A stretch of DNA of 64,000 nucleotides from Bacteriovoracaceae bacterium (GTDB lineage Bacteria > Bdellovibrionota > Bacteriovoracia > Bacteriovoracales > Bacteriovoracaceae), in NCBI GenBank assembly GCA_947377285.1, contig CANCFT010000003.1:124001-188000 (forward strand), written 5' to 3'. The notes under the pieces were generated by a model. It did not search any database, was not told the DNA's origin, and saw only the letters and a program-made list of their open reading frames with translations. The translations under genes and the position numbers were made by a program. Positions 1 through 64,000 of this stretch are shown here, one piece after another (position 1 is the stretch's first letter; the number at the start of each line of letters is the position of its first letter).

Positions 1-536
1 ATGGAATTATTATTCCTAAAAAAGGAGTTCTTGAATTAAAAAAAATAGCTGAGACATACCCAGACCAAGAAATAAAAATATCTGTAGATGAATCATTTAT
101 ATATCTTAATGCAAATAATAATTACCTATTAGCTATCAGACTTATTGCAAAAGAATATTTGAAATACCAAGCAGTAATTCCTAAAAAAACAACCTTTTTT
201 GCTGATGTAGAAAGAAGCGCTTTTATCAATGCTGTTAGAAGAATTAAAATAATGGCAAACGAAAGATCTAATGGTGTAAAATTAATATTAAAAGAAAATG
301 AAATGACAGTTGCTGCAAATCATCCGTCACTAGGTGAAGCACAAGAAAAAATTAATATTCATTATTCAGGAAAAGAATTTGAAATAGGTTTCAATGCTAA
401 ATTCCTTATTGATACACTATCAATCTTCGGTGATGAAGAGATAAGAATTGAATTTAACAACGAGCTGAGTCCAGTTGCAATTAAATCATCTAAAAATCAA
501 AATCATCTATGCATTGTTATGCCTTTAAAGCTCTAG
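1..536 (+). CDS. dnaN: DNA polymerase III sliding clamp (beta), 3' part
   Basis: This is the C-terminal ~177 residues of the ring-shaped clamp that tethers DNA polymerase III to DNA. The reading frame is open from base 3, so the gene starts before the window. The segment resembling the family's LIDGxFPDYxxVIP motif reads LIAKEYLKYQAVIP (bases 141-182), and the protein ends in the typical hydrophobic VMPLKL, which resembles the usual VMPMRL terminus. An internal TTG at 159 is not the start. The recF start overlaps the stop codon, giving the classic dnaN-recF order of origin regions. Confidence 0.95.
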   Translation, partial: GIIIPKKGVLELKKIAETYPDQEIKISVDESFIYLNANNNYLLAIRLIAKEYLKYQAVIPKKTTFFADVERSAFINAVRRIKIMANERSNGVKLILKENEMTVAANHPSLGEAQEKINIHYSGKEFEIGFNAKFLIDTLSIFGDEEIRIEFNNELSPVAIKSSKNQNHLCIVMPLKL

Positions 537-1633
537 TGAATAGTTATAAAATTACAAAACTACAAGTCACAAACTTCAGAAATTTAAACTCCGAGATCAT
601 TACATTTAATAATGGTATTAATTGCATACTAGGTGAAAATGGAAATGGAAAAACAAATATACTAGAAGCAATCAATGTATTAAGTACAAAAAAATCATTT
701 CGTAAAAATGCAAGTTTTCCACAATTTCTTAGTATTGATGGTGGAAAACCAGAAATAATATTTTCTTCAGTATTTGAAAATAATCTTAAAGAAAAAATCA
801 GCTATACGTCAAAAATGACGAATGAGTCTGTCTTATGGTTTGTAGATGGAACACCAGTAAAAAAGAAATTAGATATTAAAATCGTTTTTATTAATCCATT
901 TGATTCTTACGGATTTCATAACAATGCAAGTGATAGAAGAGAGTGGATTGATTATTTTTTATGTCAATTAGATGCAAATTATAAAAAAAGCTTAGCAAAA
1001 TACACAATTGCATTACGATTTAGAAATACACTTTTATCGAAAAAGCCTTCTAGGTTTAAAGAGCAAATACTGGCTTCAGATGCCGATTTTAGCATTTTAT
1101 CAATGTATTTAACTGCAAGAAGGTTAGAATTCTTAAAAGAGATAGAACCATTCATCGCAGATACTTTTCAAAAAATATTTTCAGAAATGCATAATCTGCA
1201 AATAAATTTAGATTCACGAATCATAAATTTATCGGCCATAAATGTGCAAAAAATTTATCTTAACAACCTAGAAATAGACTGCGAGAGAGGACATACAAGC
1301 TATGGACCTCATAAAGATGACTACGTGCTTCTTTTTGACGGATTAAATTCTTACGATTTCTGTTCCTTGGGCCAGCAAAAAATGAGTTATTTAAGCCTGT
1401 TATTTGCCTATATAGAGCTTTTTCGGTATAAATACATGTCTTACCCAATCGTGCTAATTGATGATGTCTCAGGAGAGCTAGATCAGCATCGATGGAGAAG
1501 ACTTGTTGAGTATTTAGAAAAACGAGAATTTCAAGTTTTGATAACTACTGCCAACGAGAAATTTAAGGAAGAATTAGATCGAATCAACGGAGCCAATAAA
1601 ATTCATATCAAGAATGGCTCAGTCATTTACTAA
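536..1633 (+). CDS. recF: RecF recombination/gap-repair ATPase
   Basis: RecF is an SMC-like ABC ATPase that loads RecA with RecO and RecR at gapped DNA. The N-terminus KLQVTNFRNL is typical. Walker A is GENGNGKT (about residues 33-40), the ABC signature region begins SLGQQK (about 281), and Walker B is PIVLIDDVSGELD (about 304-316). I start it at the GTG at 536, which overlaps the dnaN TAG as TAGTG and suggests translational coupling. An in-frame ATG at 509 would add nine non-conserved residues. At 365 aa it has normal family length. The partner recR lies at 53509. Confidence 0.93.
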   Translation: MNSYKITKLQVTNFRNLNSEIITFNNGINCILGENGNGKTNILEAINVLSTKKSFRKNASFPQFLSIDGGKPEIIFSSVFENNLKEKISYTSKMTNESVLWFVDGTPVKKKLDIKIVFINPFDSYGFHNNASDRREWIDYFLCQLDANYKKSLAKYTIALRFRNTLLSKKPSRFKEQILASDADFSILSMYLTARRLEFLKEIEPFIADTFQKIFSEMHNLQINLDSRIINLSAINVQKIYLNNLEIDCERGHTSYGPHKDDYVLLFDGLNSYDFCSLGQQKMSYLSLLFAYIELFRYKYMSYPIVLIDDVSGELDQHRWRRLVEYLEKREFQVLITTANEKFKEELDRINGANKIHIKNGSVIY

Positions 1634-1649
1634 AACTTTTCGCACTTAA

Positions 1650-4169
<2,520 letters not shown>

Positions 4170-4187
4170 TTTTAAGGGATTTGAAAT

Positions 4188-6695
4188 ATGTCAGAAGAAA
4201 ATAATACACCAATTAATCACGGAAATATCACACCGATCGTTATTCAAGATGAAATGAAAAGTTGTTATCTTGATTATGCCATGTCGGTCATTGTTGGACG
4301 AGCACTACCAGATGTTCGCGATGGGATGAAGCCAGTTCATAGAAGAGTACTCTATGCAATGGACTCGCTAAATAACTACCACAATAAACCCTTTTTAAAG
4401 TCTGCCAGAGTTGTTGGGGACATTATCGGTAAGTATCACCCGCATGGTGACTCTGCCGTATACGGTGCAATTGTTCGACTCGCACAAGATTTCTCAATGA
4501 GATATCCCCTCGTCGATGGACAAGGAAACTTTGGTTCAATTGATGGTGATAGTGCAGCGGCAATGAGGTACACCGAAATCAGAATGAAAAAACTTTCTGA
4601 AGAAATGATGGCCGATCTTGATAAAGAAACTGTCGACTGGCAACCAAATTATGATGACTCGTTAATTGAACCAAAAGTATTACCTACAAAAATACCAAAC
4701 CTTTTAATCAACGGATCGTCTGGGATCGCTGTTGGTATGGCAACGAACATTCCACCTCATAATTTAAGTGAAATTATGAATGGATTATTATTGTTAATTG
4801 ATAATCCTACGGGCACATCAGTAGATGATTTAATGAAAGTAATTCCTGGCCCTGATTTTCCTACAGCAGGATCCATACATGGAACAGAAGGGATAAGATC
4901 TGCTTATCATACAGGGCGAGGTGTTTTACAAATAAGAGCTAAGGTTGATGTAGAACATAATGCAAAAAAAGACCGCGATAGTATTATTATTACAGAACTT
5001 CCTTATCAAGTTAACAAAGCAAAACTCATAGAAAGAATTGCAGAACTCGTTAATGAGAAAGAAATAACAGGCATATCGGATCTTCGAGATGAATCATCAC
5101 GCGAAGGTATTAGAGTTGTTATTGATTTAAAAAAGGGTGAAATTGCCACCGTTATTATAAATAAACTTTATAAGTCGACTGCGCTTCAAACGTCATTTGG
5201 TATTATATTCTTATCAATTGTTAACGGTCAGCCAAAAGTTTTAAATATTAAAGAACAACTTTTATACTTCTTAGACCATAGAAGAGAAGTTGTTATTAGA
5301 AGAACAGTTTATGAGTTGAAAAAAGCAAAAGAGCGCGCTCATATCTTAGAAGGTTTAAAAGTTGCAGTTGATAATATTGACGAAATAGTTGAACTTGTTA
5401 AAAAGGCTGAAGGGCCACTGCAAGCAAAAACTCAATTAATGGGTCGATACACTCTTTCTGAAATTCAAGCACAAGCTATTTTAGATATGAGACTACAACG
5501 CTTAACTGGTCTTGAGCGTGATAAAATTATCAAAGATTATAACGACATTATGAAAGAAATCGCTCGCCTTGAATTAATTCTTGGAAGTGATGAAGAAATT
5601 ACTTCAATTATTCGAACTGAGTGTAATGAAATTCTTGAAAATTTTGGTGATAAAAGACGAACTGAAATCGTAGCTAAAGCTGATGAAATTCAGATGGAAG
5701 ATTTAGTAAAACAAGAAGATGTCATCGTTACAATTACCCATAAAGGTTATGTAAAAAGAATGGCGATGGACACATACCGTACACAAAAACGTGGCGGAAC
5801 AGGTGTTAAAGGTGCTGATGGTGCGGATGATGATTTTTACACATCAATCTTTACTGCAAATACTCACTCTACATTGTTCATCTTCACAAACAAAGGACAA
5901 GTATTTTCTATTAAAGTTTACAATATTCCAGAAGGAAATCGTACGACTAAGGGACGAAATATAGTTAACTTAATTCAACTACCTTCTGGAGAAGCAGTTA
6001 AGAAAATTATGTGTATGCCTGATACAATTGAAGGCAAATTCCTGATGATTGCTACAGAAAAAGGAATTGTAAAAAAATCAGAACTTTCAGAATATAAAAA
6101 TATCCGTCAATCAGGTTTAACAGCAATTAAAATTATAGACGGTGATAATTTACTCTCTGTAAGAATTACTGACGGTACAAAAGATGTACTTCTATGTTCT
6201 TCATCTGGAAAAATTATTCGTTTTGCTGAGACAGATTGCCGACCATTAGGTCGAGTCTCTCAAGGGGTAAAAGGAATTGAACTTACAGAAGAAGAAAAAA
6301 TTATTGGAATGGAAATCATAGATGACACAGTTGAGATTTTATCAGTAACTCAACATGGGTATGGTAAACGCACGAGTGCATCTGAGTATCGAAGACAAAC
6401 TCGAGGTGGTAAAGGTATTCTTGCCATGAGATTGACAGAGAAAAATGGTGACATTATCGATATTAAGCCAGTTACAGATAAAGATGACTTAATGTTGATT
6501 TCTGATAAAGGACAAGTCATTAGAACGAAAATTTCTGGAATTTCTCTTATGGGAAGAACCACTCAAGGTGTTCGATTGATAAAACTTAAAGAAGGTGAAT
6601 CAGTTGTAGCTGTTGAAAAAATAATTGATCCAGATGAAGAATTAGAAACTGTAATTGATGGGGGCGAACAAAATGATTCCCCAAAAACTGAGTAA
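4188..6695 (+). CDS. gyrA: DNA gyrase subunit A
   Basis: DNA cleavage and rejoining subunit of gyrase, 835 aa. The active-site tyrosine is Y128 in AAAMRYTE. The quinolone-determining stretch reads [12 protein letters not shown], keeping the serine equivalent to E. coli S83 (S89) but with glycine (G93) at the position of D87. The C-terminal beta-pinwheel has a GyrA-box-like TQKRGGTG and later repeats such as QTRGGKGI, which favours gyrase over topoisomerase IV ParC. An RBS-like AAGGGA precedes the ATG. The next gene starts inside the gyrA 3' end. Confidence 0.97.
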
Positions 6696-7494
6696 TATAA
6701 TATTTAAAAAAATAATTTTAGTAGCGGTTTCGGCCGCTACTATTTTTCTCGTCGCTTGTGACTTTACTCCACCCATAAATCGTAAAATTATTGATGCTCA
6801 GAATTATATAACTGAACAAAAATATAATAAAGCTGCTTATCTTTATGAAGATATTCTTAAAAGTAATCCAGGTCCTGAATTACGATTAAAAATTTGTTAC
6901 CAGCTTGGAGAACTATATGCCATTTACCTTGGTGAATATAACAAAGCTGTTTATTACTATAATGAAGTTAAAGATTTAACAGAAGACCCTCTTTGGTTAA
7001 TAAAAACAGAAGAAAAATTAGCTGAAATTAATTTTAATTATAGAAAAAATTATAAAGATTCGATTAAAAATTACACAAAATTGTCTGAGTTCACTCCAAA
7101 ACTAAAAAAGTATGACTATTTTCAATTGCAGATAGCACTCGCCTATTACAATTTAAACGATACCGAAAATTCAATTAAACAATTAACTAAAATTCAAACG
7201 GATCCCAATCATGAATTATTTGTCCGATCGTTTTATTATCTAGGTTTGATTTATTTTGAAAAAAGGGATTTCAACAAAGCACTTTTTGTATGGTCAGAAT
7301 ATTTAAAAAGAGAAACAAAAAAAGAATATATTGTTCAAGCAAAGTTCTTAGTGGCAAATATATATGAGTCTACTGAAAATTTAAAAATGGCCTATGATAT
7401 ATATTATTCAATTGCTAATGATTACCCCAATCAAGATGTTATTCAAAATAGGCTAACTGCTCTTTATGAAAGACGAGTTTCAAGGCGACGATAA
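6673..7494 (+). CDS. TPR-repeat lipoprotein
   Basis: Predicted lipoprotein of 273 aa: basic N-terminus, hydrophobic segment (about residues 10-27) and lipobox FLVAC. After the cysteine come helical repeats of TPR type, for example [44 protein letters not shown] and [16 protein letters not shown]. Such proteins are scaffolds on the periplasmic face of a membrane; no partner is identifiable. I use the ATG at 6673, which overlaps the gyrA end by 23 bases, with GGGGGCG upstream; ATG 6658 is an alternative. BamD is also a TPR lipoprotein, but this sequence does not let me assign it as BamD. Confidence 0.75.
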
Positions 7495-7692
7495 ATGAAA
7501 AATCGTAAATGGCTCCAAATTATGGGTTTGGCCATGAGTTTGCCGTCTATAATTTTTGTAGCGGTCTGGGGCTCTATGCAATTAGCGAAAATGAATATAA
7601 TAACTCAAACTCAAGCCGTACTTCTATTCCTAGCTATTATCGGCAATATGCTTTTCATGATGGTTTACTATGCTTACAAGCGCAAAAATTAA
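7495..7692 (+). CDS. Small two-helix membrane protein, AtpZ-like
   Basis: A 65-aa protein with two predicted transmembrane helices (about 8-30 and 39-58) joined by a short loop, ending in basic YKRKN. Its place immediately upstream of an AtpI-like gene and atpB suggests the AtpZ / putative F0F1-ATPase accessory subunit family; that is context-based inference. Its ATG abuts the stop of the lipoprotein gene (TAAATG), so it is in the same transcript. Confidence 0.6.
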   Translation: MKNRKWLQIMGLAMSLPSIIFVAVWGSMQLAKMNIITQTQAVLLFLAIIGNMLFMMVYYAYKRKN

Positions 7693-8053
7693 TCTTAAAA
7701 AATATGCATTCTTTTCTGGCTTATTACTTTTAATGTCTTACCCACTTGTAAGATCAACTAAAGAATATTTAATCATCTTACTTGTTTTTTTAGCGTCATG
7801 CGCAAATCATTGGATGCTAATTGCTGTTGTCAGAAGACAATCAGAAATAGCAGCTAACCATGTACAAAAAAATAAGCAGTTAACCTCACTACTTGTAATA
7901 GGAAAATTAGTTTTAGTCGCATCTGCTTTAAGTTTTGGTGTACAAATAATGGGTAAAAGGATATTAATTCCACTATTAATTTATGTATTACAAATAGTTG
8001 TCCTCTACTTAAGTTTTGAAAAACAAACAGAAGTGGAAAAAGGAACTTTATAA
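7670..8053 (+). CDS. AtpI-like ATP synthase assembly protein
   Basis: A 127-aa protein with about four hydrophobic helices (about 12-26, 32-54, 72-92, 96-115), directly before atpB. This fits AtpI (ATP synthase subunit I), a helper of c-ring assembly. Primary sequence of the family is poorly conserved, so size, topology and position carry the call. The ATG overlaps the end of the preceding small gene by 23 bases; the stop TAA is followed immediately by the atpB ATG. Confidence 0.6.
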   Translation: MLTSAKINLKKYAFFSGLLLLMSYPLVRSTKEYLIILLVFLASCANHWMLIAVVRRQSEIAANHVQKNKQLTSLLVIGKLVLVASALSFGVQIMGKRILIPLLIYVLQIVVLYLSFEKQTEVEKGTL

Positions 8054-8875
8054 ATGAAAAAAATTTTTACTGTAACATTTTTAACTTCAATTTTTTCAGC
8101 AATAACTTCTAGTGCTTCTGCAAGCGAAGGTTTTACCTGGCTATCGCAATTTGCAAACGCAACAGGAATTGAAGAATTATTTCATCACAATGAAATTGAA
8201 CATTTTGAACACGTATTAACATTCTTTTTTGTTGGCCTACTCCTTTTAGTTGGGGCATTCGTTTATAGAAGTAAAACTGCTAATCGAGAAGCAGCAGTTG
8301 TTCCCGACAAAGGAATTTCATTTAAAAATATATCTGAAATGTATGGATCGTTTATACTTACTCAGTGCCGGGCTGTTTTAGGCGAAAAAGATGGACCGAA
8401 ATATTTTCCATTTGTTGCAACAATTTTTATTCTAATTTTTATTTCAAATGCAATTGGATTAATTCCGGGGTTTTTACCTCCAACTGAATCTATCAATACG
8501 ACATTAGCACTTGGTGTATTTTCATTTCTTTATTTTAACATCAAAGGATGTAAAGAATTAGGCACAATTAATTACTTGAAACACTTTGCCGGCCCACTTT
8601 GGTATATGGCCGTATTAATTTTTCCAATTGAAATTATTTCAGTTTGTATTCGTCCAATTTCTTTAGCGCTTCGTCTATATGGGAACATGTACGGAGACCA
8701 TACAGTACTAGGTACATTTTCAAACTTAGCTCCACTTGGAGTTCCAGTTGTCTTTATGTTACTTGGACTTTTGGTTTCATTTATTCAGGCGTACGTATTT
8801 ATTATGCTTTCAATGGTCTATGTTAGTTTGGCTACTGCTCACCAAGATCATGGTGAACATGCAGCTCATCACTAA
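8054..8875 (+). CDS. atpB: ATP synthase F0 subunit a
   Basis: Stator subunit of the membrane rotor, forming the ion half-channels against the c-ring. The essential arginine lies in RPISLALRLYGNMYGDH, the most conserved stretch of the family. The protein has 273 aa, five to six membrane helices, and a signal-peptide-like N-terminus ending ...SSASASEGF. The final VSLATAHQDH tail is histidine-rich. The F0 b and all F1 genes (atpF, H, A, G, D, C) are not next to it, so the ATP synthase genes are split in this genome. Confidence 0.95.
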   Translation: MKKIFTVTFLTSIFSAITSSASASEGFTWLSQFANATGIEELFHHNEIEHFEHVLTFFFVGLLLLVGAFVYRSKTANREAAVVPDKGISFKNISEMYGSFILTQCRAVLGEKDGPKYFPFVATIFILIFISNAIGLIPGFLPPTESINTTLALGVFSFLYFNIKGCKELGTINYLKHFAGPLWYMAVLIFPIEIISVCIRPISLALRLYGNMYGDHTVLGTFSNLAPLGVPVVFMLLGLLVSFIQAYVFIMLSMVYVSLATAHQDHGEHAAHH

Positions 8876-8915
8876 GGGAAACCATTTTATTATTAACTTT
8901 TTTTAGGAGTCTCTC

Positions 8916-9236
8916 ATGTCAAAAAAATTAGCAGTTCTTTTATCATCAGTAATGTTTTTCGCTTTAACTACTGGTTCAGCATTTGCTGCAGATGCAGTAG
9001 CAACTGGTGGATGGTTTGGAACTGAAAAAGCAACGAAGTACTTCGCTTACTTTTTAGCTTTAGGTCTTGCTGTATACGGTGGAACTCAAGGTCAATCAAA
9101 AGCAGCAGCTGTTGCTCTAGAGGGAATCGCAAGAAACCCATCTGCAGCTGACAAAATCCAAACTCCAATGATTCTTGCTCTTGCTCTTATGGAGTCACTA
9201 GTAATTTTCGCACTTATCTCTACATTCCTTGTGTAA
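8916..9236 (+). CDS. atpE: ATP synthase F0 subunit c
   Basis: Proteolipid that forms the rotating c-ring. It is 106 aa because a signal-peptide-like leader ending GSAFA precedes the usual two-helix hairpin (about 42-66 and 80-105). The polar loop is ARNP (72-75) and the ion-binding glutamate is E93 in [12 protein letters not shown]. Gapless alignment on the RNP loop puts Q60 and S94 at the positions of the sodium ligands Q32 and S66 of Propionigenium/Ilyobacter subunit c. AGGAG precedes the ATG and a terminator follows. Mature length after cleavage would be about 82 aa. Confidence 0.95.
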
Positions 9237-9258
9237 TTTTTAAAATTAAATAAAGATC

Positions 9259-9287
9259 AAAAGGGAGCTAAGGCTCCCTTTTGTTTT
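9259..9287. terminator. Bidirectional intrinsic terminator
   Basis: A perfect hairpin, AAAAGGGAGC - loop TAAG - GCTCCCTTTT (9259-9268 with 9273-9282), is followed by GTTTT on the plus strand. It sits between convergent atpE (+) and the RNA methyltransferase (-). The A/T flanks allow it to end transcripts from both sides. Confidence 0.85.
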
Positions 9288-9309
9288 AACTTAGATCCAA
9301 TTATCAAAA

Positions 9310-10068
9310 TTATTTAATAAGACTCATGTGAGAAAGAAAAATAGCAGCAGCATTTGAGGCATTTAAATGAGCAACTTGCGGGTCGATTTTAATTTTTAAA
9401 ATAACGTCTGAAGTATCTAAGATATCTAGATCAACTCCGTGGCCTTCACTTCCAATAATTAAAACTGTTTTTTTAGGAAATTGAAAATTAGAAAGATCAA
9501 TTGAGCGATCAATATTAGCTGTTGAAATAATAGTGTAGCCAAGTTCAAGAAGAACTTTCAAGTCATGTCGTAAGTTATGAGAGTGATACGTTTTCATAGA
9601 AAAAATATTGCCCATTGATACACGAATACATCTTCTTAAAAAGGGAGAGCAGCATTTTTCATCAGTAATAATACTGTTGATGTTAAAAGCAGCTGCTGAA
9701 CGAACTATACTACCGACATTTTCAGGTGAACTTAAACCATTTAATAAAATTATTTGATCATCCAAGTTAGAAAGTACATTGTTTTGTGGTTTTTCTGCTA
9801 AAAATAAAACCTCAAAATGAATTTTAAAACCAGCAATTTTTTCTAATATATCTTTAGATGCTACGAATATATTATCACCTTCTAAATTATATTTTTTGGC
9901 GAACTCTAATGTCGAAAGAATTTTAAGAAAAGTCTTATTACTTGCTTTGAATTGCAGGAAAATCTTTTCAGATTCTACCAAAATATAACCCTGATCATTT
10001 AGGGTGTGATCTCTTAGTTTTGTAAATTCTATAATTCGATGGTCATCAAAATCAGTAATTACGATCAT
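9310..10068 (-). CDS. SpoU/TrmH-family RNA 2'-O-methyltransferase
   Basis: SAM-dependent methyltransferase of the SPOUT (trefoil-knot) class acting on tRNA or rRNA ribose. The family motifs are present in order: motif 1 SPENVGSIVRSAAAF, motif 2 VLIIGSEGHGVD, motif 3 LNASNAAAIFLSH (near the C-terminus). The ~100-residue N-terminal part fits the substrate-binding region of TrmH/RlmB/TsnR-like enzymes. The exact RNA target cannot be read from sequence. Its ATG overlaps the uvrA stop by four bases, so it is the last gene of the surA-like/pdxA/uvrA operon. Confidence 0.85.
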   Translation of the reverse strand: MIVITDFDDHRIIEFTKLRDHTLNDQGYILVESEKIFLQFKASNKTFLKILSTLEFAKKYNLEGDNIFVASKDILEKIAGFKIHFEVLFLAEKPQNNVLSNLDDQIILLNGLSSPENVGSIVRSAAAFNINSIITDEKCCSPFLRRCIRVSMGNIFSMKTYHSHNLRHDLKVLLELGYTIISTANIDRSIDLSNFQFPKKTVLIIGSEGHGVDLDILDTSDVILKIKIDPQVAHLNASNAAAIFLSHMSLIK

Positions 10069-12881
10069 GCTTTTAAAACTTTTTTTAAGTATTTTCCAGT
10101 GTGAGATTTACTATTTTTTGCCACTTGTTCAGGAGTTCCTTCAGCTACAATTTCTCCACCACCGCTTCCGCCTTCTGGACCAAGATCAATTACCCAATCT
10201 GCAGTTTTAATTACGTCCAAATTGTGTTCAATTATTAATAAAGTATGTCCTTGCTCAACAAGTTGTTGAAGGGCAGAAAGTAAAATTTTAATATCTTGAA
10301 AATGAAGTCCCGTAGTGGGTTCATCTAAGACATAGAGACAATGACCTTTGGTTCTTTTTGATAATTCTCTTGAAAGTTTTAAGCGCTGAGCTTCACCACC
10401 TGAGAGAGTTGTTGCTGGTTGGCCTAATTTCATATAACCCAAGCCAACTGAGTTTAATGTATTTAAAACTCGACCAAGCTTGGTGTGATTTTTAAAAAAT
10501 TCAGCTCCTTCTTCAATTGATAAATCTAGCACTTCTGAAATATTTTTACCTTTATATAATACTGAAAGTGTTTCAGAGTTGTAACGACTCCCCTTACATT
10601 CTGTGCAAGTGATATAAACATCTGGTAAAAAGTGCATTTCTATTTTCTTAACTCCATTACCTTCACATTCCTCGCAGCGACCACCTTTTACATTAAAACT
10701 AAATCGGCCTGTTTTATATCCACGAATTTGAGATTCATTAGTTGATGCAAATATTTCTCGAATATCGTCAAAAAGACCGGTGTAAGTGGCAGGGTTTGAA
10801 TGAGGTGTTCTTCCAATTGGAGACTGGTCTAATTCAATAACAGTTTTAATTTCATCAACACCTGTTAGCGAGTTAAAATTTGATTTTTGATAAAGTGATT
10901 TATGAGTTCTGGTTAAATGCGTTTTTACTGCTGGAACTAAAATTTTGTGAATGAGTGTTGATTTGCCTGAACCACTAACTCCCGAAATGCAAATTAATCC
11001 ACCGAGTGGAATTGTAACATTAAGATTTTTTATATTGTGCTCAGTTGCTCCATTGAGTTTTAAAAACTTTGTCGCTTTTTTTCTTTCAGTAGGAATTTCA
11101 ATGCGGTTATCACCATTTAAAAATTTTGCTGTTAAAGATTTTTTATCTTTAAGAATTTTTTCTAATGTTCCATGGGCAACAATTTTTCCACCATGAATAC
11201 CGGCCCCAGGACCCATGTCAATTAGGTAATCAGAAGCAAGCATTGTATCTTCGTCATGCTCAACGACTAAAACAGTATTTCCTATATCTCTGAGTGCTTT
11301 TAATGTTTTAATTAAGCGATCATTGTCACGTTGATGAAGTCCTATGCTTGGCTCATCTAAAACATACAATACACCAGAGAGAGCAGATCCAATTTGAGTT
11401 GCCAGTCTGATTCGTTGGGATTCACCCCCAGAAAGTGTCATTGCGCCTCTGTTAAGAGTTAAATAATTGAGACCTACATCTAAAAGAAAACGAAGACGTG
11501 ATGTAATCTCTTTTAATAACTTATCAGCAATGATTTTTTTCTCGCCATCAAGCTTTATTGCATTCAAATAATCAAAACACTCTGCAATTGAAAGTGTGCA
11601 GAGGTCCATTATATGCTTATTTCCAATTTTTGTAGAAAGAGCAACTTTGTTAAGTCTAAGTCCATTGCAACTAGGACATGTTTTTATGTTCATGAGTTTT
11701 TCTAGTTCTAAGCGGACTTTATCTGATCCAGATTCAAGAAACTTTTTCTCAAGCCAAGATGAAAGACCTGGAAAGGCTTTAGAAAATTCAAAATGAGAGT
11801 TTTCTGAAGTGAAAGAATATCGATAAACTTTTTCAGTACCATTAAAAAGTATATTGGTCATTTTTTTGGGAAGCTTTTTAAATGGAACTGATACATCAAT
11901 CCCCTCTTCATCTGCAATTGTTTCTACCATTTTATATAAAAAGGAATTTCTCTTTGAAAGAGGCGTAACAGCACCTTCCAAGAGCGGTAGATTTTCATCA
12001 AATATCATTAAATCAATATCAAATGTTTTAGTTTCTCCTAATCCGTTACAGATTTCACAAGCACCTATTGGTGAGTTGAATGAAAAAAGCCTTGGCTCAA
12101 GTTCGGGATAAACTTTGTTACCATCAGTAGATTTATTATATTCAGAAAAAGTAACTTCTTTATTATCATTGATGAGAATAATAATATTTCCACCACCTAA
12201 CTTTAAAGCGTATTCAACAGAGTCGGCTAAACGCTTATCAATATCGTCTTTTAAGACTATACGATCAACGACTATCTCTAATTGAAAATGACCCTTTGGA
12301 GCTTTTGTGTTTTCATCAAGAAGGATCATTTCACCATTTAACCTCGCTCGAGAAAAACCCATTGTTAAGAATTTAGATAATTGATCTTTAAATTTAATAT
12401 TTTCATTTGAAGGAACTGGGGCTAAAATTTGAAGCTTTGCCTTATCACCTAATTTTAAAACTTCTTTTACAATTTGTGTGGGAGTAAAACGTCTGACCTC
12501 TAGACCTGATTCAGGATCATATAACGTGCCAATTCGAGCAAATAAAACTCTAAGATAATCATAAATTTCTGTAGTTGTACCAACTGTTGAGCGTGGATTT
12601 TTACTTGAACTTTTTTGATCAATAGCTATTGAAGGAGATAGCCCGGTAATAGATTCAACCTCTGGTGGTTGATATTGACCTAAAAACTGTCGTGCATAAC
12701 TTGAGAGGGATTCAATATAACGGCGCTGCCCCTCAACATATATTGTATCAAAAGCAAGTGAGGATTTTCCTGAGCCAGATGGACCAGTGATGACAGTTAG
12801 AGTATTTTTTGGAATAGAAATACTTACATCTTGTAGATTATGAACCGAAGCCTTAACAATATTAATTTCATTTATTGACAC
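10065..12881 (-). CDS. uvrA: Excinuclease ABC subunit A
   Basis: DNA damage-recognition ATPase of nucleotide excision repair, 938 aa. Two ABC modules are visible: Walker A GPSGSGKSSLAFD near the N-terminus and GVSGSGKSTLIH in the second half, with signatures LSGGESQRIRLATQIG and LSGGEAQRLKLSREL. The C-terminal zinc finger has both pairs (CEEC and CTEC). In the first zinc finger the second pair is present (C275, C278) but the first pair is replaced by S251 and G254. The gene overlaps pdxA by 14 bases upstream. Mfd, which recruits UvrA to stalled polymerase, is also in this window. Confidence 0.96.
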   Translation of the reverse strand: MSINEINIVKASVHNLQDVSISIPKNTLTVITGPSGSGKSSLAFDTIYVEGQRRYIESLSSYARQFLGQYQPPEVESITGLSPSIAIDQKSSSKNPRSTVGTTTEIYDYLRVLFARIGTLYDPESGLEVRRFTPTQIVKEVLKLGDKAKLQILAPVPSNENIKFKDQLSKFLTMGFSRARLNGEMILLDENTKAPKGHFQLEIVVDRIVLKDDIDKRLADSVEYALKLGGGNIIILINDNKEVTFSEYNKSTDGNKVYPELEPRLFSFNSPIGACEICNGLGETKTFDIDLMIFDENLPLLEGAVTPLSKRNSFLYKMVETIADEEGIDVSVPFKKLPKKMTNILFNGTEKVYRYSFTSENSHFEFSKAFPGLSSWLEKKFLESGSDKVRLELEKLMNIKTCPSCNGLRLNKVALSTKIGNKHIMDLCTLSIAECFDYLNAIKLDGEKKIIADKLLKEITSRLRFLLDVGLNYLTLNRGAMTLSGGESQRIRLATQIGSALSGVLYVLDEPSIGLHQRDNDRLIKTLKALRDIGNTVLVVEHDEDTMLASDYLIDMGPGAGIHGGKIVAHGTLEKILKDKKSLTAKFLNGDNRIEIPTERKKATKFLKLNGATEHNIKNLNVTIPLGGLICISGVSGSGKSTLIHKILVPAVKTHLTRTHKSLYQKSNFNSLTGVDEIKTVIELDQSPIGRTPHSNPATYTGLFDDIREIFASTNESQIRGYKTGRFSFNVKGGRCEECEGNGVKKIEMHFLPDVYITCTECKGSRYNSETLSVLYKGKNISEVLDLSIEEGAEFFKNHTKLGRVLNTLNSVGLGYMKLGQPATTLSGGEAQRLKLSRELSKRTKGHCLYVLDEPTTGLHFQDIKILLSALQQLVEQGHTLLIIEHNLDVIKTADWVIDLGPEGGSGGGEIVAEGTPEQVAKNSKSHTGKYLKKVLKA

Positions 12882-13770
12882 TTAAAACCTCAAAAGCTTG
12901 TTTAAATAGATAAATCATTCCTGAAATATTTGCCTTATTTTTACCATATAGATCGAAGGCCGTGCCGTGGTCAACGCTTAGACGAAGAAAAGGTAAACCT
13001 AAAGTAATATTTAAACCAATTACTCCGTATTGTGATTTAAATTGTGCGAGACCTTGGTCATGATACATATATACGAATAGTTGGTTTAATTTAGTATTTT
13101 TATAATGATGTAATGTATCCCCAGAATAAGGGCCACTGAAAATATTCCCATAACTTTTAACAAGCCTAGGAATAGCTTTTTTTATAGCAATTTCCTCATC
13201 TCCCAAAAGCCCATTTTCCCCAGCATGAGGATTAATGCCAGAAAAAATGATTTCATCAAATTTGAAAAAATATTTTTTAAAATTATCCAAAGTTATTTTT
13301 AATTTTTCTAAGATTATTGTTTCATCAATTGTTGAAGAAACTATTTTTAATGGGATATGGTCAGTAATAAGCAATACATTCTGAGTTAAGCCTTTAAAGG
13401 TCATAGAAATATTTTTATTATTAAAATAAGATCTAAAAAATTCAGTATACCCAGCTTGGTTTATATTATTAAAAAGCAGTTGGTCTTTTGACGTTGGCAA
13501 TGTCACTAAGATGTCTTTAGTTGTCATTAAACCAAGGGCAGTTAGCAATGAGTTCGTAGAAGGGAAAATTGTAGTCTCAATATTCTCAATAATAATTAAA
13601 TCATGAAACAATTTAATGTCTAGATTTAGATCTTTTAGGTTTTGATTAAAATTTTGTTTATTAACAACTAATCGAACCATCTTTTTTTCTTCAAAAGATA
13701 GTAGTAGAAATGATTTAAGAAAAATTTCTAATCCGATGCCGAGTTGATGACCTTGGGTAATGTAAATCAT
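12868..13770 (-). CDS. pdxA: 4-hydroxythreonine-4-phosphate dehydrogenase (PdxA)
   Basis: Oxidises 4-phosphohydroxy-L-threonine in the DXP-dependent pathway to pyridoxal phosphate. The C-terminal signature NITLGLPFLRLSVDHGTAFD is clear. The metal-binding histidines can be matched in TDHIPL, NPHAGENG and YMYHDQGL. At 300 aa it is a little shorter than E. coli PdxA (329), and the N-terminal glycine motif is diverged: TQGHQLGIGLE where TPGDPAGIGPE is usual. It lies 15 bases after a surA-like gene, matching the surA-pdxA order of enterobacteria. Confidence 0.85.
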   Translation of the reverse strand: MIYITQGHQLGIGLEIFLKSFLLLSFEEKKMVRLVVNKQNFNQNLKDLNLDIKLFHDLIIIENIETTIFPSTNSLLTALGLMTTKDILVTLPTSKDQLLFNNINQAGYTEFFRSYFNNKNISMTFKGLTQNVLLITDHIPLKIVSSTIDETIILEKLKITLDNFKKYFFKFDEIIFSGINPHAGENGLLGDEEIAIKKAIPRLVKSYGNIFSGPYSGDTLHHYKNTKLNQLFVYMYHDQGLAQFKSQYGVIGLNITLGLPFLRLSVDHGTAFDLYGKNKANISGMIYLFKQAFEVLSVNK

Positions 13771-13785
13771 TTGGCGAACAAAACC

Positions 13786-14697
13786 TTAATTTGAGATTTT
13801 AATATAATGCTTATTTCTTTCTCGTTCAAACCAAACTTGGGCCTCATTTTTAACAAGTACTTCAAAAAGATCATCACGAATTTTATCTTTTTGTTTAATG
13901 AAAGCTTCAGATTCAACTAAGTCTTTTTTGGCAATATAGAATACATGATAGTGGTCACTTAATGTTATCGAACTAGTTAAGGCGCCTTCATCAGTTTGTT
14001 TGAGTATTTTTTTTAATTCAGGAGCAAGACCATCTTCAGTAATTTCATCTAAATTCGTAGTTGTTAAGCTAGCAAATGTTTCTGGCAAAATACCATTTAC
14101 TCTAAACTGTCTAATAGTGTCTTCAAGTTGCCCTTTGTTTAATTTGGGCATATTTTCTTTAGAGAGTGAGTAATCTAATAAGGTATATTTAAAATTAAGA
14201 CGTGAGTCTTTGATGTTCGATTTAAAATACGCATTTTTAACATCTTGTTCTGAAACAGCAATCGTTGGAGTTATTACTCTATTGATGAAGTAGCTATATT
14301 CAATTGCCTCGCGAAGGGTTTCGAAATATTCATCAAATGTTGAGCCTTGTTGCTTTAAGAAAATCATTAGTGATTTTCGATCAACATTAAGTCTTTTTTC
14401 GTTGGCTTTTATCTGTGTCTCAACTTGATCATCGGTGATCGTATAACCTAACTCAGTAAGTTTTGAACGAATAAGAAATTTATTTATGGAGATATTTAGT
14501 ATTTCTTCTGTTGAAAAAACTGCTTTATCATAAATCATTGGAGCAACATTTTTTTTGATCGCCATACCTTTAGACACTCGAGTCAACTGAGACAAAGTAA
14601 TAATATTATCATCGATGATTGCACTTATTTTATCGAGTAACTTTGCTTGAGCTGTTGTTTGAACAATCAAGAGGAATAAACAGACGAGAGATTTCAT
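13786..14697 (-). CDS. SurA-like periplasmic chaperone
   Basis: Exported protein of 303 aa with a signal peptide (about residues 1-18, ...TTAQA) followed by KISAIIDDNIITLSQL, like the start of SurA (VAAVVNNGVVLESDV-type). The N-terminal chaperone region is helical up to about residue 150. The following segment ends in DHYHVFYIAKKD, which resembles the last strand of a parvulin domain, but the classical catalytic motifs are not evident, so isomerase activity is doubtful. It heads an operon with pdxA, as surA does in E. coli. Likely role: folding of outer-membrane proteins. Confidence 0.7.
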   Translation of the reverse strand: MKSLVCLFLLIVQTTAQAKLLDKISAIIDDNIITLSQLTRVSKGMAIKKNVAPMIYDKAVFSTEEILNISINKFLIRSKLTELGYTITDDQVETQIKANEKRLNVDRKSLMIFLKQQGSTFDEYFETLREAIEYSYFINRVITPTIAVSEQDVKNAYFKSNIKDSRLNFKYTLLDYSLSKENMPKLNKGQLEDTIRQFRVNGILPETFASLTTTNLDEITEDGLAPELKKILKQTDEGALTSSITLSDHYHVFYIAKKDLVESEAFIKQKDKIRDDLFEVLVKNEAQVWFERERNKHYIKISN

Positions 14698-14735
14698 TGA
14701 TAACCCACTTTCTATTAGTAAGATATAAAGATTAA

Positions 14736-14764
14736 GTTATATGACTCTACATGTGAAGGTGCAA
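14736..14764 (-). promoter_or_regulatory. Candidate sigma70 promoter for the surA-like/pdxA/uvrA operon
   Basis: On the minus strand TTGCAC (14759-14764) and TATAAC (14736-14741) are separated by 17 bases, about 40 bases upstream of the surA-like start. The -10 box is good (5/6) and the -35 weak (3/6). Confidence 0.4.
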
Positions 14765-14775
14765 GAGATAAAGAA

Positions 14776-14812
14776 ATTGGATTAAATTCTGATTTAATCC
14801 AATTGTCTTTTA
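14776..14812 (-). terminator. Hairpin between parvulin and surA-like genes
   Basis: A perfect 12-bp inverted repeat (14776-14787 with 14792-14803, loop TCTG) lies downstream of the parvulin gene. On the minus strand it is followed by TTCTTTAT, so it probably ends the parvulin transcript. The stem is AT-rich, which weakens the call. Confidence 0.5.
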
Positions 14813-14864
14813 TATATTAAAAAATAAAAAATTGAGGTATTGACGCGATTCAAAGAATTAAAGC

Positions 14865-15683
14865 TTACTTTAAAAATTCTTTATTAATTTTAACTTGAGC
14901 ACCTTTGCGACTATCAGCAAAGTATTCTTCAAGGATAATGTCGCGTTTTTGATCATAAACAATTTTTTTATAAATAGCTGGGTCAACTTCTTTCCACTCA
15001 TGAACACCCAGAACTTTAATGATATGCAATCCAAACTGAGTGCGTACTGGTGAACTAATAAACCCAATTGGTTTTCCATTGATAGCTTTAAAATATTCTG
15101 GTGCGTACTTAATGGCCGGTTGAAATCCTAAGTCTCCAGCTGCAGGAGCAACTGAGCTTTGCGAATATTTATTTGCAAGTTCAGGCCATAATTGTGGTTT
15201 CGCTTGAAGTTGTTTGTAAAGTTCAAGGGATTTTTTCGTTGCTTCTTGTAATTCTTCTTTTTCTGGGCTGACTCTTATTCTTAATAAAATATGAGCAGTT
15301 CTGTATTCTTTGTTTTTGTTATAGTACTCTTGTGCTTCTTTATCTGAAACAACTATTCCCTGAAGTTTCTTTTCTAAATCTTTTGAAATTTGTGCATGGT
15401 AAAGAACATCTTCCATTTTTGCTTTTACGATTGGGTCTTCATTTAACTTTGCTTCTTTAGCTTTTTTGATACCGATTTCACGATTAATAATATCGTTAAG
15501 AACTTTATCTTTAGTTACCATTTTATCAGAAACAAACATTAAGTTTTGTTCAAAGGCTTGATCAAGTTGAGCTTTTTTAATTTCTACTCCATTCACAGTT
15601 GCCACAACCGGGTCAGGTGTTTGGGCCATTGAAGAAAGAGAAACAAGGAAAGTTGCTGCCAGAAAAAGAGTTGATTTTTTCAT
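14865..15683 (-). CDS. Parvulin-type peptidyl-prolyl cis-trans isomerase, secreted
   Basis: Periplasmic foldase of 272 aa. A signal peptide (about 1-20, ...SLSSMA-QTPDP) precedes a helical N-terminal region beginning VVATVNGVEIKKAQLDQAF, as in PrsA/PpiD/SurA relatives. The parvulin domain covers about residues 127-226: it starts with YRTAHILLRI and ends PVRTQFGLHIIKVLGV, with a DLGF turn between. It has its own transcript, separated from the SurA-like gene by a hairpin. Confidence 0.88.
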   Translation of the reverse strand: MKKSTLFLAATFLVSLSSMAQTPDPVVATVNGVEIKKAQLDQAFEQNLMFVSDKMVTKDKVLNDIINREIGIKKAKEAKLNEDPIVKAKMEDVLYHAQISKDLEKKLQGIVVSDKEAQEYYNKNKEYRTAHILLRIRVSPEKEELQEATKKSLELYKQLQAKPQLWPELANKYSQSSVAPAAGDLGFQPAIKYAPEYFKAINGKPIGFISSPVRTQFGLHIIKVLGVHEWKEVDPAIYKKIVYDQKRDIILEEYFADSRKGAQVKINKEFLK

Positions 15684-15786
15684 TATTTAATTCCCAATTA
15701 TTACTAGAAAAAGTTACGTTAAATTGTCTAAAAAAGTATGATCTTATTTTAATAATAGCAGAAAAATAAATTTAGGAAGAACAAAA

Positions 15787-18700
15787 TCACTTAGATGGAA
15801 TAATTTGCTCTGAAATATCTTTAGAAAACTTGAGTAAATCATTTTGGGTGACTACGTTTTTATGATTGTAGATCACTCGATAATCTGGAGTAAATTGATA
15901 TATTTTTGGACGAGAAATAAAGAAATTAACAACTTTATCTCTCAATTCTGGGCTAGATTCTAAAAATCCTTTATCAAATTTTAATGTAATGGCAGATCCT
16001 CCAACTAAAACAGACTTTAGCCCCAAGGTTTGAAGGTAAATCCTAGTCTCTAAGACAACAAACAAATTGGTGAGTTCATCACTAAATAAACCATAAACAT
16101 CTTGGAATTCATCTTTTATATTTTCAAGTAATAATAATGTTTCACAATTTGATAAGCGTTTGTATTGTTTCAAGCGCTCGCTAGGATCACTTATATAATG
16201 ATTAGGAATGAATGCAGGAAATGGTGTGAGGATTTCAATGTCTTTTTTAAGGATTTTTCTTTCGCCACGAATTTCATGAATAGCATCTTTTAGAAGTTCC
16301 ATATATAATTCAAGCCCAACGGCTTCAATGTGTCCCGATTGAGTTCCCCCTAAAATATCACCCGCACCTCTGATTTCTAAATCAACAGAAGCTATATTAA
16401 ACCCAGAACCCATTTCTGCATAGGTTTGAAGAGCATGAAGACGTTTTTGAGCAATGGTTGAAATTTCTCTCATGCGGGGAATGACAAAATAGGCGTAGGC
16501 TTTTTTGTCAGAGCGACCTATTCTTCCACGCAATTGATGAAGTTGTGAAAGTCCATAAGTATCAGCACGGTCAATAATCATTGTATTAGCATTCGGAATA
16601 TCAATACCAGATTCTATAATAGTAGTTGCAACTAAGACTTGATAGGCACCATTATAAAATGAATTAATACGGTCTTCAAGTTCTCGTTCAGTCATTTGCC
16701 CATGAGCAAAAGTGATTTTTGCTTCAGGAACAAGTTCTCTTATTGAGGCAGCATATTCTTCAATGTCATGAACTTTATTGTGAACAATGAATACTTGCCC
16801 TCCTCTTTGGAGCTCTTTTTGGATAGCGGTCTGAATGGTAAGCTCGTCTTCTTTTATCACATAAGTTTTAATTGATTGTCGTTTTGGTGGAGCTGTTTTT
16901 ATTAATGATAAATCTCTTAGACCTAAAAATGCCATTTGTAAGGTTCGAGGAATTGGAGTAGCAGTCAAAGTTAAAAAATCCACAGATGCTTTCATGAGTT
17001 TTAATTTTTCTTTGTGCCCTACTCCAAATCTTTGTTCTTCATCAACTATAACTAAACCAAGGTCACTAAAAATAAGTTTATCTGATAAAAGTTTATGAGT
17101 TCCAATCAAGATATCTATTTCGCCCCTTTCTGTTTTTGCTAGAATTTCTTTTGATTCTTTAGCGGACTTGAATCTAGAAATAAATTCAATCCTAACTGGA
17201 AAATCTTTAAAACGTTTAGTAAATGAATTAAAATGTTGGAGGGCCAATATTGTCGTAGGTACTAAAACAGCAACTTGTTTTTTATCTTCAACTGCTTTGA
17301 AAGCTGCCCTCATCGCTACTTCTGTTTTACCAAAACCAACATCTCCACAAACTAAAAAATCCATAGGAACTGGCTTTTGCATGGCCTCTAGTACATCTTC
17401 AATCGCACGGGCCTGGTCTGGAGTTTCTTCAAAAGGAAATGCCAATTCAAATTCTTTATAAAGATGATCTGGTTCGGAAAATGCATAAGCTGATGATGAT
17501 TGTCGTTCGGCTTGAAGCTTCAGTAAATCAAAAGCAAGTACTTTGGCTGAATTTCTGGCCCTAGACTTTAAGAGCTGAAACTTGTTTGTTCTAAGGCTGT
17601 CGCGCTTTAATCCCGTTTGAGAATCTGCATGTTTTTGAATTTGATTTAGCTTGTAAACAGGGACATAGATTTTGTCATTTTCAGCATATTTTATGACTAA
17701 AAAATCAGTTTTATCACCACCGATATTTAAGGATTCTAAACCTAAATATTCACCTACACCATATTCACTATGGATTACAAAATCACCTATTTTCAGAGTT
17801 GCAATTTGCTCCGCAAATAGATCGAGATCTACTTTTGCACTTTTTTGGACTTTTGTTTTTTTAGCCGCAAAGAGATCACCATCAGATATTATGAGAAACT
17901 TTTCACCTTCATAGTAAAACCCTTCAGTGACTTTAAAAGGTAAAAAAGAAATTCGTGAATTTAAATCTCTCGAATATTCTTGAAGTTCAATAAGATGTTG
18001 GATTTCAGCTTTCGATGAATCACTATAAGAAGAAAAATAGACATGACCCTGGAACTCAAAATGTTTTTTTAAAAAACCTAAAGCAGCTTTAATATAATCA
18101 GGCTTACTTAATGATGGATTTATATATTGATTTAAAAAAGTTTTAGTTTTTATTAATCGTAAATCAATTGCATCAGATACATCTCCAAAATTCATACTGA
18201 TATTCAATTGATCAATTAATATGACTTTTGATTTATCTAAGTTTTTGAAAAAACTAAAATCATAAATTGTATCAAATCCAGGAAGTACATTTTCACTCAT
18301 GAGATTCTCACTCTCATTTTGGAAATCTACTCTCAGAGATTCATTAAGCTCAAGAAATGATCGGTAAGTTTCATTGGCATTCAAGACAGATATAATTAGG
18401 TCATCTTGGTTTAAAAAATCAAAAAGGATTCCGGCATTTTTAAAAAATAATGGAATATAGACAGGATAGTTTTCAAATAATTGTCCTTCCGAAAGTCTAG
18501 AGAAAAGTGATTTGCGAAATTCAAATTTATTTTTAAAACTTGGCCCAAACTGCGGTAAGTTTTCACGTAAAGTAACCGGGAAATCATGAGTTGTAAAAAT
18601 ACCAGCAGCAGGGGCCACTGTTACGGAGGTTAAAGAATGGTCTTTAATAGATTTTTGTGAACTTAAATCTATTTCATGAATTGATTCTATTAAGTCATCA

Positions 18701-19287
18701 AAGTATGAAATTCTAACTGGTATTGAGCCAATAGGATAAAGATCAAATATTTGACCTTTTTGAATAAAGGTTCCAGGTTCTTCCACGGAAGTCGCCGAAG
18801 AATAGCCTAAAGCAACAAGTTTTTTTGCTAAATCGATTGGAGCAATAATGTCATCAACGGCTAAATTAAAACTAAATTCATTGAAAAATTGAGGTGGTGG
18901 AGTTTTTAAGGACAATGCCTCAAATGAAGTTATTAAAATAAATTTGTTTTTATTTTGTTTATATTTAATTAATCGGCTTAATATTTCGAGTCGATCATAA
19001 AAGCTTTTTTCCGACGAAATTACTCCACTATAGGGCGACGCCTCAAGACCAGGATAAAACAAAACATTGACATGATTTTCTAACGCTTGCGCTAAGTCTT
19101 CAGCTTCATCATTGGAAGAAGTGATTATTAAATGAGATTTTTTAAGAAATAATTTCGCATTTTCTTGTAAGAAACTATTCAAGACAAAGGCCCATTGATC
19201 CATATCTGTTCCATAAATATGCAACTGGGAATGACTGTGGTCATCCCAATTAAAAATTCTTTGAAGCAGTGAATTGAAGTGAATCAT
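15787..19287 (-). CDS. mfd: Transcription-repair coupling factor Mfd
   Basis: SF2 translocase that removes RNA polymerase stalled at lesions and recruits UvrA. Full length at 1166 aa. A UvrB-like N-terminal region is followed by the RNA-polymerase-interacting domain (FVIHSEYGVGEYLGLESL), then the helicase core: Walker A CGDVGFGKTEVAMR, DEEQ box VIVDEEQRFGVGHKEKL, motif III TLTATPIPRTL, and C-terminal motifs ATTIIESGIDIPNANT and LRGRIGRSDKKAYAY. It ends with a TRCF domain. It is transcribed divergently from the nuo operon. Confidence 0.97.
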   Translation of the reverse strand: MIHFNSLLQRIFNWDDHSHSQLHIYGTDMDQWAFVLNSFLQENAKLFLKKSHLIITSSNDEAEDLAQALENHVNVLFYPGLEASPYSGVISSEKSFYDRLEILSRLIKYKQNKNKFILITSFEALSLKTPPPQFFNEFSFNLAVDDIIAPIDLAKKLVALGYSSATSVEEPGTFIQKGQIFDLYPIGSIPVRISYFDDLIESIHEIDLSSQKSIKDHSLTSVTVAPAAGIFTTHDFPVTLRENLPQFGPSFKNKFEFRKSLFSRLSEGQLFENYPVYIPLFFKNAGILFDFLNQDDLIISVLNANETYRSFLELNESLRVDFQNESENLMSENVLPGFDTIYDFSFFKNLDKSKVILIDQLNISMNFGDVSDAIDLRLIKTKTFLNQYINPSLSKPDYIKAALGFLKKHFEFQGHVYFSSYSDSSKAEIQHLIELQEYSRDLNSRISFLPFKVTEGFYYEGEKFLIISDGDLFAAKKTKVQKSAKVDLDLFAEQIATLKIGDFVIHSEYGVGEYLGLESLNIGGDKTDFLVIKYAENDKIYVPVYKLNQIQKHADSQTGLKRDSLRTNKFQLLKSRARNSAKVLAFDLLKLQAERQSSSAYAFSEPDHLYKEFELAFPFEETPDQARAIEDVLEAMQKPVPMDFLVCGDVGFGKTEVAMRAAFKAVEDKKQVAVLVPTTILALQHFNSFTKRFKDFPVRIEFISRFKSAKESKEILAKTERGEIDILIGTHKLLSDKLIFSDLGLVIVDEEQRFGVGHKEKLKLMKASVDFLTLTATPIPRTLQMAFLGLRDLSLIKTAPPKRQSIKTYVIKEDELTIQTAIQKELQRGGQVFIVHNKVHDIEEYAASIRELVPEAKITFAHGQMTERELEDRINSFYNGAYQVLVATTIIESGIDIPNANTMIIDRADTYGLSQLHQLRGRIGRSDKKAYAYFVIPRMREISTIAQKRLHALQTYAEMGSGFNIASVDLEIRGAGDILGGTQSGHIEAVGLELYMELLKDAIHEIRGERKILKKDIEILTPFPAFIPNHYISDPSERLKQYKRLSNCETLLLLENIKDEFQDVYGLFSDELTNLFVVLETRIYLQTLGLKSVLVGGSAITLKFDKGFLESSPELRDKVVNFFISRPKIYQFTPDYRVIYNHKNVVTQNDLLKFSKDISEQIIPSK

Positions 19288-19388
19288 ATGAACAATCGTT
19301 TGAAGCGAAATTAACTATTTCCAAGATATTATATTTTCGTGTAATCTAAGAAAACTAAAAAATTGGATTTTTTATCTCGGAGATCAAG

Positions 19389-19814
19389 ATGTCGACATTT
19401 AATCTAGACGTCTACATGCCCGTCGTAATTTTAATTGCGCTCGCGTTGTTGGTGGCAGGTGGATCACTTCTATTGGGAGGATTGATTCGTCCTCATAACC
19501 CAAATAAACTCAAAGAAACTGCGTATGAATGTGGTGAGGAACCAGTTGGTTCAGCTTGGGCAAATTTCAACGTTAGATTTTATGTTATCGCGCTAATTTT
19601 TATCATTTTCGATGTTGAAAGTGCCCTTATGTTTCCAGTGGCAGCAGTATTCAAAAAATTTAATCAAATTGGCCTTGGCGGAACTCTTCTTCTTTCAGTG
19701 TTTAGCTTTGTTTTAATACTAGTATCAGGTTTAATTTACTGCTGGAAAAAGGGCGACCTGGATTGGGTTAAAAGTTTTAATTCTCAGCCACAGCTTGCGA
19801 CAAAGGATAAGTAA
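19389..19814 (+). CDS. nuoA: NADH-quinone oxidoreductase subunit A, copy 1
   Basis: Three-helix subunit at the junction of the membrane and peripheral arms of complex I. The conserved loop is present (TAYECGEEP) together with FNVRFYVIALIFIIFDVESA and its acidic FDVE motif. At 141 aa it is longer than the second copy (119 aa at 27146) because of extended ends. GGAGATCAAG precedes the ATG. It begins a seven-gene set in the order A, H, J, K, L, M, N; nuoB, C and D, which usually follow nuoA, are absent. Confidence 0.93.
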   Translation: MSTFNLDVYMPVVILIALALLVAGGSLLLGGLIRPHNPNKLKETAYECGEEPVGSAWANFNVRFYVIALIFIIFDVESALMFPVAAVFKKFNQIGLGGTLLLSVFSFVLILVSGLIYCWKKGDLDWVKSFNSQPQLATKDK

Positions 19815-21010
19815 TGAACTCAACCGTAGTCACCTACCTTTCACAATCTAAAGAACTAACTTTGGCCACAGAGTGGTTAACAAAAGCTTTAGGATTTAAT
19901 GCCTCTTCACTTGTTGCATTTATTGTTTTTGCAGTTGTTTGCCTAATCGTTGTTGGTGTTATGTCTACAATCGGTGGATTAGGAACATATGCAGAAAGAA
20001 AAATTTCTGCTGATTTGCAAATGCGTGTTGGGCCAAACAGAGTTGGTCCATACGGAATCCTTCAGTTCTTAGCTGACGGTGTAAAGATGATTTTAAAGGA
20101 AGATATTATTCCTTCTGGAGCAGATAGATTTACATTTATCCTAGCACCATTTTTATGTTTGATTGGGGTTTTTGCCACTCTAGCCGTTGTTCCCTTTTCA
20201 AGTGGATTTATGCTAGCAGATTTAAATGTTGGAATTTTTTATTTATTAGGAATGGCATCATTGGTTGGTGTTGGAGTGTTTCTTGGTGGATATGCTTCAA
20301 ATTCAAAATGGTCAATGCTTGGTGGTATGAGAGGAGCCTCTCAAATAATTTCTTATGAAATTCCAGCAACAATTACAATTATTTCAATTGTTTTGTTGGC
20401 CGGTGGATTATCAATGGGAACATTGATTGGTGGGCAAGGTGGGATGCCTCAACAATGGTACCTATTTCATAATCCATTTTCATTTATTGGATTTTTTATT
20501 TTCTTTATCGCTTCATTGGCCGAAACCAATAGAGCTCCTTTTGATTTACCAGAAGCTGAGTCTGAACTAGTTTCAGGTTACCACACAGAATATTCTGGAA
20601 TGCGATTCGGATTATTTGCTCTTGCAGAATATATCGAAGTCTTTGTTGTTTGTGGTGTTGCCACAGCACTATTTCTCGGCGGATATAAAGTTCCTTTTGA
20701 TTTAGGTACAGGATCTATTCTAGTTGAGAAATTAGGCATGGACGAAATGCTTGCTAAAAACTTAGGTCAAATCTTAGAAATTGGTTCGTTTTTCACAAAA
20801 ACACTTGGACTTTATTACGTTGTTATTTGGGTTCGTTGGACACTGCCAAGATTAAGAGTAGATCAACTAATGACTCTTTGTTGGAAATATCTAACACCGA
20901 TTGCGATATTTAACCTTCTAGGTTGCGCTGTCTGGATGTATGCATTTGATGGAAAATCTATTTATTCACTTCTTTTTGAGTCAGTTGCTTCAGTAGCAGG
21001 ACATCATTAA
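19814..21010 (+). CDS. nuoH: NADH-quinone oxidoreductase subunit H, copy 1
   Basis: Subunit lining the quinone-access channel of complex I. Family motifs: ERKISADLQMRVGPNRVGPY in the first cytoplasmic loop, then SLAETNRAPFDLPEAESELV and GYHTEYSGMRFGLF, with the acidic E-channel residues. The C-terminal VRWTLPRLRVDQLM is typical. It has 398 aa (second copy 348), the extra length lying in the N-terminal segment and an internal loop. The ATG overlaps the nuoA stop by one base. Confidence 0.95.
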   Translation: MNSTVVTYLSQSKELTLATEWLTKALGFNASSLVAFIVFAVVCLIVVGVMSTIGGLGTYAERKISADLQMRVGPNRVGPYGILQFLADGVKMILKEDIIPSGADRFTFILAPFLCLIGVFATLAVVPFSSGFMLADLNVGIFYLLGMASLVGVGVFLGGYASNSKWSMLGGMRGASQIISYEIPATITIISIVLLAGGLSMGTLIGGQGGMPQQWYLFHNPFSFIGFFIFFIASLAETNRAPFDLPEAESELVSGYHTEYSGMRFGLFALAEYIEVFVVCGVATALFLGGYKVPFDLGTGSILVEKLGMDEMLAKNLGQILEIGSFFTKTLGLYYVVIWVRWTLPRLRVDQLMTLCWKYLTPIAIFNLLGCAVWMYAFDGKSIYSLLFESVASVAGHH

Positions 21011-21037
21011 AAAGTTGAAAATTTAAAGGGAGTTTAC

Positions 21038-21574
21038 GTGTTTACGAATACACTATTTTTATTATCTGCTGCTCTTACTATTGGTGGAGCTTTTGCCGTT
21101 GTATACAGTGAAAATTTAATGCATGCATGCATCTTTTTGCTAGCATCTTTTTTTGGTGTAGCAGGACTATATGCTTGTATCGGAGCCGACTTTTTAGCGG
21201 CTACTCAATTAGTTGTGTACGCTGGCGGTGTTGTTATTTTAATGTTGTTCGCCATTATGCTTACAGGTGGAACTGCAAATAATTTTAATCGTTTCGGACT
21301 AGAAAAAATTGCAGCAATGGGAAATAAAAAAACCTATTTTATGGCGGGAATTACTGCAGTGGTTTCATCTTTAGTATTGTTAAAAATTATTGCTAATGTT
21401 TTAAGAAACCAATCATCGGCTGCACTTGAAGCAAATCTGCCAACAGTTGAACGAATAGGCACAGTTTTAGCTACTGATCATATTTTAGCTTTTGAGATTT
21501 CCTCAGTTTTACTTCTTGGCGCATTGATTGGTGCTGCAGTTATTTCGAGACCAAGGACAGAAAAAAATGATTAA
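21038..21574 (+). CDS. nuoJ: NADH-quinone oxidoreductase subunit J, copy 1
   Basis: Membrane subunit of complex I, 178 aa with five predicted helices. The conserved stretch AATQLVVYAGGVVILMLFAIML contains the pi-bulge helix typical of NuoJ. The start is GTG with AAAGGGAG upstream. nuoI, normally between nuoH and nuoJ, is missing. The next gene begins eight bases before this stop codon. Confidence 0.94.
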   Translation: MFTNTLFLLSAALTIGGAFAVVYSENLMHACIFLLASFFGVAGLYACIGADFLAATQLVVYAGGVVILMLFAIMLTGGTANNFNRFGLEKIAAMGNKKTYFMAGITAVVSSLVLLKIIANVLRNQSSAALEANLPTVERIGTVLATDHILAFEISSVLLLGALIGAAVISRPRTEKND

Positions 21575-21872
21575 TTTAGGAACCTACTTAGGAATATCTT
21601 TCGCTCTTTTTATTTGCGGAATTTTAGTAATGGTTGCAAGAAAAAATATAATAGCGATACTTTTGGGTATTGAGCTTATATTAAATGCATCTGCCCTAAA
21701 CTTTGCTGCTTACACTAAATTTTCAAATAATAATATCGATGGCCATATCATGAGTTTATTTATCATCGTTACAGCAGCAGCTGAAGCAGCTGTAGGATTA
21801 GGGATTGTCATACGATTTTTCCAATTGAGAGAAAGTATTCATATAGATGATGCGGCTTCATTGCAAAACTAA
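21567..21872 (+). CDS. nuoK: NADH-quinone oxidoreductase subunit K, copy 1
   Basis: Three-helix proton-path subunit (MrpC homologue), 101 aa. The glutamates of helices two and three are in LLGIELILNASALNF and AAAEAAVGLGIVIRFF. I place the start at the ATG at 21567, which has AAGGA 9-10 bases upstream and gives the normal ~100-aa length; a TTG at 21528 would add 13 residues from the nuoJ overlap. Confidence 0.95.
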   Translation: MINLGTYLGISFALFICGILVMVARKNIIAILLGIELILNASALNFAAYTKFSNNNIDGHIMSLFIIVTAAAEAAVGLGIVIRFFQLRESIHIDDAASLQN

Positions 21873-21896
21873 AGAACTAGTAAGGATATAGTAATT

Positions 21897-24065
21897 ATGG
21901 ATTATACATTTTGGACGATTGCCCCCATTGTACTGCTGCCATTTTTTGCATTTGTCATTAATGCATTTATTGTTAAGAAGTTTACCAAATTAGCAGTTGG
22001 AATAAGCACAGGTGCAATTTTTGTATCATTTTTATATGCATTGAGAATTTTTCTAGATTTTATGAATGTTTATTCTGTTGGTTACCATATTCATAAAGTT
22101 TTTTCTTGGTTTAACCTAAGTTCTGGAACTCAGCTTTTTGAAGTTAAAATGGGTATCTACATAGATAACATGACTTCAGTTATGCTTTTAATGGTAACTG
22201 GAGCGGCTACTATCATCCATGTCTTTTCGACTTGGTATATGCATGATGATCCAAGATTCGGAAGATTTTTCGTATACATGTCACTCTTTACTTCGGCCAT
22301 GTTAGGTTTAGTACTTTCAGACAACCTACTTTCAGTTTTTATTTTCTGGGAATTAATGGGCTTTTGCTCATATTCATTAATTGGCTTTTATTATGAAAAA
22401 GAAGGTGCAGGAAATGCATCGATGAAAGCATTTATGACAACAAGAGTGGGAGATGTTTTTTTCTTACTTGGGATTTTGGCGATTTGGGCAGTTGTTGGAA
22501 ATGTTTCATTCGTAGATATTTACAACGCTATCGCTTCAGGAAAATTTAATAATCTTTCAATCACAGTTTTTTCAATGGGAATTCCGGTTGCAACATTGGC
22601 AGCTTTTTCAATTTTCATGGGAACAATGGGAAAATCAGCACAAGTTCCCTTACAAGTTTGGTTACCAGATGCGATGTGGGGACCAACACCATGTTCAGCA
22701 CTTATTCACGCAGCAACTATGGTTGCAGCAGGTGTTTATCTTTCTTTAAGAATGTATCCATTAATGGAACTTGGTCATCTCACAACATTTATCGCGTATG
22801 TTGGTGCTATCACTGCTTTCGGAGCAGCAACAATTGCACTAATTCAAACAGATATTAAAGCTGTTCTCGCCTATTCTACAATTTCTCAATTGGGGTATAT
22901 GGTTATTGGAATTGGTGTTGGATCTTATAACGCTTCTTTTATGCATTTAATTACACATGCGGTTTTTAAAGCCTGTTTATTCTTATCTGCTGGATCTGTT
23001 ATCCACTCTATTCACTGCCAAGAAATGCCACAAATGGGTGGGCTTCGTAAAAAACTTCCATACACATTTTTTGCTATGCTGCTTTGCTGTTTTGCGATTG
23101 CAGGAGTTCCATTCTTTTCAGGATTTGTCTCTAAAGATAGAATTCTAGGAGATGCGCTCGTGTTGGCAGTTGGAAATCCTGTTTATATTCCAGTCGCAAT
23201 CTTAGGATTTGGCGGAGCTCTGTTAACAGCTTTTTACATGTTCAGAATGTTGTTTTTAACTTTCTTTGGTGAACCTCGCGATCACCATATTTATGATCAT
23301 GCACATGAAGAACACTTGGGATGGAATTCTAATATTCCACTCTTAATTTTATCAGTCTTTACTTTAGGTTTATTTTATTCAGGATCATTTACCGGCCAAG
23401 GCGAAGTAAATCTTTTTGGATCTAAAAATGAATGGTTTTCAACTTTAATTCACAAACCAGATGCAGCTAGCCTTCATCATTTTGCAGAATATAAATCTGA
23501 AGATCTTGGTGTTGTTGATACAAGAGATAAATTAGAACTGCCGAAAGCAGAATTTGATGAAAACCATGGAATGAATGAAGAAGAAGCTCATCATGTTCAT
23601 CAAATTCACCATTTTGGTGCATTAATGTCAGTCTTTATTGCATTTGCAGGAATTTTCTTGGCTTACTCAATGTATATTAAGAAAACAATTAATCCAGACT
23701 GGTGGGCTCAATCGTTTGCTGGTTGGAGAAGAGCTCTTCAAGGTAAATATTATTTCGATGATCTGTATATTGGAAAAATTATTCAAAAAGGATTAATCCC
23801 ATTTAATAATTTTCTAGCATGGTTTGATATGGGGATATACGACAAGTACGGAATTGACGGTTGGGAAGCAGTCAATAGATTTGCATTCAATGTCTCGCGT
23901 TGGTTTGATAATACAATTATTGATAGCGCAATGGTTGATGGAACGGGCTGGAGTGTTCGAGCAATGAATACCGTATTGAGATGGGTCCAATCTGGAAAAA
24001 TCCAGTTGTATTTTATGGTATTAGTTTTTGTTCTTGCAGGGTATGTTTGGAAATTAAATTTTTAA
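21897..24065 (+). CDS. nuoL: NADH-quinone oxidoreductase subunit L, copy 1
   Basis: Distal antiporter-like (MrpA-type) pump subunit with the long lateral helix, 722 aa. Key residues: the glutamate in FWELMGFCSYSLIGF, the lysine in MGKSAQVPLQVWLPDAM, and the downstream HAATMVAAGVYL. The usual small or acidic residue after PDAM is tryptophan here (PDAMWGPTP). A histidine- and acid-rich insert of about 100 residues (about 460-580, with HIYDHAHEEH and EEAHHVHQIHH) precedes the final helices. It is 66 residues longer than copy 2. Confidence 0.95.
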   Translation: MDYTFWTIAPIVLLPFFAFVINAFIVKKFTKLAVGISTGAIFVSFLYALRIFLDFMNVYSVGYHIHKVFSWFNLSSGTQLFEVKMGIYIDNMTSVMLLMVTGAATIIHVFSTWYMHDDPRFGRFFVYMSLFTSAMLGLVLSDNLLSVFIFWELMGFCSYSLIGFYYEKEGAGNASMKAFMTTRVGDVFFLLGILAIWAVVGNVSFVDIYNAIASGKFNNLSITVFSMGIPVATLAAFSIFMGTMGKSAQVPLQVWLPDAMWGPTPCSALIHAATMVAAGVYLSLRMYPLMELGHLTTFIAYVGAITAFGAATIALIQTDIKAVLAYSTISQLGYMVIGIGVGSYNASFMHLITHAVFKACLFLSAGSVIHSIHCQEMPQMGGLRKKLPYTFFAMLLCCFAIAGVPFFSGFVSKDRILGDALVLAVGNPVYIPVAILGFGGALLTAFYMFRMLFLTFFGEPRDHHIYDHAHEEHLGWNSNIPLLILSVFTLGLFYSGSFTGQGEVNLFGSKNEWFSTLIHKPDAASLHHFAEYKSEDLGVVDTRDKLELPKAEFDENHGMNEEEAHHVHQIHHFGALMSVFIAFAGIFLAYSMYIKKTINPDWWAQSFAGWRRALQGKYYFDDLYIGKIIQKGLIPFNNFLAWFDMGIYDKYGIDGWEAVNRFAFNVSRWFDNTIIDSAMVDGTGWSVRAMNTVLRWVQSGKIQLYFMVLVFVLAGYVWKLNF

Positions 24066-24111
24066 CTATGAGTTTTATACTAAAGAGTAACTTTTTAGAA
24101 GGAGTTAACCG

Positions 24112-25644
24112 GTGCACGGTTTAGATTTATTAAGCTGGATTTTGTGGATGCCTATTATCGGAGTAATTGGAGTGTTGTTAATTCCTAAAGAACAAACAAC
24201 ATCAATGAAGTGGTGGGCCCTTATTAACACCGTTATTACGTTTGTTCTTACAATAGTGCTCTATTCTAAGTTTGATCAATCAGTTGCAGGTATGCAGCCC
24301 GGATTAAGTGTAAATATTCCGTGGATACCACAATTTCATATTAATTATGCACTAGGGGTTGATGGTATTTCATTACCAATGATTCTTTTGACTTCATTGC
24401 TGTTTATGCTTTGTATCTTAAGTTCATGGACTCAAATTAAGAAATCAATTAAAGCTTATTTTGCTTTATTACTTCTTTTACAAAGTACGGTCTTCGGCGT
24501 CTTTATGGCGATGGACTTCTTTTTGTTTTATGTTTATTGGGAAGTTATGCTTCTTCCAATGTTTTTCCTTATTGGTGTTTGGGGTGGAGAAAACCGCGAA
24601 TACGCCGCAGTTAAATTCTTCCTTTATACCTTCTTTGGATCTTTGTTAATGTTAGTCGGTATCGTGGCACTTTACTTTGCAACGGGACAATCAGAAACTT
24701 CATTTAGTATTTTAGCACTTCAGGGTGGTCACTTTACAGATTTAACATTGAAATTATTTGGAGCAAGTGTTTCATTTAGTAAGCTATTCTTCATTTTCAT
24801 GTTTATTGGTTTTGCCATCAAGGTACCAGTATTTCCATTCCACACTTGGCTTCCACATGCTCACGTTCAAGCTCCAACAGCAATATCAGTAATCCTTGCT
24901 GGTGTTTTATTGAAAATGGGAACATACGGATTTTTAAGAATTGCATTTCCTATTTTTCCTGATTCTGCAAAATATTTTGCAGAAGCAATTGCATGGCTTG
25001 GTTTAATAAATGTCATTTACGGCGCTCTATGTGCCATGGCTCAAACTGACGTCAAAAAACTAATCGCCTATTCATCAGTCTCACACATGGGATTTGTAAT
25101 GTTAGGTCTAGCATCAATGACTGTTCAAGGTATGAATGGTGCGGTTCTACAAATGTTCAATCATGGAACATCGACAGCGATGATGTTCTTTATGATCGGT
25201 ATAATTTATGAACGATCACACCATAGATATATTGTTAGACCAGATGGATCACGTGGGTTTGGAGGTCTGTATACTCAACTTCCTGTGTATTCAATAATTT
25301 TTATCATTGGTATGTTTGCTTCAATGGGATTACCTGGAATGTCTGGATTTATTTCAGAAGCTTTAATTTTTCTAGGTATGTATGAAAAATACACAACAAT
25401 TACTGTCTTAGCATTGTTTGGTTTATTGATTGGTGCAGCTTATTTACTTTGGATGTTCAAGAGAATGTTCTTTGGAGAAGTTAATCCAGAAGTAAAAGAA
25501 TATACTGATATGACAAAATTAGAAGTTGGATACATGATTCCGCTTTGTATTGCAGTTATAGTTTTTGGTATTTTTCCATCACCAATCTTAAATATGATGA
25601 AGGCTTCAGTTGGCCAATTGGTTTCATTACTAGCAACTTTCTAG
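24112..25644 (+). CDS. nuoM: NADH-quinone oxidoreductase subunit M, copy 1
   Basis: Antiporter-like (MrpD-type) pump subunit, 510 aa, about 14 helices. The key glutamate lies in YVYWEVMLLPMFFLIG and the central lysine in FAIKVPVFPFHTWLP. The next stretch reads HAHVQAPTAISVI, whereas DAHVEAPTAGSVI is the common form, so it is changed at three sites including an acidic residue. The start is GTG with AAGGAG upstream. Confidence 0.95.
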   Translation: MHGLDLLSWILWMPIIGVIGVLLIPKEQTTSMKWWALINTVITFVLTIVLYSKFDQSVAGMQPGLSVNIPWIPQFHINYALGVDGISLPMILLTSLLFMLCILSSWTQIKKSIKAYFALLLLLQSTVFGVFMAMDFFLFYVYWEVMLLPMFFLIGVWGGENREYAAVKFFLYTFFGSLLMLVGIVALYFATGQSETSFSILALQGGHFTDLTLKLFGASVSFSKLFFIFMFIGFAIKVPVFPFHTWLPHAHVQAPTAISVILAGVLLKMGTYGFLRIAFPIFPDSAKYFAEAIAWLGLINVIYGALCAMAQTDVKKLIAYSSVSHMGFVMLGLASMTVQGMNGAVLQMFNHGTSTAMMFFMIGIIYERSHHRYIVRPDGSRGFGGLYTQLPVYSIIFIIGMFASMGLPGMSGFISEALIFLGMYEKYTTITVLALFGLLIGAAYLLWMFKRMFFGEVNPEVKEYTDMTKLEVGYMIPLCIAVIVFGIFPSPILNMMKASVGQLVSLLATF

Positions 25645-25653
25645 GGAATTGAG

Positions 25654-27120
25654 ATGTATTTAAATTATTTAGCAAGCATTAGTCGATACATACCAGAACT
25701 GCTTTTAGTTATGCTGATGGTGGGTTTAATTTTAATTGAAACCACATACGCAAATGACGATAAAAATAAGAGATATATTTTTATTACTGCAATTTCGGGT
25801 CTAGTCGTAACGTTTATCAGTTTACTTTTAAATTTAGATGGAAAATCAGAAACCATTTTTAATAACTCGATGGTAATTGATTCGTTTAGTACTACTATGA
25901 AAATGATAATGGTTTTAGGAACATTAGGAGCTTATTACTTAAGTACAATTTCTAAAGAAATTTATGAATCACTAAAAACTGAATTTATCATAATGGCCAT
26001 TGGGATCCTTATTGGCGGGATGATTTTAGCTTCAGCTAACAATATGCTGATGATGTATATTGGAATTGAAACGCTTTCCATAATTTCATATGTAATGGCA
26101 GCATTAAAGAAAAACGATGAGAGATCATCTGAAGCAGGTTTAAAATATGCTCTTTATGGTGGAATATCTTCAGGGATAATGCTTTTTGGTATGAGCCATA
26201 TTTTTGGTGTCATTGGGACAATTCAATTTACAGGTATGGCCGCCAATATTGCCAAGCTTGATCACACTCAAATTCTAATAATGATGCCTTCGTTTGTCTT
26301 ATTTTTCGCAGGTATTGGATATAAAATTGCAGCAGTTCCATTTCATATGTGGTCACCAGATGTTTATGAAGGATCTCCAACTCCTGTAACAACATTTTTT
26401 GCAATTGTCCCTAAGCTTGCAGGAATTTCAGCACTTGTTAGAGTCACAATGATTTTCTTTTCAACCGCATCTCCTCTCAGTGTAATGTGGGTTGGTTTAA
26501 TGATGGTTATAGCGGCCCTTACTATGACAGTTGGAAATGTGTCTGCAATTGGACAAAAATCTGTAAAAAGAATGCTTGCATACTCATCTATTTCACATGC
26601 TGGAATTATGATTGCTGGTCTTGTGGTACTTAATAAAATTGGAATTCAAGCAATCGTCTTTTACTCGATGATTTATTTATTTATGACATTGGTTGCTTTT
26701 TACATCACCAATATAGTTCAAGATAAATATGGAAATGATCACTTTGAAAGATTTCAAGGTTTGGCATATAGATATCCATATATGGCCATTATGATGTCCA
26801 TTGTAATGTTTTCATTAACAGGTCTGCCACCATTGGCAGGATTTGTTGCAAAATGGAATATAATCAACTCGCTCTTAAGTTCAAAGTTTTACACATTGGC
26901 CATCGTTCTAGTTTTAAATTCAGTTGTATCAGCTTATTACTATTTAAAAATAGTTAGATTAATGACTTTAAAACAACCAGAATCAACTGAAGAAATTGAA
27001 GGTTTTGGATTTTTAAATCAATTCATCATTGTTGCCATGACGGCACCTGTAATTATTCTTGGTATCTTTTGGGACAGCGTTATGAATATTGCCTATAATG
27101 CAAAACTTTTTATCCCGTAG
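25654..27120 (+). CDS. nuoN: NADH-quinone oxidoreductase subunit N, copy 1
   Basis: Third antiporter-like pump subunit, 488 aa. Motifs: IGIETLSIISYVMAALKK (E and lysine pair), IGYKIAAVPFHMWSPDVYEG (central lysine) and VKRMLAYSSISHAGIM. TGLPPLAGFVAKW near residue 390 is family-typical. It closes the first nuo set; the second begins 25 bases downstream with no terminator visible, so both sets are probably one transcript. Confidence 0.95.
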   Translation: MYLNYLASISRYIPELLLVMLMVGLILIETTYANDDKNKRYIFITAISGLVVTFISLLLNLDGKSETIFNNSMVIDSFSTTMKMIMVLGTLGAYYLSTISKEIYESLKTEFIIMAIGILIGGMILASANNMLMMYIGIETLSIISYVMAALKKNDERSSEAGLKYALYGGISSGIMLFGMSHIFGVIGTIQFTGMAANIAKLDHTQILIMMPSFVLFFAGIGYKIAAVPFHMWSPDVYEGSPTPVTTFFAIVPKLAGISALVRVTMIFFSTASPLSVMWVGLMMVIAALTMTVGNVSAIGQKSVKRMLAYSSISHAGIMIAGLVVLNKIGIQAIVFYSMIYLFMTLVAFYITNIVQDKYGNDHFERFQGLAYRYPYMAIMMSIVMFSLTGLPPLAGFVAKWNIINSLLSSKFYTLAIVLVLNSVVSAYYYLKIVRLMTLKQPESTEEIEGFGFLNQFIIVAMTAPVIILGIFWDSVMNIAYNAKLFIP

Positions 27121-27145
27121 ATCTTATTAACTGAGCGAGGAATTA

Positions 27146-27505
27146 ATGGAATTTGCTTCCTTTGTAGTTTTTGTCATTATCGCCTGTACATTAAGTGCCG
27201 TTCTTTTAGGCATTTCATCTCTATTGGGTCAAAAAAGAAAAATCATTAGAGAAAATGATATCTATGAATCTGGAGTAAATGCTGTTGGAAGTGCAAGCAG
27301 ACAATATGATATAAAATTTTACTTAACTGCCATTTTATTTCTACTATTCGATGTTGAAATTGTTTTTCTATTGCCGTGGGTACTTGCTTATAAAGATTCG
27401 CCAAATCATGATTTTATGCTCGGTGGGTTTATATTTTTTATGGCCATAATGTTGGTTGGATATATTTTTATCATCAACTCAAAAGCTCTAAAGTGGGAAG
27501 AATAA
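27146..27505 (+). CDS. nuoA: NADH-quinone oxidoreductase subunit A, copy 2
   Basis: Second NuoA, 119 aa (normal length), three helices. The conserved loop is diverged (NDIYESGVNAVGSA in place of the cysteine-containing YECGEEP of copy 1), while QYDIKFYLTAILFLLFDVEIV keeps the acidic FDVE motif. Loss of the loop cysteine sets this copy apart. A GCGAGGAATTA element precedes the ATG. It starts a second A-H-J-K-L-M-N set. Confidence 0.92.
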   Translation: MEFASFVVFVIIACTLSAVLLGISSLLGQKRKIIRENDIYESGVNAVGSASRQYDIKFYLTAILFLLFDVEIVFLLPWVLAYKDSPNHDFMLGGFIFFMAIMLVGYIFIINSKALKWEE

Positions 27506-27506
27506 T

Positions 27507-28553
27507 ATGTTTGAAATGATGATAGAAATATTAATTAAAACTGTTGTTATTCTAGGCTTACCACTTGGTGCACTTCCCTTAATAATTCATGTTGAAAGAA
27601 GAGGCGCCGCTTTTATGCAAAAGCGACTTGGTCCAAACCGAGTTGGTCCATTTGGATTGTTCCAACCTCTTGCAGATGTTGCTAAGTTTATGTTCAAAGA
27701 AGAAGTACATCCTGCACATGTCAGACCATTTTTCTATACTGCTGCACCAATGATTGCATTAATTGTTGCCATTTTACCACTAGCCTGTATTCCAGTTGCT
27801 GCACCATTTGAAGCATTTGGCAGAACTATTTTTCCAGAAGTTTTTAGAAGTGACATGGGAATCTTTTTTGCTTTCGCAGCCTCTGCTCTCGGATCATATG
27901 GAATCTTACTTGCGGGATGGGGTTCAAATAATAAATATTCAATGTTAGGAGCACTTAGAGCATGTGCTCAAATGGTTTCCTATGAACTTTCACTTTCAAC
28001 CTCTGTTGTGGCCATGATTTTTGTTTTTAGTACAAATGATATTCACGTAATGGTGGCAGCTCAGCAAGGTTACTGGTTCAACTTTATCCCGAAATGGGGA
28101 TTTTTCATGCAGCCTGTTGCGGCCATGTTATTTCTTGTAGGAATTTTTGCTGAATCAAATAGGCTTCCTTTTGACTTGGCCGAAGGAGAATCGGAAATTG
28201 TTGCTGGTTACCACTTAGAATATTCTTCAATGAAATTTGCTCTCTTTTTTATGGCCGAATATATTCACATGATTGCTCTCTCTACTTTATTTATCATCAT
28301 GTTTTTTGGCGGATATAATTTATTGCCTGGATTAGAACTCATTGCAGATAAAATTCCACTTCCAATTGCACTTTTTCAAGTAGCTTCACTCGTTGTAAAA
28401 ATTGCACTTATGGTGTGGTTCTTCGTTTGGGTTCGCTGGACACTTCCACGTTTTAGATATGATAAATTAATGGATCTTGGTTGGGAGAGGTTACTTCCAA
28501 TTGGGATAGCCAATTTAATAGTGACTGTTCTTTTTGTCTATTTTAGGAATTAA
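27507..28553 (+). CDS. nuoH: NADH-quinone oxidoreductase subunit H, copy 2
   Basis: Second NuoH, 348 aa. It keeps MQKRLGPNRVGPFGLFQPLA, GIFAESNRLPFDLAEGESEI and YHLEYSSMKFALF, and the C-terminal VRWTLPRFRYDKLM. Similarity to copy 1 is confined to the motifs, which points to old paralogues. It starts one base after the nuoA stop. Confidence 0.95.
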   Translation: MFEMMIEILIKTVVILGLPLGALPLIIHVERRGAAFMQKRLGPNRVGPFGLFQPLADVAKFMFKEEVHPAHVRPFFYTAAPMIALIVAILPLACIPVAAPFEAFGRTIFPEVFRSDMGIFFAFAASALGSYGILLAGWGSNNKYSMLGALRACAQMVSYELSLSTSVVAMIFVFSTNDIHVMVAAQQGYWFNFIPKWGFFMQPVAAMLFLVGIFAESNRLPFDLAEGESEIVAGYHLEYSSMKFALFFMAEYIHMIALSTLFIIMFFGGYNLLPGLELIADKIPLPIALFQVASLVVKIALMVWFFVWVRWTLPRFRYDKLMDLGWERLLPIGIANLIVTVLFVYFRN

Positions 28554-28557
28554 TATT

Positions 28558-29091
28558 ATGGCAATCGATATTTTTTTAACAATCATTACGGTCATTTTTG
28601 CATTGATGCTGGTCTTTTCTAAAAGGACTGTCGTTTCTGCTTTTGCACTATTGATGACACTTCTAACTTTAGCGTTAATCTATTTCCAATTGGGATCAAT
28701 TTTTCTTTCAGCAGTTCAAGTTTTAATTAATGCTGGTGCCATCGCCATTTTATTTGTTTTCGTCATGATGCTAATAAATTTAGAGCAATTTCAAAACAAT
28801 CGAGAAAAAAGCAAAATCAAACTCGTCATTTCCACTTTCACGATGCTTGTTGTTTTGGGAGTATTGGCCTTAGTTATCAATAATAATATTGAAACATTGT
28901 CAGTTAATAACCTAACAGACAATTCAATGAATGCTTTATTCAGTAAACTATTTAGTACTTATTTTTTACCATTTGAAATGGCAACAGTGCTCTTACTTGC
29001 AGCTATTGTTGCTTGCATCGTTATCACGACTCATGAAAAGCAACTAGTTGAAGAAGAGACAGAGTTGCATAAAATGGAGCCAAAGCTATGA
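28558..29091 (+). CDS. nuoJ: NADH-quinone oxidoreductase subunit J, copy 2
   Basis: Second NuoJ, 177 aa, five helices. The core AVQVLINAGAIAILFVFVMMLI matches the NuoJ pi-bulge helix. I use the ATG at 28558, nine bases after AGGA; an in-frame TTG at 28534 overlaps nuoH and has no supporting ribosome-binding site. nuoK overlaps its stop by four bases (ATGA). Confidence 0.94.
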   Translation: MAIDIFLTIITVIFALMLVFSKRTVVSAFALLMTLLTLALIYFQLGSIFLSAVQVLINAGAIAILFVFVMMLINLEQFQNNREKSKIKLVISTFTMLVVLGVLALVINNNIETLSVNNLTDNSMNALFSKLFSTYFLPFEMATVLLLAAIVACIVITTHEKQLVEEETELHKMEPKL

Positions 29092-29381
29092 GCATTTATT
29101 ATTACTTAGCTGCTTTTCTATTTTGTCTTGGATTGCTAGGAACCATATTTAAAAAAGACCTAATCTCGATACTTCTATGCCTGGAACTAATGATGTCAGG
29201 GGTTGCTTTACTCTTTATTTTGTTTTCTAAATCTACAGGATTTCTGGGAGCACAATTAATGGTAATATTCACAATGATCATTTCAGCATGTGAAGTTGCC
29301 ATTGGTTTAAGTCTAATCATTGCTCTTTATCGCAAAAAACAAACAATCTATACTGATGACATTAAAATTATAACGGAATAA
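29088..29381 (+). CDS. nuoK: NADH-quinone oxidoreductase subunit K, copy 2
   Basis: Second NuoK, 97 aa, three helices, with the glutamates in LLCLELMMSGVALLF and ISACEVAIGLSLIIALY. It is coupled to nuoJ by an ATGA overlap. A typical AGA-rich leader precedes the next gene seven bases downstream. Confidence 0.94.
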   Translation: MSIYYYLAAFLFCLGLLGTIFKKDLISILLCLELMMSGVALLFILFSKSTGFLGAQLMVIFTMIISACEVAIGLSLIIALYRKKQTIYTDDIKIITE

Positions 29382-29388
29382 GAGAATT

Positions 29389-31359
29389 ATGTACGAGAAC
29401 TATTTAGCACTCATTCCCTTTTTTCCTCTTCTTGCTTTTTTGCTTAACTCACTTTTAATAAAAAATAAGTTAAACAATATTCAAGCTGGGGTAATTACAT
29501 TTATTGGATTATTCACTTCGTTTATCTTAGTGATTGTAGTCGCATTGCACGTCAATGAAGCAGGTCCAGTTCATGTAAAGCTATGGGACTGGATGACTTA
29601 TAATAAAATTATTTTTGATATCCACTTTGTGATGGATCAACTTTCAGTCGTTCTATGTCTAATGGTTACTGGGATCGGAAGTGCAATTGCGTTCTTTTCA
29701 ATTGGTTATATGGACCATGAAGAAAAAGTTGGAAAGTTTTTTGCCTTTTTTGCTCTCTTTGCTTTTTCAATGCTTCTACTTGTTGTGGGTGAAAACTTTC
29801 TAGTTTTATTTATGGGATGGGAAGGAGTTGGATTAAGTTCATATTTATTAATTGGATTTTGGTATGAACATACTAAAAACGGAAATGCTGCTAAAAAAGC
29901 TTTTCTTGCCAATAGAGTTGGAGATTTTGGTGTAGTCTTGGGAATGATTGGATACGCACTAGTTTTTAACACAGTTTCATTTAGAGATCTTCAGCATCCA
30001 GACATGGCCATTTTAATGGCCAATAAAGGAGTACTCATTGTTTCTAGCTTGCTCCTCGTTTTAGGGGTCACTGGAAAATCTGCTCAAATTCCACTTTTTA
30101 TTTGGCTTCCTGACGCAATGATGGGACCAACTCCAGTCTCGGCATTAATGCATGCTGCGACAATGGTTACAGCAGGAATATTTTTACTATGTAGAGTTTC
30201 AAATATCATAGTTCATTTTTCAGTTGTCATGGACGTTATAGCTTGGGCCGGAGCTTTGACATCATTGCTAGCAGCTCTAATTGCTCTTACACAAACTGAT
30301 ATTAAAAAAATATTAGCTTATTCTACAGTGTCTCAATTAGGCTACATGGTAATGGCGTGTGGACTAGGAGCTTTTTCTACAGGAATGTTTCACGTTTTTA
30401 CACATGCATTTTTTAAAGCACTTCTCTTTTTATGTGCAGCCTCAGTTATTTACGGATGTCATCACGAACAAAATATTTTTAAAATGGGTGGCTTAAAAGA
30501 TAAAATGCCAATTACATTTTGGACATTTGTTGTTGGGTTTTTAGCGATAGCAGGAATTCCAGGATTTTCAGGATTCTTTTCAAAAGATGAAATATTATCA
30601 ATGGCATTCACTAATCCAGGCAATGGACCATTGCTCTATTCAATTGCATTGGGGAGTGCGCTCCTTACAGCATTTTATATGACAAGAATGTTGGTACTTG
30701 TGTTTATTGTTCCTCAATCAAAAGATGTTCATGACACTCATGAACATGGAACTTCTGAAGACAAACACCATCACCATGAAATTCATGAATCCCCAAGTGT
30801 AATGACGATACCTTTAATTATTTTAGCAATATGTAGTTTTGGAGCAGGATATATAGGTATGCCTCACCTTTTTGGTGGTCATGAATACTCTAGACTTATC
30901 CAAGTATTTCTAGAAAAAATAGTTGCTGCACCAACAGGACACACTCATCTTTCTGAAGAAACAGAAATTATAATGATGATTGTAACGACATTGCTAATCT
31001 TGTCTTCAATGGGACTCGCCTATTATATTTATGTCAAAAATGACGACATTAAGATGCGAGATAAATTAAAAGCAAAATTCCTAGCTCTTTGGGTGCTAAG
31101 TTCAAATAAATTTAAAGTCGATGAGCTTTATGAAACTGTTATTATAAAACCACTTTATGAAGTAGGAAATTTCTTAGTCGATATAATTGAAACTTATGTT
31201 GTTAACGGGGTTGTAAGACTTGTTACTAAAACAATAAGTACTGGTGGAACTTTTCTAGAAGAAACGAAACCAGAACGAATTGAAATGGGAATTCTTTATA
31301 TTATTATCGGACTCACAATTATAGTAACCGCTGTATTTAATGCATTTATTTTCAGATAG
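29389..31359 (+). CDS. nuoL: NADH-quinone oxidoreductase subunit L, copy 2
   Basis: Second NuoL, 656 aa. Key motifs: MGWEGVGLSSYLLIGFWYEH (glutamate), GKSAQIPLFIWLPDAMMGPTP (lysine; methionine after PDAM), ALMHAATMVTAGIFLL, and QTDIKKILAYSTVSQLGYM. A short histidine-rich loop (about residues 445-465, DKHHHHEIHE) is smaller than the one in copy 1. Its C-terminal lateral-helix region ends in a final membrane helix. Confidence 0.95.
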   Translation: MYENYLALIPFFPLLAFLLNSLLIKNKLNNIQAGVITFIGLFTSFILVIVVALHVNEAGPVHVKLWDWMTYNKIIFDIHFVMDQLSVVLCLMVTGIGSAIAFFSIGYMDHEEKVGKFFAFFALFAFSMLLLVVGENFLVLFMGWEGVGLSSYLLIGFWYEHTKNGNAAKKAFLANRVGDFGVVLGMIGYALVFNTVSFRDLQHPDMAILMANKGVLIVSSLLLVLGVTGKSAQIPLFIWLPDAMMGPTPVSALMHAATMVTAGIFLLCRVSNIIVHFSVVMDVIAWAGALTSLLAALIALTQTDIKKILAYSTVSQLGYMVMACGLGAFSTGMFHVFTHAFFKALLFLCAASVIYGCHHEQNIFKMGGLKDKMPITFWTFVVGFLAIAGIPGFSGFFSKDEILSMAFTNPGNGPLLYSIALGSALLTAFYMTRMLVLVFIVPQSKDVHDTHEHGTSEDKHHHHEIHESPSVMTIPLIILAICSFGAGYIGMPHLFGGHEYSRLIQVFLEKIVAAPTGHTHLSEETEIIMMIVTTLLILSSMGLAYYIYVKNDDIKMRDKLKAKFLALWVLSSNKFKVDELYETVIIKPLYEVGNFLVDIIETYVVNGVVRLVTKTISTGGTFLEETKPERIEMGILYIIIGLTIIVTAVFNAFIFR

Positions 31360-31379
31360 AAAAAAACGAGATTTATATC

Positions 31380-32864
31380 ATGGACCAATTATTTATTATT
31401 AAGTTTTTAATTCCACTATTTTGGGCAATAGGCTTCATGCTTGCACCAAAACAAAATGAGCGGGCAATTAAACTATATGCCCTAATCGGGTCCCTAGTTA
31501 TATTGGCTTATTCAGTTAAAATGTTTTTTGATTTGCCAAATCCAGGTGTACTAACAGAGCTTTTCAAATTTCAAATGCCACTCTTTTTCAATATGACATA
31601 CACATTTGCAATGGATGGCTTAAGTGGTTTATTGCTATTGTTAAATTCATTTCTATTAGTCATCGTAGTCATCACCACTTGGGAAATTAAAACTGATAAA
31701 TTGCGACTGTATTATTTTTTAATTTTTACACTTGTGTGGGCCGTAAACGGATCTTTACTTTCAACTTCACTCTATGGATTTTATATATTTTGGGAAGCTA
31801 TGCTAATCCCACTATTTATTTTAGTTGGAGTGTTTGGCGGAGATAATCGACGTTATGCCAGCTTTAAGTTTTTCATGATGACAGCGGCAGGTTCAATTCT
31901 CATGCTTGCATCAATGTGTTATATGAGTGCATTAGCTTATAAACTTACTGGTTCTTATGATTTAAATTACGAAGTAATCAAATCACTAAATTTAAGATTT
32001 TCTGGTTTTTGGTCACCTCAGTCACTAATCTTTTGGTGCTTTTCAATTGCCTTTTTCCTAAAGGTGCCAGTGTTTCCATTTCATTCATGGCTTCCAGATG
32101 CGCACGTTGAAGCTCCAACTGCAGGTTCAATCCTTCTTGCTGGAATTCTTTTAAAACTTGGTATCTATGGATTTTTAAGATTTGTTATTCCATTTTATCC
32201 GCAAGCAGTGGATGCCTATAGAGATATAGTTCTCTACTTAGGTGCAATTGGTGTAATTTATGGAGCGTTAACGGCCTGGGTTCAAAAAGATATAAAAAAG
32301 CTGGTCGCCTTTTCATCAATTTCACATATGGGCTATATTGTTATGGGAGTTTTCTCTCAAAATGCATTTGCCGTTAAAGGTGCAATTTTTCAAATGGTTG
32401 CTCATGGAATTTCAACACCAGGACTCTTCATCGGAGTTCACTATCTTTACACAAGAAGACATACAAAAAAATTAGATCAATTTGGTGGACTCGCAAAGGT
32501 TATGCCTCGTTTTGCCATTTTGTTTTTTATAATAACAGCTGGCTCAATGGCCGTTCCCATGACTTGTGGATTTGTTGGAGAATTCATGATCACCGCTGGT
32601 GTTTATGAAATTAATAAAACAGTCGCATTTTTAGCAGCAACTGGGATAATTTTATCACCAATTTACCTATTGAAAATGTATCACTTAACCGCTCTCGGTG
32701 AGATTAATCACGAAGAAAATAAATCACTTAAAGATTTATCACTTTTAGAGGCGACACCTATGATTGTGTTGTCTGTATTAACTATTCTACTTGGGCTTTA
32801 CCCAAAATTAATCACATCAATGTATGAAGGCACAATAAGTTTTTTTGTGAATAAAGGTTTATAA
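31380..32864 (+). CDS. nuoM: NADH-quinone oxidoreductase subunit M, copy 2
   Basis: Second NuoM, 494 aa. It carries the canonical FYIFWEAMLIPLFILVGVFG, FFLKVPVFPFHSWLPDAHVE and APTAGSILLAGILLKLG, so it is closer to textbook NuoM than copy 1 at the DAHVEAPTAG site. VKKLVAFSSISHMGY-type lysine helix is present (KKLVAFSSISHMGYIV). Confidence 0.95.
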   Translation: MDQLFIIKFLIPLFWAIGFMLAPKQNERAIKLYALIGSLVILAYSVKMFFDLPNPGVLTELFKFQMPLFFNMTYTFAMDGLSGLLLLLNSFLLVIVVITTWEIKTDKLRLYYFLIFTLVWAVNGSLLSTSLYGFYIFWEAMLIPLFILVGVFGGDNRRYASFKFFMMTAAGSILMLASMCYMSALAYKLTGSYDLNYEVIKSLNLRFSGFWSPQSLIFWCFSIAFFLKVPVFPFHSWLPDAHVEAPTAGSILLAGILLKLGIYGFLRFVIPFYPQAVDAYRDIVLYLGAIGVIYGALTAWVQKDIKKLVAFSSISHMGYIVMGVFSQNAFAVKGAIFQMVAHGISTPGLFIGVHYLYTRRHTKKLDQFGGLAKVMPRFAILFFIITAGSMAVPMTCGFVGEFMITAGVYEINKTVAFLAATGIILSPIYLLKMYHLTALGEINHEENKSLKDLSLLEATPMIVLSVLTILLGLYPKLITSMYEGTISFFVNKGL

Positions 32865-32867
32865 AAA

Positions 32868-34250
32868 ATGGAAAATTTAACTTTCGTACAAAACATTTTA
32901 ATTTTTATAGGCCTAAATGCAATCGCCTTACTTTCTCTCAATGTTAAGAAATATGGAAAATATATTTCATTCGGATTAAGTTTAACTGCTGCAGTTGTGT
33001 TTTTTGCAATGTTATACATGAGAGACAGTTTCAGTTTAGGCGAATTGTTTACTCTGGATGGAAATAAAATATTTTTATTAAAATTAGTCTCTATTCTCAA
33101 TGTTCTCATGATCCTTATAAATGGTTATACATCCTTGGAAAAAGTTAAAAGCACCCTTCTTGTAAGTTATATGTTTCTTGGAGGTGTTTTTTTATTAGGG
33201 TCAAATGACCTCATAACGTTTTACGTCTCATTGGAAACAATTGCACTTGTTGGATATACACTCGTTGCGACCTCTAGTTTAGAGTTTTCACGAGAAGCAG
33301 CGGTTAAGTATCTTGTTCAAGGATCTGTAGTATCGGCAATATTTCTTCTTGGTGTAGCTTTTTACTTAGGTGCAACTGGAGGATTAACTCTCGTTGGTGC
33401 CAACGTCAACAATCAGGAGCTTTATGCAGTAGCTCTTGGAATATTTATTTTAACGGCTTGTTTTAAGCTCGGGGCTTTTCCCTTTCATGCTTGGATTGCA
33501 GATGTTTATTCTAACGTTTCAGATGGAAATTTAGCGACGAATTTTTTTATTTCAAAAATTATTATTGGTTATAAATTCATTACTTTAATTCAAGTTTTAT
33601 TACAGGCATGTGACCCTCATTTTTCAGATGTTTTAATTAGAATTATTCAAGTTATAGCCGTAATGTCTGCGTTTTACGGAAATATTATTGCTGTAGTACA
33701 AGGGCAGTTTAAGCGAATTATTGCTTATTCATCTGTCGCCCATACAGGGTATATGTTGATGACCATGTGTTTGAATCCAGATGAAATGTATGAGAAGCAA
33801 CTCATTAGTTATTTAGTCTTGTATTCGTTAACAGCAACTGGAGTAATCATGATTCTCAATCAGTTTGCTCAATTAAACAAAAACAAAGATGGTAAAGAAA
33901 TTCTTGTTTCTGGGTTTTATCGCAACAAAGGTTTAGCTATCTTGCTCGTTGTTTGTGTCTTGAGCTTAGGTGGTATACCGCTTACTTCAGGTTTTGCCAT
34001 GAAGTACATGCTTTTTACCAATTATTTTAAAGAAGGCTTTACGATTGAGGCCATATCAATTTTCATTAGTTCAATCATAGGACTTTCTTACTATATTCGA
34101 TTTGTAAGTGATCTTTTCACAGAAAACGAAGAGAAGATGAAACTTCCCATTATTAAAACTCGTTTTAGTGAATCGCTAGTTCATGTTATCATTTTATTGT
34201 CTATCTTCACTTTTGGTATCGCACCATCGCTCTTTTTAGGGTTGAAGTAG
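32868..34250 (+). CDS. nuoN: NADH-quinone oxidoreductase subunit N, copy 2
   Basis: Second NuoN, 460 aa, the most diverged of the set. It keeps FYVSLETIALVGYTLVA (glutamate), CFKLGAFPFHAWIADVYSNV (central lysine), QFKRIIAYSSVAHTGYM and LGGIPLTSGFAMKY. It ends the double nuo cluster; the next gene follows after ten bases with AAGGATGA, so it is probably cotranscribed. Confidence 0.92.
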   Translation: MENLTFVQNILIFIGLNAIALLSLNVKKYGKYISFGLSLTAAVVFFAMLYMRDSFSLGELFTLDGNKIFLLKLVSILNVLMILINGYTSLEKVKSTLLVSYMFLGGVFLLGSNDLITFYVSLETIALVGYTLVATSSLEFSREAAVKYLVQGSVVSAIFLLGVAFYLGATGGLTLVGANVNNQELYAVALGIFILTACFKLGAFPFHAWIADVYSNVSDGNLATNFFISKIIIGYKFITLIQVLLQACDPHFSDVLIRIIQVIAVMSAFYGNIIAVVQGQFKRIIAYSSVAHTGYMLMTMCLNPDEMYEKQLISYLVLYSLTATGVIMILNQFAQLNKNKDGKEILVSGFYRNKGLAILLVVCVLSLGGIPLTSGFAMKYMLFTNYFKEGFTIEAISIFISSIIGLSYYIRFVSDLFTENEEKMKLPIIKTRFSESLVHVIILLSIFTFGIAPSLFLGLK

Positions 34251-34260
34251 ATAAGGATGA

Positions 34261-37200
34261 ATGAGCGTAAAGTACAGGATTCGGCTTCAGAGCAATAGAG
34301 TTATAGGACCTTTTGGCGCCGAAGAAATTGGCGAGCTCTATTCTAAAAAACATATAAATGGAGACGAAGTCTGTCAGCAATTTCCAATTGGAGACTGGAG
34401 GAATTTTTCTAGTTTTCCCGAATTAGTACAATATATATCTTTAGTTAATAAAACATCTTCATATATAAAACCTTCTCCCGCACATCAAGAAATAAAATCT
34501 GAAAAAACAGCCACAACTGCGTCTATACCTGTAAAAAATAAGGCTGAAGTTAAAAATCAAACTTCTGATAAAACATCATCCGTTAAAATGTTTTCAGAAT
34601 TTAAATTCGATAAGAATAAAAATCTTGATGAAAATATAAATTATGCAGAGATTGAAAAGAAATACAATTCAAATCGACCAGGTGATCGGCCAGAAAGTGA
34701 AGAAGTAAAAGAAGAAGCACATGATTTTGAAAAAACTAGAGTTGTTCGCCGTTCACCAATTTTAAGCTTGACTGATGAAATGGAAAAAACAGTCGTAATG
34801 CCATTAAAGGCAGCAAGATTAATTAAAAGTGATACTGGAACACATACAAATACTGCAGAAGAAAAAAAACAGAAAGATGAATCAAGTGAAATTAAAAACA
34901 ATCTTCCAACACGTGAGGATTTAATAAATGAGCAAACAGAGTTTTTCAATCTTGCCCATTTGCTACCGACTATTAATGCTCAATTAAGTGTCGCTGAAGT
35001 TGAATTAGATCAAAAAGCAAAAATCGAAGAAAACAATGAGATAATTCGATTAAAAGAAATTCAAAGAAATAATCAAGAAGATGAAGATTACGATGGAGAT
35101 CAAGGCGATGCAGTCCCTGATTTAGAAAAAAATAATAAACCGAAGAAAAAACGAAAAAAAGGAATGTCAATAATTGTAGCCCTTGCATTTTTAGCTATAT
35201 TTTATGTAATGCTGACACCCGACGAAAAACCTAAAGTCAGCGGACCGCAATTTGTAGAGTTTAAATTTCCATTAACACAAGAGTTTGAAGATAGTAAGGG
35301 AGCCGCAAAGGATTTAATTACAGGTAGAAATTATTATTCTCAAAATACATACTTAGCAAAAGCCGTAGCTTCTAAAATGTTTGTTTCTTCACTTCAAAAA
35401 CAATTTAATACCAACGAGGCAATTGGTGATTTAATACTGACCTATTCAGAACTATTAGACGATACACGAGATTCAAAAATATCAGCGAATACAATTTATA
35501 AATTAATTCAATTGTCAGACAATAAAACACTTACAGATTTAAACGTGGTAACTGGGGAGGCACTATTCTTTGGCAAAATTGGAAAATATCAAGCAGGTAT
35601 TAATTTAATAAGAAATTATTTCAAAGCAAAAGGACCTGCATCTGGAAAGCTTTTAGCTAATTACTTAGATCTTTTGATTAGCTCTGGAGATTTGGTTGAA
35701 GCACGTAAAACTTTTATTAAATTAAATGATTTACCAAAAAAGACAATTGAGATTTACTATTCACTTGCAAATTTTAGTGATGTTGATGACCAGCCTGCTC
35801 AGGCTAGAAAAATAATCAAGGAAGGAATTACACAAAGCCCAAAAAGTGCATTGCTGCTATTAAAATATGCTGATTATTTATTCAAAGACCAACAGAAAAA
35901 TGAATATGAGTCAGTCTTAAAAAAAGTAAATGCTATAAACTCAGAAGGCTCTCCTAGTTTAACTGCAAAGTTTTATTATCACTTGGGTCTTTTAAATGCC
36001 TTAAAGAATAAAAACAAAGTTGCAGCTTCATTTTTTAAAAAGTCTTTGGAAATAAAAGAGTCAGATGAGCTAAGGGTAATGCTAGCAAACTTAGAAATTG
36101 CAGGGGATAACTTCTCCAAAACACTCATTTTGGAAAGTAAGGTAATAAATCTAATAAAAAGAGCAAAGACAGAGTTAAAAAATAAAAATTTAGAATCGGC
36201 ATTTTCTTTTTCAATTGAGGCACTCGATTCTTATCCAGCTTATATCCCAGCAATTCTTCTACATACTGATTTGCAAATAAAAAGAGGACTGTTCGATTCT
36301 GCTATTAACACACTTCAAAATGCCATAAACACGAATCCAAATAATAATTTGTTAAAAAACAATCTTACTCAAGCATATATAAAGGCATATAAATTTGAAG
36401 ATGCTCAAAAATTACTACTGGAGTTTTCTCAAACCAAATATTCATTTGGAAGTGAGTATGCTTCACTGATGGGAGATTTTTATTTAGCAAAAAACAATAT
36501 TCAACTTGCGCTAAGATGGTACCTAGAGGCGTTGAACAGAGATCCGCTAAGCGATCATGATATGTTTCAAGTTTCAAAAATATTTCTACGTTCTAAAAAA
36601 TTCAATGAAGCTAAATCAAGACTTGCAAAAGCATTATTGCTAGACCCAAAAAATCCTGATTACTTAGTTATGAATTCAGAAATATTATACGAACAAGACA
36701 ATGCAGATACAGCACTTGGTTATTTAAGAGATGCAATTTCAGAAATCGGAGAAGATCCTAAACTGCTGTCGGCCATTGCCATAATATATTATAAAAGTGG
36801 GCAGATAAAAGATTTTACGAATTACTACAAGCGAATCCTGGCCTTGCCTAAAAAAGATGAGACGTTTTTTGAGTTCCTCATTTATGCCGCGAAACTCGAA
36901 GAGAAGAATGATGATTATATAAATTATAGCCGAGAGATTTTAAAATTAAATCCAGGAAACTTAAAAGTACATTTAGAGCTCGGAGAATTTTTATATAATT
37001 TAAAAAGATACCCAGAAGCCATCGTTGAATTTGATGAAGTTAGGACAAGGTTGGTATCTTATCCAAAAGTTCATTTCATGTTGGCAAAGCTTTACCTAGC
37101 AACACAAGATATTAAAAAAGCAAAAGTTATGGCCTTAAAAGAGCTAGAACTTAATCCAAGCATAGATTCTGCTTATTATATTGTTGGAGAAGTTGCGAGA

Positions 37201-37515
37201 ATTGAAAAAGACTATCGGGAAGCTATTTTTAAGTATGAAAAGGCTATCAGTTTGAATCCTAAATCGGTAGAGGCACTTACGGCCATGGGCTGGATTAAGC
37301 TAGCTCAGAACTATGCAAGTGAAGCAGTTGAGCTTTATGGCCGCGCTTTGAGAGAGGATAAAAATAACCCAGAAATTCATAAACAATTGGGATTATCTTA
37401 TAAAGCTGCAGGCCAGCGAGCCCTAGCGAAGGAAAAACTAGAAGATTATTTGAAATTAAGCCCTGGGGCAGCCGATCGGGACCAAATTGAAACACAAATA
37501 AGAAATTTACAGTAG
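34261..37515 (+). CDS. Large membrane-anchored TPR protein with GYF_2-like N-terminus
   Basis: A 1084-aa protein of unknown function. Residues 4-58 (RIRLQSNRVIGPFGAEEIGE, then W at GDWRNFSSFPEL) resemble the GYF_2/DUF4339 domain. Residues 60-295 look disordered and charged and contain EKTRVV and EKTVVM. A basic patch (KPKKKRKKG) and one membrane helix (about 301-319) follow. The remaining ~750 residues are TPR-like repeats, such as KYEKAISLNPKSVEALTAMG and YPEAIVEFDEV near the end. This predicts a cytoplasmic N-terminus and a periplasmic TPR array. It lies ten bases after nuoN, which may be only positional. Confidence 0.8.
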   Translation: MSVKYRIRLQSNRVIGPFGAEEIGELYSKKHINGDEVCQQFPIGDWRNFSSFPELVQYISLVNKTSSYIKPSPAHQEIKSEKTATTASIPVKNKAEVKNQTSDKTSSVKMFSEFKFDKNKNLDENINYAEIEKKYNSNRPGDRPESEEVKEEAHDFEKTRVVRRSPILSLTDEMEKTVVMPLKAARLIKSDTGTHTNTAEEKKQKDESSEIKNNLPTREDLINEQTEFFNLAHLLPTINAQLSVAEVELDQKAKIEENNEIIRLKEIQRNNQEDEDYDGDQGDAVPDLEKNNKPKKKRKKGMSIIVALAFLAIFYVMLTPDEKPKVSGPQFVEFKFPLTQEFEDSKGAAKDLITGRNYYSQNTYLAKAVASKMFVSSLQKQFNTNEAIGDLILTYSELLDDTRDSKISANTIYKLIQLSDNKTLTDLNVVTGEALFFGKIGKYQAGINLIRNYFKAKGPASGKLLANYLDLLISSGDLVEARKTFIKLNDLPKKTIEIYYSLANFSDVDDQPAQARKIIKEGITQSPKSALLLLKYADYLFKDQQKNEYESVLKKVNAINSEGSPSLTAKFYYHLGLLNALKNKNKVAASFFKKSLEIKESDELRVMLANLEIAGDNFSKTLILESKVINLIKRAKTELKNKNLESAFSFSIEALDSYPAYIPAILLHTDLQIKRGLFDSAINTLQNAINTNPNNNLLKNNLTQAYIKAYKFEDAQKLLLEFSQTKYSFGSEYASLMGDFYLAKNNIQLALRWYLEALNRDPLSDHDMFQVSKIFLRSKKFNEAKSRLAKALLLDPKNPDYLVMNSEILYEQDNADTALGYLRDAISEIGEDPKLLSAIAIIYYKSGQIKDFTNYYKRILALPKKDETFFEFLIYAAKLEEKNDDYINYSREILKLNPGNLKVHLELGEFLYNLKRYPEAIVEFDEVRTRLVSYPKVHFMLAKLYLATQDIKKAKVMALKELELNPSIDSAYYIVGEVARIEKDYREAIFKYEKAISLNPKSVEALTAMGWIKLAQNYASEAVELYGRALREDKNNPEIHKQLGLSYKAAGQRALAKEKLEDYLKLSPGAADRDQIETQIRNLQ

Positions 37516-37524
37516 AATTCCCTC

Positions 37525-37553
37525 TTGTCTTTTTTAATGAAAAAATTTATTAT
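37525..37553 (+). promoter_or_regulatory. Promoter for tRNA-Ser(UGA)
   Basis: TTGTCT (37525-37530) and TATTAT (37548-37553) are 17 bases apart; the tRNA begins 16 bases after the -10 box. Confidence 0.65.
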
Positions 37554-37568
37554 ATCCCTCTATTGTTC

Positions 37569-37656
37569 GGAGGATTGGCAGAGTGGTCTATTGCAGCGGT
37601 TTTGAAAACCGCCGTACCGCAAGGTACCGTAGGTTCGAATCCTATGTCCTCCGCCA
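37569..37656 (+). tRNA. tRNA-Ser(UGA)
   Basis: Class II tRNA with a full cloverleaf: acceptor GGAGGAT pairs with GTCCTCC, discriminator G, and the 3' CCA is encoded. The anticodon arm is GCGGT-TTTGAAA-ACCGC with anticodon TGA at 37603-37605. A long variable arm (CGTACCGCAAGGTACCG) and the GGTTCGAATCC T-arm identify serine. Confidence 0.97.
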
Positions 37657-37662
37657 TTATTT

Positions 37663-37691
37663 TTGCGTTTATTTTGAAGAGTCCCTAGAAT
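37663..37691 (+). promoter_or_regulatory. Promoter for tRNA-Ser(GCU)
   Basis: TTGCGT (37663-37668) and TAGAAT (37686-37691) are 17 bases apart, starting seven bases after the previous tRNA. The next tRNA starts 17 bases downstream. Confidence 0.5.
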
Positions 37692-37707
37692 TTTTGATCT
37701 GACTTCT

Positions 37708-37799
37708 GGAGATGTGGGAGAGTGGTCTAATCCAGCGCCTTGCTAAGGCGTCGTACCCCGCAAGGGGTACCGTGAGTTCGAATCTCACCGTCTCCGCCA
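37708..37799 (+). tRNA. tRNA-Ser(GCU)
   Basis: Class II tRNA: acceptor GGAGATG with CGTCTCC, discriminator G and encoded CCA. The anticodon arm GCGCC-TTGCTAA-GGCGT gives anticodon GCT (codons AGU/AGC). The variable arm CGTACCCCGCAAGGGGTACC forms a strong hairpin. T-arm GAGTTCGAATCTC. Confidence 0.97.
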
Positions 37800-37840
37800 T
37801 TTTTTGCGGTTTTTTCCCAATCCCATTATAGCAATTCTCA

Positions 37841-37869
37841 TTGACTTAATTATGGTCCACAATTATATT
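37841..37869 (+). promoter_or_regulatory. Promoter for tRNA-Arg(ACG)
   Basis: TTGACT (37841-37846) and TATATT (37864-37869), each 5 of 6 consensus, are 17 bases apart. The tRNA begins 17 bases after the -10 box. Confidence 0.65.
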
Positions 37870-37885
37870 TGGGCAAATCTTACAC

Positions 37886-37962
37886 GCAGACGTAGCTCAG
37901 TTGGATAGAGTACTTGACTACGAATCAAGTGGTCGCAGGTTCGACTCCTGCCGTTTGCGCCA
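37886..37962 (+). tRNA. tRNA-Arg(ACG)
   Basis: Class I tRNA: acceptor GCAGACG with CGTTTGC, discriminator G, CCA encoded. D-loop AGCTCAGTTGGATAGAGT is canonical; anticodon arm CTTGA-CTACGAA-TCAAG gives ACG. A34 of this tRNA is the substrate of TadA, encoded at 49679, which makes inosine to read CGU/CGC/CGA. The convergent chemoreceptor gene ends six bases away. Confidence 0.97.
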
Positions 37963-37968
37963 TTTTAA

Positions 37969-39978
37969 CTAAGCAGCTATTTTCAAGCCACTATCTTTTA
38001 ACTTAAACTTCTTAACCATTGAATTTAAATTTTTACTGGTAATCGATAGGTCATTTGAGATTACAATATTTTCTTTTACTATGTCTGATGTATCTATAGC
38101 AGACTGATTAACCTTTTTAGATCCAGTTCCAATTAACTCGGCTTCTTTGGTAGAATAAGAAATGATTTCTACAAACTGATCAGTGGTTGCAAATTGCTCT
38201 TCTGTTGCACTTGCTACAACTCGAGATGCACTATTAATACTTTCCATTAACTCATTAACTTTTGTAATTGAACCTGATAACTCTTGAGAATTTGTTTTTA
38301 TGGTCATTACTTTTCCAGTAATTTCTTCTGCTGCATGTGCCGATTGTTTTGCGAGTTCTTTAACTTCATTTGCTACTACAGCAAATCCTTTTCCAGCTTC
38401 ACCTGCTCTCGCGGCTTCGATAGTAGCGTTTAAAGCAAGCAGATTTGTTTGTCTCGCTATGGCCGTTATGACAGTAATAAATTGAGTGATATCATTTGAA
38501 TTTTCCTCAAGTTTAATTCCAATTGTTTTTGCTTCTGAAACATATTTTACAGCATCTGCAGAAAATCGACTTGTTTCGCTTGCCTGTCTAGAGATCTCGC
38601 TTACTGCTTGTTTCAACTCACCAGTAGAATGGTTTAAATTTCTAATATTATTAATTACTTTTTGAGTTTGTTCGCTCATTTCTAATGAAGAATCATTAGT
38701 CTCATTAGCATTTTTCGCTAAAGTGTTGCATTTGTTGTTTAACTCAAAAGATTGAATGTCCAATGCTTTTGAATATTGATCAATATTTATAAAATCGTTT
38801 GATAAATGATTTAAAAATGAATCTAGGGCCATTGAAAGTTGGCCAATTGTATCTGAGCTTTCAATATTAATTAACTGAGTTAAATCTCCCTTCTCAGCAG
38901 CTCTAACTACAATTAGAATTTTATCAACTTTCATTTTTAAATCTTCAGCTGATCTTTTTTCATTTGATGCTAATTCTTCTGCTTTTCTTTTTTCTTCTGA
39001 GGCCATTACCATTGCTTCTTCTGCTTTAGCTTTTTCAATGTCTGCAAGTTTTTTTGCTTCCATTGCTTCACTCTTTTCTTTTTCAGCCATAAGAAGTGCT
39101 TTTTTAGTTTGCTCTTGAGATATCATCTCTCTTTCTTTTTGATTAGCAATTTCGCTCCATTCAATTTTATCTAATTTGAATGCATCATGGATGTATTCGA
39201 CTGTTGCATTAAATGAAGTTGCCAATTTTCCTACTTCATCTTTTGAGTCAATGTTTACTTTTGCAGTTAGGTCTCCGTCTTTTAATAGATTGGCAAATCG
39301 ACCAATCTCGCTAAATTGAAAATTAATATTACTAATAGATGAATGTAAAAAATAAATAACAAAACTACAAACGACGAAAGAAAATGCTAGAGACATTTTT
39401 AAAACTACCATTGATGTTGAGATAAATTTATCATTTTCATCAATGGCCTGATTCATTATCGTTAAATGTTCTAAAACAAAAGGTGCAAATTGTGTATCAA
39501 GCTCTTCTGCAGCTTTATCAAAATTACCCATAAAAGCGTTGCCGGCAGCAGGTCCGCCTTTAACGTATTGTTCAGACATTTGTTTTCCAACATTATAAAA
39601 ATTTTCAAATTTCTCTGAAAGAACTTTAACTCTATTGATATTTTTTAAATCATTTATAGATGAGTAATAATCAGAAAAAACTTTGAAATTTTTTCTTAAA
39701 TTTACAGCATATTCATCAGCTTTTTTAAGACCATCATCAAATCCAGGGGCACCTCTAGTTGCAGAAATATCGGTTAACCATTGTTGAACTTCGGCAGCAT
39801 CAAATTTCATATCGTTTGCGGCTTTAGCCAAGACCATGTCTGTATTTTTTATTTTTAGGCTCATGTTTTGTACATGAGAAATTTTGAAGGCTAAAAAAAC
39901 AGAACTAATGACTAAAACAGAAATTGGTATTAAAAACCCTAAAAGAATTTTTTGTTTAAATTGAATTTTAGGTAACAT
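37969..39978 (-). CDS. Methyl-accepting chemotaxis protein
   Basis: Transmembrane chemoreceptor, 669 aa. An N-terminal helix (about 9-31), a ~150-residue periplasmic sensor and a second helix (about 190-215) are followed by a HAMP domain. A long K/E/A-rich coiled coil (about 280-350) leads to a second HAMP-like unit ([20 protein letters not shown]). The signalling tip reads [20 protein letters not shown], then [18 protein letters not shown]. No C-terminal NWETF-type pentapeptide is present. I start at the ATG at 39978 because AGAGG lies just upstream; ATG 39990 lacks an RBS. Ligand unknown. Confidence 0.93.
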
Positions 39979-40107
39979 ATGGCCTCTCATTTTTTAGTCT
40001 ATGAGGTGTCTATCGGAAAAATTGAATTTAAATTTAGGTTTAAGACCTGATTGAGTAAATTAATTAGATATTGGCTTAAATATGATTAAAACATTTGAAA
40101 ATTAAAC

Positions 40108-40141
40108 AAAAAAAGGGCTATCTTTCGATAGCCCTTTTTTA
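40108..40141 (-). terminator. Intrinsic terminator after the RRM gene
   Basis: GGGCTATC-TTTC-GATAGCCC (40115-40122 with 40127-40134) flanked by A and T runs. On the minus strand it is followed by TTTTTTTGTTT and closes the RRM-protein transcript. Confidence 0.85.
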
Positions 40142-40169
40142 TTTAAACTAATTTTTAGTTGGTTTAGAC

Positions 40170-40502
40170 TTAGTAACGGTTTCTTCCGCCACCACCGCCG
40201 CCGCCGAATCCACCACGTGATCCGCCGCCAGATCCACCACGTGAATCATTTGGAGTCATTGGTTTTGCTTCAGAAACAGTCATTGCGCGACCATCGTAAT
40301 CTGTACCATTGAATTTGCTGATTGCTTCTTCAGCTTCTTCTTCTGATGACATTTCGATAAATCCGAAACCTTTTGATCTACCAGTATCACGGTCAGTGAT
40401 TACCTTTGCAGAATCAACAGTTCCCACTTCTGAGAATTTGTCTCTTAATAATTGATCATTAGCTGAGTACGGAAGATTTCCGACATAAAGTTTTCTACCC
40501 AT
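40170..40502 (-). CDS. Glycine-rich RRM RNA-binding protein
   Basis: Single RNA recognition motif of 110 aa with RNP2 LYVGNL (5-10) and RNP1 KGFGFIEM (44-51), including the aromatic residues that stack on RNA. After about residue 85 the tail is glycine/arginine-rich (RGGFGGGGGGGRNRY), as in cyanobacterial Rbp and plant cold-induced proteins. A very strong AAGGAGGT precedes the ATG and can pair with an upstream CTCCT. A DEAD-box helicase lies 121 bases upstream on the same strand, so a shared role in RNA remodelling is plausible. Confidence 0.93.
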   Translation of the reverse strand: MGRKLYVGNLPYSANDQLLRDKFSEVGTVDSAKVITDRDTGRSKGFGFIEMSSEEEAEEAISKFNGTDYDGRAMTVSEAKPMTPNDSRGGSGGGSRGGFGGGGGGGRNRY

Positions 40503-40507
40503 AATTA

Positions 40508-40540
40508 CCTCCTTAAGGCTGGGGCCGCTAAAGAGGAGAG
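40508..40540 (-). promoter_or_regulatory. Possible Shine-Dalgarno-sequestering hairpin in the RRM leader
   Basis: In the leader the ribosome-binding AGGAG (40509-40513) can pair with CTCCT 20 bases upstream in the transcript (40534-40538), with a further TTTAG/CTTAA match inside the loop. Such a fold could make translation temperature- or protein-dependent. The pairing is short and unproven. Confidence 0.3.
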
Positions 40541-40623
40541 CCGAACAAACTGACCACTAATCTTAAAGGCGACGTACATTTCAATTGCACCCTAACATTA
40601 TAATTTTAAAAATCCTAATCTTA

Positions 40624-41898
40624 TTAATTCTTTTTGAAATTATTACGCGGGCCACGTCGGAAAGAGTTATTTGGCCGGCCGCCTCTTCCATCTATCAAGG
40701 TCTTCGCCTTGCCCGCTGTCAAAAGTTTACTTTCAACGACAATTTGGGAGTGAAATGGTTGGTCTTCTATCAATTGAATGCGTTTACCGATAAGTTTTTC
40801 TATATCTTTAAGAAATATTTTCTCTTCTGAGTCGCAAAATGAAATTGCCACACCACTTGCTCCCGCCCTGGCAGTTCGACCTATGCGGTGGACATAACTT
40901 TCGCTTTCATTTGGTAGGTCGTAGTTAATTACGTGGCTAATATCGTCTATATCAATTCCACGAGCAGCGATATCTGTTGCAATAAGGACTCGAGTTTGAC
41001 CAGAGCGAAAATTTTCTAGCGCGCGTTGTCTCGCCGACTGAGACTTATTTCCGTGAATCGCTTCAGCAATGATGCCCCCCTTTTCAAGGTAGTCGACAAT
41101 TTTATTAGCGCCATGTTTAGTTCGAGAAAAAACAATAACGCGTTTTAATTTTTCATCCTGCAAAATATGTTTCAATAGTGGTCTTTTATTGTCTCGGTCA
41201 ACATACATAACAGACTGTGATATTAATTCAGCAGTTGAAGAAACTGGAGTCACTTCAACACGAAGTGGATTGACTAAAATTGAATTGGCTAATTTTTCAA
41301 TATCAGGAGGCATAGTTGCAGAGAAAAAGAGATTATGTCTTTTCGGTGGAAGTAACTTTAATACTTTTTTGATGTCATGGATAAAACCCATGTCTAACAT
41401 GCGATCTGCTTCATCTAAAACAAAAACCTCTAATCCAGATAGTTTGATAAAACCTTGTTCAATTAAATCCATCAATCGGCCTGGAGTTGCGACTAAGACG
41501 TCGACACCTTGTGAAAGTGATTTTACTTGAGGTGCTTGTCCAACTCCTCCGAAAACAACTGCAAATTTTAAATTCAAATTCTTGCCGTAAGTAATAAAGC
41601 TTTGATTAACTTGAATTGCCAATTCTCTAGTGGGAGTTAAGACTAATACGCGAGTATGTCTTGGAAGAGATTTTTTATGATTTTCTACAAGTCTATGTAA
41701 GATTGGTAATGCAAATGCAGCCGTTTTTCCAGTTCCAGTTTGAGCACAACCAAGCAAGTCTCTACCCTCGAGTAATGAAGGAATGGCTTCAGCTTGAATG
41801 GGAGTTGGGTGCGTATAGCCAGCTTCAGCAAGTGCAAGCTTTAGTGGTTCAATTAGTTTTAAGTCGGCAAATGAGACAGTTGATTTTATTGAGTTCAT
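40624..41898 (-). CDS. DEAD-box RNA helicase (RhlE-like)
   Basis: ATP-dependent RNA helicase, 424 aa. All core motifs are visible: Q-motif GYTHPTPIQAEAIP, Walker A AQTGTGKT (52-59), Ib PTRELA, DEAD box VLDEADRMLDMGF, SAT, and C-terminal ARGIDIDDISHVINYDLP and HRIGRTARAG. The tail is basic and ends RRGPRNNFKKN. The QxxR and DxGF forms fit the RhlE branch, linked in other bacteria to rRNA maturation and cold growth; that assignment is by resemblance. No terminator separates it from the RRM gene. Confidence 0.92.
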   Translation of the reverse strand: MNSIKSTVSFADLKLIEPLKLALAEAGYTHPTPIQAEAIPSLLEGRDLLGCAQTGTGKTAAFALPILHRLVENHKKSLPRHTRVLVLTPTRELAIQVNQSFITYGKNLNLKFAVVFGGVGQAPQVKSLSQGVDVLVATPGRLMDLIEQGFIKLSGLEVFVLDEADRMLDMGFIHDIKKVLKLLPPKRHNLFFSATMPPDIEKLANSILVNPLRVEVTPVSSTAELISQSVMYVDRDNKRPLLKHILQDEKLKRVIVFSRTKHGANKIVDYLEKGGIIAEAIHGNKSQSARQRALENFRSGQTRVLIATDIAARGIDIDDISHVINYDLPNESESYVHRIGRTARAGASGVAISFCDSEEKIFLKDIEKLIGKRIQLIEDQPFHSQIVVESKLLTAGKAKTLIDGRGGRPNNSFRRGPRNNFKKN

Positions 41899-41974
41899 AA
41901 ATAAGTAACCTTTGGATAAATTTTTTGGTCAAACTACAGTTTTTAAAGGCCACACGCAACAAGCATTTTAAGCA

Positions 41975-43852
41975 TCAGGGGTTTTCGTAAAAATATTTTA
42001 TATATTGATCAGTTTCAAGTTGAATTTCCAGTGTAAGGTCAGGTGCAAGAGTAAGACATTTGTCTCTAAAAACAGAAGCCGTTTCAAAAGGTTGTTTTTG
42101 AATACCCTCTTTTTTCATTCTCATTAAGAATTTTTGATATTTTAATTCATGTGGATTCATTTTTATTTTGCTTTGCCAGACAAATAAAAACCAAAAAAGG
42201 GGCATAGATCCAGATAGAGCAAATACAAAAAGCCAACCAAGTGAAATGGATTTTGGAAAAAATGCATTAAGAATTTGTTGCTGCTTTTCTTTGTCAAAAT
42301 TTAAAATATTTGTATTCAATTGATTTCCCAAAGAATCAATCCAAAATGAAAATCTATTTATCAATGGGAATCTCAATGATTCTTTTGGCAATTTTAAAAA
42401 ATAAAGATCTAAATAAGGTGAGATTTTATCATTGAATATGTTGGCGCCGAGTTCAATTCTATCGGGAGCAATAATGGCCGTTGGATCAAATCTAAACCAA
42501 CCAATTTTTTTTAAATAAACTTCAACCCAGACATGGCCATCAAGTTCTCTAACAGTAAGAGATTTATCAAATGGATTAAATTCTCCGCCTTGAAACCCAG
42601 AGACTATTCTTGCAGGAAGTCCAACAGAACGTGACATAAAGGCAAACGCACTTGCAAAGTGACTGCAATAACCACTTTTTCCATTGGCAATAAAGTCTTC
42701 AACGGAATTGTATATTGGTGGATTTAGACTATAGCGATAATTTTGTTTTTTAAAAAAAGAGATTACCAATTGAAATAATTGTTCGTCAGTTAAAAGTTTT
42801 GAGTTAACTTGATCCTTTAAAATTAAGTCTTGAACATTGACTTTTTGGCTTGATCTTAATCTCAATCCTTTCCTCAAAAGAGTTGGAGAAACATAAGTAG
42901 CAGTTTCTTTATAGCTAGTTGTGACGTCATAGTCGACAGCTGCGCGGGCAATGTTTTTTAGTCTAAAGCTGTTTTCACTATAATAATTATTCGAAAATGT
43001 ACTGTGTTCAATTTTTGAAATACCGTCTAAAACAGGAAGGAATTCATTGTAATCTTCCATTAAGTGAATACTATAACTTGTGGAAGGATTTGAAAGCTTT
43101 ATGGGTTCACTTCGCAAGTTAAAATAGCTCGAATGCCATTCGTCTTTGTAATATTCCCAAAGAACATTTTGTCTCCAGTAAATCATAGGAACTGGAAATA
43201 AATTAGGATTTAATCCGGTCACTTTGAAAACTATTTTTGTAGATAGATTGAGAGGCCCTAAGTTTTTAAATGAAATAACAGAACTAGCGCCAGAAAAGAG
43301 TAATTTGTTATTTGTTGCATTGACAAACCCCTGGGTGAAGCGCGGGAATGTATAAAAAAGAATTAATGATAATAGTAATGATGGTGCAATAAGTATCAGA
43401 AGACGTTTGGCGCTTAATAAACTTAAGTCGTAATTTCTAATTTTTAAAATAAAATAAAAAAAGATAATAATTTTAATGAGACCAAAAAAGAACGCAAGGA
43501 ATGTAGGATTTAATAGAAAAAGGCAACACTCTAAAAGTGCTAAAATAAGAAACATATTAAAGTGGTCATTTTCTGAATCCAACTCCCACAACTTAAGTGC
43601 AGAAAGGATCATGACAAGAGAGACACCTGCCTCAGTAACGAGAAAAGATTTAAACAATATTCTTAAGAGAGCCAATCCACAAAATAGAAAAATAACTTTA
43701 AAGAAAGTCCTGGCCTTGGAGTTGTTGATTATAAATGAAAAGATAATAACAACAAAAACATAACTAATTAAAGCAAGTGGCAAATCTTTAAACATAATTA
43801 AGGCATTTAAAATAACTAAAAAAACTGAAAGATTTTTAATGTTAATTTTCAT
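41975..43852 (-). CDS. TgpA-type membrane transglutaminase-like protein
   Basis: A 625-aa membrane protein. About six N-terminal helices (to residue ~175, DUF3488-like) anchor a periplasmic domain with a transglutaminase fold: cysteine in GKSGYCSHFASAFAFMSR, histidine in ELDGHVWVEVYL and aspartate in WFRFDPTA. A further helix (about 540-560) and a short cytoplasmic tail follow. In Pseudomonas the TgpA homologue is a transglutaminase; substrates in this group are unknown. It forms an operon with DUF58 and MoxR genes, a widespread trio; its start overlaps the DUF58 gene by 11 bases. Confidence 0.9.
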   Translation of the reverse strand: MKINIKNLSVFLVILNALIMFKDLPLALISYVFVVIIFSFIINNSKARTFFKVIFLFCGLALLRILFKSFLVTEAGVSLVMILSALKLWELDSENDHFNMFLILALLECCLFLLNPTFLAFFFGLIKIIIFFYFILKIRNYDLSLLSAKRLLILIAPSLLLSLILFYTFPRFTQGFVNATNNKLLFSGASSVISFKNLGPLNLSTKIVFKVTGLNPNLFPVPMIYWRQNVLWEYYKDEWHSSYFNLRSEPIKLSNPSTSYSIHLMEDYNEFLPVLDGISKIEHSTFSNNYYSENSFRLKNIARAAVDYDVTTSYKETATYVSPTLLRKGLRLRSSQKVNVQDLILKDQVNSKLLTDEQLFQLVISFFKKQNYRYSLNPPIYNSVEDFIANGKSGYCSHFASAFAFMSRSVGLPARIVSGFQGGEFNPFDKSLTVRELDGHVWVEVYLKKIGWFRFDPTAIIAPDRIELGANIFNDKISPYLDLYFLKLPKESLRFPLINRFSFWIDSLGNQLNTNILNFDKEKQQQILNAFFPKSISLGWLFVFALSGSMPLFWFLFVWQSKIKMNPHELKYQKFLMRMKKEGIQKQPFETASVFRDKCLTLAPDLTLEIQLETDQYIKYFYENP

Positions 43853-44777
43853 AGTTGGCCAAAAGAGTTAAGCACTTAAGTAGGTGCTGACTGCCATGAT
43901 TAGGTGGAAGGAAGATATTTCCAATAGAGAGGCCGTATTTAGTGTTTTGATATTGATGATAGATTATTGCAAATGTAAGTGAAGACAATTGATTTTCTAA
44001 TCCAAATTTTTCAATTGACTCAGGCCCTGATTGCAATGTCACAGGGGAATCGTCTGGAGTTAAAGCTTTTTTAGTATACCATCGAGACGTTTGAGCAAGC
44101 TTTTTCCAGTGCACGCGCTTTAGCGAATCACCCAGTTGGAAATTGTTTAATATAAAATCATCTCCCTCATAAAGTTTATCTTCTAAGTTTTCAAGGGTCG
44201 TGTGAATGTTTAAATCTTTTTTTTCCGGGAAAACGAGGATTTCTAAAGATGATTTAAAATAACTAAAACTTCTAAATAAATGAAAAGGAAAAAGTGTTTC
44301 TATACAAATCCTATTAAAAACCTCTACTCCTCGACGAGTACCTTTAGTTGGAATTTCAACTTTTAAAATACCTCCGAGGTTTTCGCTAAAGGAAAAATTA
44401 AAATCCTGATCGAGTATTTGAACTAATTTATTATTAATACGAAGTTTTAAAAAATGATGTCCAAATCTTGAATGAGTTTTAAAGTGAAGGGTGAGAACTC
44501 CTACTTCATTAACATGAACAGGGGTAAGTTTCGCTGAAACTAGAATTAATCCTTGTAAGTTGAAATGCGTATAATACATAGATCCAAGAAATAGGCAGAA
44601 GAGAATAAAATTAAAAAGCAAAACATAGTTGTTGGCATATACCAATCCGATTATCAAAAGAATCAAATTTAATATTAATAACTTCATACCATCAAAGGTG
44701 GGAATGATATAAGTCTGCTCAGTTTTACTGAGAGTCTCCATTTTAAAGAAAAATTTCTTTTTAAGGTTAGTCAACAT
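43842..44777 (-). CDS. DUF58 domain membrane protein
   Basis: A 311-aa protein with two close N-terminal helices (about 31-70) and a DUF58 (VWA-like) domain. The typical motif is GDSLKRVHWKKLAQTSRW, preceded by EGDDFILNNFQL (family form R.Y..GD..R.IHW). Members are usually encoded next to a MoxR ATPase and thought to be its clients. Overlaps its neighbours on both sides by 11 bases. Confidence 0.88.
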   Translation of the reverse strand: MLTNLKKKFFFKMETLSKTEQTYIIPTFDGMKLLILNLILLIIGLVYANNYVLLFNFILFCLFLGSMYYTHFNLQGLILVSAKLTPVHVNEVGVLTLHFKTHSRFGHHFLKLRINNKLVQILDQDFNFSFSENLGGILKVEIPTKGTRRGVEVFNRICIETLFPFHLFRSFSYFKSSLEILVFPEKKDLNIHTTLENLEDKLYEGDDFILNNFQLGDSLKRVHWKKLAQTSRWYTKKALTPDDSPVTLQSGPESIEKFGLENQLSSLTFAIIYHQYQNTKYGLSIGNIFLPPNHGSQHLLKCLTLLANYEN

Positions 44778-45681
44778 TAGTTATTTTTAGAAGTGACTTT
44801 GTAAGTTCCAAGTCTTCCTCATGGGTTTGAGTTTGGAAAGGTGCTAATCGATGCGAAATAACAGAAGGCAAGATGGTTTGAACATCGTCTGGAAGCACAA
44901 AATTTCTTCCTTCAATAAAAGCCCAGGTTTTTGCAGCCTTTATTATATCTCTGCCAGCTCTCGGGCTTAGACCTTGAAATGAATTTTGTATTCGTGAGTT
45001 TTCTAGAAGTGAAAGTACGTAGTCCAGAAGTTTTTCACTTACACTGATATTGTTGATTTCATTTTTTATTGATTTTAATTCATTTGTATTAATTGCCTGC
45101 TTTAATTCCAATAAATTATTTATATGCAGGCTTTCAGAGATTAATTTTTTTTCAAAAAGTTTATCTGGATAACCAATTTTGATTTTCATCATGAATCGAT
45201 CTAGTTGAGATTCAGGTAATGGATTAGTTCCAATTTGAGAACGTGGGTTTTGAGTAGCAAGTACAAAAAAGGGTGTTGGCAAAATTAATGTTTTACCATC
45301 TAGCGTAACCTGTTGCTCTTCCATTGCCTCTAAAAGTGCACTTTGCGTTTTGGGAGTTCCGCGATTAAGTTCATCTGCTAAAATAAATTGATTAAAAATG
45401 GGGCCAGGAATTAAATTAAATTGAGAATTTTTGGGATCATAAATTTGTAATCCCAGAAGGTCAGAGGGCATTAGGTCGTTTGTAAATTGAATTCGAGAAA
45501 AACTCAAATCCAATAATTTTGCCATAGTTTTCGCAAATGTAGTTTTTCCAACACCTGGGACATCTTCAATTAAAAGATGTCCCTCAGAAAGAAAGCAGCA
45601 TAAAGCTAATTTTAATTCATTTTTTTTTCCAAGTACTGACGTTTGAGCGGATTCAATAAAGTTGTTGATGATAGGATTCAT
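44767..45681 (-). CDS. MoxR-family AAA+ ATPase
   Basis: Chaperone-like AAA+ ATPase of 304 aa. Walker A GVGKTTFAKTMAK, Walker B FILADELNRGTPKTQSALLE, sensor 1 PFFVLATQNPRSQIG and SPRAGRDIIKAAK (sensor 2 region) are all present. I start at the ATG at 45681 (MNPIINNFIESAQ); an ATG at 45762 would run into the start region of the divergent permease. MoxR proteins activate partners with VWA-like domains, here the DUF58 protein. Confidence 0.92.
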   Translation of the reverse strand: MNPIINNFIESAQTSVLGKKNELKLALCCFLSEGHLLIEDVPGVGKTTFAKTMAKLLDLSFSRIQFTNDLMPSDLLGLQIYDPKNSQFNLIPGPIFNQFILADELNRGTPKTQSALLEAMEEQQVTLDGKTLILPTPFFVLATQNPRSQIGTNPLPESQLDRFMMKIKIGYPDKLFEKKLISESLHINNLLELKQAINTNELKSIKNEINNISVSEKLLDYVLSLLENSRIQNSFQGLSPRAGRDIIKAAKTWAFIEGRNFVLPDDVQTILPSVISHRLAPFQTQTHEEDLELTKSLLKITNVD

Positions 45682-45753
45682 AGCATTCTCAATTTTGTGG
45701 TGTTTCTCTAATGCTAATTGAAAAAGAAAAATAATCAATGTAGCGTCAGATAC

Positions 45754-46488
45754 ATGAATCATTTTGTCTTAAGTTTAATGGGTTTTCTTACTGGACTGGT
45801 CGACTCCATTGTTGGAGGGGGCGGTCTAATCTCGCTTCCGACTCTTTCAATTGCCTTAGCACCTGGGCCAGAAGCAATTGGTACGAATAAAATTGTTGGA
45901 TCTACAGGGGCATTCATTGCTCTATTGGTTTATGCTCGAAATGGTCACCTGAAATGGAAGGAGGGTTTAGCCTTTTGTCTAGTGTGTGCAGTAGGATCGT
46001 TTTTTGGTAGTTCAAGTGCACCTTATGTTTCAAAAGAATTTTTTCGTTATTTACTCCTGATAATGTGCCCAGTTATTTTATATATTGTTTGGAATCGAGA
46101 TCAGTTTTTTAAAGAAAGAGAAAATTTTGTGAAACCACATTATTCTCTTTTTTTTCTCTCTGCTTTTGCTAGTGGGTTTTATGACGGATTTTTTGGACCA
46201 GGTGGAGGAACATTCATGTTTCTTGGTCTATTTTTAGGTACGGGCTATCCTCTATTGGCTTCAATTGCCATTTCTAAAATGGCCAATACTTTTTCTGCAA
46301 CAACGGCGCTTATAACTTATGCCCATAATGGATATGTTCATTGGAGAGAAGGTTTGATTATGGCCACTGGAATGGTTGTTGGGGCTTATCTTGGAGCAAC
46401 GTACGCTACTAAGAATATCACAAAAATAATCAGGCCAATGCTCACACTTGTTGTCGTTTTACTTATGATTAAGTTAATTTGGTTTTAA
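45754..46488 (+). CDS. TauE/SafE-family permease (DUF81)
   Basis: Membrane protein of 244 aa with about seven or eight helices arranged as two related halves. Each half has the glycine motif of the family: LTGLVDSIVGGGGLISLPTL near the N-terminus and YDGFFGPGGGTFMF in the middle. These are putative exporters or importers of sulfonates, sulfite or other anions; the substrate cannot be told here. I use the ATG at 45754, because upstream TTG 45718 falls in the divergent intergenic region. Confidence 0.88.
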   Translation: MNHFVLSLMGFLTGLVDSIVGGGGLISLPTLSIALAPGPEAIGTNKIVGSTGAFIALLVYARNGHLKWKEGLAFCLVCAVGSFFGSSSAPYVSKEFFRYLLLIMCPVILYIVWNRDQFFKERENFVKPHYSLFFLSAFASGFYDGFFGPGGGTFMFLGLFLGTGYPLLASIAISKMANTFSATTALITYAHNGYVHWREGLIMATGMVVGAYLGATYATKNITKIIRPMLTLVVVLLMIKLIWF

Positions 46489-46489
46489 G

Positions 46490-46532
46490 AAAATAAAAAA
46501 CCCAAATACTTTGTTTTACGAAAGCATTTGGG
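46490..46532 (-). terminator. Terminator after pstS
   Basis: CCCAAAT (46501-46507) pairs with ATTTGGG (46526-46532), extended by CTTT/AAAG after one mismatch. On the minus strand the hairpin is followed by TTTTTTATTTTC. It lies between convergent genes and may also act on the permease transcript. Confidence 0.7.
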
Positions 46533-46567
46533 TCCTTCAAGGTTTGAGAAAATTTATTCTCAAATAT

Positions 46568-47560
46568 TTATTTAATTGTCTTAACTAAGTCAGCTGCCAT
46601 TTTTGCTGGTAATGGAGCATAGTGAAGTTCAGCAGCAAATTTTTGCCCATCTTTCAAAGCCCATCCTAAAAATGCTCTTACTTCTTTTAATGGAGCAGAT
46701 GCTGCATTTTCTGGAAGTAAAATCCATGTGAATGAAGAAATTGGATAAACTCCTTTTCCTTCAGCATTGATAACAGAAATTCTTAAATCGCCACTTACAT
46801 CTTTAACAGCAGATGCTGCTTTAGAAATTGATTCAACTGAAGCTGCTACGAACTCACCTTTTTTATTTTTAATTGAAGCAGTAGCAAGCTTGCTGTTGAT
46901 TGCGTATGCAAGTTCAACGTATCCTACAGCACCGTCAGTTTGAGCGATCATTGCAGTAACACCTTCGTTACCTTTAGCGCCAATTCCTGCAGGCCAGTTA
47001 ATATTTTTTCCAGCACCAACTTTATCTTTCCAATCTTTAGAAACGTCAGCTAAAAAAGTTGAGAAAACAGCAGTTGTTCCTGAACCATCTGATCTTCTTA
47101 CAACTAAAATATCTGTAGCTGGAAGTTTAGCTTTTGGGTTTAGTTTTGCAATTGTAGCATCATTCCACTTTGTGACTTTACCAAGAAAAATATTTGATAA
47201 AGTTTCACCATCTAACTTCAAGCCAGCTTCAATTCCTTTAACATTATAAGCAACAGTTACTGCACCTAAAACAGTTGGGATATGACGAATTGGAGTTTTT
47301 GCAGATTTTAATTCTTCATCACTCATAGGAGCATCAGTTGCTCCGAAGTCTACGGTTTGAGCGAGAACTTGTTTAATTCCTCCGCCACTTCCGATTGATT
47401 GATAGTTAAATTCGACATCTGTGTGAGTTTTTTGATATTCCGCGAACCATTTTGAATAAATAGGATAAGGAAATGTAGCACCTGCTCCATTAATCTTTTG
47501 AGCAGCAAAAAGGCTAAGAGACATAGACAAAAGAAGAAACAACAATAATTTTTTTAACAC
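46568..47560 (-). CDS. pstS: Phosphate ABC transporter substrate-binding protein PstS
   Basis: Periplasmic phosphate-binding protein, 330 aa, with a signal peptide (about 1-19, ...SLFA-AQ). Phosphate-contact motifs: NGAGATFPYPIYSKWF, IGSGGGIKQVL, DFGATDAPM, and RRSDGSGTTAVFSTFL. The permease and ATPase genes pstC, pstA and pstB are not adjacent. A possible Pho box lies upstream and an outer-membrane porin is encoded just behind it on the same strand. Confidence 0.96.
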   Translation of the reverse strand: MLKKLLLFLLLSMSLSLFAAQKINGAGATFPYPIYSKWFAEYQKTHTDVEFNYQSIGSGGGIKQVLAQTVDFGATDAPMSDEELKSAKTPIRHIPTVLGAVTVAYNVKGIEAGLKLDGETLSNIFLGKVTKWNDATIAKLNPKAKLPATDILVVRRSDGSGTTAVFSTFLADVSKDWKDKVGAGKNINWPAGIGAKGNEGVTAMIAQTDGAVGYVELAYAINSKLATASIKNKKGEFVAASVESISKAASAVKDVSGDLRISVINAEGKGVYPISSFTWILLPENAASAPLKEVRAFLGWALKDGQKFAAELHYAPLPAKMAADLVKTIK

Positions 47561-47625
47561 GTAAAACCTCTCTGAGTTCGTGGGTGGTATTGCGGTGATC
47601 TTATGAAAATAAGTATTAAAAGTAT

Positions 47626-47643
47626 CGTTAGGATTTTGTTAGG
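47626..47643 (-). promoter_or_regulatory. Candidate Pho box upstream of pstS
   Basis: On the minus strand CCTAAC is repeated with an 11-base period (47638-47643 and 47627-47632), matching the CTNNCA-like double-repeat spacing of PhoB sites, 67-83 bases before the pstS start. Confidence 0.35.
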
Positions 47644-47649
47644 AAGCCC

Positions 47650-47679
47650 AAAAAAAAGGGCCCGAAGGCCCTCTTTTAT
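47650..47679 (-). terminator. Intrinsic terminator after the porin gene
   Basis: GGGCC-CGAA-GGCCC (47658-47662 with 47667-47671). On the minus strand the loop reads TTCG and eight T follow, a textbook terminator separating the porin gene from pstS. Confidence 0.9.
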
Positions 47680-47701
47680 TGAACAATAATTTTTTAAAAA
47701 A

Positions 47702-48844
47702 TTAGATGTCGAATTTGATACCAGCAGCAATTTGGTTTCCAGAAATTTTCTTGTCACCAGTTGCAGCAGCGTCGATTTTCTTAACGTCATTAGTATAAGA
47801 AACATGGTATCTGAAATTCATGTCTTTCATTGGCTTAATCATTAGACCAGCAGTTAAAGCAGTTCTTTTGTAATCAGTTGTATCTGTTACAGCAACATTG
47901 TATTTATCGCTAATGAAGTTAACAAATGGAGTTAAGTTATCCCAAGTGTATGCTACGTTTGCGTAGATAGAAGTTGTTTTTTCTTCGTTAGAAGCAGCAG
48001 TAGTTACAGCAACATTAGCTTTTTTGTATTGTTTCCAATCAAGGTCAACAACAACACCAGCAACTTCAGATCTTAAACCAGCTGACATAAGTTTATGTGT
48101 TCCAGAAACAGTGTTTGCAGCAACAGTATCTGTTTCAGGAGCAACGCCAAACATTGTGTATCCTAAAGTTGGTTGCAACATTTTTTCCATGAAGTTTCCA
48201 TTATAGTAGAAACCTAATCCAAGCTTAGAGTTTTGAGAATCGTTAGTTGCAGAAGCTGTGTCAGAGTAAGTAGTTGATTTTTGTGGGTTGAAAGCAGCTA
48301 CTGAAATTGTGCTGTTTGGAACTTGGTTAAACATTAAAGTTGCACCAACACGGTATAAATCAGCATCATTTTTTACAGCATTGTAAACAGCTGTGTTAGA
48401 TGAAGTATATCCAGTTGAACCAGAGAAACTGTTGAATGAAGTAGTAGGGTAATCTGTTCCAGAAACATAAAATTCTCTTCCTAGAGAATCAGCTTGGCTT
48501 GATTTACCAATACGAGCTGTAAACCATTCAGTTTTGTGGTCAACGTAGAAAAAGTCTACGTTTTGGAAAGAAAGGTCACGGTTTTTTGAAGTAGTTTCTT
48601 GAGAAGTAGAGAATCTGTATCTCATTCTGAAAAGTAAATTTTCTGAGAATGTAGCAACAGCGTTTAATCTAAGAATATTAGAAGAGAAATCCCCTCTTTT
48701 TTCTTCGAAATTGTTAGTTGTAGTAACTTGCTCATGCTTTACAGTTGAGTTCGTGTAGTCAAAACGCCCTTCAGCGTTAAACTTTAGGTCAGCAGCCATT
48801 ACAGTTGAGCTTAAAAGCGCAATTGCAGGAAGTAACATCTTCAT
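47702..48844 (-). CDS. Outer-membrane beta-barrel porin
   Basis: A 380-aa exported protein: signal peptide (about 1-17, ...SSTVMA-ADLKF) followed by alternating polar/aromatic strands (for example LLFRMRYRFSTSQ and FFYVDHKTEWFTARIGKSSQ) and a terminal strand ISGNQIAAGIKFDI. This fits a general or substrate porin. I start at the ATG at 48844, with AAGGAGAT five bases upstream; the longer ATG at 48898 would overlap the promoter. Neighbouring pstS hints at, but does not show, phosphate uptake. Confidence 0.8.
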   Translation of the reverse strand: MKMLLPAIALLSSTVMAADLKFNAEGRFDYTNSTVKHEQVTTTNNFEEKRGDFSSNILRLNAVATFSENLLFRMRYRFSTSQETTSKNRDLSFQNVDFFYVDHKTEWFTARIGKSSQADSLGREFYVSGTDYPTTSFNSFSGSTGYTSSNTAVYNAVKNDADLYRVGATLMFNQVPNSTISVAAFNPQKSTTYSDTASATNDSQNSKLGLGFYYNGNFMEKMLQPTLGYTMFGVAPETDTVAANTVSGTHKLMSAGLRSEVAGVVVDLDWKQYKKANVAVTTAASNEEKTTSIYANVAYTWDNLTPFVNFISDKYNVAVTDTTDYKRTALTAGLMIKPMKDMNFRYHVSYTNDVKKIDAAATGDKKISGNQIAAGIKFDI

Positions 48845-48869
48845 AGTATCTCCTTTATAAAAAAATCTA

Positions 48870-48898
48870 ATACTAAAATGATTTAACAACACTTTCAA
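48870..48898 (-). promoter_or_regulatory. Porin promoter
   Basis: Minus-strand TTGAAA (48893-48898) and TAGTAT (48870-48875) with a 17-base spacer, about 26 bases before the porin start codon. Confidence 0.5.
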
Positions 48899-48972
48899 TA
48901 AATCAAGTATTTAATTTGTTAAGATCAGATTAGTAATCTTGAAAAATATTTCAAACAGAAGATAATGATTAA

Positions 48973-49692
48973 ATGGATACTCTCGATCAAACTTATAAAA
49001 CAGAAACTAAAACGATCAAGTTTTTATTAAAAGCTTTCTTCTTCTTTATACACCTTGCAATTATGACCGAAATTGTAGCCGGGCCTAAGTTTAGATTAGG
49101 TGTTCGACTTTTATTTTTTCTCTATTTATCAGCGCCATATTATAAAACTATCAAACATCGATATTATACGTATTGGACTTTTTCGACATTTTTGTTTGTT
49201 TATATATCGTTCAAAGTTTATGAACAATTTTTTATACTTCAGCAATCTCATATTGGTGCACTATACGTAATCTCTTTACTTATACTTAGCATAAAGATGT
49301 ATATCCTCTCCTCTCCTATTTATTATCCACGAGTAAGTTGGTGGGAGTATGATTTTCGTTATCGCGATGACTTGCGGATTCAGCTCAAAACTGGTGAAAA
49401 TGAATATGAGGCAAGGCTTACAGACCTCAGAAGATATGCTGGCTGCGTGGCCCTCTTTGAAGAAGTAAAACTGGGAGACGAAATTATCATTGTCGCTAAG
49501 GTTGATGATATTTCCGTCAACCTTCGCGGACAAGTCATGAGTAAAAGAAGAGATCTCATTGGTCGACCACTCATTTATGGAGTTATGTTCAAGTTTGACA
49601 GTAGATCAAATAAAAAACGGTATGTTCAATTGGTTCGATTATGGCGAAAAGAAAAACATAGCAAACGGAAGTTGAAATTTGCACACATCTAA
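48973..49692 (+). CDS. Membrane protein with PilZ-like C-terminal domain
   Basis: A 239-aa protein with about four N-terminal helices (residues ~20-115) and a C-terminal cytoplasmic domain. The domain begins FRYRDDLRIQL, continues EARLTDLRRYAGCVALFEEV and ends VMSKRRDLIGRPLIYGVMFKF, the strand order of a PilZ domain. The c-di-GMP-binding pattern is altered: an arginine pair is present (RYRDDLR), but the DxSxxG motif reads DLRRYAG. So it could be a degenerate or non-binding PilZ. Its stop lies inside the tadA start region. Confidence 0.6.
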   Translation: MDTLDQTYKTETKTIKFLLKAFFFFIHLAIMTEIVAGPKFRLGVRLLFFLYLSAPYYKTIKHRYYTYWTFSTFLFVYISFKVYEQFFILQQSHIGALYVISLLILSIKMYILSSPIYYPRVSWWEYDFRYRDDLRIQLKTGENEYEARLTDLRRYAGCVALFEEVKLGDEIIIVAKVDDISVNLRGQVMSKRRDLIGRPLIYGVMFKFDSRSNKKRYVQLVRLWRKEKHSKRKLKFAHI

Positions 49693-50170
49693 TATAAATT
49701 TTCAAGATCAACTATGGCTAATGGATGAAGCATTAATTGAGGCGGAAAAAGCCTATCGAATTGATGAAGTTCCAATTGGTGCCGTAATTGTTGATTCAAA
49801 CGGAGCAATACTTTCTCGCTCTCATAATCTTAAAGAAAAAGTTTTTAATCCTTGTGGGCATGCAGAAATTTTAGCCATTGTAGAAGCCGCAAAAAAAATT
49901 AAAAACTGGCGACTCAAAGAATGCTCAATTTATGTAACTTTAGAGCCATGTCCTATGTGTCTAAATGCAATGGTTCAAGCCCGAATAGAAAAATTGTATT
50001 TTGGTGCTTATGACTCTAAAGGCGGATCTCTTAGTTTAAATTACAATTTTTATAAAGATCAGAAACTTAATCATTCATTTTCAGTTGTTGGTGGAGTGAG
50101 GCATTTTGAATGCTCAAAGTTACTTTCACAATTTTTTCGAGAGAAAAGGGTTAATTATAATAAGAGCTAG
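49679..50170 (+). CDS. tadA: tRNA-specific adenosine deaminase TadA
   Basis: Deaminates A34 of tRNA-Arg(ACG) to inosine. Zinc and catalytic residues: HAE (H61, E63) and PCPMC (C91, C94). VPIGAVIVDSNG and the N-terminal helix line up with E. coli TadA. The start is probably the TTG at 49679, 14 bases inside the upstream gene; the next ATG (49721) would remove a conserved part of the first helix. Its substrate tRNA is at 37886. Confidence 0.93.
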   Translation: MHTSNINFQDQLWLMDEALIEAEKAYRIDEVPIGAVIVDSNGAILSRSHNLKEKVFNPCGHAEILAIVEAAKKIKNWRLKECSIYVTLEPCPMCLNAMVQARIEKLYFGAYDSKGGSLSLNYNFYKDQKLNHSFSVVGGVRHFECSKLLSQFFREKRVNYNKS

Positions 50171-50211
50171 CGAAAGTTTTAAGAATCTGATAATTTTCCA
50201 GCAATTGAAAT

Positions 50212-50301
50212 GGAGAATTGGCAGAGTGGTCGAATGCGCTCGCTTGGAAGGCGAGTATACGCGAAAGTGTATCGTGGGTTCGAATCCCATGTTCTCCGCC
50301 A
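50212..50301 (+). tRNA. tRNA-Ser(GGA)
   Basis: Class II tRNA: acceptor GGAGAAT with GTTCTCC, discriminator G and encoded CCA. The anticodon arm CTCGC-TTGGAAG-GCGAG gives GGA (UCC/UCU). The variable arm is TATACGCGAAAGTGTATC and the T-arm GGGTTCGAATCCC. A TATAAT at 50156-50161 is too far upstream to assign with confidence. Confidence 0.97.
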
Positions 50302-50408
50302 TTTGGGAAGAAAAATTTACATTTTCCAGCTTTAACCAATGAATTGTTTCTAGACTTTGGACCTATGATTGGATAAGTATCCAAAACACTAATTTCAAAG
50401 GAATTCGA

Positions 50409-50906
50409 ATGAAAATGTTACTTGTACTTTTAATATGTTTTTTTTCAACAACAACGTTTGCCTTAGTCGATTCAAAAAACTGCCCAAAAAGTTTTTCAAT
50501 TACATATTATGATATTAGTCGAAACCCATTAACAAAAGAAATAACTGAAAATCCTGCCATAAAAGCTGGATGGGAAACGGTCAACAAAGATCAAAAATTT
50601 GAACAGGTATTTACGCTATCAACTCGGTCTGATACTGCCTTGTGTGTTTATGTAAATAAGTCCGTTGCAGCATTTTTAGAAACAAATAATGGCGTTGATG
50701 AATTAATGATTCCTTATAAAAACAATCTTTATTTCAGAACAAAAATTCTGTCTTTCTCAAATGACTTTATTGAATTAGCAATTGATGAAGAATCAAAAGA
50801 TATTTATGCAGCAGTTTTACAACCAGATTCAGATGGTGGCTCTAACCAAATTGGTGAAGTTGAAGTCGGACAAGCTCAAGCAGTAAATATTCAAGTTCTT
50901 GAATAA
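50409..50906 (+). CDS. Secreted protein of unknown function
   Basis: A 165-aa protein with a signal peptide (about 1-19, ...STTTFA-LVDS). The mature part has two cysteines (NCPKS and ALCVYV) that could form a disulfide, alternating hydrophobic stretches suggesting beta structure, and an acidic C-terminus. I recognise no family. AAAGGAATTCG precedes the ATG. It is monocistronic, ending at a strong hairpin. Confidence 0.7.
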   Translation: MKMLLVLLICFFSTTTFALVDSKNCPKSFSITYYDISRNPLTKEITENPAIKAGWETVNKDQKFEQVFTLSTRSDTALCVYVNKSVAAFLETNNGVDELMIPYKNNLYFRTKILSFSNDFIELAIDEESKDIYAAVLQPDSDGGSNQIGEVEVGQAQAVNIQVLE

Positions 50907-50950
50907 AAATCTAGGGGAGCCCTCTCGAAAGTCTCCCCTAGAAACTATTT
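50905..50950. terminator. Hairpin between convergent small genes
   Basis: CTAGGGGAG (50911-50919) pairs with CTCCCCTAG (50933-50941). The plus side continues AAACTATTTTTT and the minus side ATTTTTATTC, so it may serve both convergent genes. Confidence 0.75.
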
Positions 50951-51214
50951 TTTAGCTTTAGAATCTGGTTTGACTTCAATGGACTTTGCCGTCATAAAAT
51001 ATTCAATAGTTACTTTAGATCCAATTTTTAATTCACCTTTAATCGTGCTCGCTGCATCTTTTGCGATTTCCCATTTTTCTTTTTCTTTTCCTTTTTGCAC
51101 AGTAATTGTTGAATCTGTCATTTCTAAAACTGGCCCAGTAACTTGGTAAGTTTTAGTTGCAGAAAAAGCCTGAAGAGAAAGTGCTAGTAGCGTCATTGCG
51201 ATAAAAGTCTTCAT
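50945..51214 (-). CDS. Small secreted protein, OB-like
   Basis: An 89-aa protein with a signal peptide (about 1-18, ...LSLQAFS-ATKT) and a small beta-rich domain: VTGPVLEMTDSTITVQKGKE then SKVTIEYFMTAKSIEV. The pattern recalls DUF5666-like domains, but I cannot assign a function. The tail is lysine-rich. Confidence 0.65.
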   Translation of the reverse strand: MKTFIAMTLLALSLQAFSATKTYQVTGPVLEMTDSTITVQKGKEKEKWEIAKDAASTIKGELKIGSKVTIEYFMTAKSIEVKPDSKAKK

Positions 51215-51295
51215 TGGTATCCCCCATTTTTATTAATAAGCCGAGATATTAAACCAATTTTAGAACCTAGAGTCCAGCAAGTTAGGTGCATTGCC

Positions 51296-51324
51296 TTGAC
51301 ACTATCCTTAGGGGTTATTAATAT
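51296..51324 (+). promoter_or_regulatory. Promoter of the SRP RNA gene
   Basis: A perfect TTGACA (51296-51301) and TAATAT (51319-51324) with a 17-base spacer. The predicted start near 51331 coincides with the first base of the SRP RNA terminal helix. It probably also serves dnaX and the genes behind it, since no terminator is seen after the RNA. Confidence 0.75.
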
Positions 51325-51330
51325 GCAGTT

Positions 51331-51431
51331 GGTAGTTAGGGAGTGGCAAAGGTATGTGCGGCCAACCCCGCCAGGTCCGGAAGGAAGCAACGGTAACTGT
51401 CTCTGCTTTGTGCTGTTTTCCTAACTGCCGC
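51331..51431 (+). ncRNA. ffs: Small signal recognition particle RNA (4.5S type)
   Basis: RNA of about 100 nt that binds Ffh. The universally conserved helix-8 apical segment CCAGGTCCGGAAGGAAGCAA is present at 51371-51390. The ends pair: GGTAGTTAGG (51331-51340) with CCTAACTGCC (51420-51429, one G-U). It lies directly upstream of dnaX, a common position in bacteria. Confidence 0.93.
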
Positions 51432-51501
51432 TTCAAATGTAATTTACTAATTCCACTTAATTTATTACCTTTAATACTATGGAAATATTCCAAGGATTGT
51501 G

Positions 51502-53181
51502 ATGTCTTACCAAGTATTGGCCAGAAAGTGGCGACCAAAAAAATTTCAAGAAGTCATCGGGCAGGGACATGTAACACGCGCTCTTCAAAATTCAATTTTA
51601 AATCATAAAATTGGGCACGCTTATATGTTGGTTGGAACTCGTGGTGTTGGTAAAACTTCCATTGCGAGAATTTTTGCGAAAGCTATACGCTGCGAAAACT
51701 TAACAACTGATGCAAATGCCTGTGGAGTATGTTCGGCCTGCTTAGATTTTGATACTGAAACATCAATGAACGTCATTGAAATTGATGGTGCTTCAAATAA
51801 TAGCGTGGATAATATTCGGGAGCTCATTGGTAACGTTCATTACTTACCAACTTCAGGAAAATATAAAGTTTATATTATCGATGAAGTGCATATGTTATCT
51901 ACAAATGCCTTTAATGCTTTACTGAAAACACTTGAAGAACCACCGGCCCACGTAATTTTTATTTTTGCCACCACTGAAGCCCAAAAATTAATGGGTACAG
52001 TTCTTTCAAGATGTCAGAGATTTGATTTTAGGAATGTAAGTGTTAGTGATCTCACAAGTCATATATTGGAGATCTCAAAGGCCGAGGGAATACAATTTGA
52101 AAATGAAGAATTAGTTTCACAGTTGGCAGTACTTGGAAGGGGCTCAGTTCGAGATACGCTATCATTATTGGATCAAGTTCTTACGTCGTCACTCAATAAT
52201 TTAATTACAGAAAAAAACTTAACTAGCTCTTTAGGAGTAGCTGGAGTTTCAAGTTTACTTAATATTTTGAAATCAATTTATGATGGAGATACTAAGTTAC
52301 TTTCAAAAACATATAACAAATTATTAGAAGAAAATGTTCCTGTAAAAAATATTGCCAGTGGTTTATTAGACGAACTTTTTAAAGAATTAAAAACCAAAAA
52401 AGATTTAAGTGAAGCAGAACTTATATGGATCTATGAAACAATTGCGAGAGAAACAACTTGGATTTTTCAATCAATAGCACCAGAGAAATCTCTTGAAGTA
52501 CTTTTATTCAAAGTCACCTTGAGAAGAAGCTTTTTCAATATGAAAATTGCCCAAAGTGAGCACTCAAGTGCTGCACCAAAAGAAGTCGCAGATCAAGTTG
52601 TTAACATTCCAAGCACTAAGTCAGTTGCTGAAACACTTGCTGAAAACTTAGCTGAGTTTGCCATGGTGGTAGAACTTCCCAAAGTAAAAAATGTTGAGAG
52701 TGTTCAAGTTAATCAAGTTAATAACGAAGAAAAGCCAAAGTCAGAAGAAAAGAAAAACATGACTTGGGAAGGTTTTTTAAATTACCTAGGAAATAAGTCT
52801 CCAGCATCAGCATCAAATCTTGAACAGGGCAATATCACGACTCCCTTGCGAATTGATAATGGTGAGCTGAGTGTTGAGTTAGGTTTTGGATTTTCAGGTC
52901 AAGTCTTTCTAGATTACTTAAGTGAGCCGGAAGTTTTTCAAAAACTAAAAAATAATTTATCTGATTTTTTTGAAGTTAATAATAATAAAATTCATCTCAT
53001 TTTACACAGTGTTCAGTCAGCAGAACATTTTGTCACAACAGCTGAAATAAAAGAACGAGAAGCTGAAAAAACAATGCATGACCGGATAGAAATTTTTAAA
53101 AGCAATCCAATCTTAAAAGAAGCAGAGAAAATGTTTAATGCTAAGGTTGATAAAGTAATAATTGATAATAATAAAAAATAG
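51502..53181 (+). CDS. dnaX: DNA polymerase III tau/gamma subunit
   Basis: Clamp-loader ATPase, 559 aa. N-terminus SYQVLARKWRPKKFQEVIGQ, Walker A GTRGVGKTSIARIFAKA, zinc cysteines in RCENLTTDANACGVCSAC, Walker B YIIDEVHMLS, and the FDFRNVSVSDL stretch. The C-terminal third is low complexity, then a folded tail. I start at the ATG at 51502, with AAGGA five bases upstream; GTG 51499 is too close. It begins the dnaX-ybaB-recR-mglB-like-mglA transcript. Confidence 0.96.
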   Translation: MSYQVLARKWRPKKFQEVIGQGHVTRALQNSILNHKIGHAYMLVGTRGVGKTSIARIFAKAIRCENLTTDANACGVCSACLDFDTETSMNVIEIDGASNNSVDNIRELIGNVHYLPTSGKYKVYIIDEVHMLSTNAFNALLKTLEEPPAHVIFIFATTEAQKLMGTVLSRCQRFDFRNVSVSDLTSHILEISKAEGIQFENEELVSQLAVLGRGSVRDTLSLLDQVLTSSLNNLITEKNLTSSLGVAGVSSLLNILKSIYDGDTKLLSKTYNKLLEENVPVKNIASGLLDELFKELKTKKDLSEAELIWIYETIARETTWIFQSIAPEKSLEVLLFKVTLRRSFFNMKIAQSEHSSAAPKEVADQVVNIPSTKSVAETLAENLAEFAMVVELPKVKNVESVQVNQVNNEEKPKSEEKKNMTWEGFLNYLGNKSPASASNLEQGNITTPLRIDNGELSVELGFGFSGQVFLDYLSEPEVFQKLKNNLSDFFEVNNNKIHLILHSVQSAEHFVTTAEIKEREAEKTMHDRIEIFKSNPILKEAEKMFNAKVDKVIIDNNKK

Positions 53182-53194
53182 ATAGGAGAATCTC

Positions 53195-53506
53195 ATGAAA
53201 GGTCTTAACGGATTAATGAAACAAGCACAACAAATGCAACAAAAAATGGCAACACTTCAAAAAGAATTGGAAACCAGAGAATTGGAAACTTCATCTGGTG
53301 GCGGGATGATAAAAATCAAAATCACAGGGAAACAACAAATTTTATCCATTTCAATAAATAAAGAATGTGTCGATCCAAGTGATGTCACAAGCCTTGAAGA
53401 GCTCGTGAAAACTGCTGTAAACCAAGCGGTAAAAGAATCACAAGAAATGGTTTCAGGGGCAATGTCGAAAATTACAGGTGGAATTAATATTCCAGGAATG
53501 TTCTAG
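53195..53506 (+). CDS. YbaB/EbfC nucleoid-associated protein
   Basis: DNA-binding protein of 103 aa. Typical features: a Q/M-rich coiled-coil N-terminus (GLMKQAQQMQQKMATLQKEL), GGGMIKIKITGKQQILSISI, and a C-terminal MSKITGGINIPGMF. AGGAG precedes the ATG. The dnaX-ybaB-recR order is conserved across bacteria. Confidence 0.95.
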   Translation: MKGLNGLMKQAQQMQQKMATLQKELETRELETSSGGGMIKIKITGKQQILSISINKECVDPSDVTSLEELVKTAVNQAVKESQEMVSGAMSKITGGINIPGMF

Positions 53507-53508
53507 TA

Positions 53509-54102
53509 ATGGAATTGCCAGAAAAACTTTTAAAAGTCGTGAAGCAATTTTCTCGTCTTCCTGGAGTAGGTGAAAAAACGGCCTTGCGCCAGACACTCAT
53601 CATGACAAAGTGGAACAAGGAAGATCTTGTCGCTTTTGCTGAAGCCGTTAAAAACCTTTCTGAACTTAACCACTGTTCAAAATGTGGTATGTACTGTGAT
53701 GATCAATTGTGCAAAATTTGTTTGGACTATCATCGAGTAAATGCCAAAACAATTTGCGTAGTAGAATCAGTTACAGATTGTTTGGCGATAGAAAGAAGTG
53801 GCAACTTTCGTGGCAAGTTTCATATTTTATTCGGAGTTTTAAACCCGCTGCTCGGAATTGGTCCAGATGAATTAAAATTGGACACACTCATCAATCGAGT
53901 TTCAAATGAAGAGATAGAAGAATTAATTCTGGCCGTTAATCCATCTGTTGAGGGTGATGCAACTTGCGCTTATATAAAGCAATCACTTCCATCACATATT
54001 AATGTTGATCGAATTGGATTTGGAATTCCGATGGGCGGAAGTTTAGAGTTTGTTGACTCTTTGACGATTACAAAAGCATTGGAGAACCGAAGACACTTAT
54101 GA
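53509..54102 (+). CDS. recR: Recombination mediator RecR
   Basis: Ring-forming protein that works with RecO and RecF at DNA gaps, 197 aa. Helix-hairpin-helix FSRLPGVGEKTALRQ, zinc finger CSKCGMYCDDQLCKIC, and Toprim with ICVVESVTDCLAIERSG and LNPLLGIGPDEL. The C-terminal RIGFGIPMGGSLEFVDSLT is diagnostic. It starts two bases after ybaB; the next gene overlaps its stop by four bases. Confidence 0.96.
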   Translation: MELPEKLLKVVKQFSRLPGVGEKTALRQTLIMTKWNKEDLVAFAEAVKNLSELNHCSKCGMYCDDQLCKICLDYHRVNAKTICVVESVTDCLAIERSGNFRGKFHILFGVLNPLLGIGPDELKLDTLINRVSNEEIEELILAVNPSVEGDATCAYIKQSLPSHINVDRIGFGIPMGGSLEFVDSLTITKALENRRHL

Positions 54103-54635
54103 AGGTTAATAATAATATTCCTAAATATGTTGAAACTTTTTTTAAATCCTGTGAGATTGATGAAAAGCTTAATCGCTATTCATTTTTTTTAATTAGATAT
54201 GATGGTGTTGTGCTTTATCACAATAATAATTTAGCGAACTCAATCTCTAAATCTTCAATTGGTGCTTTGCTGGGAGGAGTTTGGCAAGCGGCCAAAGCAT
54301 TGTCTGACTTTATTCCCAAAGATAAAAAGTCCGAAGATCAAAATGAAGGATTTAGGCTAAGTTTCGATACATCATCACAGGGTGTGTACGTTCTGCCAAT
54401 ATCAGTGGGTTCAGAAGAATTGTATCTCGGGCTTATTTATCACAACGAAATTAATCCAGGATTTGTTAAAAATAAAATCAGAGAAATGGCCGCTGGTTTC
54501 AGCGAGTATTTAGAGCAAGAATTAAAAGAAAATTTTAATCATAACCAAACACGAATCACTGAAAATAATAATTTTCTATTTGGCGATATTACAGATTCAG
54601 AAATGGATCGGTTGTTCGCTTTTGCAAAGAACTAG
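54099..54635 (+). CDS. MglB-like roadblock/LC7 protein
   Basis: A 178-aa soluble protein immediately before mglA. The central part (residues ~25-145) has the roadblock layout: strand SFFLIRYDGVVLYH, helix SSIGALLGGVWQAAKALSDF, strands GVYVLPISV and LYLGLIYH, and a last long helix. The C-terminus reads FGDITDSEMDRLFAF, resembling the FAEISDDDIDNLF end of Myxococcus MglB as I recall it, the segment that contacts MglA. This predicts a GTPase-activating partner. Overlaps recR by four bases (ATGA). I avoid naming it mglB because overall identity looks low. Confidence 0.7.
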   Translation: MKVNNNIPKYVETFFKSCEIDEKLNRYSFFLIRYDGVVLYHNNNLANSISKSSIGALLGGVWQAAKALSDFIPKDKKSEDQNEGFRLSFDTSSQGVYVLPISVGSEELYLGLIYHNEINPGFVKNKIREMAAGFSEYLEQELKENFNHNQTRITENNNFLFGDITDSEMDRLFAFAKN

Positions 54636-54647
54636 GCAGGGAGTAAG

Positions 54648-55238
54648 ATGTCCTTCATTAATTACGTTACCAAAGAAGTGAATTGTAAAATTGTCTATTA
54701 CGGGCCAGGGCTCGGTGGTAAGACGACAAATATTCAGCATGTTTATCAAAAAACCAGCGGAGACAGTAAGGGAAATATTATTTCCTTGAATACCGAAAAT
54801 GAACGAACATTATTTTTTGATTTTCTACCATTAGACCTTGGAGAAATTCGAGGTTTTAAAACACGATTTCATCTTTACACTGTTCCTGGGCAAGTGTTTT
54901 ATGAAGCATCTAGAAAACTAATCATTCGAGGTGTCGATGGAATTATTTTTGTAGCTGATTCACAAGTAGAAAGAATGGATTCAAACATTGAATCACTTAA
55001 ATCACTGGAAAAAAATCTACTAGAGCAAGGATATGATGTAGAAAAAATTCCAATGGTCATGCAATGGAATAAGCGCGATCTTCCCAACGTAACATCAATT
55101 AAAGATCTTCATAATTCTTTAAATAAATGGAATGTTCCTGAGTTTGAAGCAGTTGCTGTTAAGGGTACAGGAGTTTTTGATACTTTAAAAACAATTTCTA
55201 AACTTGTACTTATGAATTTAAAGGGCGGATTAGACTAA
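54648..55238 (+). CDS. mglA: Ras-like polarity GTPase MglA
   Basis: Small GTPase controlling cell polarity and gliding, 196 aa. P-loop GPGLGGKTT (G19-T27), switch-region LPLDLGEIRGFKTRFHLYTV, PGQVFYEASRKLIIRGVDG, the ADSQVERM stretch and the base-recognition motif MQWNKRDLPN. Very close to Myxococcus xanthus MglA along its length. In Bdellovibrio the homologue has been linked to prey invasion. The start follows a GGCAGGGAGTAAG ribosome-binding region. Its last nine bases overlap the convergent hydrolase gene. Confidence 0.95.
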   Translation: MSFINYVTKEVNCKIVYYGPGLGGKTTNIQHVYQKTSGDSKGNIISLNTENERTLFFDFLPLDLGEIRGFKTRFHLYTVPGQVFYEASRKLIIRGVDGIIFVADSQVERMDSNIESLKSLEKNLLEQGYDVEKIPMVMQWNKRDLPNVTSIKDLHNSLNKWNVPEFEAVAVKGTGVFDTLKTISKLVLMNLKGGLD

Positions 55239-56447
55239 TTTTTTATAATGTAAAAAAATGATATGTGCTTTCATAAGGGCCTCTTGATCATAAAAACTAG
55301 AACGGCTTCCAACCAAATGGTGCCCCTTAAGTACACCTAAATTTATACCCTTAAAATATGACGGAAATTGTGCATTCTCAACATCAACCACGCCATCGTT
55401 GGACTTATGACTTCTAAAAAAAGCTTTAGTAAGCATCATCCAGATATGACTTTGATGCCATTTTGATTCGAAAGCGATAGCAGTATAAAATGGAGCTTTG
55501 GGAAGTGATTTGTGGTGTTTTTTAAACCAACTTGAGCGGTATGAATGGGAAAGTGATTTTTGAAGTTCTTTTGCGAGAAAATCTATTTTTTTACCGAGAA
55601 CTCTCTTGGAAATTTCTTCAGGGATTTTACTTAGTGCATTTACGAGTTTTAATATTTTATTGTTTACGTGATCAGTACCAAGTATTGGTGTAGCAATAAA
55701 AGAGATCCCTGCAATCTTTGGAGAAAGTTCTTCTCCTTCGGATTTTAAAAAATGAAGAGTGTCTATTCCCCCTTTAGAAAAACAAAAAAACCAGAGTTTT
55801 TCATCGGGATTATTTTCCATAAAACTGTAGATTTGCTTTTTCAGCAAAACAGAATTCTCTCTAGATCCTTTTTTACCATCTACTTCGGGGGCAAAGTGTT
55901 TAACATTATATTCATCCAAAAGAGTTTCGGCCCCCCTTTTGAATGCAGGAGTTGAAAAAATTTCATTTAAAACACCGGATACTAAAACAATCGTGATGTT
56001 AATCGAAGGAACGGTTAGAGAAGATTTATAGTCTTTGTGAAGATGAGAGTGGGTAAGTTCATTGTAAATTGTTTTAAAAATTAAATCATCATCTGCTTCA
56101 ACGGTACTTTTGTTAACAATGCCAGCGAGAATTTCTTGAGACTTTTCATTCCGATGATTACTATTTTCAAGGTAGCGGATATCAAAAAGAGATTTTAAAA
56201 CAACAAAAGCAGAACGGCTTACCCAAATACTAGAGTTGGTCATAGATAACAGGGATTTTAAAAAATCATTTTTAGATTGAGCTGATTTAATTTTTTGGAA
56301 ATTAAAAACCAATTCCTCTATGGAAGTTGAAGAGGCATAAGATAACGCTTCTCGACTTTTTCTAAATCGGGAACGGTATTGTGAATAAGATTCTGAAAAT
56401 GCGCTAATGGCGTTCATACCAAAGTTTACATAGCGAAAATCAATCAA
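55230..56447 (-). CDS. Alpha/beta-hydrolase-like protein
   Basis: A 405-aa protein with no signal peptide or clear membrane helix. Residues ~150-280 look like an alpha/beta-hydrolase core: strand ITIVLVSGVLNEIF, then LWFFCFSKGGIDTLHFL with the putative nucleophile S224 in FSKGG (a departure from GxSxG), followed by AGISFIATPILGTDH. A late histidine in LKGHHLVGSR is a candidate catalytic residue. The N-terminal 130 residues are helical. Lipase or esterase activity is inference. Converges with mglA and overlaps its end. Confidence 0.6.
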   Translation of the reverse strand: MIDFRYVNFGMNAISAFSESYSQYRSRFRKSREALSYASSTSIEELVFNFQKIKSAQSKNDFLKSLLSMTNSSIWVSRSAFVVLKSLFDIRYLENSNHRNEKSQEILAGIVNKSTVEADDDLIFKTIYNELTHSHLHKDYKSSLTVPSINITIVLVSGVLNEIFSTPAFKRGAETLLDEYNVKHFAPEVDGKKGSRENSVLLKKQIYSFMENNPDEKLWFFCFSKGGIDTLHFLKSEGEELSPKIAGISFIATPILGTDHVNNKILKLVNALSKIPEEISKRVLGKKIDFLAKELQKSLSHSYRSSWFKKHHKSLPKAPFYTAIAFESKWHQSHIWMMLTKAFFRSHKSNDGVVDVENAQFPSYFKGINLGVLKGHHLVGSRSSFYDQEALMKAHIIFLHYKKLV

Positions 56448-56574
56448 ACAAGAGCAATTCTACGGTCAGTAATATGAAGTTTATTGAGTTTATTAAGAAA
56501 AATCAGTATTTTCATTTGGATAACTTTTAACATAAAATGGGTAACATAAAAGCATTGAATTAAATGAGGTATTT

Positions 56575-57420
56575 GTGAGCAAAATTAAGATAGCAGTCAT
56601 TGGCGGAAGCGGTGTGTATAAAATTGAAGGAATTGAGGTTGTAAAAGAACATCTTGTCACAACTCCGTTTGGAAATCCAAGTTCAGAAATTATTGAAGCC
56701 AAATTAAATGGCGTCTCATTTTATTTTCTCCCTCGCCATGGAAAACATCATTCCTTTACCCCCTCAGATGTGAATTATCGTGCAAATATTTTTGCACTTA
56801 AGGAATTAGGAGTTGAGTATCTCATATCTGTTTCTGCTGTTGGATCTTTAAAAGAAGAATATCCACCAACAACATTTGTTATAGTAGATCAATTCATTGA
56901 TTGGACTAAAGGAAAGCGAGAAAGAACATTTTTTAATAATGGATTTGTTGGACATGTTTCGGTGGCCGAACCTGTAGAAGCACAATTGCAAAAAATGATT
57001 TTGGATTCTTGCCGTGATGTTGGAGTTAAGCATGGCACAGGTGGATCGTATCTTTGTATTGAGGGCCCTCAGTTTTCAAGTAAAGCAGAGTCTAATATTT
57101 ATCGAAGTTTTGGAGCTAGTGTTATTGGAATGACAAACGTTCCAGAAGCCTATTTAGCCAAAGAAGCAGGAATGGCATACGCCACTATTGCAATGGTAAC
57201 AGACTATGATTGTTGGAAAGAAGAACATTGTACGCTTGATGAAATTATGAAAGTTATGGCACAAAATAATCAACAAGCTCACGCTGTCTTAAAAAACCTA
57301 ATTCCGAAATTAAATTCAAATCAATTTTCATTTAAAAAAGAAAATACGTTTGCCATATTGTCAAAGCCTGAAAAACAGACTCCAGAACAATCGCGAATGG
57401 TTGAAGTGTTGCTACGATAA
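56575..57420 (+). CDS. mtnP: S-methyl-5'-thioadenosine phosphorylase
   Basis: Purine nucleoside phosphorylase family 2, 281 aa; cleaves methylthioadenosine from polyamine and SAM metabolism to adenine and methylthioribose-1-phosphate. Motifs: AVIGGSGVYKIEGIE (phosphate loop), FLPRHGKHHSFTPSDVNYRANIF split over the next strand, SVSAVGSLKEE, CIEGPQFSSKAES, GMTNVPEAYLAKEAGM and MVTDYDCWKEE. The GTG start has TGAGGT upstream. Its stop overlaps the rsmH start (TAATG), placing it at the head of the dcw cluster where mraZ often sits. Confidence 0.92.
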   Translation: MSKIKIAVIGGSGVYKIEGIEVVKEHLVTTPFGNPSSEIIEAKLNGVSFYFLPRHGKHHSFTPSDVNYRANIFALKELGVEYLISVSAVGSLKEEYPPTTFVIVDQFIDWTKGKRERTFFNNGFVGHVSVAEPVEAQLQKMILDSCRDVGVKHGTGGSYLCIEGPQFSSKAESNIYRSFGASVIGMTNVPEAYLAKEAGMAYATIAMVTDYDCWKEEHCTLDEIMKVMAQNNQQAHAVLKNLIPKLNSNQFSFKKENTFAILSKPEKQTPEQSRMVEVLLR

Positions 57421-58400
57421 TGAGCTACACTCGACATTATTCAGTTCTTAAAAAAGAATGTATTGATACTTTGACTGAAAATGCAGAATTGTCACAAGTC
57501 TCATATTTTGCTGACCTAACTTTTGGAGGAGGAGGACATTCGTTTGAATTCTTAACTAAAAATCCATTGTTTCAAGTTCGCTCTACTGACCAAGATCCAG
57601 ATGCTTTAAAAAATGGTGAAGAAAGAATTAAAAATGAAGGTGTTTCTTCAAGAATAAAATTATTTAATACTAATTTCGTTCAATTTCCTAAGCTGGCATT
57701 GGAAGAATGCAAAGAAGTAATTGAAGCAGGTGGTTTTCAGGGAATACTTCTAGACCTTGGCGTTTCTTCACATCATTTCGATGAAGCTGGTAGAGGATTT
57801 TCTTTTCGCTTTGATGGGCCTCTCGACATGAGAATGAACTATAAATCAGATGCCTTTTTGACTGCTCAAGAAATCGTCAATACCTACAGTGAAGCCCAGT
57901 TAATGAAGATTTTTTTTGAATACGGCGAAGAAAAGTTTTCAAAAAAAATTGCATTGAAAATTTGTGAAGAAAGAAAGATTAAGCCTATTTCAACTACTGC
58001 AGAGTTAGAAAATATTATCTTTCATTGTTATCCAAAAGAAATGCGTTATGGAAAAACAAATCCATCTACAAGAGTGTTTCAAGCGCTAAGACTTGAAGTA
58101 AATCGTGAGCTTGAAGTATTAACCGACACAATTACTCACTTAATACCATTACTAAAAATTGGTGGAAGGCTTGCCGTTATAAGCTTTCATTCTCTAGAAG
58201 ACCGAATTGTAAAAAATCTTTTTAAAGAAGCCAGTTCGAGTCTAGAGTTTCCAGTTGAGATTTTAACAAAAAAGCCAATAGTTCCTGGTGAAGAAGAAAT
58301 TTTCGACAACTCTCGCTCAAGAAGTGCTAAACTGAGAGTATTAGAAAGAACAGCTTTTAAAAAAACAAAGAATAAATATAAGCAAGATCTTTCTTCTTAA
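57420..58400 (+). CDS. rsmH: 16S rRNA (cytosine-1402-N4) methyltransferase
   Basis: First gene of the conserved division and cell-wall cluster, 326 aa (MraW). RHYSVLKKECIDTL, FADLTFGGGGHSFEFL (SAM loop), DQDPDALKNGEER, GILLDLGVSSHHFDEAGRGF and SFRFDGPLDMRMN are diagnostic. GGRLAVISFHSLEDRIVKN follows in the C-terminal half. Confidence 0.96.
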   Translation: MSYTRHYSVLKKECIDTLTENAELSQVSYFADLTFGGGGHSFEFLTKNPLFQVRSTDQDPDALKNGEERIKNEGVSSRIKLFNTNFVQFPKLALEECKEVIEAGGFQGILLDLGVSSHHFDEAGRGFSFRFDGPLDMRMNYKSDAFLTAQEIVNTYSEAQLMKIFFEYGEEKFSKKIALKICEERKIKPISTTAELENIIFHCYPKEMRYGKTNPSTRVFQALRLEVNRELEVLTDTITHLIPLLKIGGRLAVISFHSLEDRIVKNLFKEASSSLEFPVEILTKKPIVPGEEEIFDNSRSRSAKLRVLERTAFKKTKNKYKQDLSS

Positions 58401-58426
58401 TTAATTGAGATAATCAAGGAGTGATT

Positions 58427-58744
58427 ATGGCCTCAGGGAAAAAGTCATCGGATAAAATTCAAATCGGTCAAAAAATAAAGTCAATAATCTTTAGTTCTCA
58501 GGGATTTCCAATATTTTTATCATTTACAACACTTGCAATTATGTTCGTTCTTTTTAGAATGAAAAATGTAGAAATGGATTATAAAATATCAAAATCAAAT
58601 CGTGATATTGAAAAAGTTTTATTAGATAATAAAGAATTAAAAGCCAAAAACGCAAGAATGCTTTCGACAGATAAGTTAAGACGACTTGCTTCTGTTCATC
58701 ACTTGGATCAACCAAAGCAAGACCAAATTATTGTAATACCTTAA
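58427..58744 (+). CDS. FtsL-like division protein
   Basis: Bitopic protein of 105 aa between rsmH and ftsI, the position of ftsL. A basic cytoplasmic N-terminus, one membrane helix (about 26-44) and a periplasmic coiled coil (VEMDYKISKSNRDIEKVLLD) followed by TDKLRRLASVHHLDQP, which resembles the FtsL/DivIC pattern. Start at the ATG at 58427, six bases after AAGGAG; GTG 58421 is the alternative. FtsL sequences diverge strongly, so position and topology carry the call. Confidence 0.75.
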   Translation: MASGKKSSDKIQIGQKIKSIIFSSQGFPIFLSFTTLAIMFVLFRMKNVEMDYKISKSNRDIEKVLLDNKELKAKNARMLSTDKLRRLASVHHLDQPKQDQIIVIP

Positions 58745-58762
58745 GAGACAGAGTGAAGATTT

Positions 58763-60733
58763 ATGAATAGAGTTGAAAAAAATAGAATTATCTTTGTCTT
58801 TACCTGCTTCTGCTTATTTTTTCTTTTTGTTTTAGGGAAAGCATTTAAAGTTCAACTCATAGATGCCAGTGACTTAATCTCTAGAGCTAATTCACAATTT
58901 TTACGACAAGCAACTATTTATCCCAAGCGAGGAAATATCTATGACCGTGAGGGGAATGCGCTCGCTCTTAACTTGCAAACTTATAGTATTTTTACAATTC
59001 CCAAAGCAATTTCTGATAAGTCCGTTTATAAAAAACTCTCTCAAATAATACCTGAAATTTCATATAGAGAAACAATAAGTTTAGTGAACAAGAGAAAAAG
59101 GTTTACTTGGGTTGGAAGAAAACTTCGGTTATCAAAAGATCAAGTAGAACAAGTAAAAGAACTAAAAGGTATTTTCATAGAAGGAGTTCCAGAGAGAACT
59201 TACCCGAATCATGAACTTTTATCACAAACATTAGGGTTTGTTGGATTAGATAATTCCGGCCTTGCTGGGCTTGAGCATCTCTATGATAAAGAGCTAAAAG
59301 GTAAACCTGTCACATTAAAATATACAATTGACAACAAGGGCCGTCCTATAAAATTTGAAAGCCATCAAGATATGACGGCGCAAGCAAAAGATATATATTT
59401 AACTATCGATAAAGATATTCAAGGAATGGCCGAAAAATATCTTAAAGAAGCAGTCTTAAATCACTCTGCTGATAAAGGTGGAGTTGGAGTTATAGATGCT
59501 TCTACGGGAGAAATTTTAGCAATAGCGAACTACCCTGCTTTTGATCCCAATGAAGTTAAATCATCTAATCCAGAAAATAGAAAGTTAGCTTTTGCAACTG
59601 ATCCATTTGAACCAGGTTCTGCTTTTAAGCTCTTTACGGTTGCATCTGCCTTCGAACATAAAGTTGCAAAAATTGATTCTAGTTATTACTGTGAGCAAGG
59701 TCATTTAAAAGTTGATGGGCACATTATTTCTGAAGCTGAATCTCATGAAAGATATGAATGGTTATCAGTTGCAGACATTGTTAAATTTTCATCAAATATT
59801 GGAACAACGAAAATTGCCTTTGATTTAACATTTCCTAAATTTAAAGAAACGTTAAAAATTTTAAATTTTGGAGAAAAAACAGGAATTGAAGTTCCTGGAG
59901 AATCACGAGGTATTTTTACTGAAGCTGAAAATGTTACTCCACTTTCTCTAAGCAATATGAGTTTTGGTCAAGGGATTGCGGTTACGGGTGTGCAAATGCT
60001 CGCCGCCTATGCTGCCATTGCCAATGGTGGTGAATATATCCGGCCTACTTTAATTAAAAAAGATCTAAGTGCTGTTGCGGAATTAGAGCCAGAAAATGAG
60101 CACCAATTAAAAAAGAGAACAAGAGTTTTTAGTCCAAAAACAAGTACCGATTTAACAACAGCATTAATTGGCGCTGTTGAAAAAGGAACCGGCACTGCCG
60201 CACAAATCCCCCATTTTCAAATTGCCGGTAAAACAGCAACTGCTCAAAGAGTAGATAAAAATGGAGGCTACCATGGGTACGTTGCAGGATTCATAGGTTT
60301 TCCTGTTAATGTTGACCGCCGTTTTGTTATCTATGTTTATATTGATAATCCAAAAAGTGGAGGCTATTACGGCGGAGCAGTTGCTGCACCCGTATTTAAG
60401 AATTTAGCCCAATATATATTATACAAAAATAAAGATATTAGTAAGCTTGCAGATAACGATGAAAATGCCAAAGATTTTGATTTAAAAAAAATAAAAACTA
60501 ATATAGATATAGTTCAGGAAAGATCATCTTCTACACGAAGTTTTGATCCAAACAGTGTTCCAAATCTTGTGGGTCTAGATAAAGTATCTACGATAAATAT
60601 TGCGACAAAAATGAACTTGCAATTAATCCATAAAGGCATGGGAGTTGTTAAGTCACAATATCCAGCTGCAGGTACGCCAATAAGTCCCGAATTAATAATT
60701 AAACTTGAGTACTCACCACCAAATTATGAATAA
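58763..60733 (+). CDS. ftsI: Septal peptidoglycan transpeptidase FtsI (PBP3), PASTA-tailed
   Basis: Class B penicillin-binding protein, 656 aa. N-terminal membrane helix (about 9-27), dimerisation domain beginning RGNIYDREGNALAL, then the transpeptidase domain: SxxK as S286-A-F-K289, SxN as S343-S-N345, and the third motif K490-T-A where KTG is usual. Residues ~597-656 form a PASTA domain (VPNLVGLDKVSTINIATKMN ... YPAAGTPIS). The PASTA tail recalls SpoVD/PBP2x-type enzymes. murE starts inside its last codons. Confidence 0.94.
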   Translation: MNRVEKNRIIFVFTCFCLFFLFVLGKAFKVQLIDASDLISRANSQFLRQATIYPKRGNIYDREGNALALNLQTYSIFTIPKAISDKSVYKKLSQIIPEISYRETISLVNKRKRFTWVGRKLRLSKDQVEQVKELKGIFIEGVPERTYPNHELLSQTLGFVGLDNSGLAGLEHLYDKELKGKPVTLKYTIDNKGRPIKFESHQDMTAQAKDIYLTIDKDIQGMAEKYLKEAVLNHSADKGGVGVIDASTGEILAIANYPAFDPNEVKSSNPENRKLAFATDPFEPGSAFKLFTVASAFEHKVAKIDSSYYCEQGHLKVDGHIISEAESHERYEWLSVADIVKFSSNIGTTKIAFDLTFPKFKETLKILNFGEKTGIEVPGESRGIFTEAENVTPLSLSNMSFGQGIAVTGVQMLAAYAAIANGGEYIRPTLIKKDLSAVAELEPENEHQLKKRTRVFSPKTSTDLTTALIGAVEKGTGTAAQIPHFQIAGKTATAQRVDKNGGYHGYVAGFIGFPVNVDRRFVIYVYIDNPKSGGYYGGAVAAPVFKNLAQYILYKNKDISKLADNDENAKDFDLKKIKTNIDIVQERSSSTRSFDPNSVPNLVGLDKVSTINIATKMNLQLIHKGMGVVKSQYPAAGTPISPELIIKLEYSPPNYE

Positions 60734-62153
60734 AAACAAACTACTTTCAATGATCGCTCCATATATTATCTCTAAAAATCTCATTACTGAATCTGATCAA
60801 GTTTTAAAAAATATTTCTAACAATCTTCAAGGGGCAAAGCCAGAAGATGTTGTATTTTACAATCTTAATCAAAAAAATGAAAAAGCTATAGTCGATTTTC
60901 AAAGACGATTAACTAATTCAAATGCAGGAATAGTCATTGTCAGTGATGGCAATGAAAAAATTTCAAATGAAAACTGCGTAATGGTTGATTCGGTAAATTT
61001 CTTAACTATTCAAAAGTTAATTGCAGATGAACTGTTCCCAAATAAGAAAAAAATGAAGATCGTTGGTGTAACTGGAACTAATGGAAAAACAACAACTGTA
61101 AATTTGGCGATGCAAATAGCCACAGCAATTGGTCATCCTGCTATTTCCATTGGAACTATCGGTGTTCAAGATGTTAATGGCGCTATCATTGAAGATATAG
61201 GATCGACTACGCCTAGTTATGTTGAATTAAGAAAACTTATTCATCAGTTTCAAGATAAATTTGAAGTTTGCTTTATAGAAGTTAGCTCACATGCTTTGGC
61301 CCAAAATAGATTATTCGATATTTCTCTTGATGGAGCAGCTTGGACGAGTTTTTCTCAAGACCATTTGGATTATCACAGAACAATGGAAGAATATTTTGAA
61401 GCGAAACTATTAATTGAAAAAAACTATTTAAAACAAAACCTTTTCCTATTAATACCAGCGCAAGAGCATAATCTTTTCTTGGAAGTTTCAAAAAAAGTAC
61501 CTAGCTCAAGAGTGAAGTTGGCAAAAACTCTAACAGAGCGATCATTTGGATTATCATTAGAAGAGCGACCACTTTTTTATCATTCAACATATAATCAAAG
61601 TAACGCTGAAATTGCCTTACAACTTAATGCTGAATTGTTTGGAGAAGAGTCGATTAAAAAGATTCAATTAAAAGATATTAAAACACCACCGGGTAGATTT
61701 TCTCTGATTGAATTAGAAAATGAGAGTATGGCCATCATCGATTATGCACATACACCAGACGCGCTAACTAATATTGGAGCCGCTATAAAAAATGCATTTC
61801 CCAATCACCGACTAACGGTTGTTTTTGGATGTGGTGGAAATCGAGATAAAACGAAACGCCCAATTATGGGTAAAGCTGTTTCTGCATTTGCGGATAAGAT
61901 AATTGTAACATCTGATAATCCACGAGATGAGTCGCCTGAAGATATAATTATTGAAATTCTTGCAGGGATAAAAGAAAGCTATGAAGCTGTCGTTGACCGA
62001 AAAAAAGCAATCAATGCAGCTCTTGAAAATTTAGGTAAAAAAGAAATTATTTTAATCGCCGGAAAAGGCCATGAAGAATACCAAGAAATTAAAGGAATCA
62101 AGCATCCTTTTAGCGACTTTAATATTGTAAAAAACTTTAAAATGGGTCTTTAA
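60726..62153 (+). CDS. murE: UDP-MurNAc-tripeptide synthetase, meso-DAP type
   Basis: Adds the third residue to the peptidoglycan peptide, 475 aa. ATP-binding VGVTGTNGKTTTVN, EVSSHALAQNRLFDI, DHLDYHRTMEEYFEAKLLI, DYAHTPDALTNIG and the C-terminal DNPRDESPEDI at about residue 397. DNPR is the meso-diaminopimelate-specific form, against D(D/N)P-N for lysine enzymes. I start at the ATG at 60726, overlapping ftsI by eight bases; a TTG at 60705 would add seven residues. Confidence 0.95.
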   Translation: MNKNKLLSMIAPYIISKNLITESDQVLKNISNNLQGAKPEDVVFYNLNQKNEKAIVDFQRRLTNSNAGIVIVSDGNEKISNENCVMVDSVNFLTIQKLIADELFPNKKKMKIVGVTGTNGKTTTVNLAMQIATAIGHPAISIGTIGVQDVNGAIIEDIGSTTPSYVELRKLIHQFQDKFEVCFIEVSSHALAQNRLFDISLDGAAWTSFSQDHLDYHRTMEEYFEAKLLIEKNYLKQNLFLLIPAQEHNLFLEVSKKVPSSRVKLAKTLTERSFGLSLEERPLFYHSTYNQSNAEIALQLNAELFGEESIKKIQLKDIKTPPGRFSLIELENESMAIIDYAHTPDALTNIGAAIKNAFPNHRLTVVFGCGGNRDKTKRPIMGKAVSAFADKIIVTSDNPRDESPEDIIIEILAGIKESYEAVVDRKKAINAALENLGKKEIILIAGKGHEEYQEIKGIKHPFSDFNIVKNFKMGL

Positions 62154-62154
62154 T

Positions 62155-63558
62155 ATGCTTTCGACCAAACTATTTTCCAAAGTTCCATCTATTTTACAAA
62201 TCATAGGACCAGCTAAAGAGTTTGAACTAAAAATCAATACTGATTCACGAACATTAGTTGAGGGTGAAACTTTTGTAGCCTTACACGGAGACAATTTTGA
62301 CGGTTTTAATTATGTGGAGCAAGTCATAAAAAAAGGCGCATTAGTTATCATCTATTCTCGTGCTCCAAATCGAGAAGAAGTTGTTAATAAGCTAGTTAAG
62401 ATCCACCCAACTACATTATTTGTTGAAACAACTGATTCATTAAAATGTATCCAAGAGTTAGCAAGCATTCATATTTTAAATTGGAAGTTAGCAAAGCCTG
62501 AGAGAAAAATAATTGGAATAACTGGATCAAATGGTAAAACGACTCATAAAGAAATGCTCTCTTCTATTCTTAATTCTTTATTTCCTGGAAAAGTTTTAGC
62601 GACAAAAGGTAATTTAAATAATCATATTGGAGTTCCCCTAACAATCTTTGGTTTAAAGGAAATTCATGAAATTGCCGTGATAGAAATGGGAATGAATCAT
62701 CCGGGTGAGATCAATGAATTGTGTGAAATTGCCCACCCAGAAAGTGGAATAATTACAAATATAGGAGCAGCTCACATAGAATTTATGAACTCAATGGAAA
62801 ATATATTTAAAGAAAAAGCGAGTCTCTATCGCTCAGTTGTACAAAATACAAAAGGTAGTGGGATGTTTATCGTCAACGGAGACGACTACTATTTAAATCA
62901 ACTAGAAAAATCCCCAGGACTTTCTACTTATGGTGAGAAAAATGGCGATATTAAAATTCAGATAACAAATAATACAATTGCATTTCAAATACAAAATGTT
63001 GATAAGTTAGAATCAGTGTTGATAACTAATAATAATATTCTCGAACACCATAATTTAAAAAACTTGGCAGGAACGGCTCTTTTGGCCATGAAGTTATTTC
63101 CTCAAAAAATTCAAGAAATCGCACTGGCCGCTAGCAATTATCAACAACCTTCCATGAATCGATCTCAATGGGTTGAAAATATTTTTCTCGATGCTTACAA
63201 TGCCAACCCTAGCTCAATGCGTGTTTCTTTTGATTCATTTATTACAGTTATTAAGAAAAAAGGAATTTCACTTGATGATTGCTATTTTGTTTTAGGTGAT
63301 ATGAATGAGTTGGGTGTGTTTGCAGAAGAGCTTCACCGTGAAATTGCAGAGCATATTAAGAATAATGGGGTCAAAAATATTAGTTTTATTGGGAGATATA
63401 AAGATTTTTATCTTCAAGGATTCAATAATCCCCAAAGTACACACTTAAACAAAGAAGAATTTTACGAAGAATGGAAACGGATCAGAAAGTCTTATAAATT
63501 TGTGTTCGTGAAGGCTTCTCGCTCTTTACAACTAGAGACCCTAATGAGTATAGTTTAA
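62155..63558 (+). CDS. murF: UDP-MurNAc-tripeptide:D-Ala-D-Ala ligase MurF
   Basis: Completes the pentapeptide precursor, 467 aa. N-terminal INTDSRTLVEGETFVALHGD, ATP loop GITGSNGKTTHKEML, TKGNLNNHIGVPLTIF, AVIEMGMNHPGEI, NIGAAHIEFMNSMENIFKEK, and LDAYNANPSSMRVSF with VLGDMNELG. The start follows the murE stop by one base (TAATATG). Confidence 0.96.
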   Translation: MLSTKLFSKVPSILQIIGPAKEFELKINTDSRTLVEGETFVALHGDNFDGFNYVEQVIKKGALVIIYSRAPNREEVVNKLVKIHPTTLFVETTDSLKCIQELASIHILNWKLAKPERKIIGITGSNGKTTHKEMLSSILNSLFPGKVLATKGNLNNHIGVPLTIFGLKEIHEIAVIEMGMNHPGEINELCEIAHPESGIITNIGAAHIEFMNSMENIFKEKASLYRSVVQNTKGSGMFIVNGDDYYLNQLEKSPGLSTYGEKNGDIKIQITNNTIAFQIQNVDKLESVLITNNNILEHHNLKNLAGTALLAMKLFPQKIQEIALAASNYQQPSMNRSQWVENIFLDAYNANPSSMRVSFDSFITVIKKKGISLDDCYFVLGDMNELGVFAEELHREIAEHIKNNGVKNISFIGRYKDFYLQGFNNPQSTHLNKEEFYEEWKRIRKSYKFVFVKASRSLQLETLMSIV

Positions 63559-63595
63559 AGTTGGTTTAACTTTAAGTTTACATAGGAAAGTCTAG

Positions 63596-64000
63596 ATGCT
63601 TTACCACTTACTCTATCCGCTGAGCCATCTCGTTCGCCAATTTAACCTCTTTAAATATATTACATTTCGCTCTTTTGTAGCTTTTTTGCTGGCAACAATC
63701 CTCTCAATACTATGGGGACGTATGTTTATCGCATTTATGAAGCGGATGCAGTTTGGCCAAGTAATTAGAGAAGATGGCCCAGAAACCCATTTTAAGAAAA
63801 AGGGAACTCCTACTATGGGAGGAGTTTTCATGCTTGGAAGTATTTTTGTAACAACTTTAATCTGTGGAAATTTCTTTTCCATTCCCTTGCAACTCACTTT
63901 GGGTGTGACCTTTTCTTATTTTTTATTAGGATTTTATGATGATTATTTAAAAGTCTTAAAAAAAGATACAAAAGGAGTTTCCGCTAAAGGTAAGCTTGCT
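63596..64000 (+). CDS. mraY: Phospho-MurNAc-pentapeptide transferase MraY, 5' part
   Basis: First 135 codons of the membrane enzyme that makes lipid I; the gene continues beyond the window. N-terminus MLYHLLYPLSHLVRQFNLF, then ITFRSFVAFLLATI and MQFGQVIREDGPETHFKKKG, TPTMGGVFML and the catalytic aspartates in LGFYDDYLKVLKKDTKG. AGGAAAG precedes the ATG. The order murF-mraY is the standard dcw arrangement. Confidence 0.96.
   Translation, partial: MLYHLLYPLSHLVRQFNLFKYITFRSFVAFLLATILSILWGRMFIAFMKRMQFGQVIREDGPETHFKKKGTPTMGGVFMLGSIFVTTLICGNFFSIPLQLTLGVTFSYFLLGFYDDYLKVLKKDTKGVSAKGKLA

Follow-up and report, generated by a model that had tools for sequence, protein, structure and literature searches.

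How does a bacterium use two consecutive sets of genes for the membrane arm of complex I when neither set is accompanied by a gene for the peripheral arm? This question is raised by a 64,000-nucleotide stretch (hereafter, the window) of the genome of a member of the Bacteriovoracaceae related to predatory bacteria, in which arm 1 (19389-27120) and arm 2 (27146-34250) lie on the plus strand, separated by a 25-base gap and both with the gene order A, H, J, K, L, M, N. Arm 1 consists of nuoA1 (19389..19814), with a YECG loop, nuoH1 (19814..21010; 398 aa), nuoJ1 (21038..21574), nuoK1 (21528..21872), nuoL1 (21897..24065), nuoM1 (24112..25644), and nuoN1 (25654..27120). The listed start of nuoK1 overlaps nuoJ1, and the true start is likely to lie downstream because NuoK1 of close relatives is 101 aa long. 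Arm 2 consists of nuoA2 (27146..27505), with a YESG loop, nuoH2 (27507..28553; 348 aa), nuoJ2 (28534..29091), with asparagine at the position of E. coli Y59, nuoK2 (29088..29381), nuoL2 (29389..31359), nuoM2 (31380..32864), and nuoN2 (32868..34250). For each of the 14 genes, the best NCBIfam match is to the expected Nuo family, in several cases below the curated cut-off (for example, A1, A2, J1, J2, and N2). NuoB, C, D, E, F, G, and I are all absent from these 14 membrane genes, with NuoI missing between H and J in both arms. At the locus, this confirms the description, in an earlier note on this DNA, of two membrane sets in the same order, 25 bases apart and with no peripheral gene; for the genome as a whole, the description does not hold.

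Over the BLAST-aligned parts, the subunits of the two arms are 30 (A), 34 (H), 29 (J), 33 (K), 40 (L), 36 (M), and 26% (N) identical. With identities of just 26-40%, the two arms are not the product of a recent duplication, and the earlier judgment that this is no recent tandem duplication is upheld, together with the differences in NuoH length and in the NuoA loop on which it drew. The NuoA loop of E. coli is of the ESG type, so the cysteine-free loop of NuoA2 is unremarkable. The same two-arm tandem is found in a second genome of the window's genus (G002; locus L009) and in a Bacteriovorax sp. contig (L105), which rules out an assembly error. The named matches to NuoM1 are Bacteriovorax sp. 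(L105, 89%) and Bacteriovoracaceae, Bdellovibrionota. Upstream, the divergent neighbor is mfd (15787..19287, minus strand), which sits next to the complex I arms in most family loci read here and also in certain further families of the phylum. Downstream, a gene for a TPR-repeat protein (34261..37515, plus strand) starts 10 bases past nuoN2, and its homologs are located 3' of the arm or arms in many family loci, including those that lack arm 2. Promoter-like sites at the locus show no excess over shuffled sequences (66 versus 72.9 expected). Terminator-like sites are somewhat more common than in shuffles (19 versus 11.0).

The genome from which the window comes (3.45 Mb in 68 contigs, 92.75% complete) was searched and proved to have two NuoD loci, one NuoF, and two NuoH, both of the latter inside the window. 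Reading of the two NuoD loci revealed two peripheral gene sets: P1, on contig C39, encodes B, a fused CD, E, F, G, and I, whereas P2, on contig C5, encodes B, C, D, and I and lacks E, F, and G. The E, F, G, and I genes of P1 and the B, C, D, and I genes of P2 are confirmed by Pfam; the NuoCD of P1 was identified by the genome NuoD search, and its NuoB by 53% identity to the NuoB of P2. NuoF with its Fe-S domain and the cluster domains of NuoE and NuoG score over the Pfam cut-off in P1, the NuoG being short (492 aa versus 908 in E. coli). As regards a possible kinship with group 4 [NiFe] hydrogenases or Mrp antiporters, the best NCBIfam and Pfam matches of the membrane and peripheral genes are Nuo models. 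Arm 2 and P1 together represent all of NuoA-N, with C and D fused. The genome thus largely contains the two peripheral sets elsewhere that the earlier note had named as removing the novelty of the locus, but one of these sets is without E, F, and G.

In our view, these genes most probably encode two distinct versions of complex I, the genes of each being divided between two loci that derive from tandem operons, with a probability of roughly 85%. Complex 1 would combine arm 1 with P2 into an 11-subunit quinone-reducing proton pump that has no NADH module and takes its electrons from a soluble carrier, such as ferredoxin; complex 2 would combine arm 2 with P1 into a 13-gene NADH:quinone oxidoreductase with fused NuoCD. 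Of this picture, the gene content, the loci, the conserved catalytic residues, and the co-occurrence are observed, and the physical pairing, the electron donor, and the sequence of events are deduced from them. The earlier note had proposed, as one possibility, that the two membrane arms share a single peripheral arm encoded elsewhere, an arrangement to which the absence of peripheral genes at the locus itself would lend some appeal. The two NuoD loci contradict this proposal, since NuoB, NuoC, and NuoI are encoded separately at both of them (with NuoC fused to D at one), and, given two Q-module sets (NuoB/C/D/I) with separate affinities, we consider a shared arm extremely improbable.

The affinities of the two sets emerge from several comparisons. 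Across 35 family genomes (G000-G034, part of the 57 genomes searched for NuoH and NuoD), type-1 NuoH is present in 28, and P2-type NuoD is present in 27 of these 28 and in none of the seven without type-1 NuoH (Fisher p 1.2e-6; a count made by hand, with types taken from fetched loci where available and otherwise judged by match pattern and frame length). The one exception, G013, has arm 1 without a P2 NuoD, in a genome that is 84% complete. Outside the family, among the best 80 NuoM1 matches listed, there are 63 contigs, of which 38 carry NuoD upstream; this NuoD is P2-like in 37 of the 38, and 36, all but L172 and L179, are free of E, F, and G in the region upstream of M. In 26 of these contigs from the same best 80 matches listed, the best matches to A1, B2, D2, H1, I2, J1, and L1 occur together, and the arm-1-like contigs from other phyla carry 11-gene operons with P2-like B, C, D, and I. 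These contigs were picked by similarity to arm 1, and so inform on the partner of arm 1 rather than on its frequency.

The pairing of arm 2 with P1 we infer from two observations: full operons in relatives (G016, G017, G031, G048, and G055) join arm-2-like H and L to P1-like B, D, F, and G, and, in the sister genera, arm 2 and P1 decay jointly, with arm 1 and P2 staying intact. The joint decay predicts that arm 2 and P1 would assemble as a single complex. In three of the 14 genomes of the window's genus (G003, G009, and G010), arm 2 is present but neither a P1 NuoCD nor NuoF was found; these drafts are 89, 91, and 84% complete, respectively, so the absence is likely, although not proved, to be an assembly gap. 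In distant genomes, the best-match labels of arm-2-type A, J, K, M, and N are mixed between types 1 and 2. The converse pairing, of arm 1 with P1 and arm 2 with P2, has nothing in its favor except that the arms and the peripheral sets are not linked, and it conflicts with the co-occurrence of arm 1 and P2, the 11-gene operons, and the joint decay of arm 2 and P1; we regard it as highly implausible.

Both complexes look catalytically competent at the level of conserved residues. Pump and quinone positions in E. coli were drawn from the complex I literature and were mapped on the reference sequences from NC_000913. Most of the mapped pump residues in L, M, N, K, A, and H are kept in both arms of the window; NuoM E108 and NuoJ E55 are changed in both, and NuoJ Y59 (to N) and NuoK R25 (to K) in arm 2 only. 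On a list of 33 chosen positions, which excludes these four as well as NuoH G134 and NuoN E154 and K158, arm 1 retains 33 of 33 in 12 of 12 genomes, and arm 2 retains 32 of 33 in G000, G002, and G100. In G095, whose arm 2 is interrupted by a contig break that takes up three of the positions, the number is 29 of 33. The residue of NuoN2 at position K247 is K in one alignment and I in the other. In the window's genome, the quinone residues (HHY) are present in both NuoD and the N2 cysteines in both NuoB; the P1 set has HHY and CCCC in G000 and G002, and P2-type NuoD has HHY in 19 of 19 cases.

What, then, feeds complex 1? The genome encodes only one NuoF, and the remaining parts of complex 1 look canonical, so the lone NuoEFG of P1 might also dock on P2, in which case arm 1 would oxidize NADH as well. 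The distribution of NuoF makes this unlikely. NuoF matches were obtained in 61 of 129 family genomes, and none in 36 of the 73 high-quality ones (at least 90% complete and at most 5% contaminated, by rounded values); when the NuoM1 and NuoF tables were crossed by hand, 32 high-quality family genomes, G009 included, combined a NuoM1 match above 900 bits with no NuoF match. It is because of these 32 genomes that arm 1 with P2 very likely works without NuoF, and the 36 of 38 operons from other phyla without E, F, or G upstream of M, among the best 80 NuoM1 matches listed, speak against the shared NuoEFG as well. Within the window's genus, NuoF is present in 11 of the 14 genomes, and the other three (G003, G009, and G010) are those without NuoCD. 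The second possibility raised in the earlier note, that one of the arms docks a different electron-input module, is accordingly borne out in part: the probable partner of arm 1 is a B-C-D-I set lacking NuoEFG, in a genome with a single NuoF, and many relatives that have arm 1 come without NuoF. At the P2 locus that we read, no donor gene was recognized beside P2. The genome encodes a 2-oxoglutarate dehydrogenase of the SucA type, and no POR_N domain scores over the cut-off in it; the one weak match is a TPP enzyme that resembles indolepyruvate:ferredoxin oxidoreductase (putatively, IorA-like). This open reading frame (ORF) may serve as a lead for the donor side, and ferredoxin as the route into complex 1 is a guess.

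The split layout itself most likely arose from a tandem of complete operons that lost their peripheral genes, and a stepwise loss would fit. In two Marinimicrobia contigs (L156 and L160), an 11-gene set is followed by a set with B, separate C and D, E, F, G, and H (the NuoA of the 11-gene set of L156 lies out of view), and, in L147 and L149, an arm-1-type operon likewise continues into a second set. Within the phylum of the window, five genomes (G036, G040, G045, G052, and G054) have arm 1 and arm 2, in this order, on a single contig; an 860-aa frame on the opposite strand separates the two arms in G045, and, in G040, G052, and G054, C, E, and F are still found between A2 and H2. Under this scenario, two full operons, an 11-gene type followed by a 14-gene type, would have stood in tandem, the peripheral genes would then have left, and the two membrane halves would have become adjacent. 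Since both operon types follow each other in this order on the two Marinimicrobia contigs, the window looks like such an emptied tandem.

In the relatives, the second complex takes a different course. In 30 genomes that were read, the place of arm 2 is occupied by seven open frames (A'-N') whose order is that of the arm and whose sizes roughly agree with it. In four of these, the frames are full length but eroded, with 20, 14, 10, and 13 of the 33 pump positions retained in G032, G034, G089, and G106, respectively (L108 being counted as G089 in the residue table); in the other 26, they are mostly shortened, with at most a few subunits weakly recognizable. The shrunken A', J', K', L', M', and N' give almost no sequence matches to the canonical subunits. 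H' is recognizable in some genomes (5.7e-16 in G023, 2.9e-7 in L109, and 97% with the profile of genus g47), the profile of genus g3 fails to recognize even H', and M' and N' are weakly recognizable in a few less shrunken forms (G094 and G060). The other assignments among A'-N' rest on position, size, order, and intermediate forms (L108, G032, G034, and G106), and, in L108, G032, and G034, each subunit best matches its own canonical counterpart. A profile built over nine genomes of several genera failed, with unalignable sequences mixed in it. An AlphaFold model of L' (L109, two-row alignment) had a mean pLDDT of 37.6 and was discarded.

The P1 genes of the sister genera (B', CD', and I') show a graded loss of E, F, and G, of quinone residues, and of Fe-S ligands. 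Of 45 family NuoCD proteins, 39 have lost the second histidine of the quinone site, which aligns with E. coli H224; it is kept in G000, G002, G095, G100, G060, and G076, as well as in eight of eight NuoCD from outgroups within the phylum; in G076, the residues are kept although only B, CD, and I cluster there, which makes this genome an exception. Of 44 NuoB proteins, 17 lack one or more of the N2 cysteines, and, in the other 27, intact ones among them, electron transfer inside the arm may still take place. These counts take one NuoCD per genome (the gene of the full operon in G060 and the second-best match in G150) and cover neither G014 and G027, where the best CD matches reach 84 and 58 bits, nor the outgroups G038 and G040, and the NuoB of G095 is missing at a contig end. 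The neighbors of P1, as judged by eye, are kept in G015, G018, G020, G028, and G033, with a lipoprotein-like frame upstream and Aat-like and arginase-like frames downstream, one gene intervening downstream in G015.

Does this series record plain decay or a new role? On a tentative reading, to which we give not quite an even chance, arm 2 and P1 in most other sampled genera of the family would form a complex-I-derived membrane assembly that no longer reduces quinone by the known mechanism, in some of these genera lacks the terminal Fe-S cluster and recognizable pump residues, and is under selection for a non-redox role, a state that perhaps arose repeatedly. The rival view, that selection on the second complex of the sister genera has relaxed and that it is eroding without having gained a function, has in our estimate a substantial minority chance. 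The graded losses fit such decay, as do the shrinkage of the membrane genes, the five-ORF remnants of arm 2 (L114 and G017), and the clean absence elsewhere, where the TPR gene directly follows NuoN1 (a Bacteriovorax stolpii MAG, L113, as well as G014, G016, and G019). Two further genomes point the same way: G026 has the seven frames without a NuoCD match of this kind (66% complete), and in G025 that match reaches just 39.8 bits. Relaxed selection accounts less well for the fact that all seven membrane frames are open in each of the 30 genomes, and for the persistence of CD' where arm 1 is gone (G034, in which arm 2 adjoins mfd, G063, and G065) or arm 2 is not in place (G061, G115, and G133). 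The latter three keep B', CD', and I' with no arm 2 at its usual place, the only place inspected; together with G026, they count against a fixed whole complex.

Substitution patterns bear on both readings. Within two genera (five and six species), lengths are nearly constant, M' and N' of g47 varying most, which is at odds with simple decay. Comparison of the four most similar pairs gives pN of 0.10-0.24 for A', H', J', K', B', and CD' and of 0.25-0.36 for I', against pS of 0.53-0.86; because synonymous sites are near saturation within genera, pN and pS are given rather than dN/dS, and for all these genes but I' the gap between pN and the saturated pS again speaks against decay. For L', M', and N', pN in the same pairs is 0.28-0.47 (0.51-0.57 in a mismatched-subunit control), and identity is 32-57%, modestly above the 23-29% of that control; when less similar species of one genus are paired, several of the membrane genes are no better than the control, as decay would have it. 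For comparison, pN of NuoN1 in arm 1 is 0.05-0.07. By these measures, A', H', J', K', B', and CD' are clearly constrained, and L', M', and N' weakly so. In the best tree of NuoN1, genomes with the intact form are scattered among those with the decayed form, again in line with decay: the intact form requires three changes, of which the well-supported branches force only one, on a tree with many open forks, where G017 is labeled as lacking arm 2 although it actually has the five-ORF remnant. The tree would thus at most suggest repeated decay. The window's genus, G095, and G100 retain the working form, so that the change is open to testing by setting the two forms side by side.

The window clearly illustrates how the membrane and peripheral genes of two complex I enzymes can be sorted into separate loci. 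Relatives for which the search gave no NuoF also have the version that lacks the NADH module, which raises the question of what feeds complex 1 throughout the group. The decay series, from a working enzyme to a nearly unrecognizable remnant, would allow one to ask which parts are needed once electron transfer to quinone is lost, and the genes retained after the loss of the quinone residues hint at a new job for an old enzyme.

Within a partial coverage of the literature, we found no paper title on complex I in this bacterial group, and the comparison is with systems from elsewhere. With the 14-subunit complex I of the E. coli type with fused NuoCD, arm 2 plus P1 shares the genes B, CD, E, F, G, and I as well as A, H, and J-N, and it has kept the residues of the quinone site and of N2 along with most of those of the pump; unlike in that type, the membrane and peripheral genes lie at two loci on different contigs, and NuoG is short. 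Arm 1 plus P2 has the same eleven genes, without the N-module, as the system of Desulfitobacterium (PMC11238625), from which it differs in being split over two loci in the family. Two phylogenetically distinct complexes per genome are also found in Rhodobacter sphaeroides, whose two complex I isozymes are both described as NADH-linked (PMC4859585); unlike there, one of the complexes here is without an NADH module, and the membrane arms are adjacent. Both complex I enzymes of the window look ordinary, their split gene layout is unusual, and the fate of the second complex in the relatives is the stranger part.

Arm 2, the second of the two complex I membrane gene sets, is represented in two loci by a remnant of five ORFs (L114 12203-14550 and L013 1384-3743), apparently a late step in its loss. 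Degenerate E, F and G genes lie at L056 8481-13420, in genome G018, between CD' and I', which are decayed peripheral genes of the arm-2 complex; none of the other loci read has E, F and G together with loss of the quinone histidine of NuoCD.

At the NuoI position, two loci carry an ORF (L068 9938-10246 and L065 9744-10055) from which most of the 4Fe-4S cysteines are gone and whose CxxC pairs, as judged by eye, are zinc-ribbon-like. In three of the six species of the sister genus g47, the ORF that occupies the I' position has roughly double the normal length (297 aa in both L200 and L201, and 328 aa in L203). Both membrane arms of genome G045 flank an 860-aa frame on the opposite strand (L034 5473-8055).

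The arms in the window are followed, on the forward strand, by a TPR protein (34261-37515) with an N-terminal stretch that by eye resembles a GYF/DUF4339-type domain; this domain was absent from the Pfam result for the protein. Homologues of the TPR protein are found downstream of the arms in many loci of the family, including loci that lack arm 2.

An IorA-like TPP enzyme encoded elsewhere in the window's own genome (L245, G000:C21, near 39263), and adjoining an ORF that by eye resembles 4-hydroxyphenylpyruvate dioxygenase, is a possible supplier of reduced ferredoxin.
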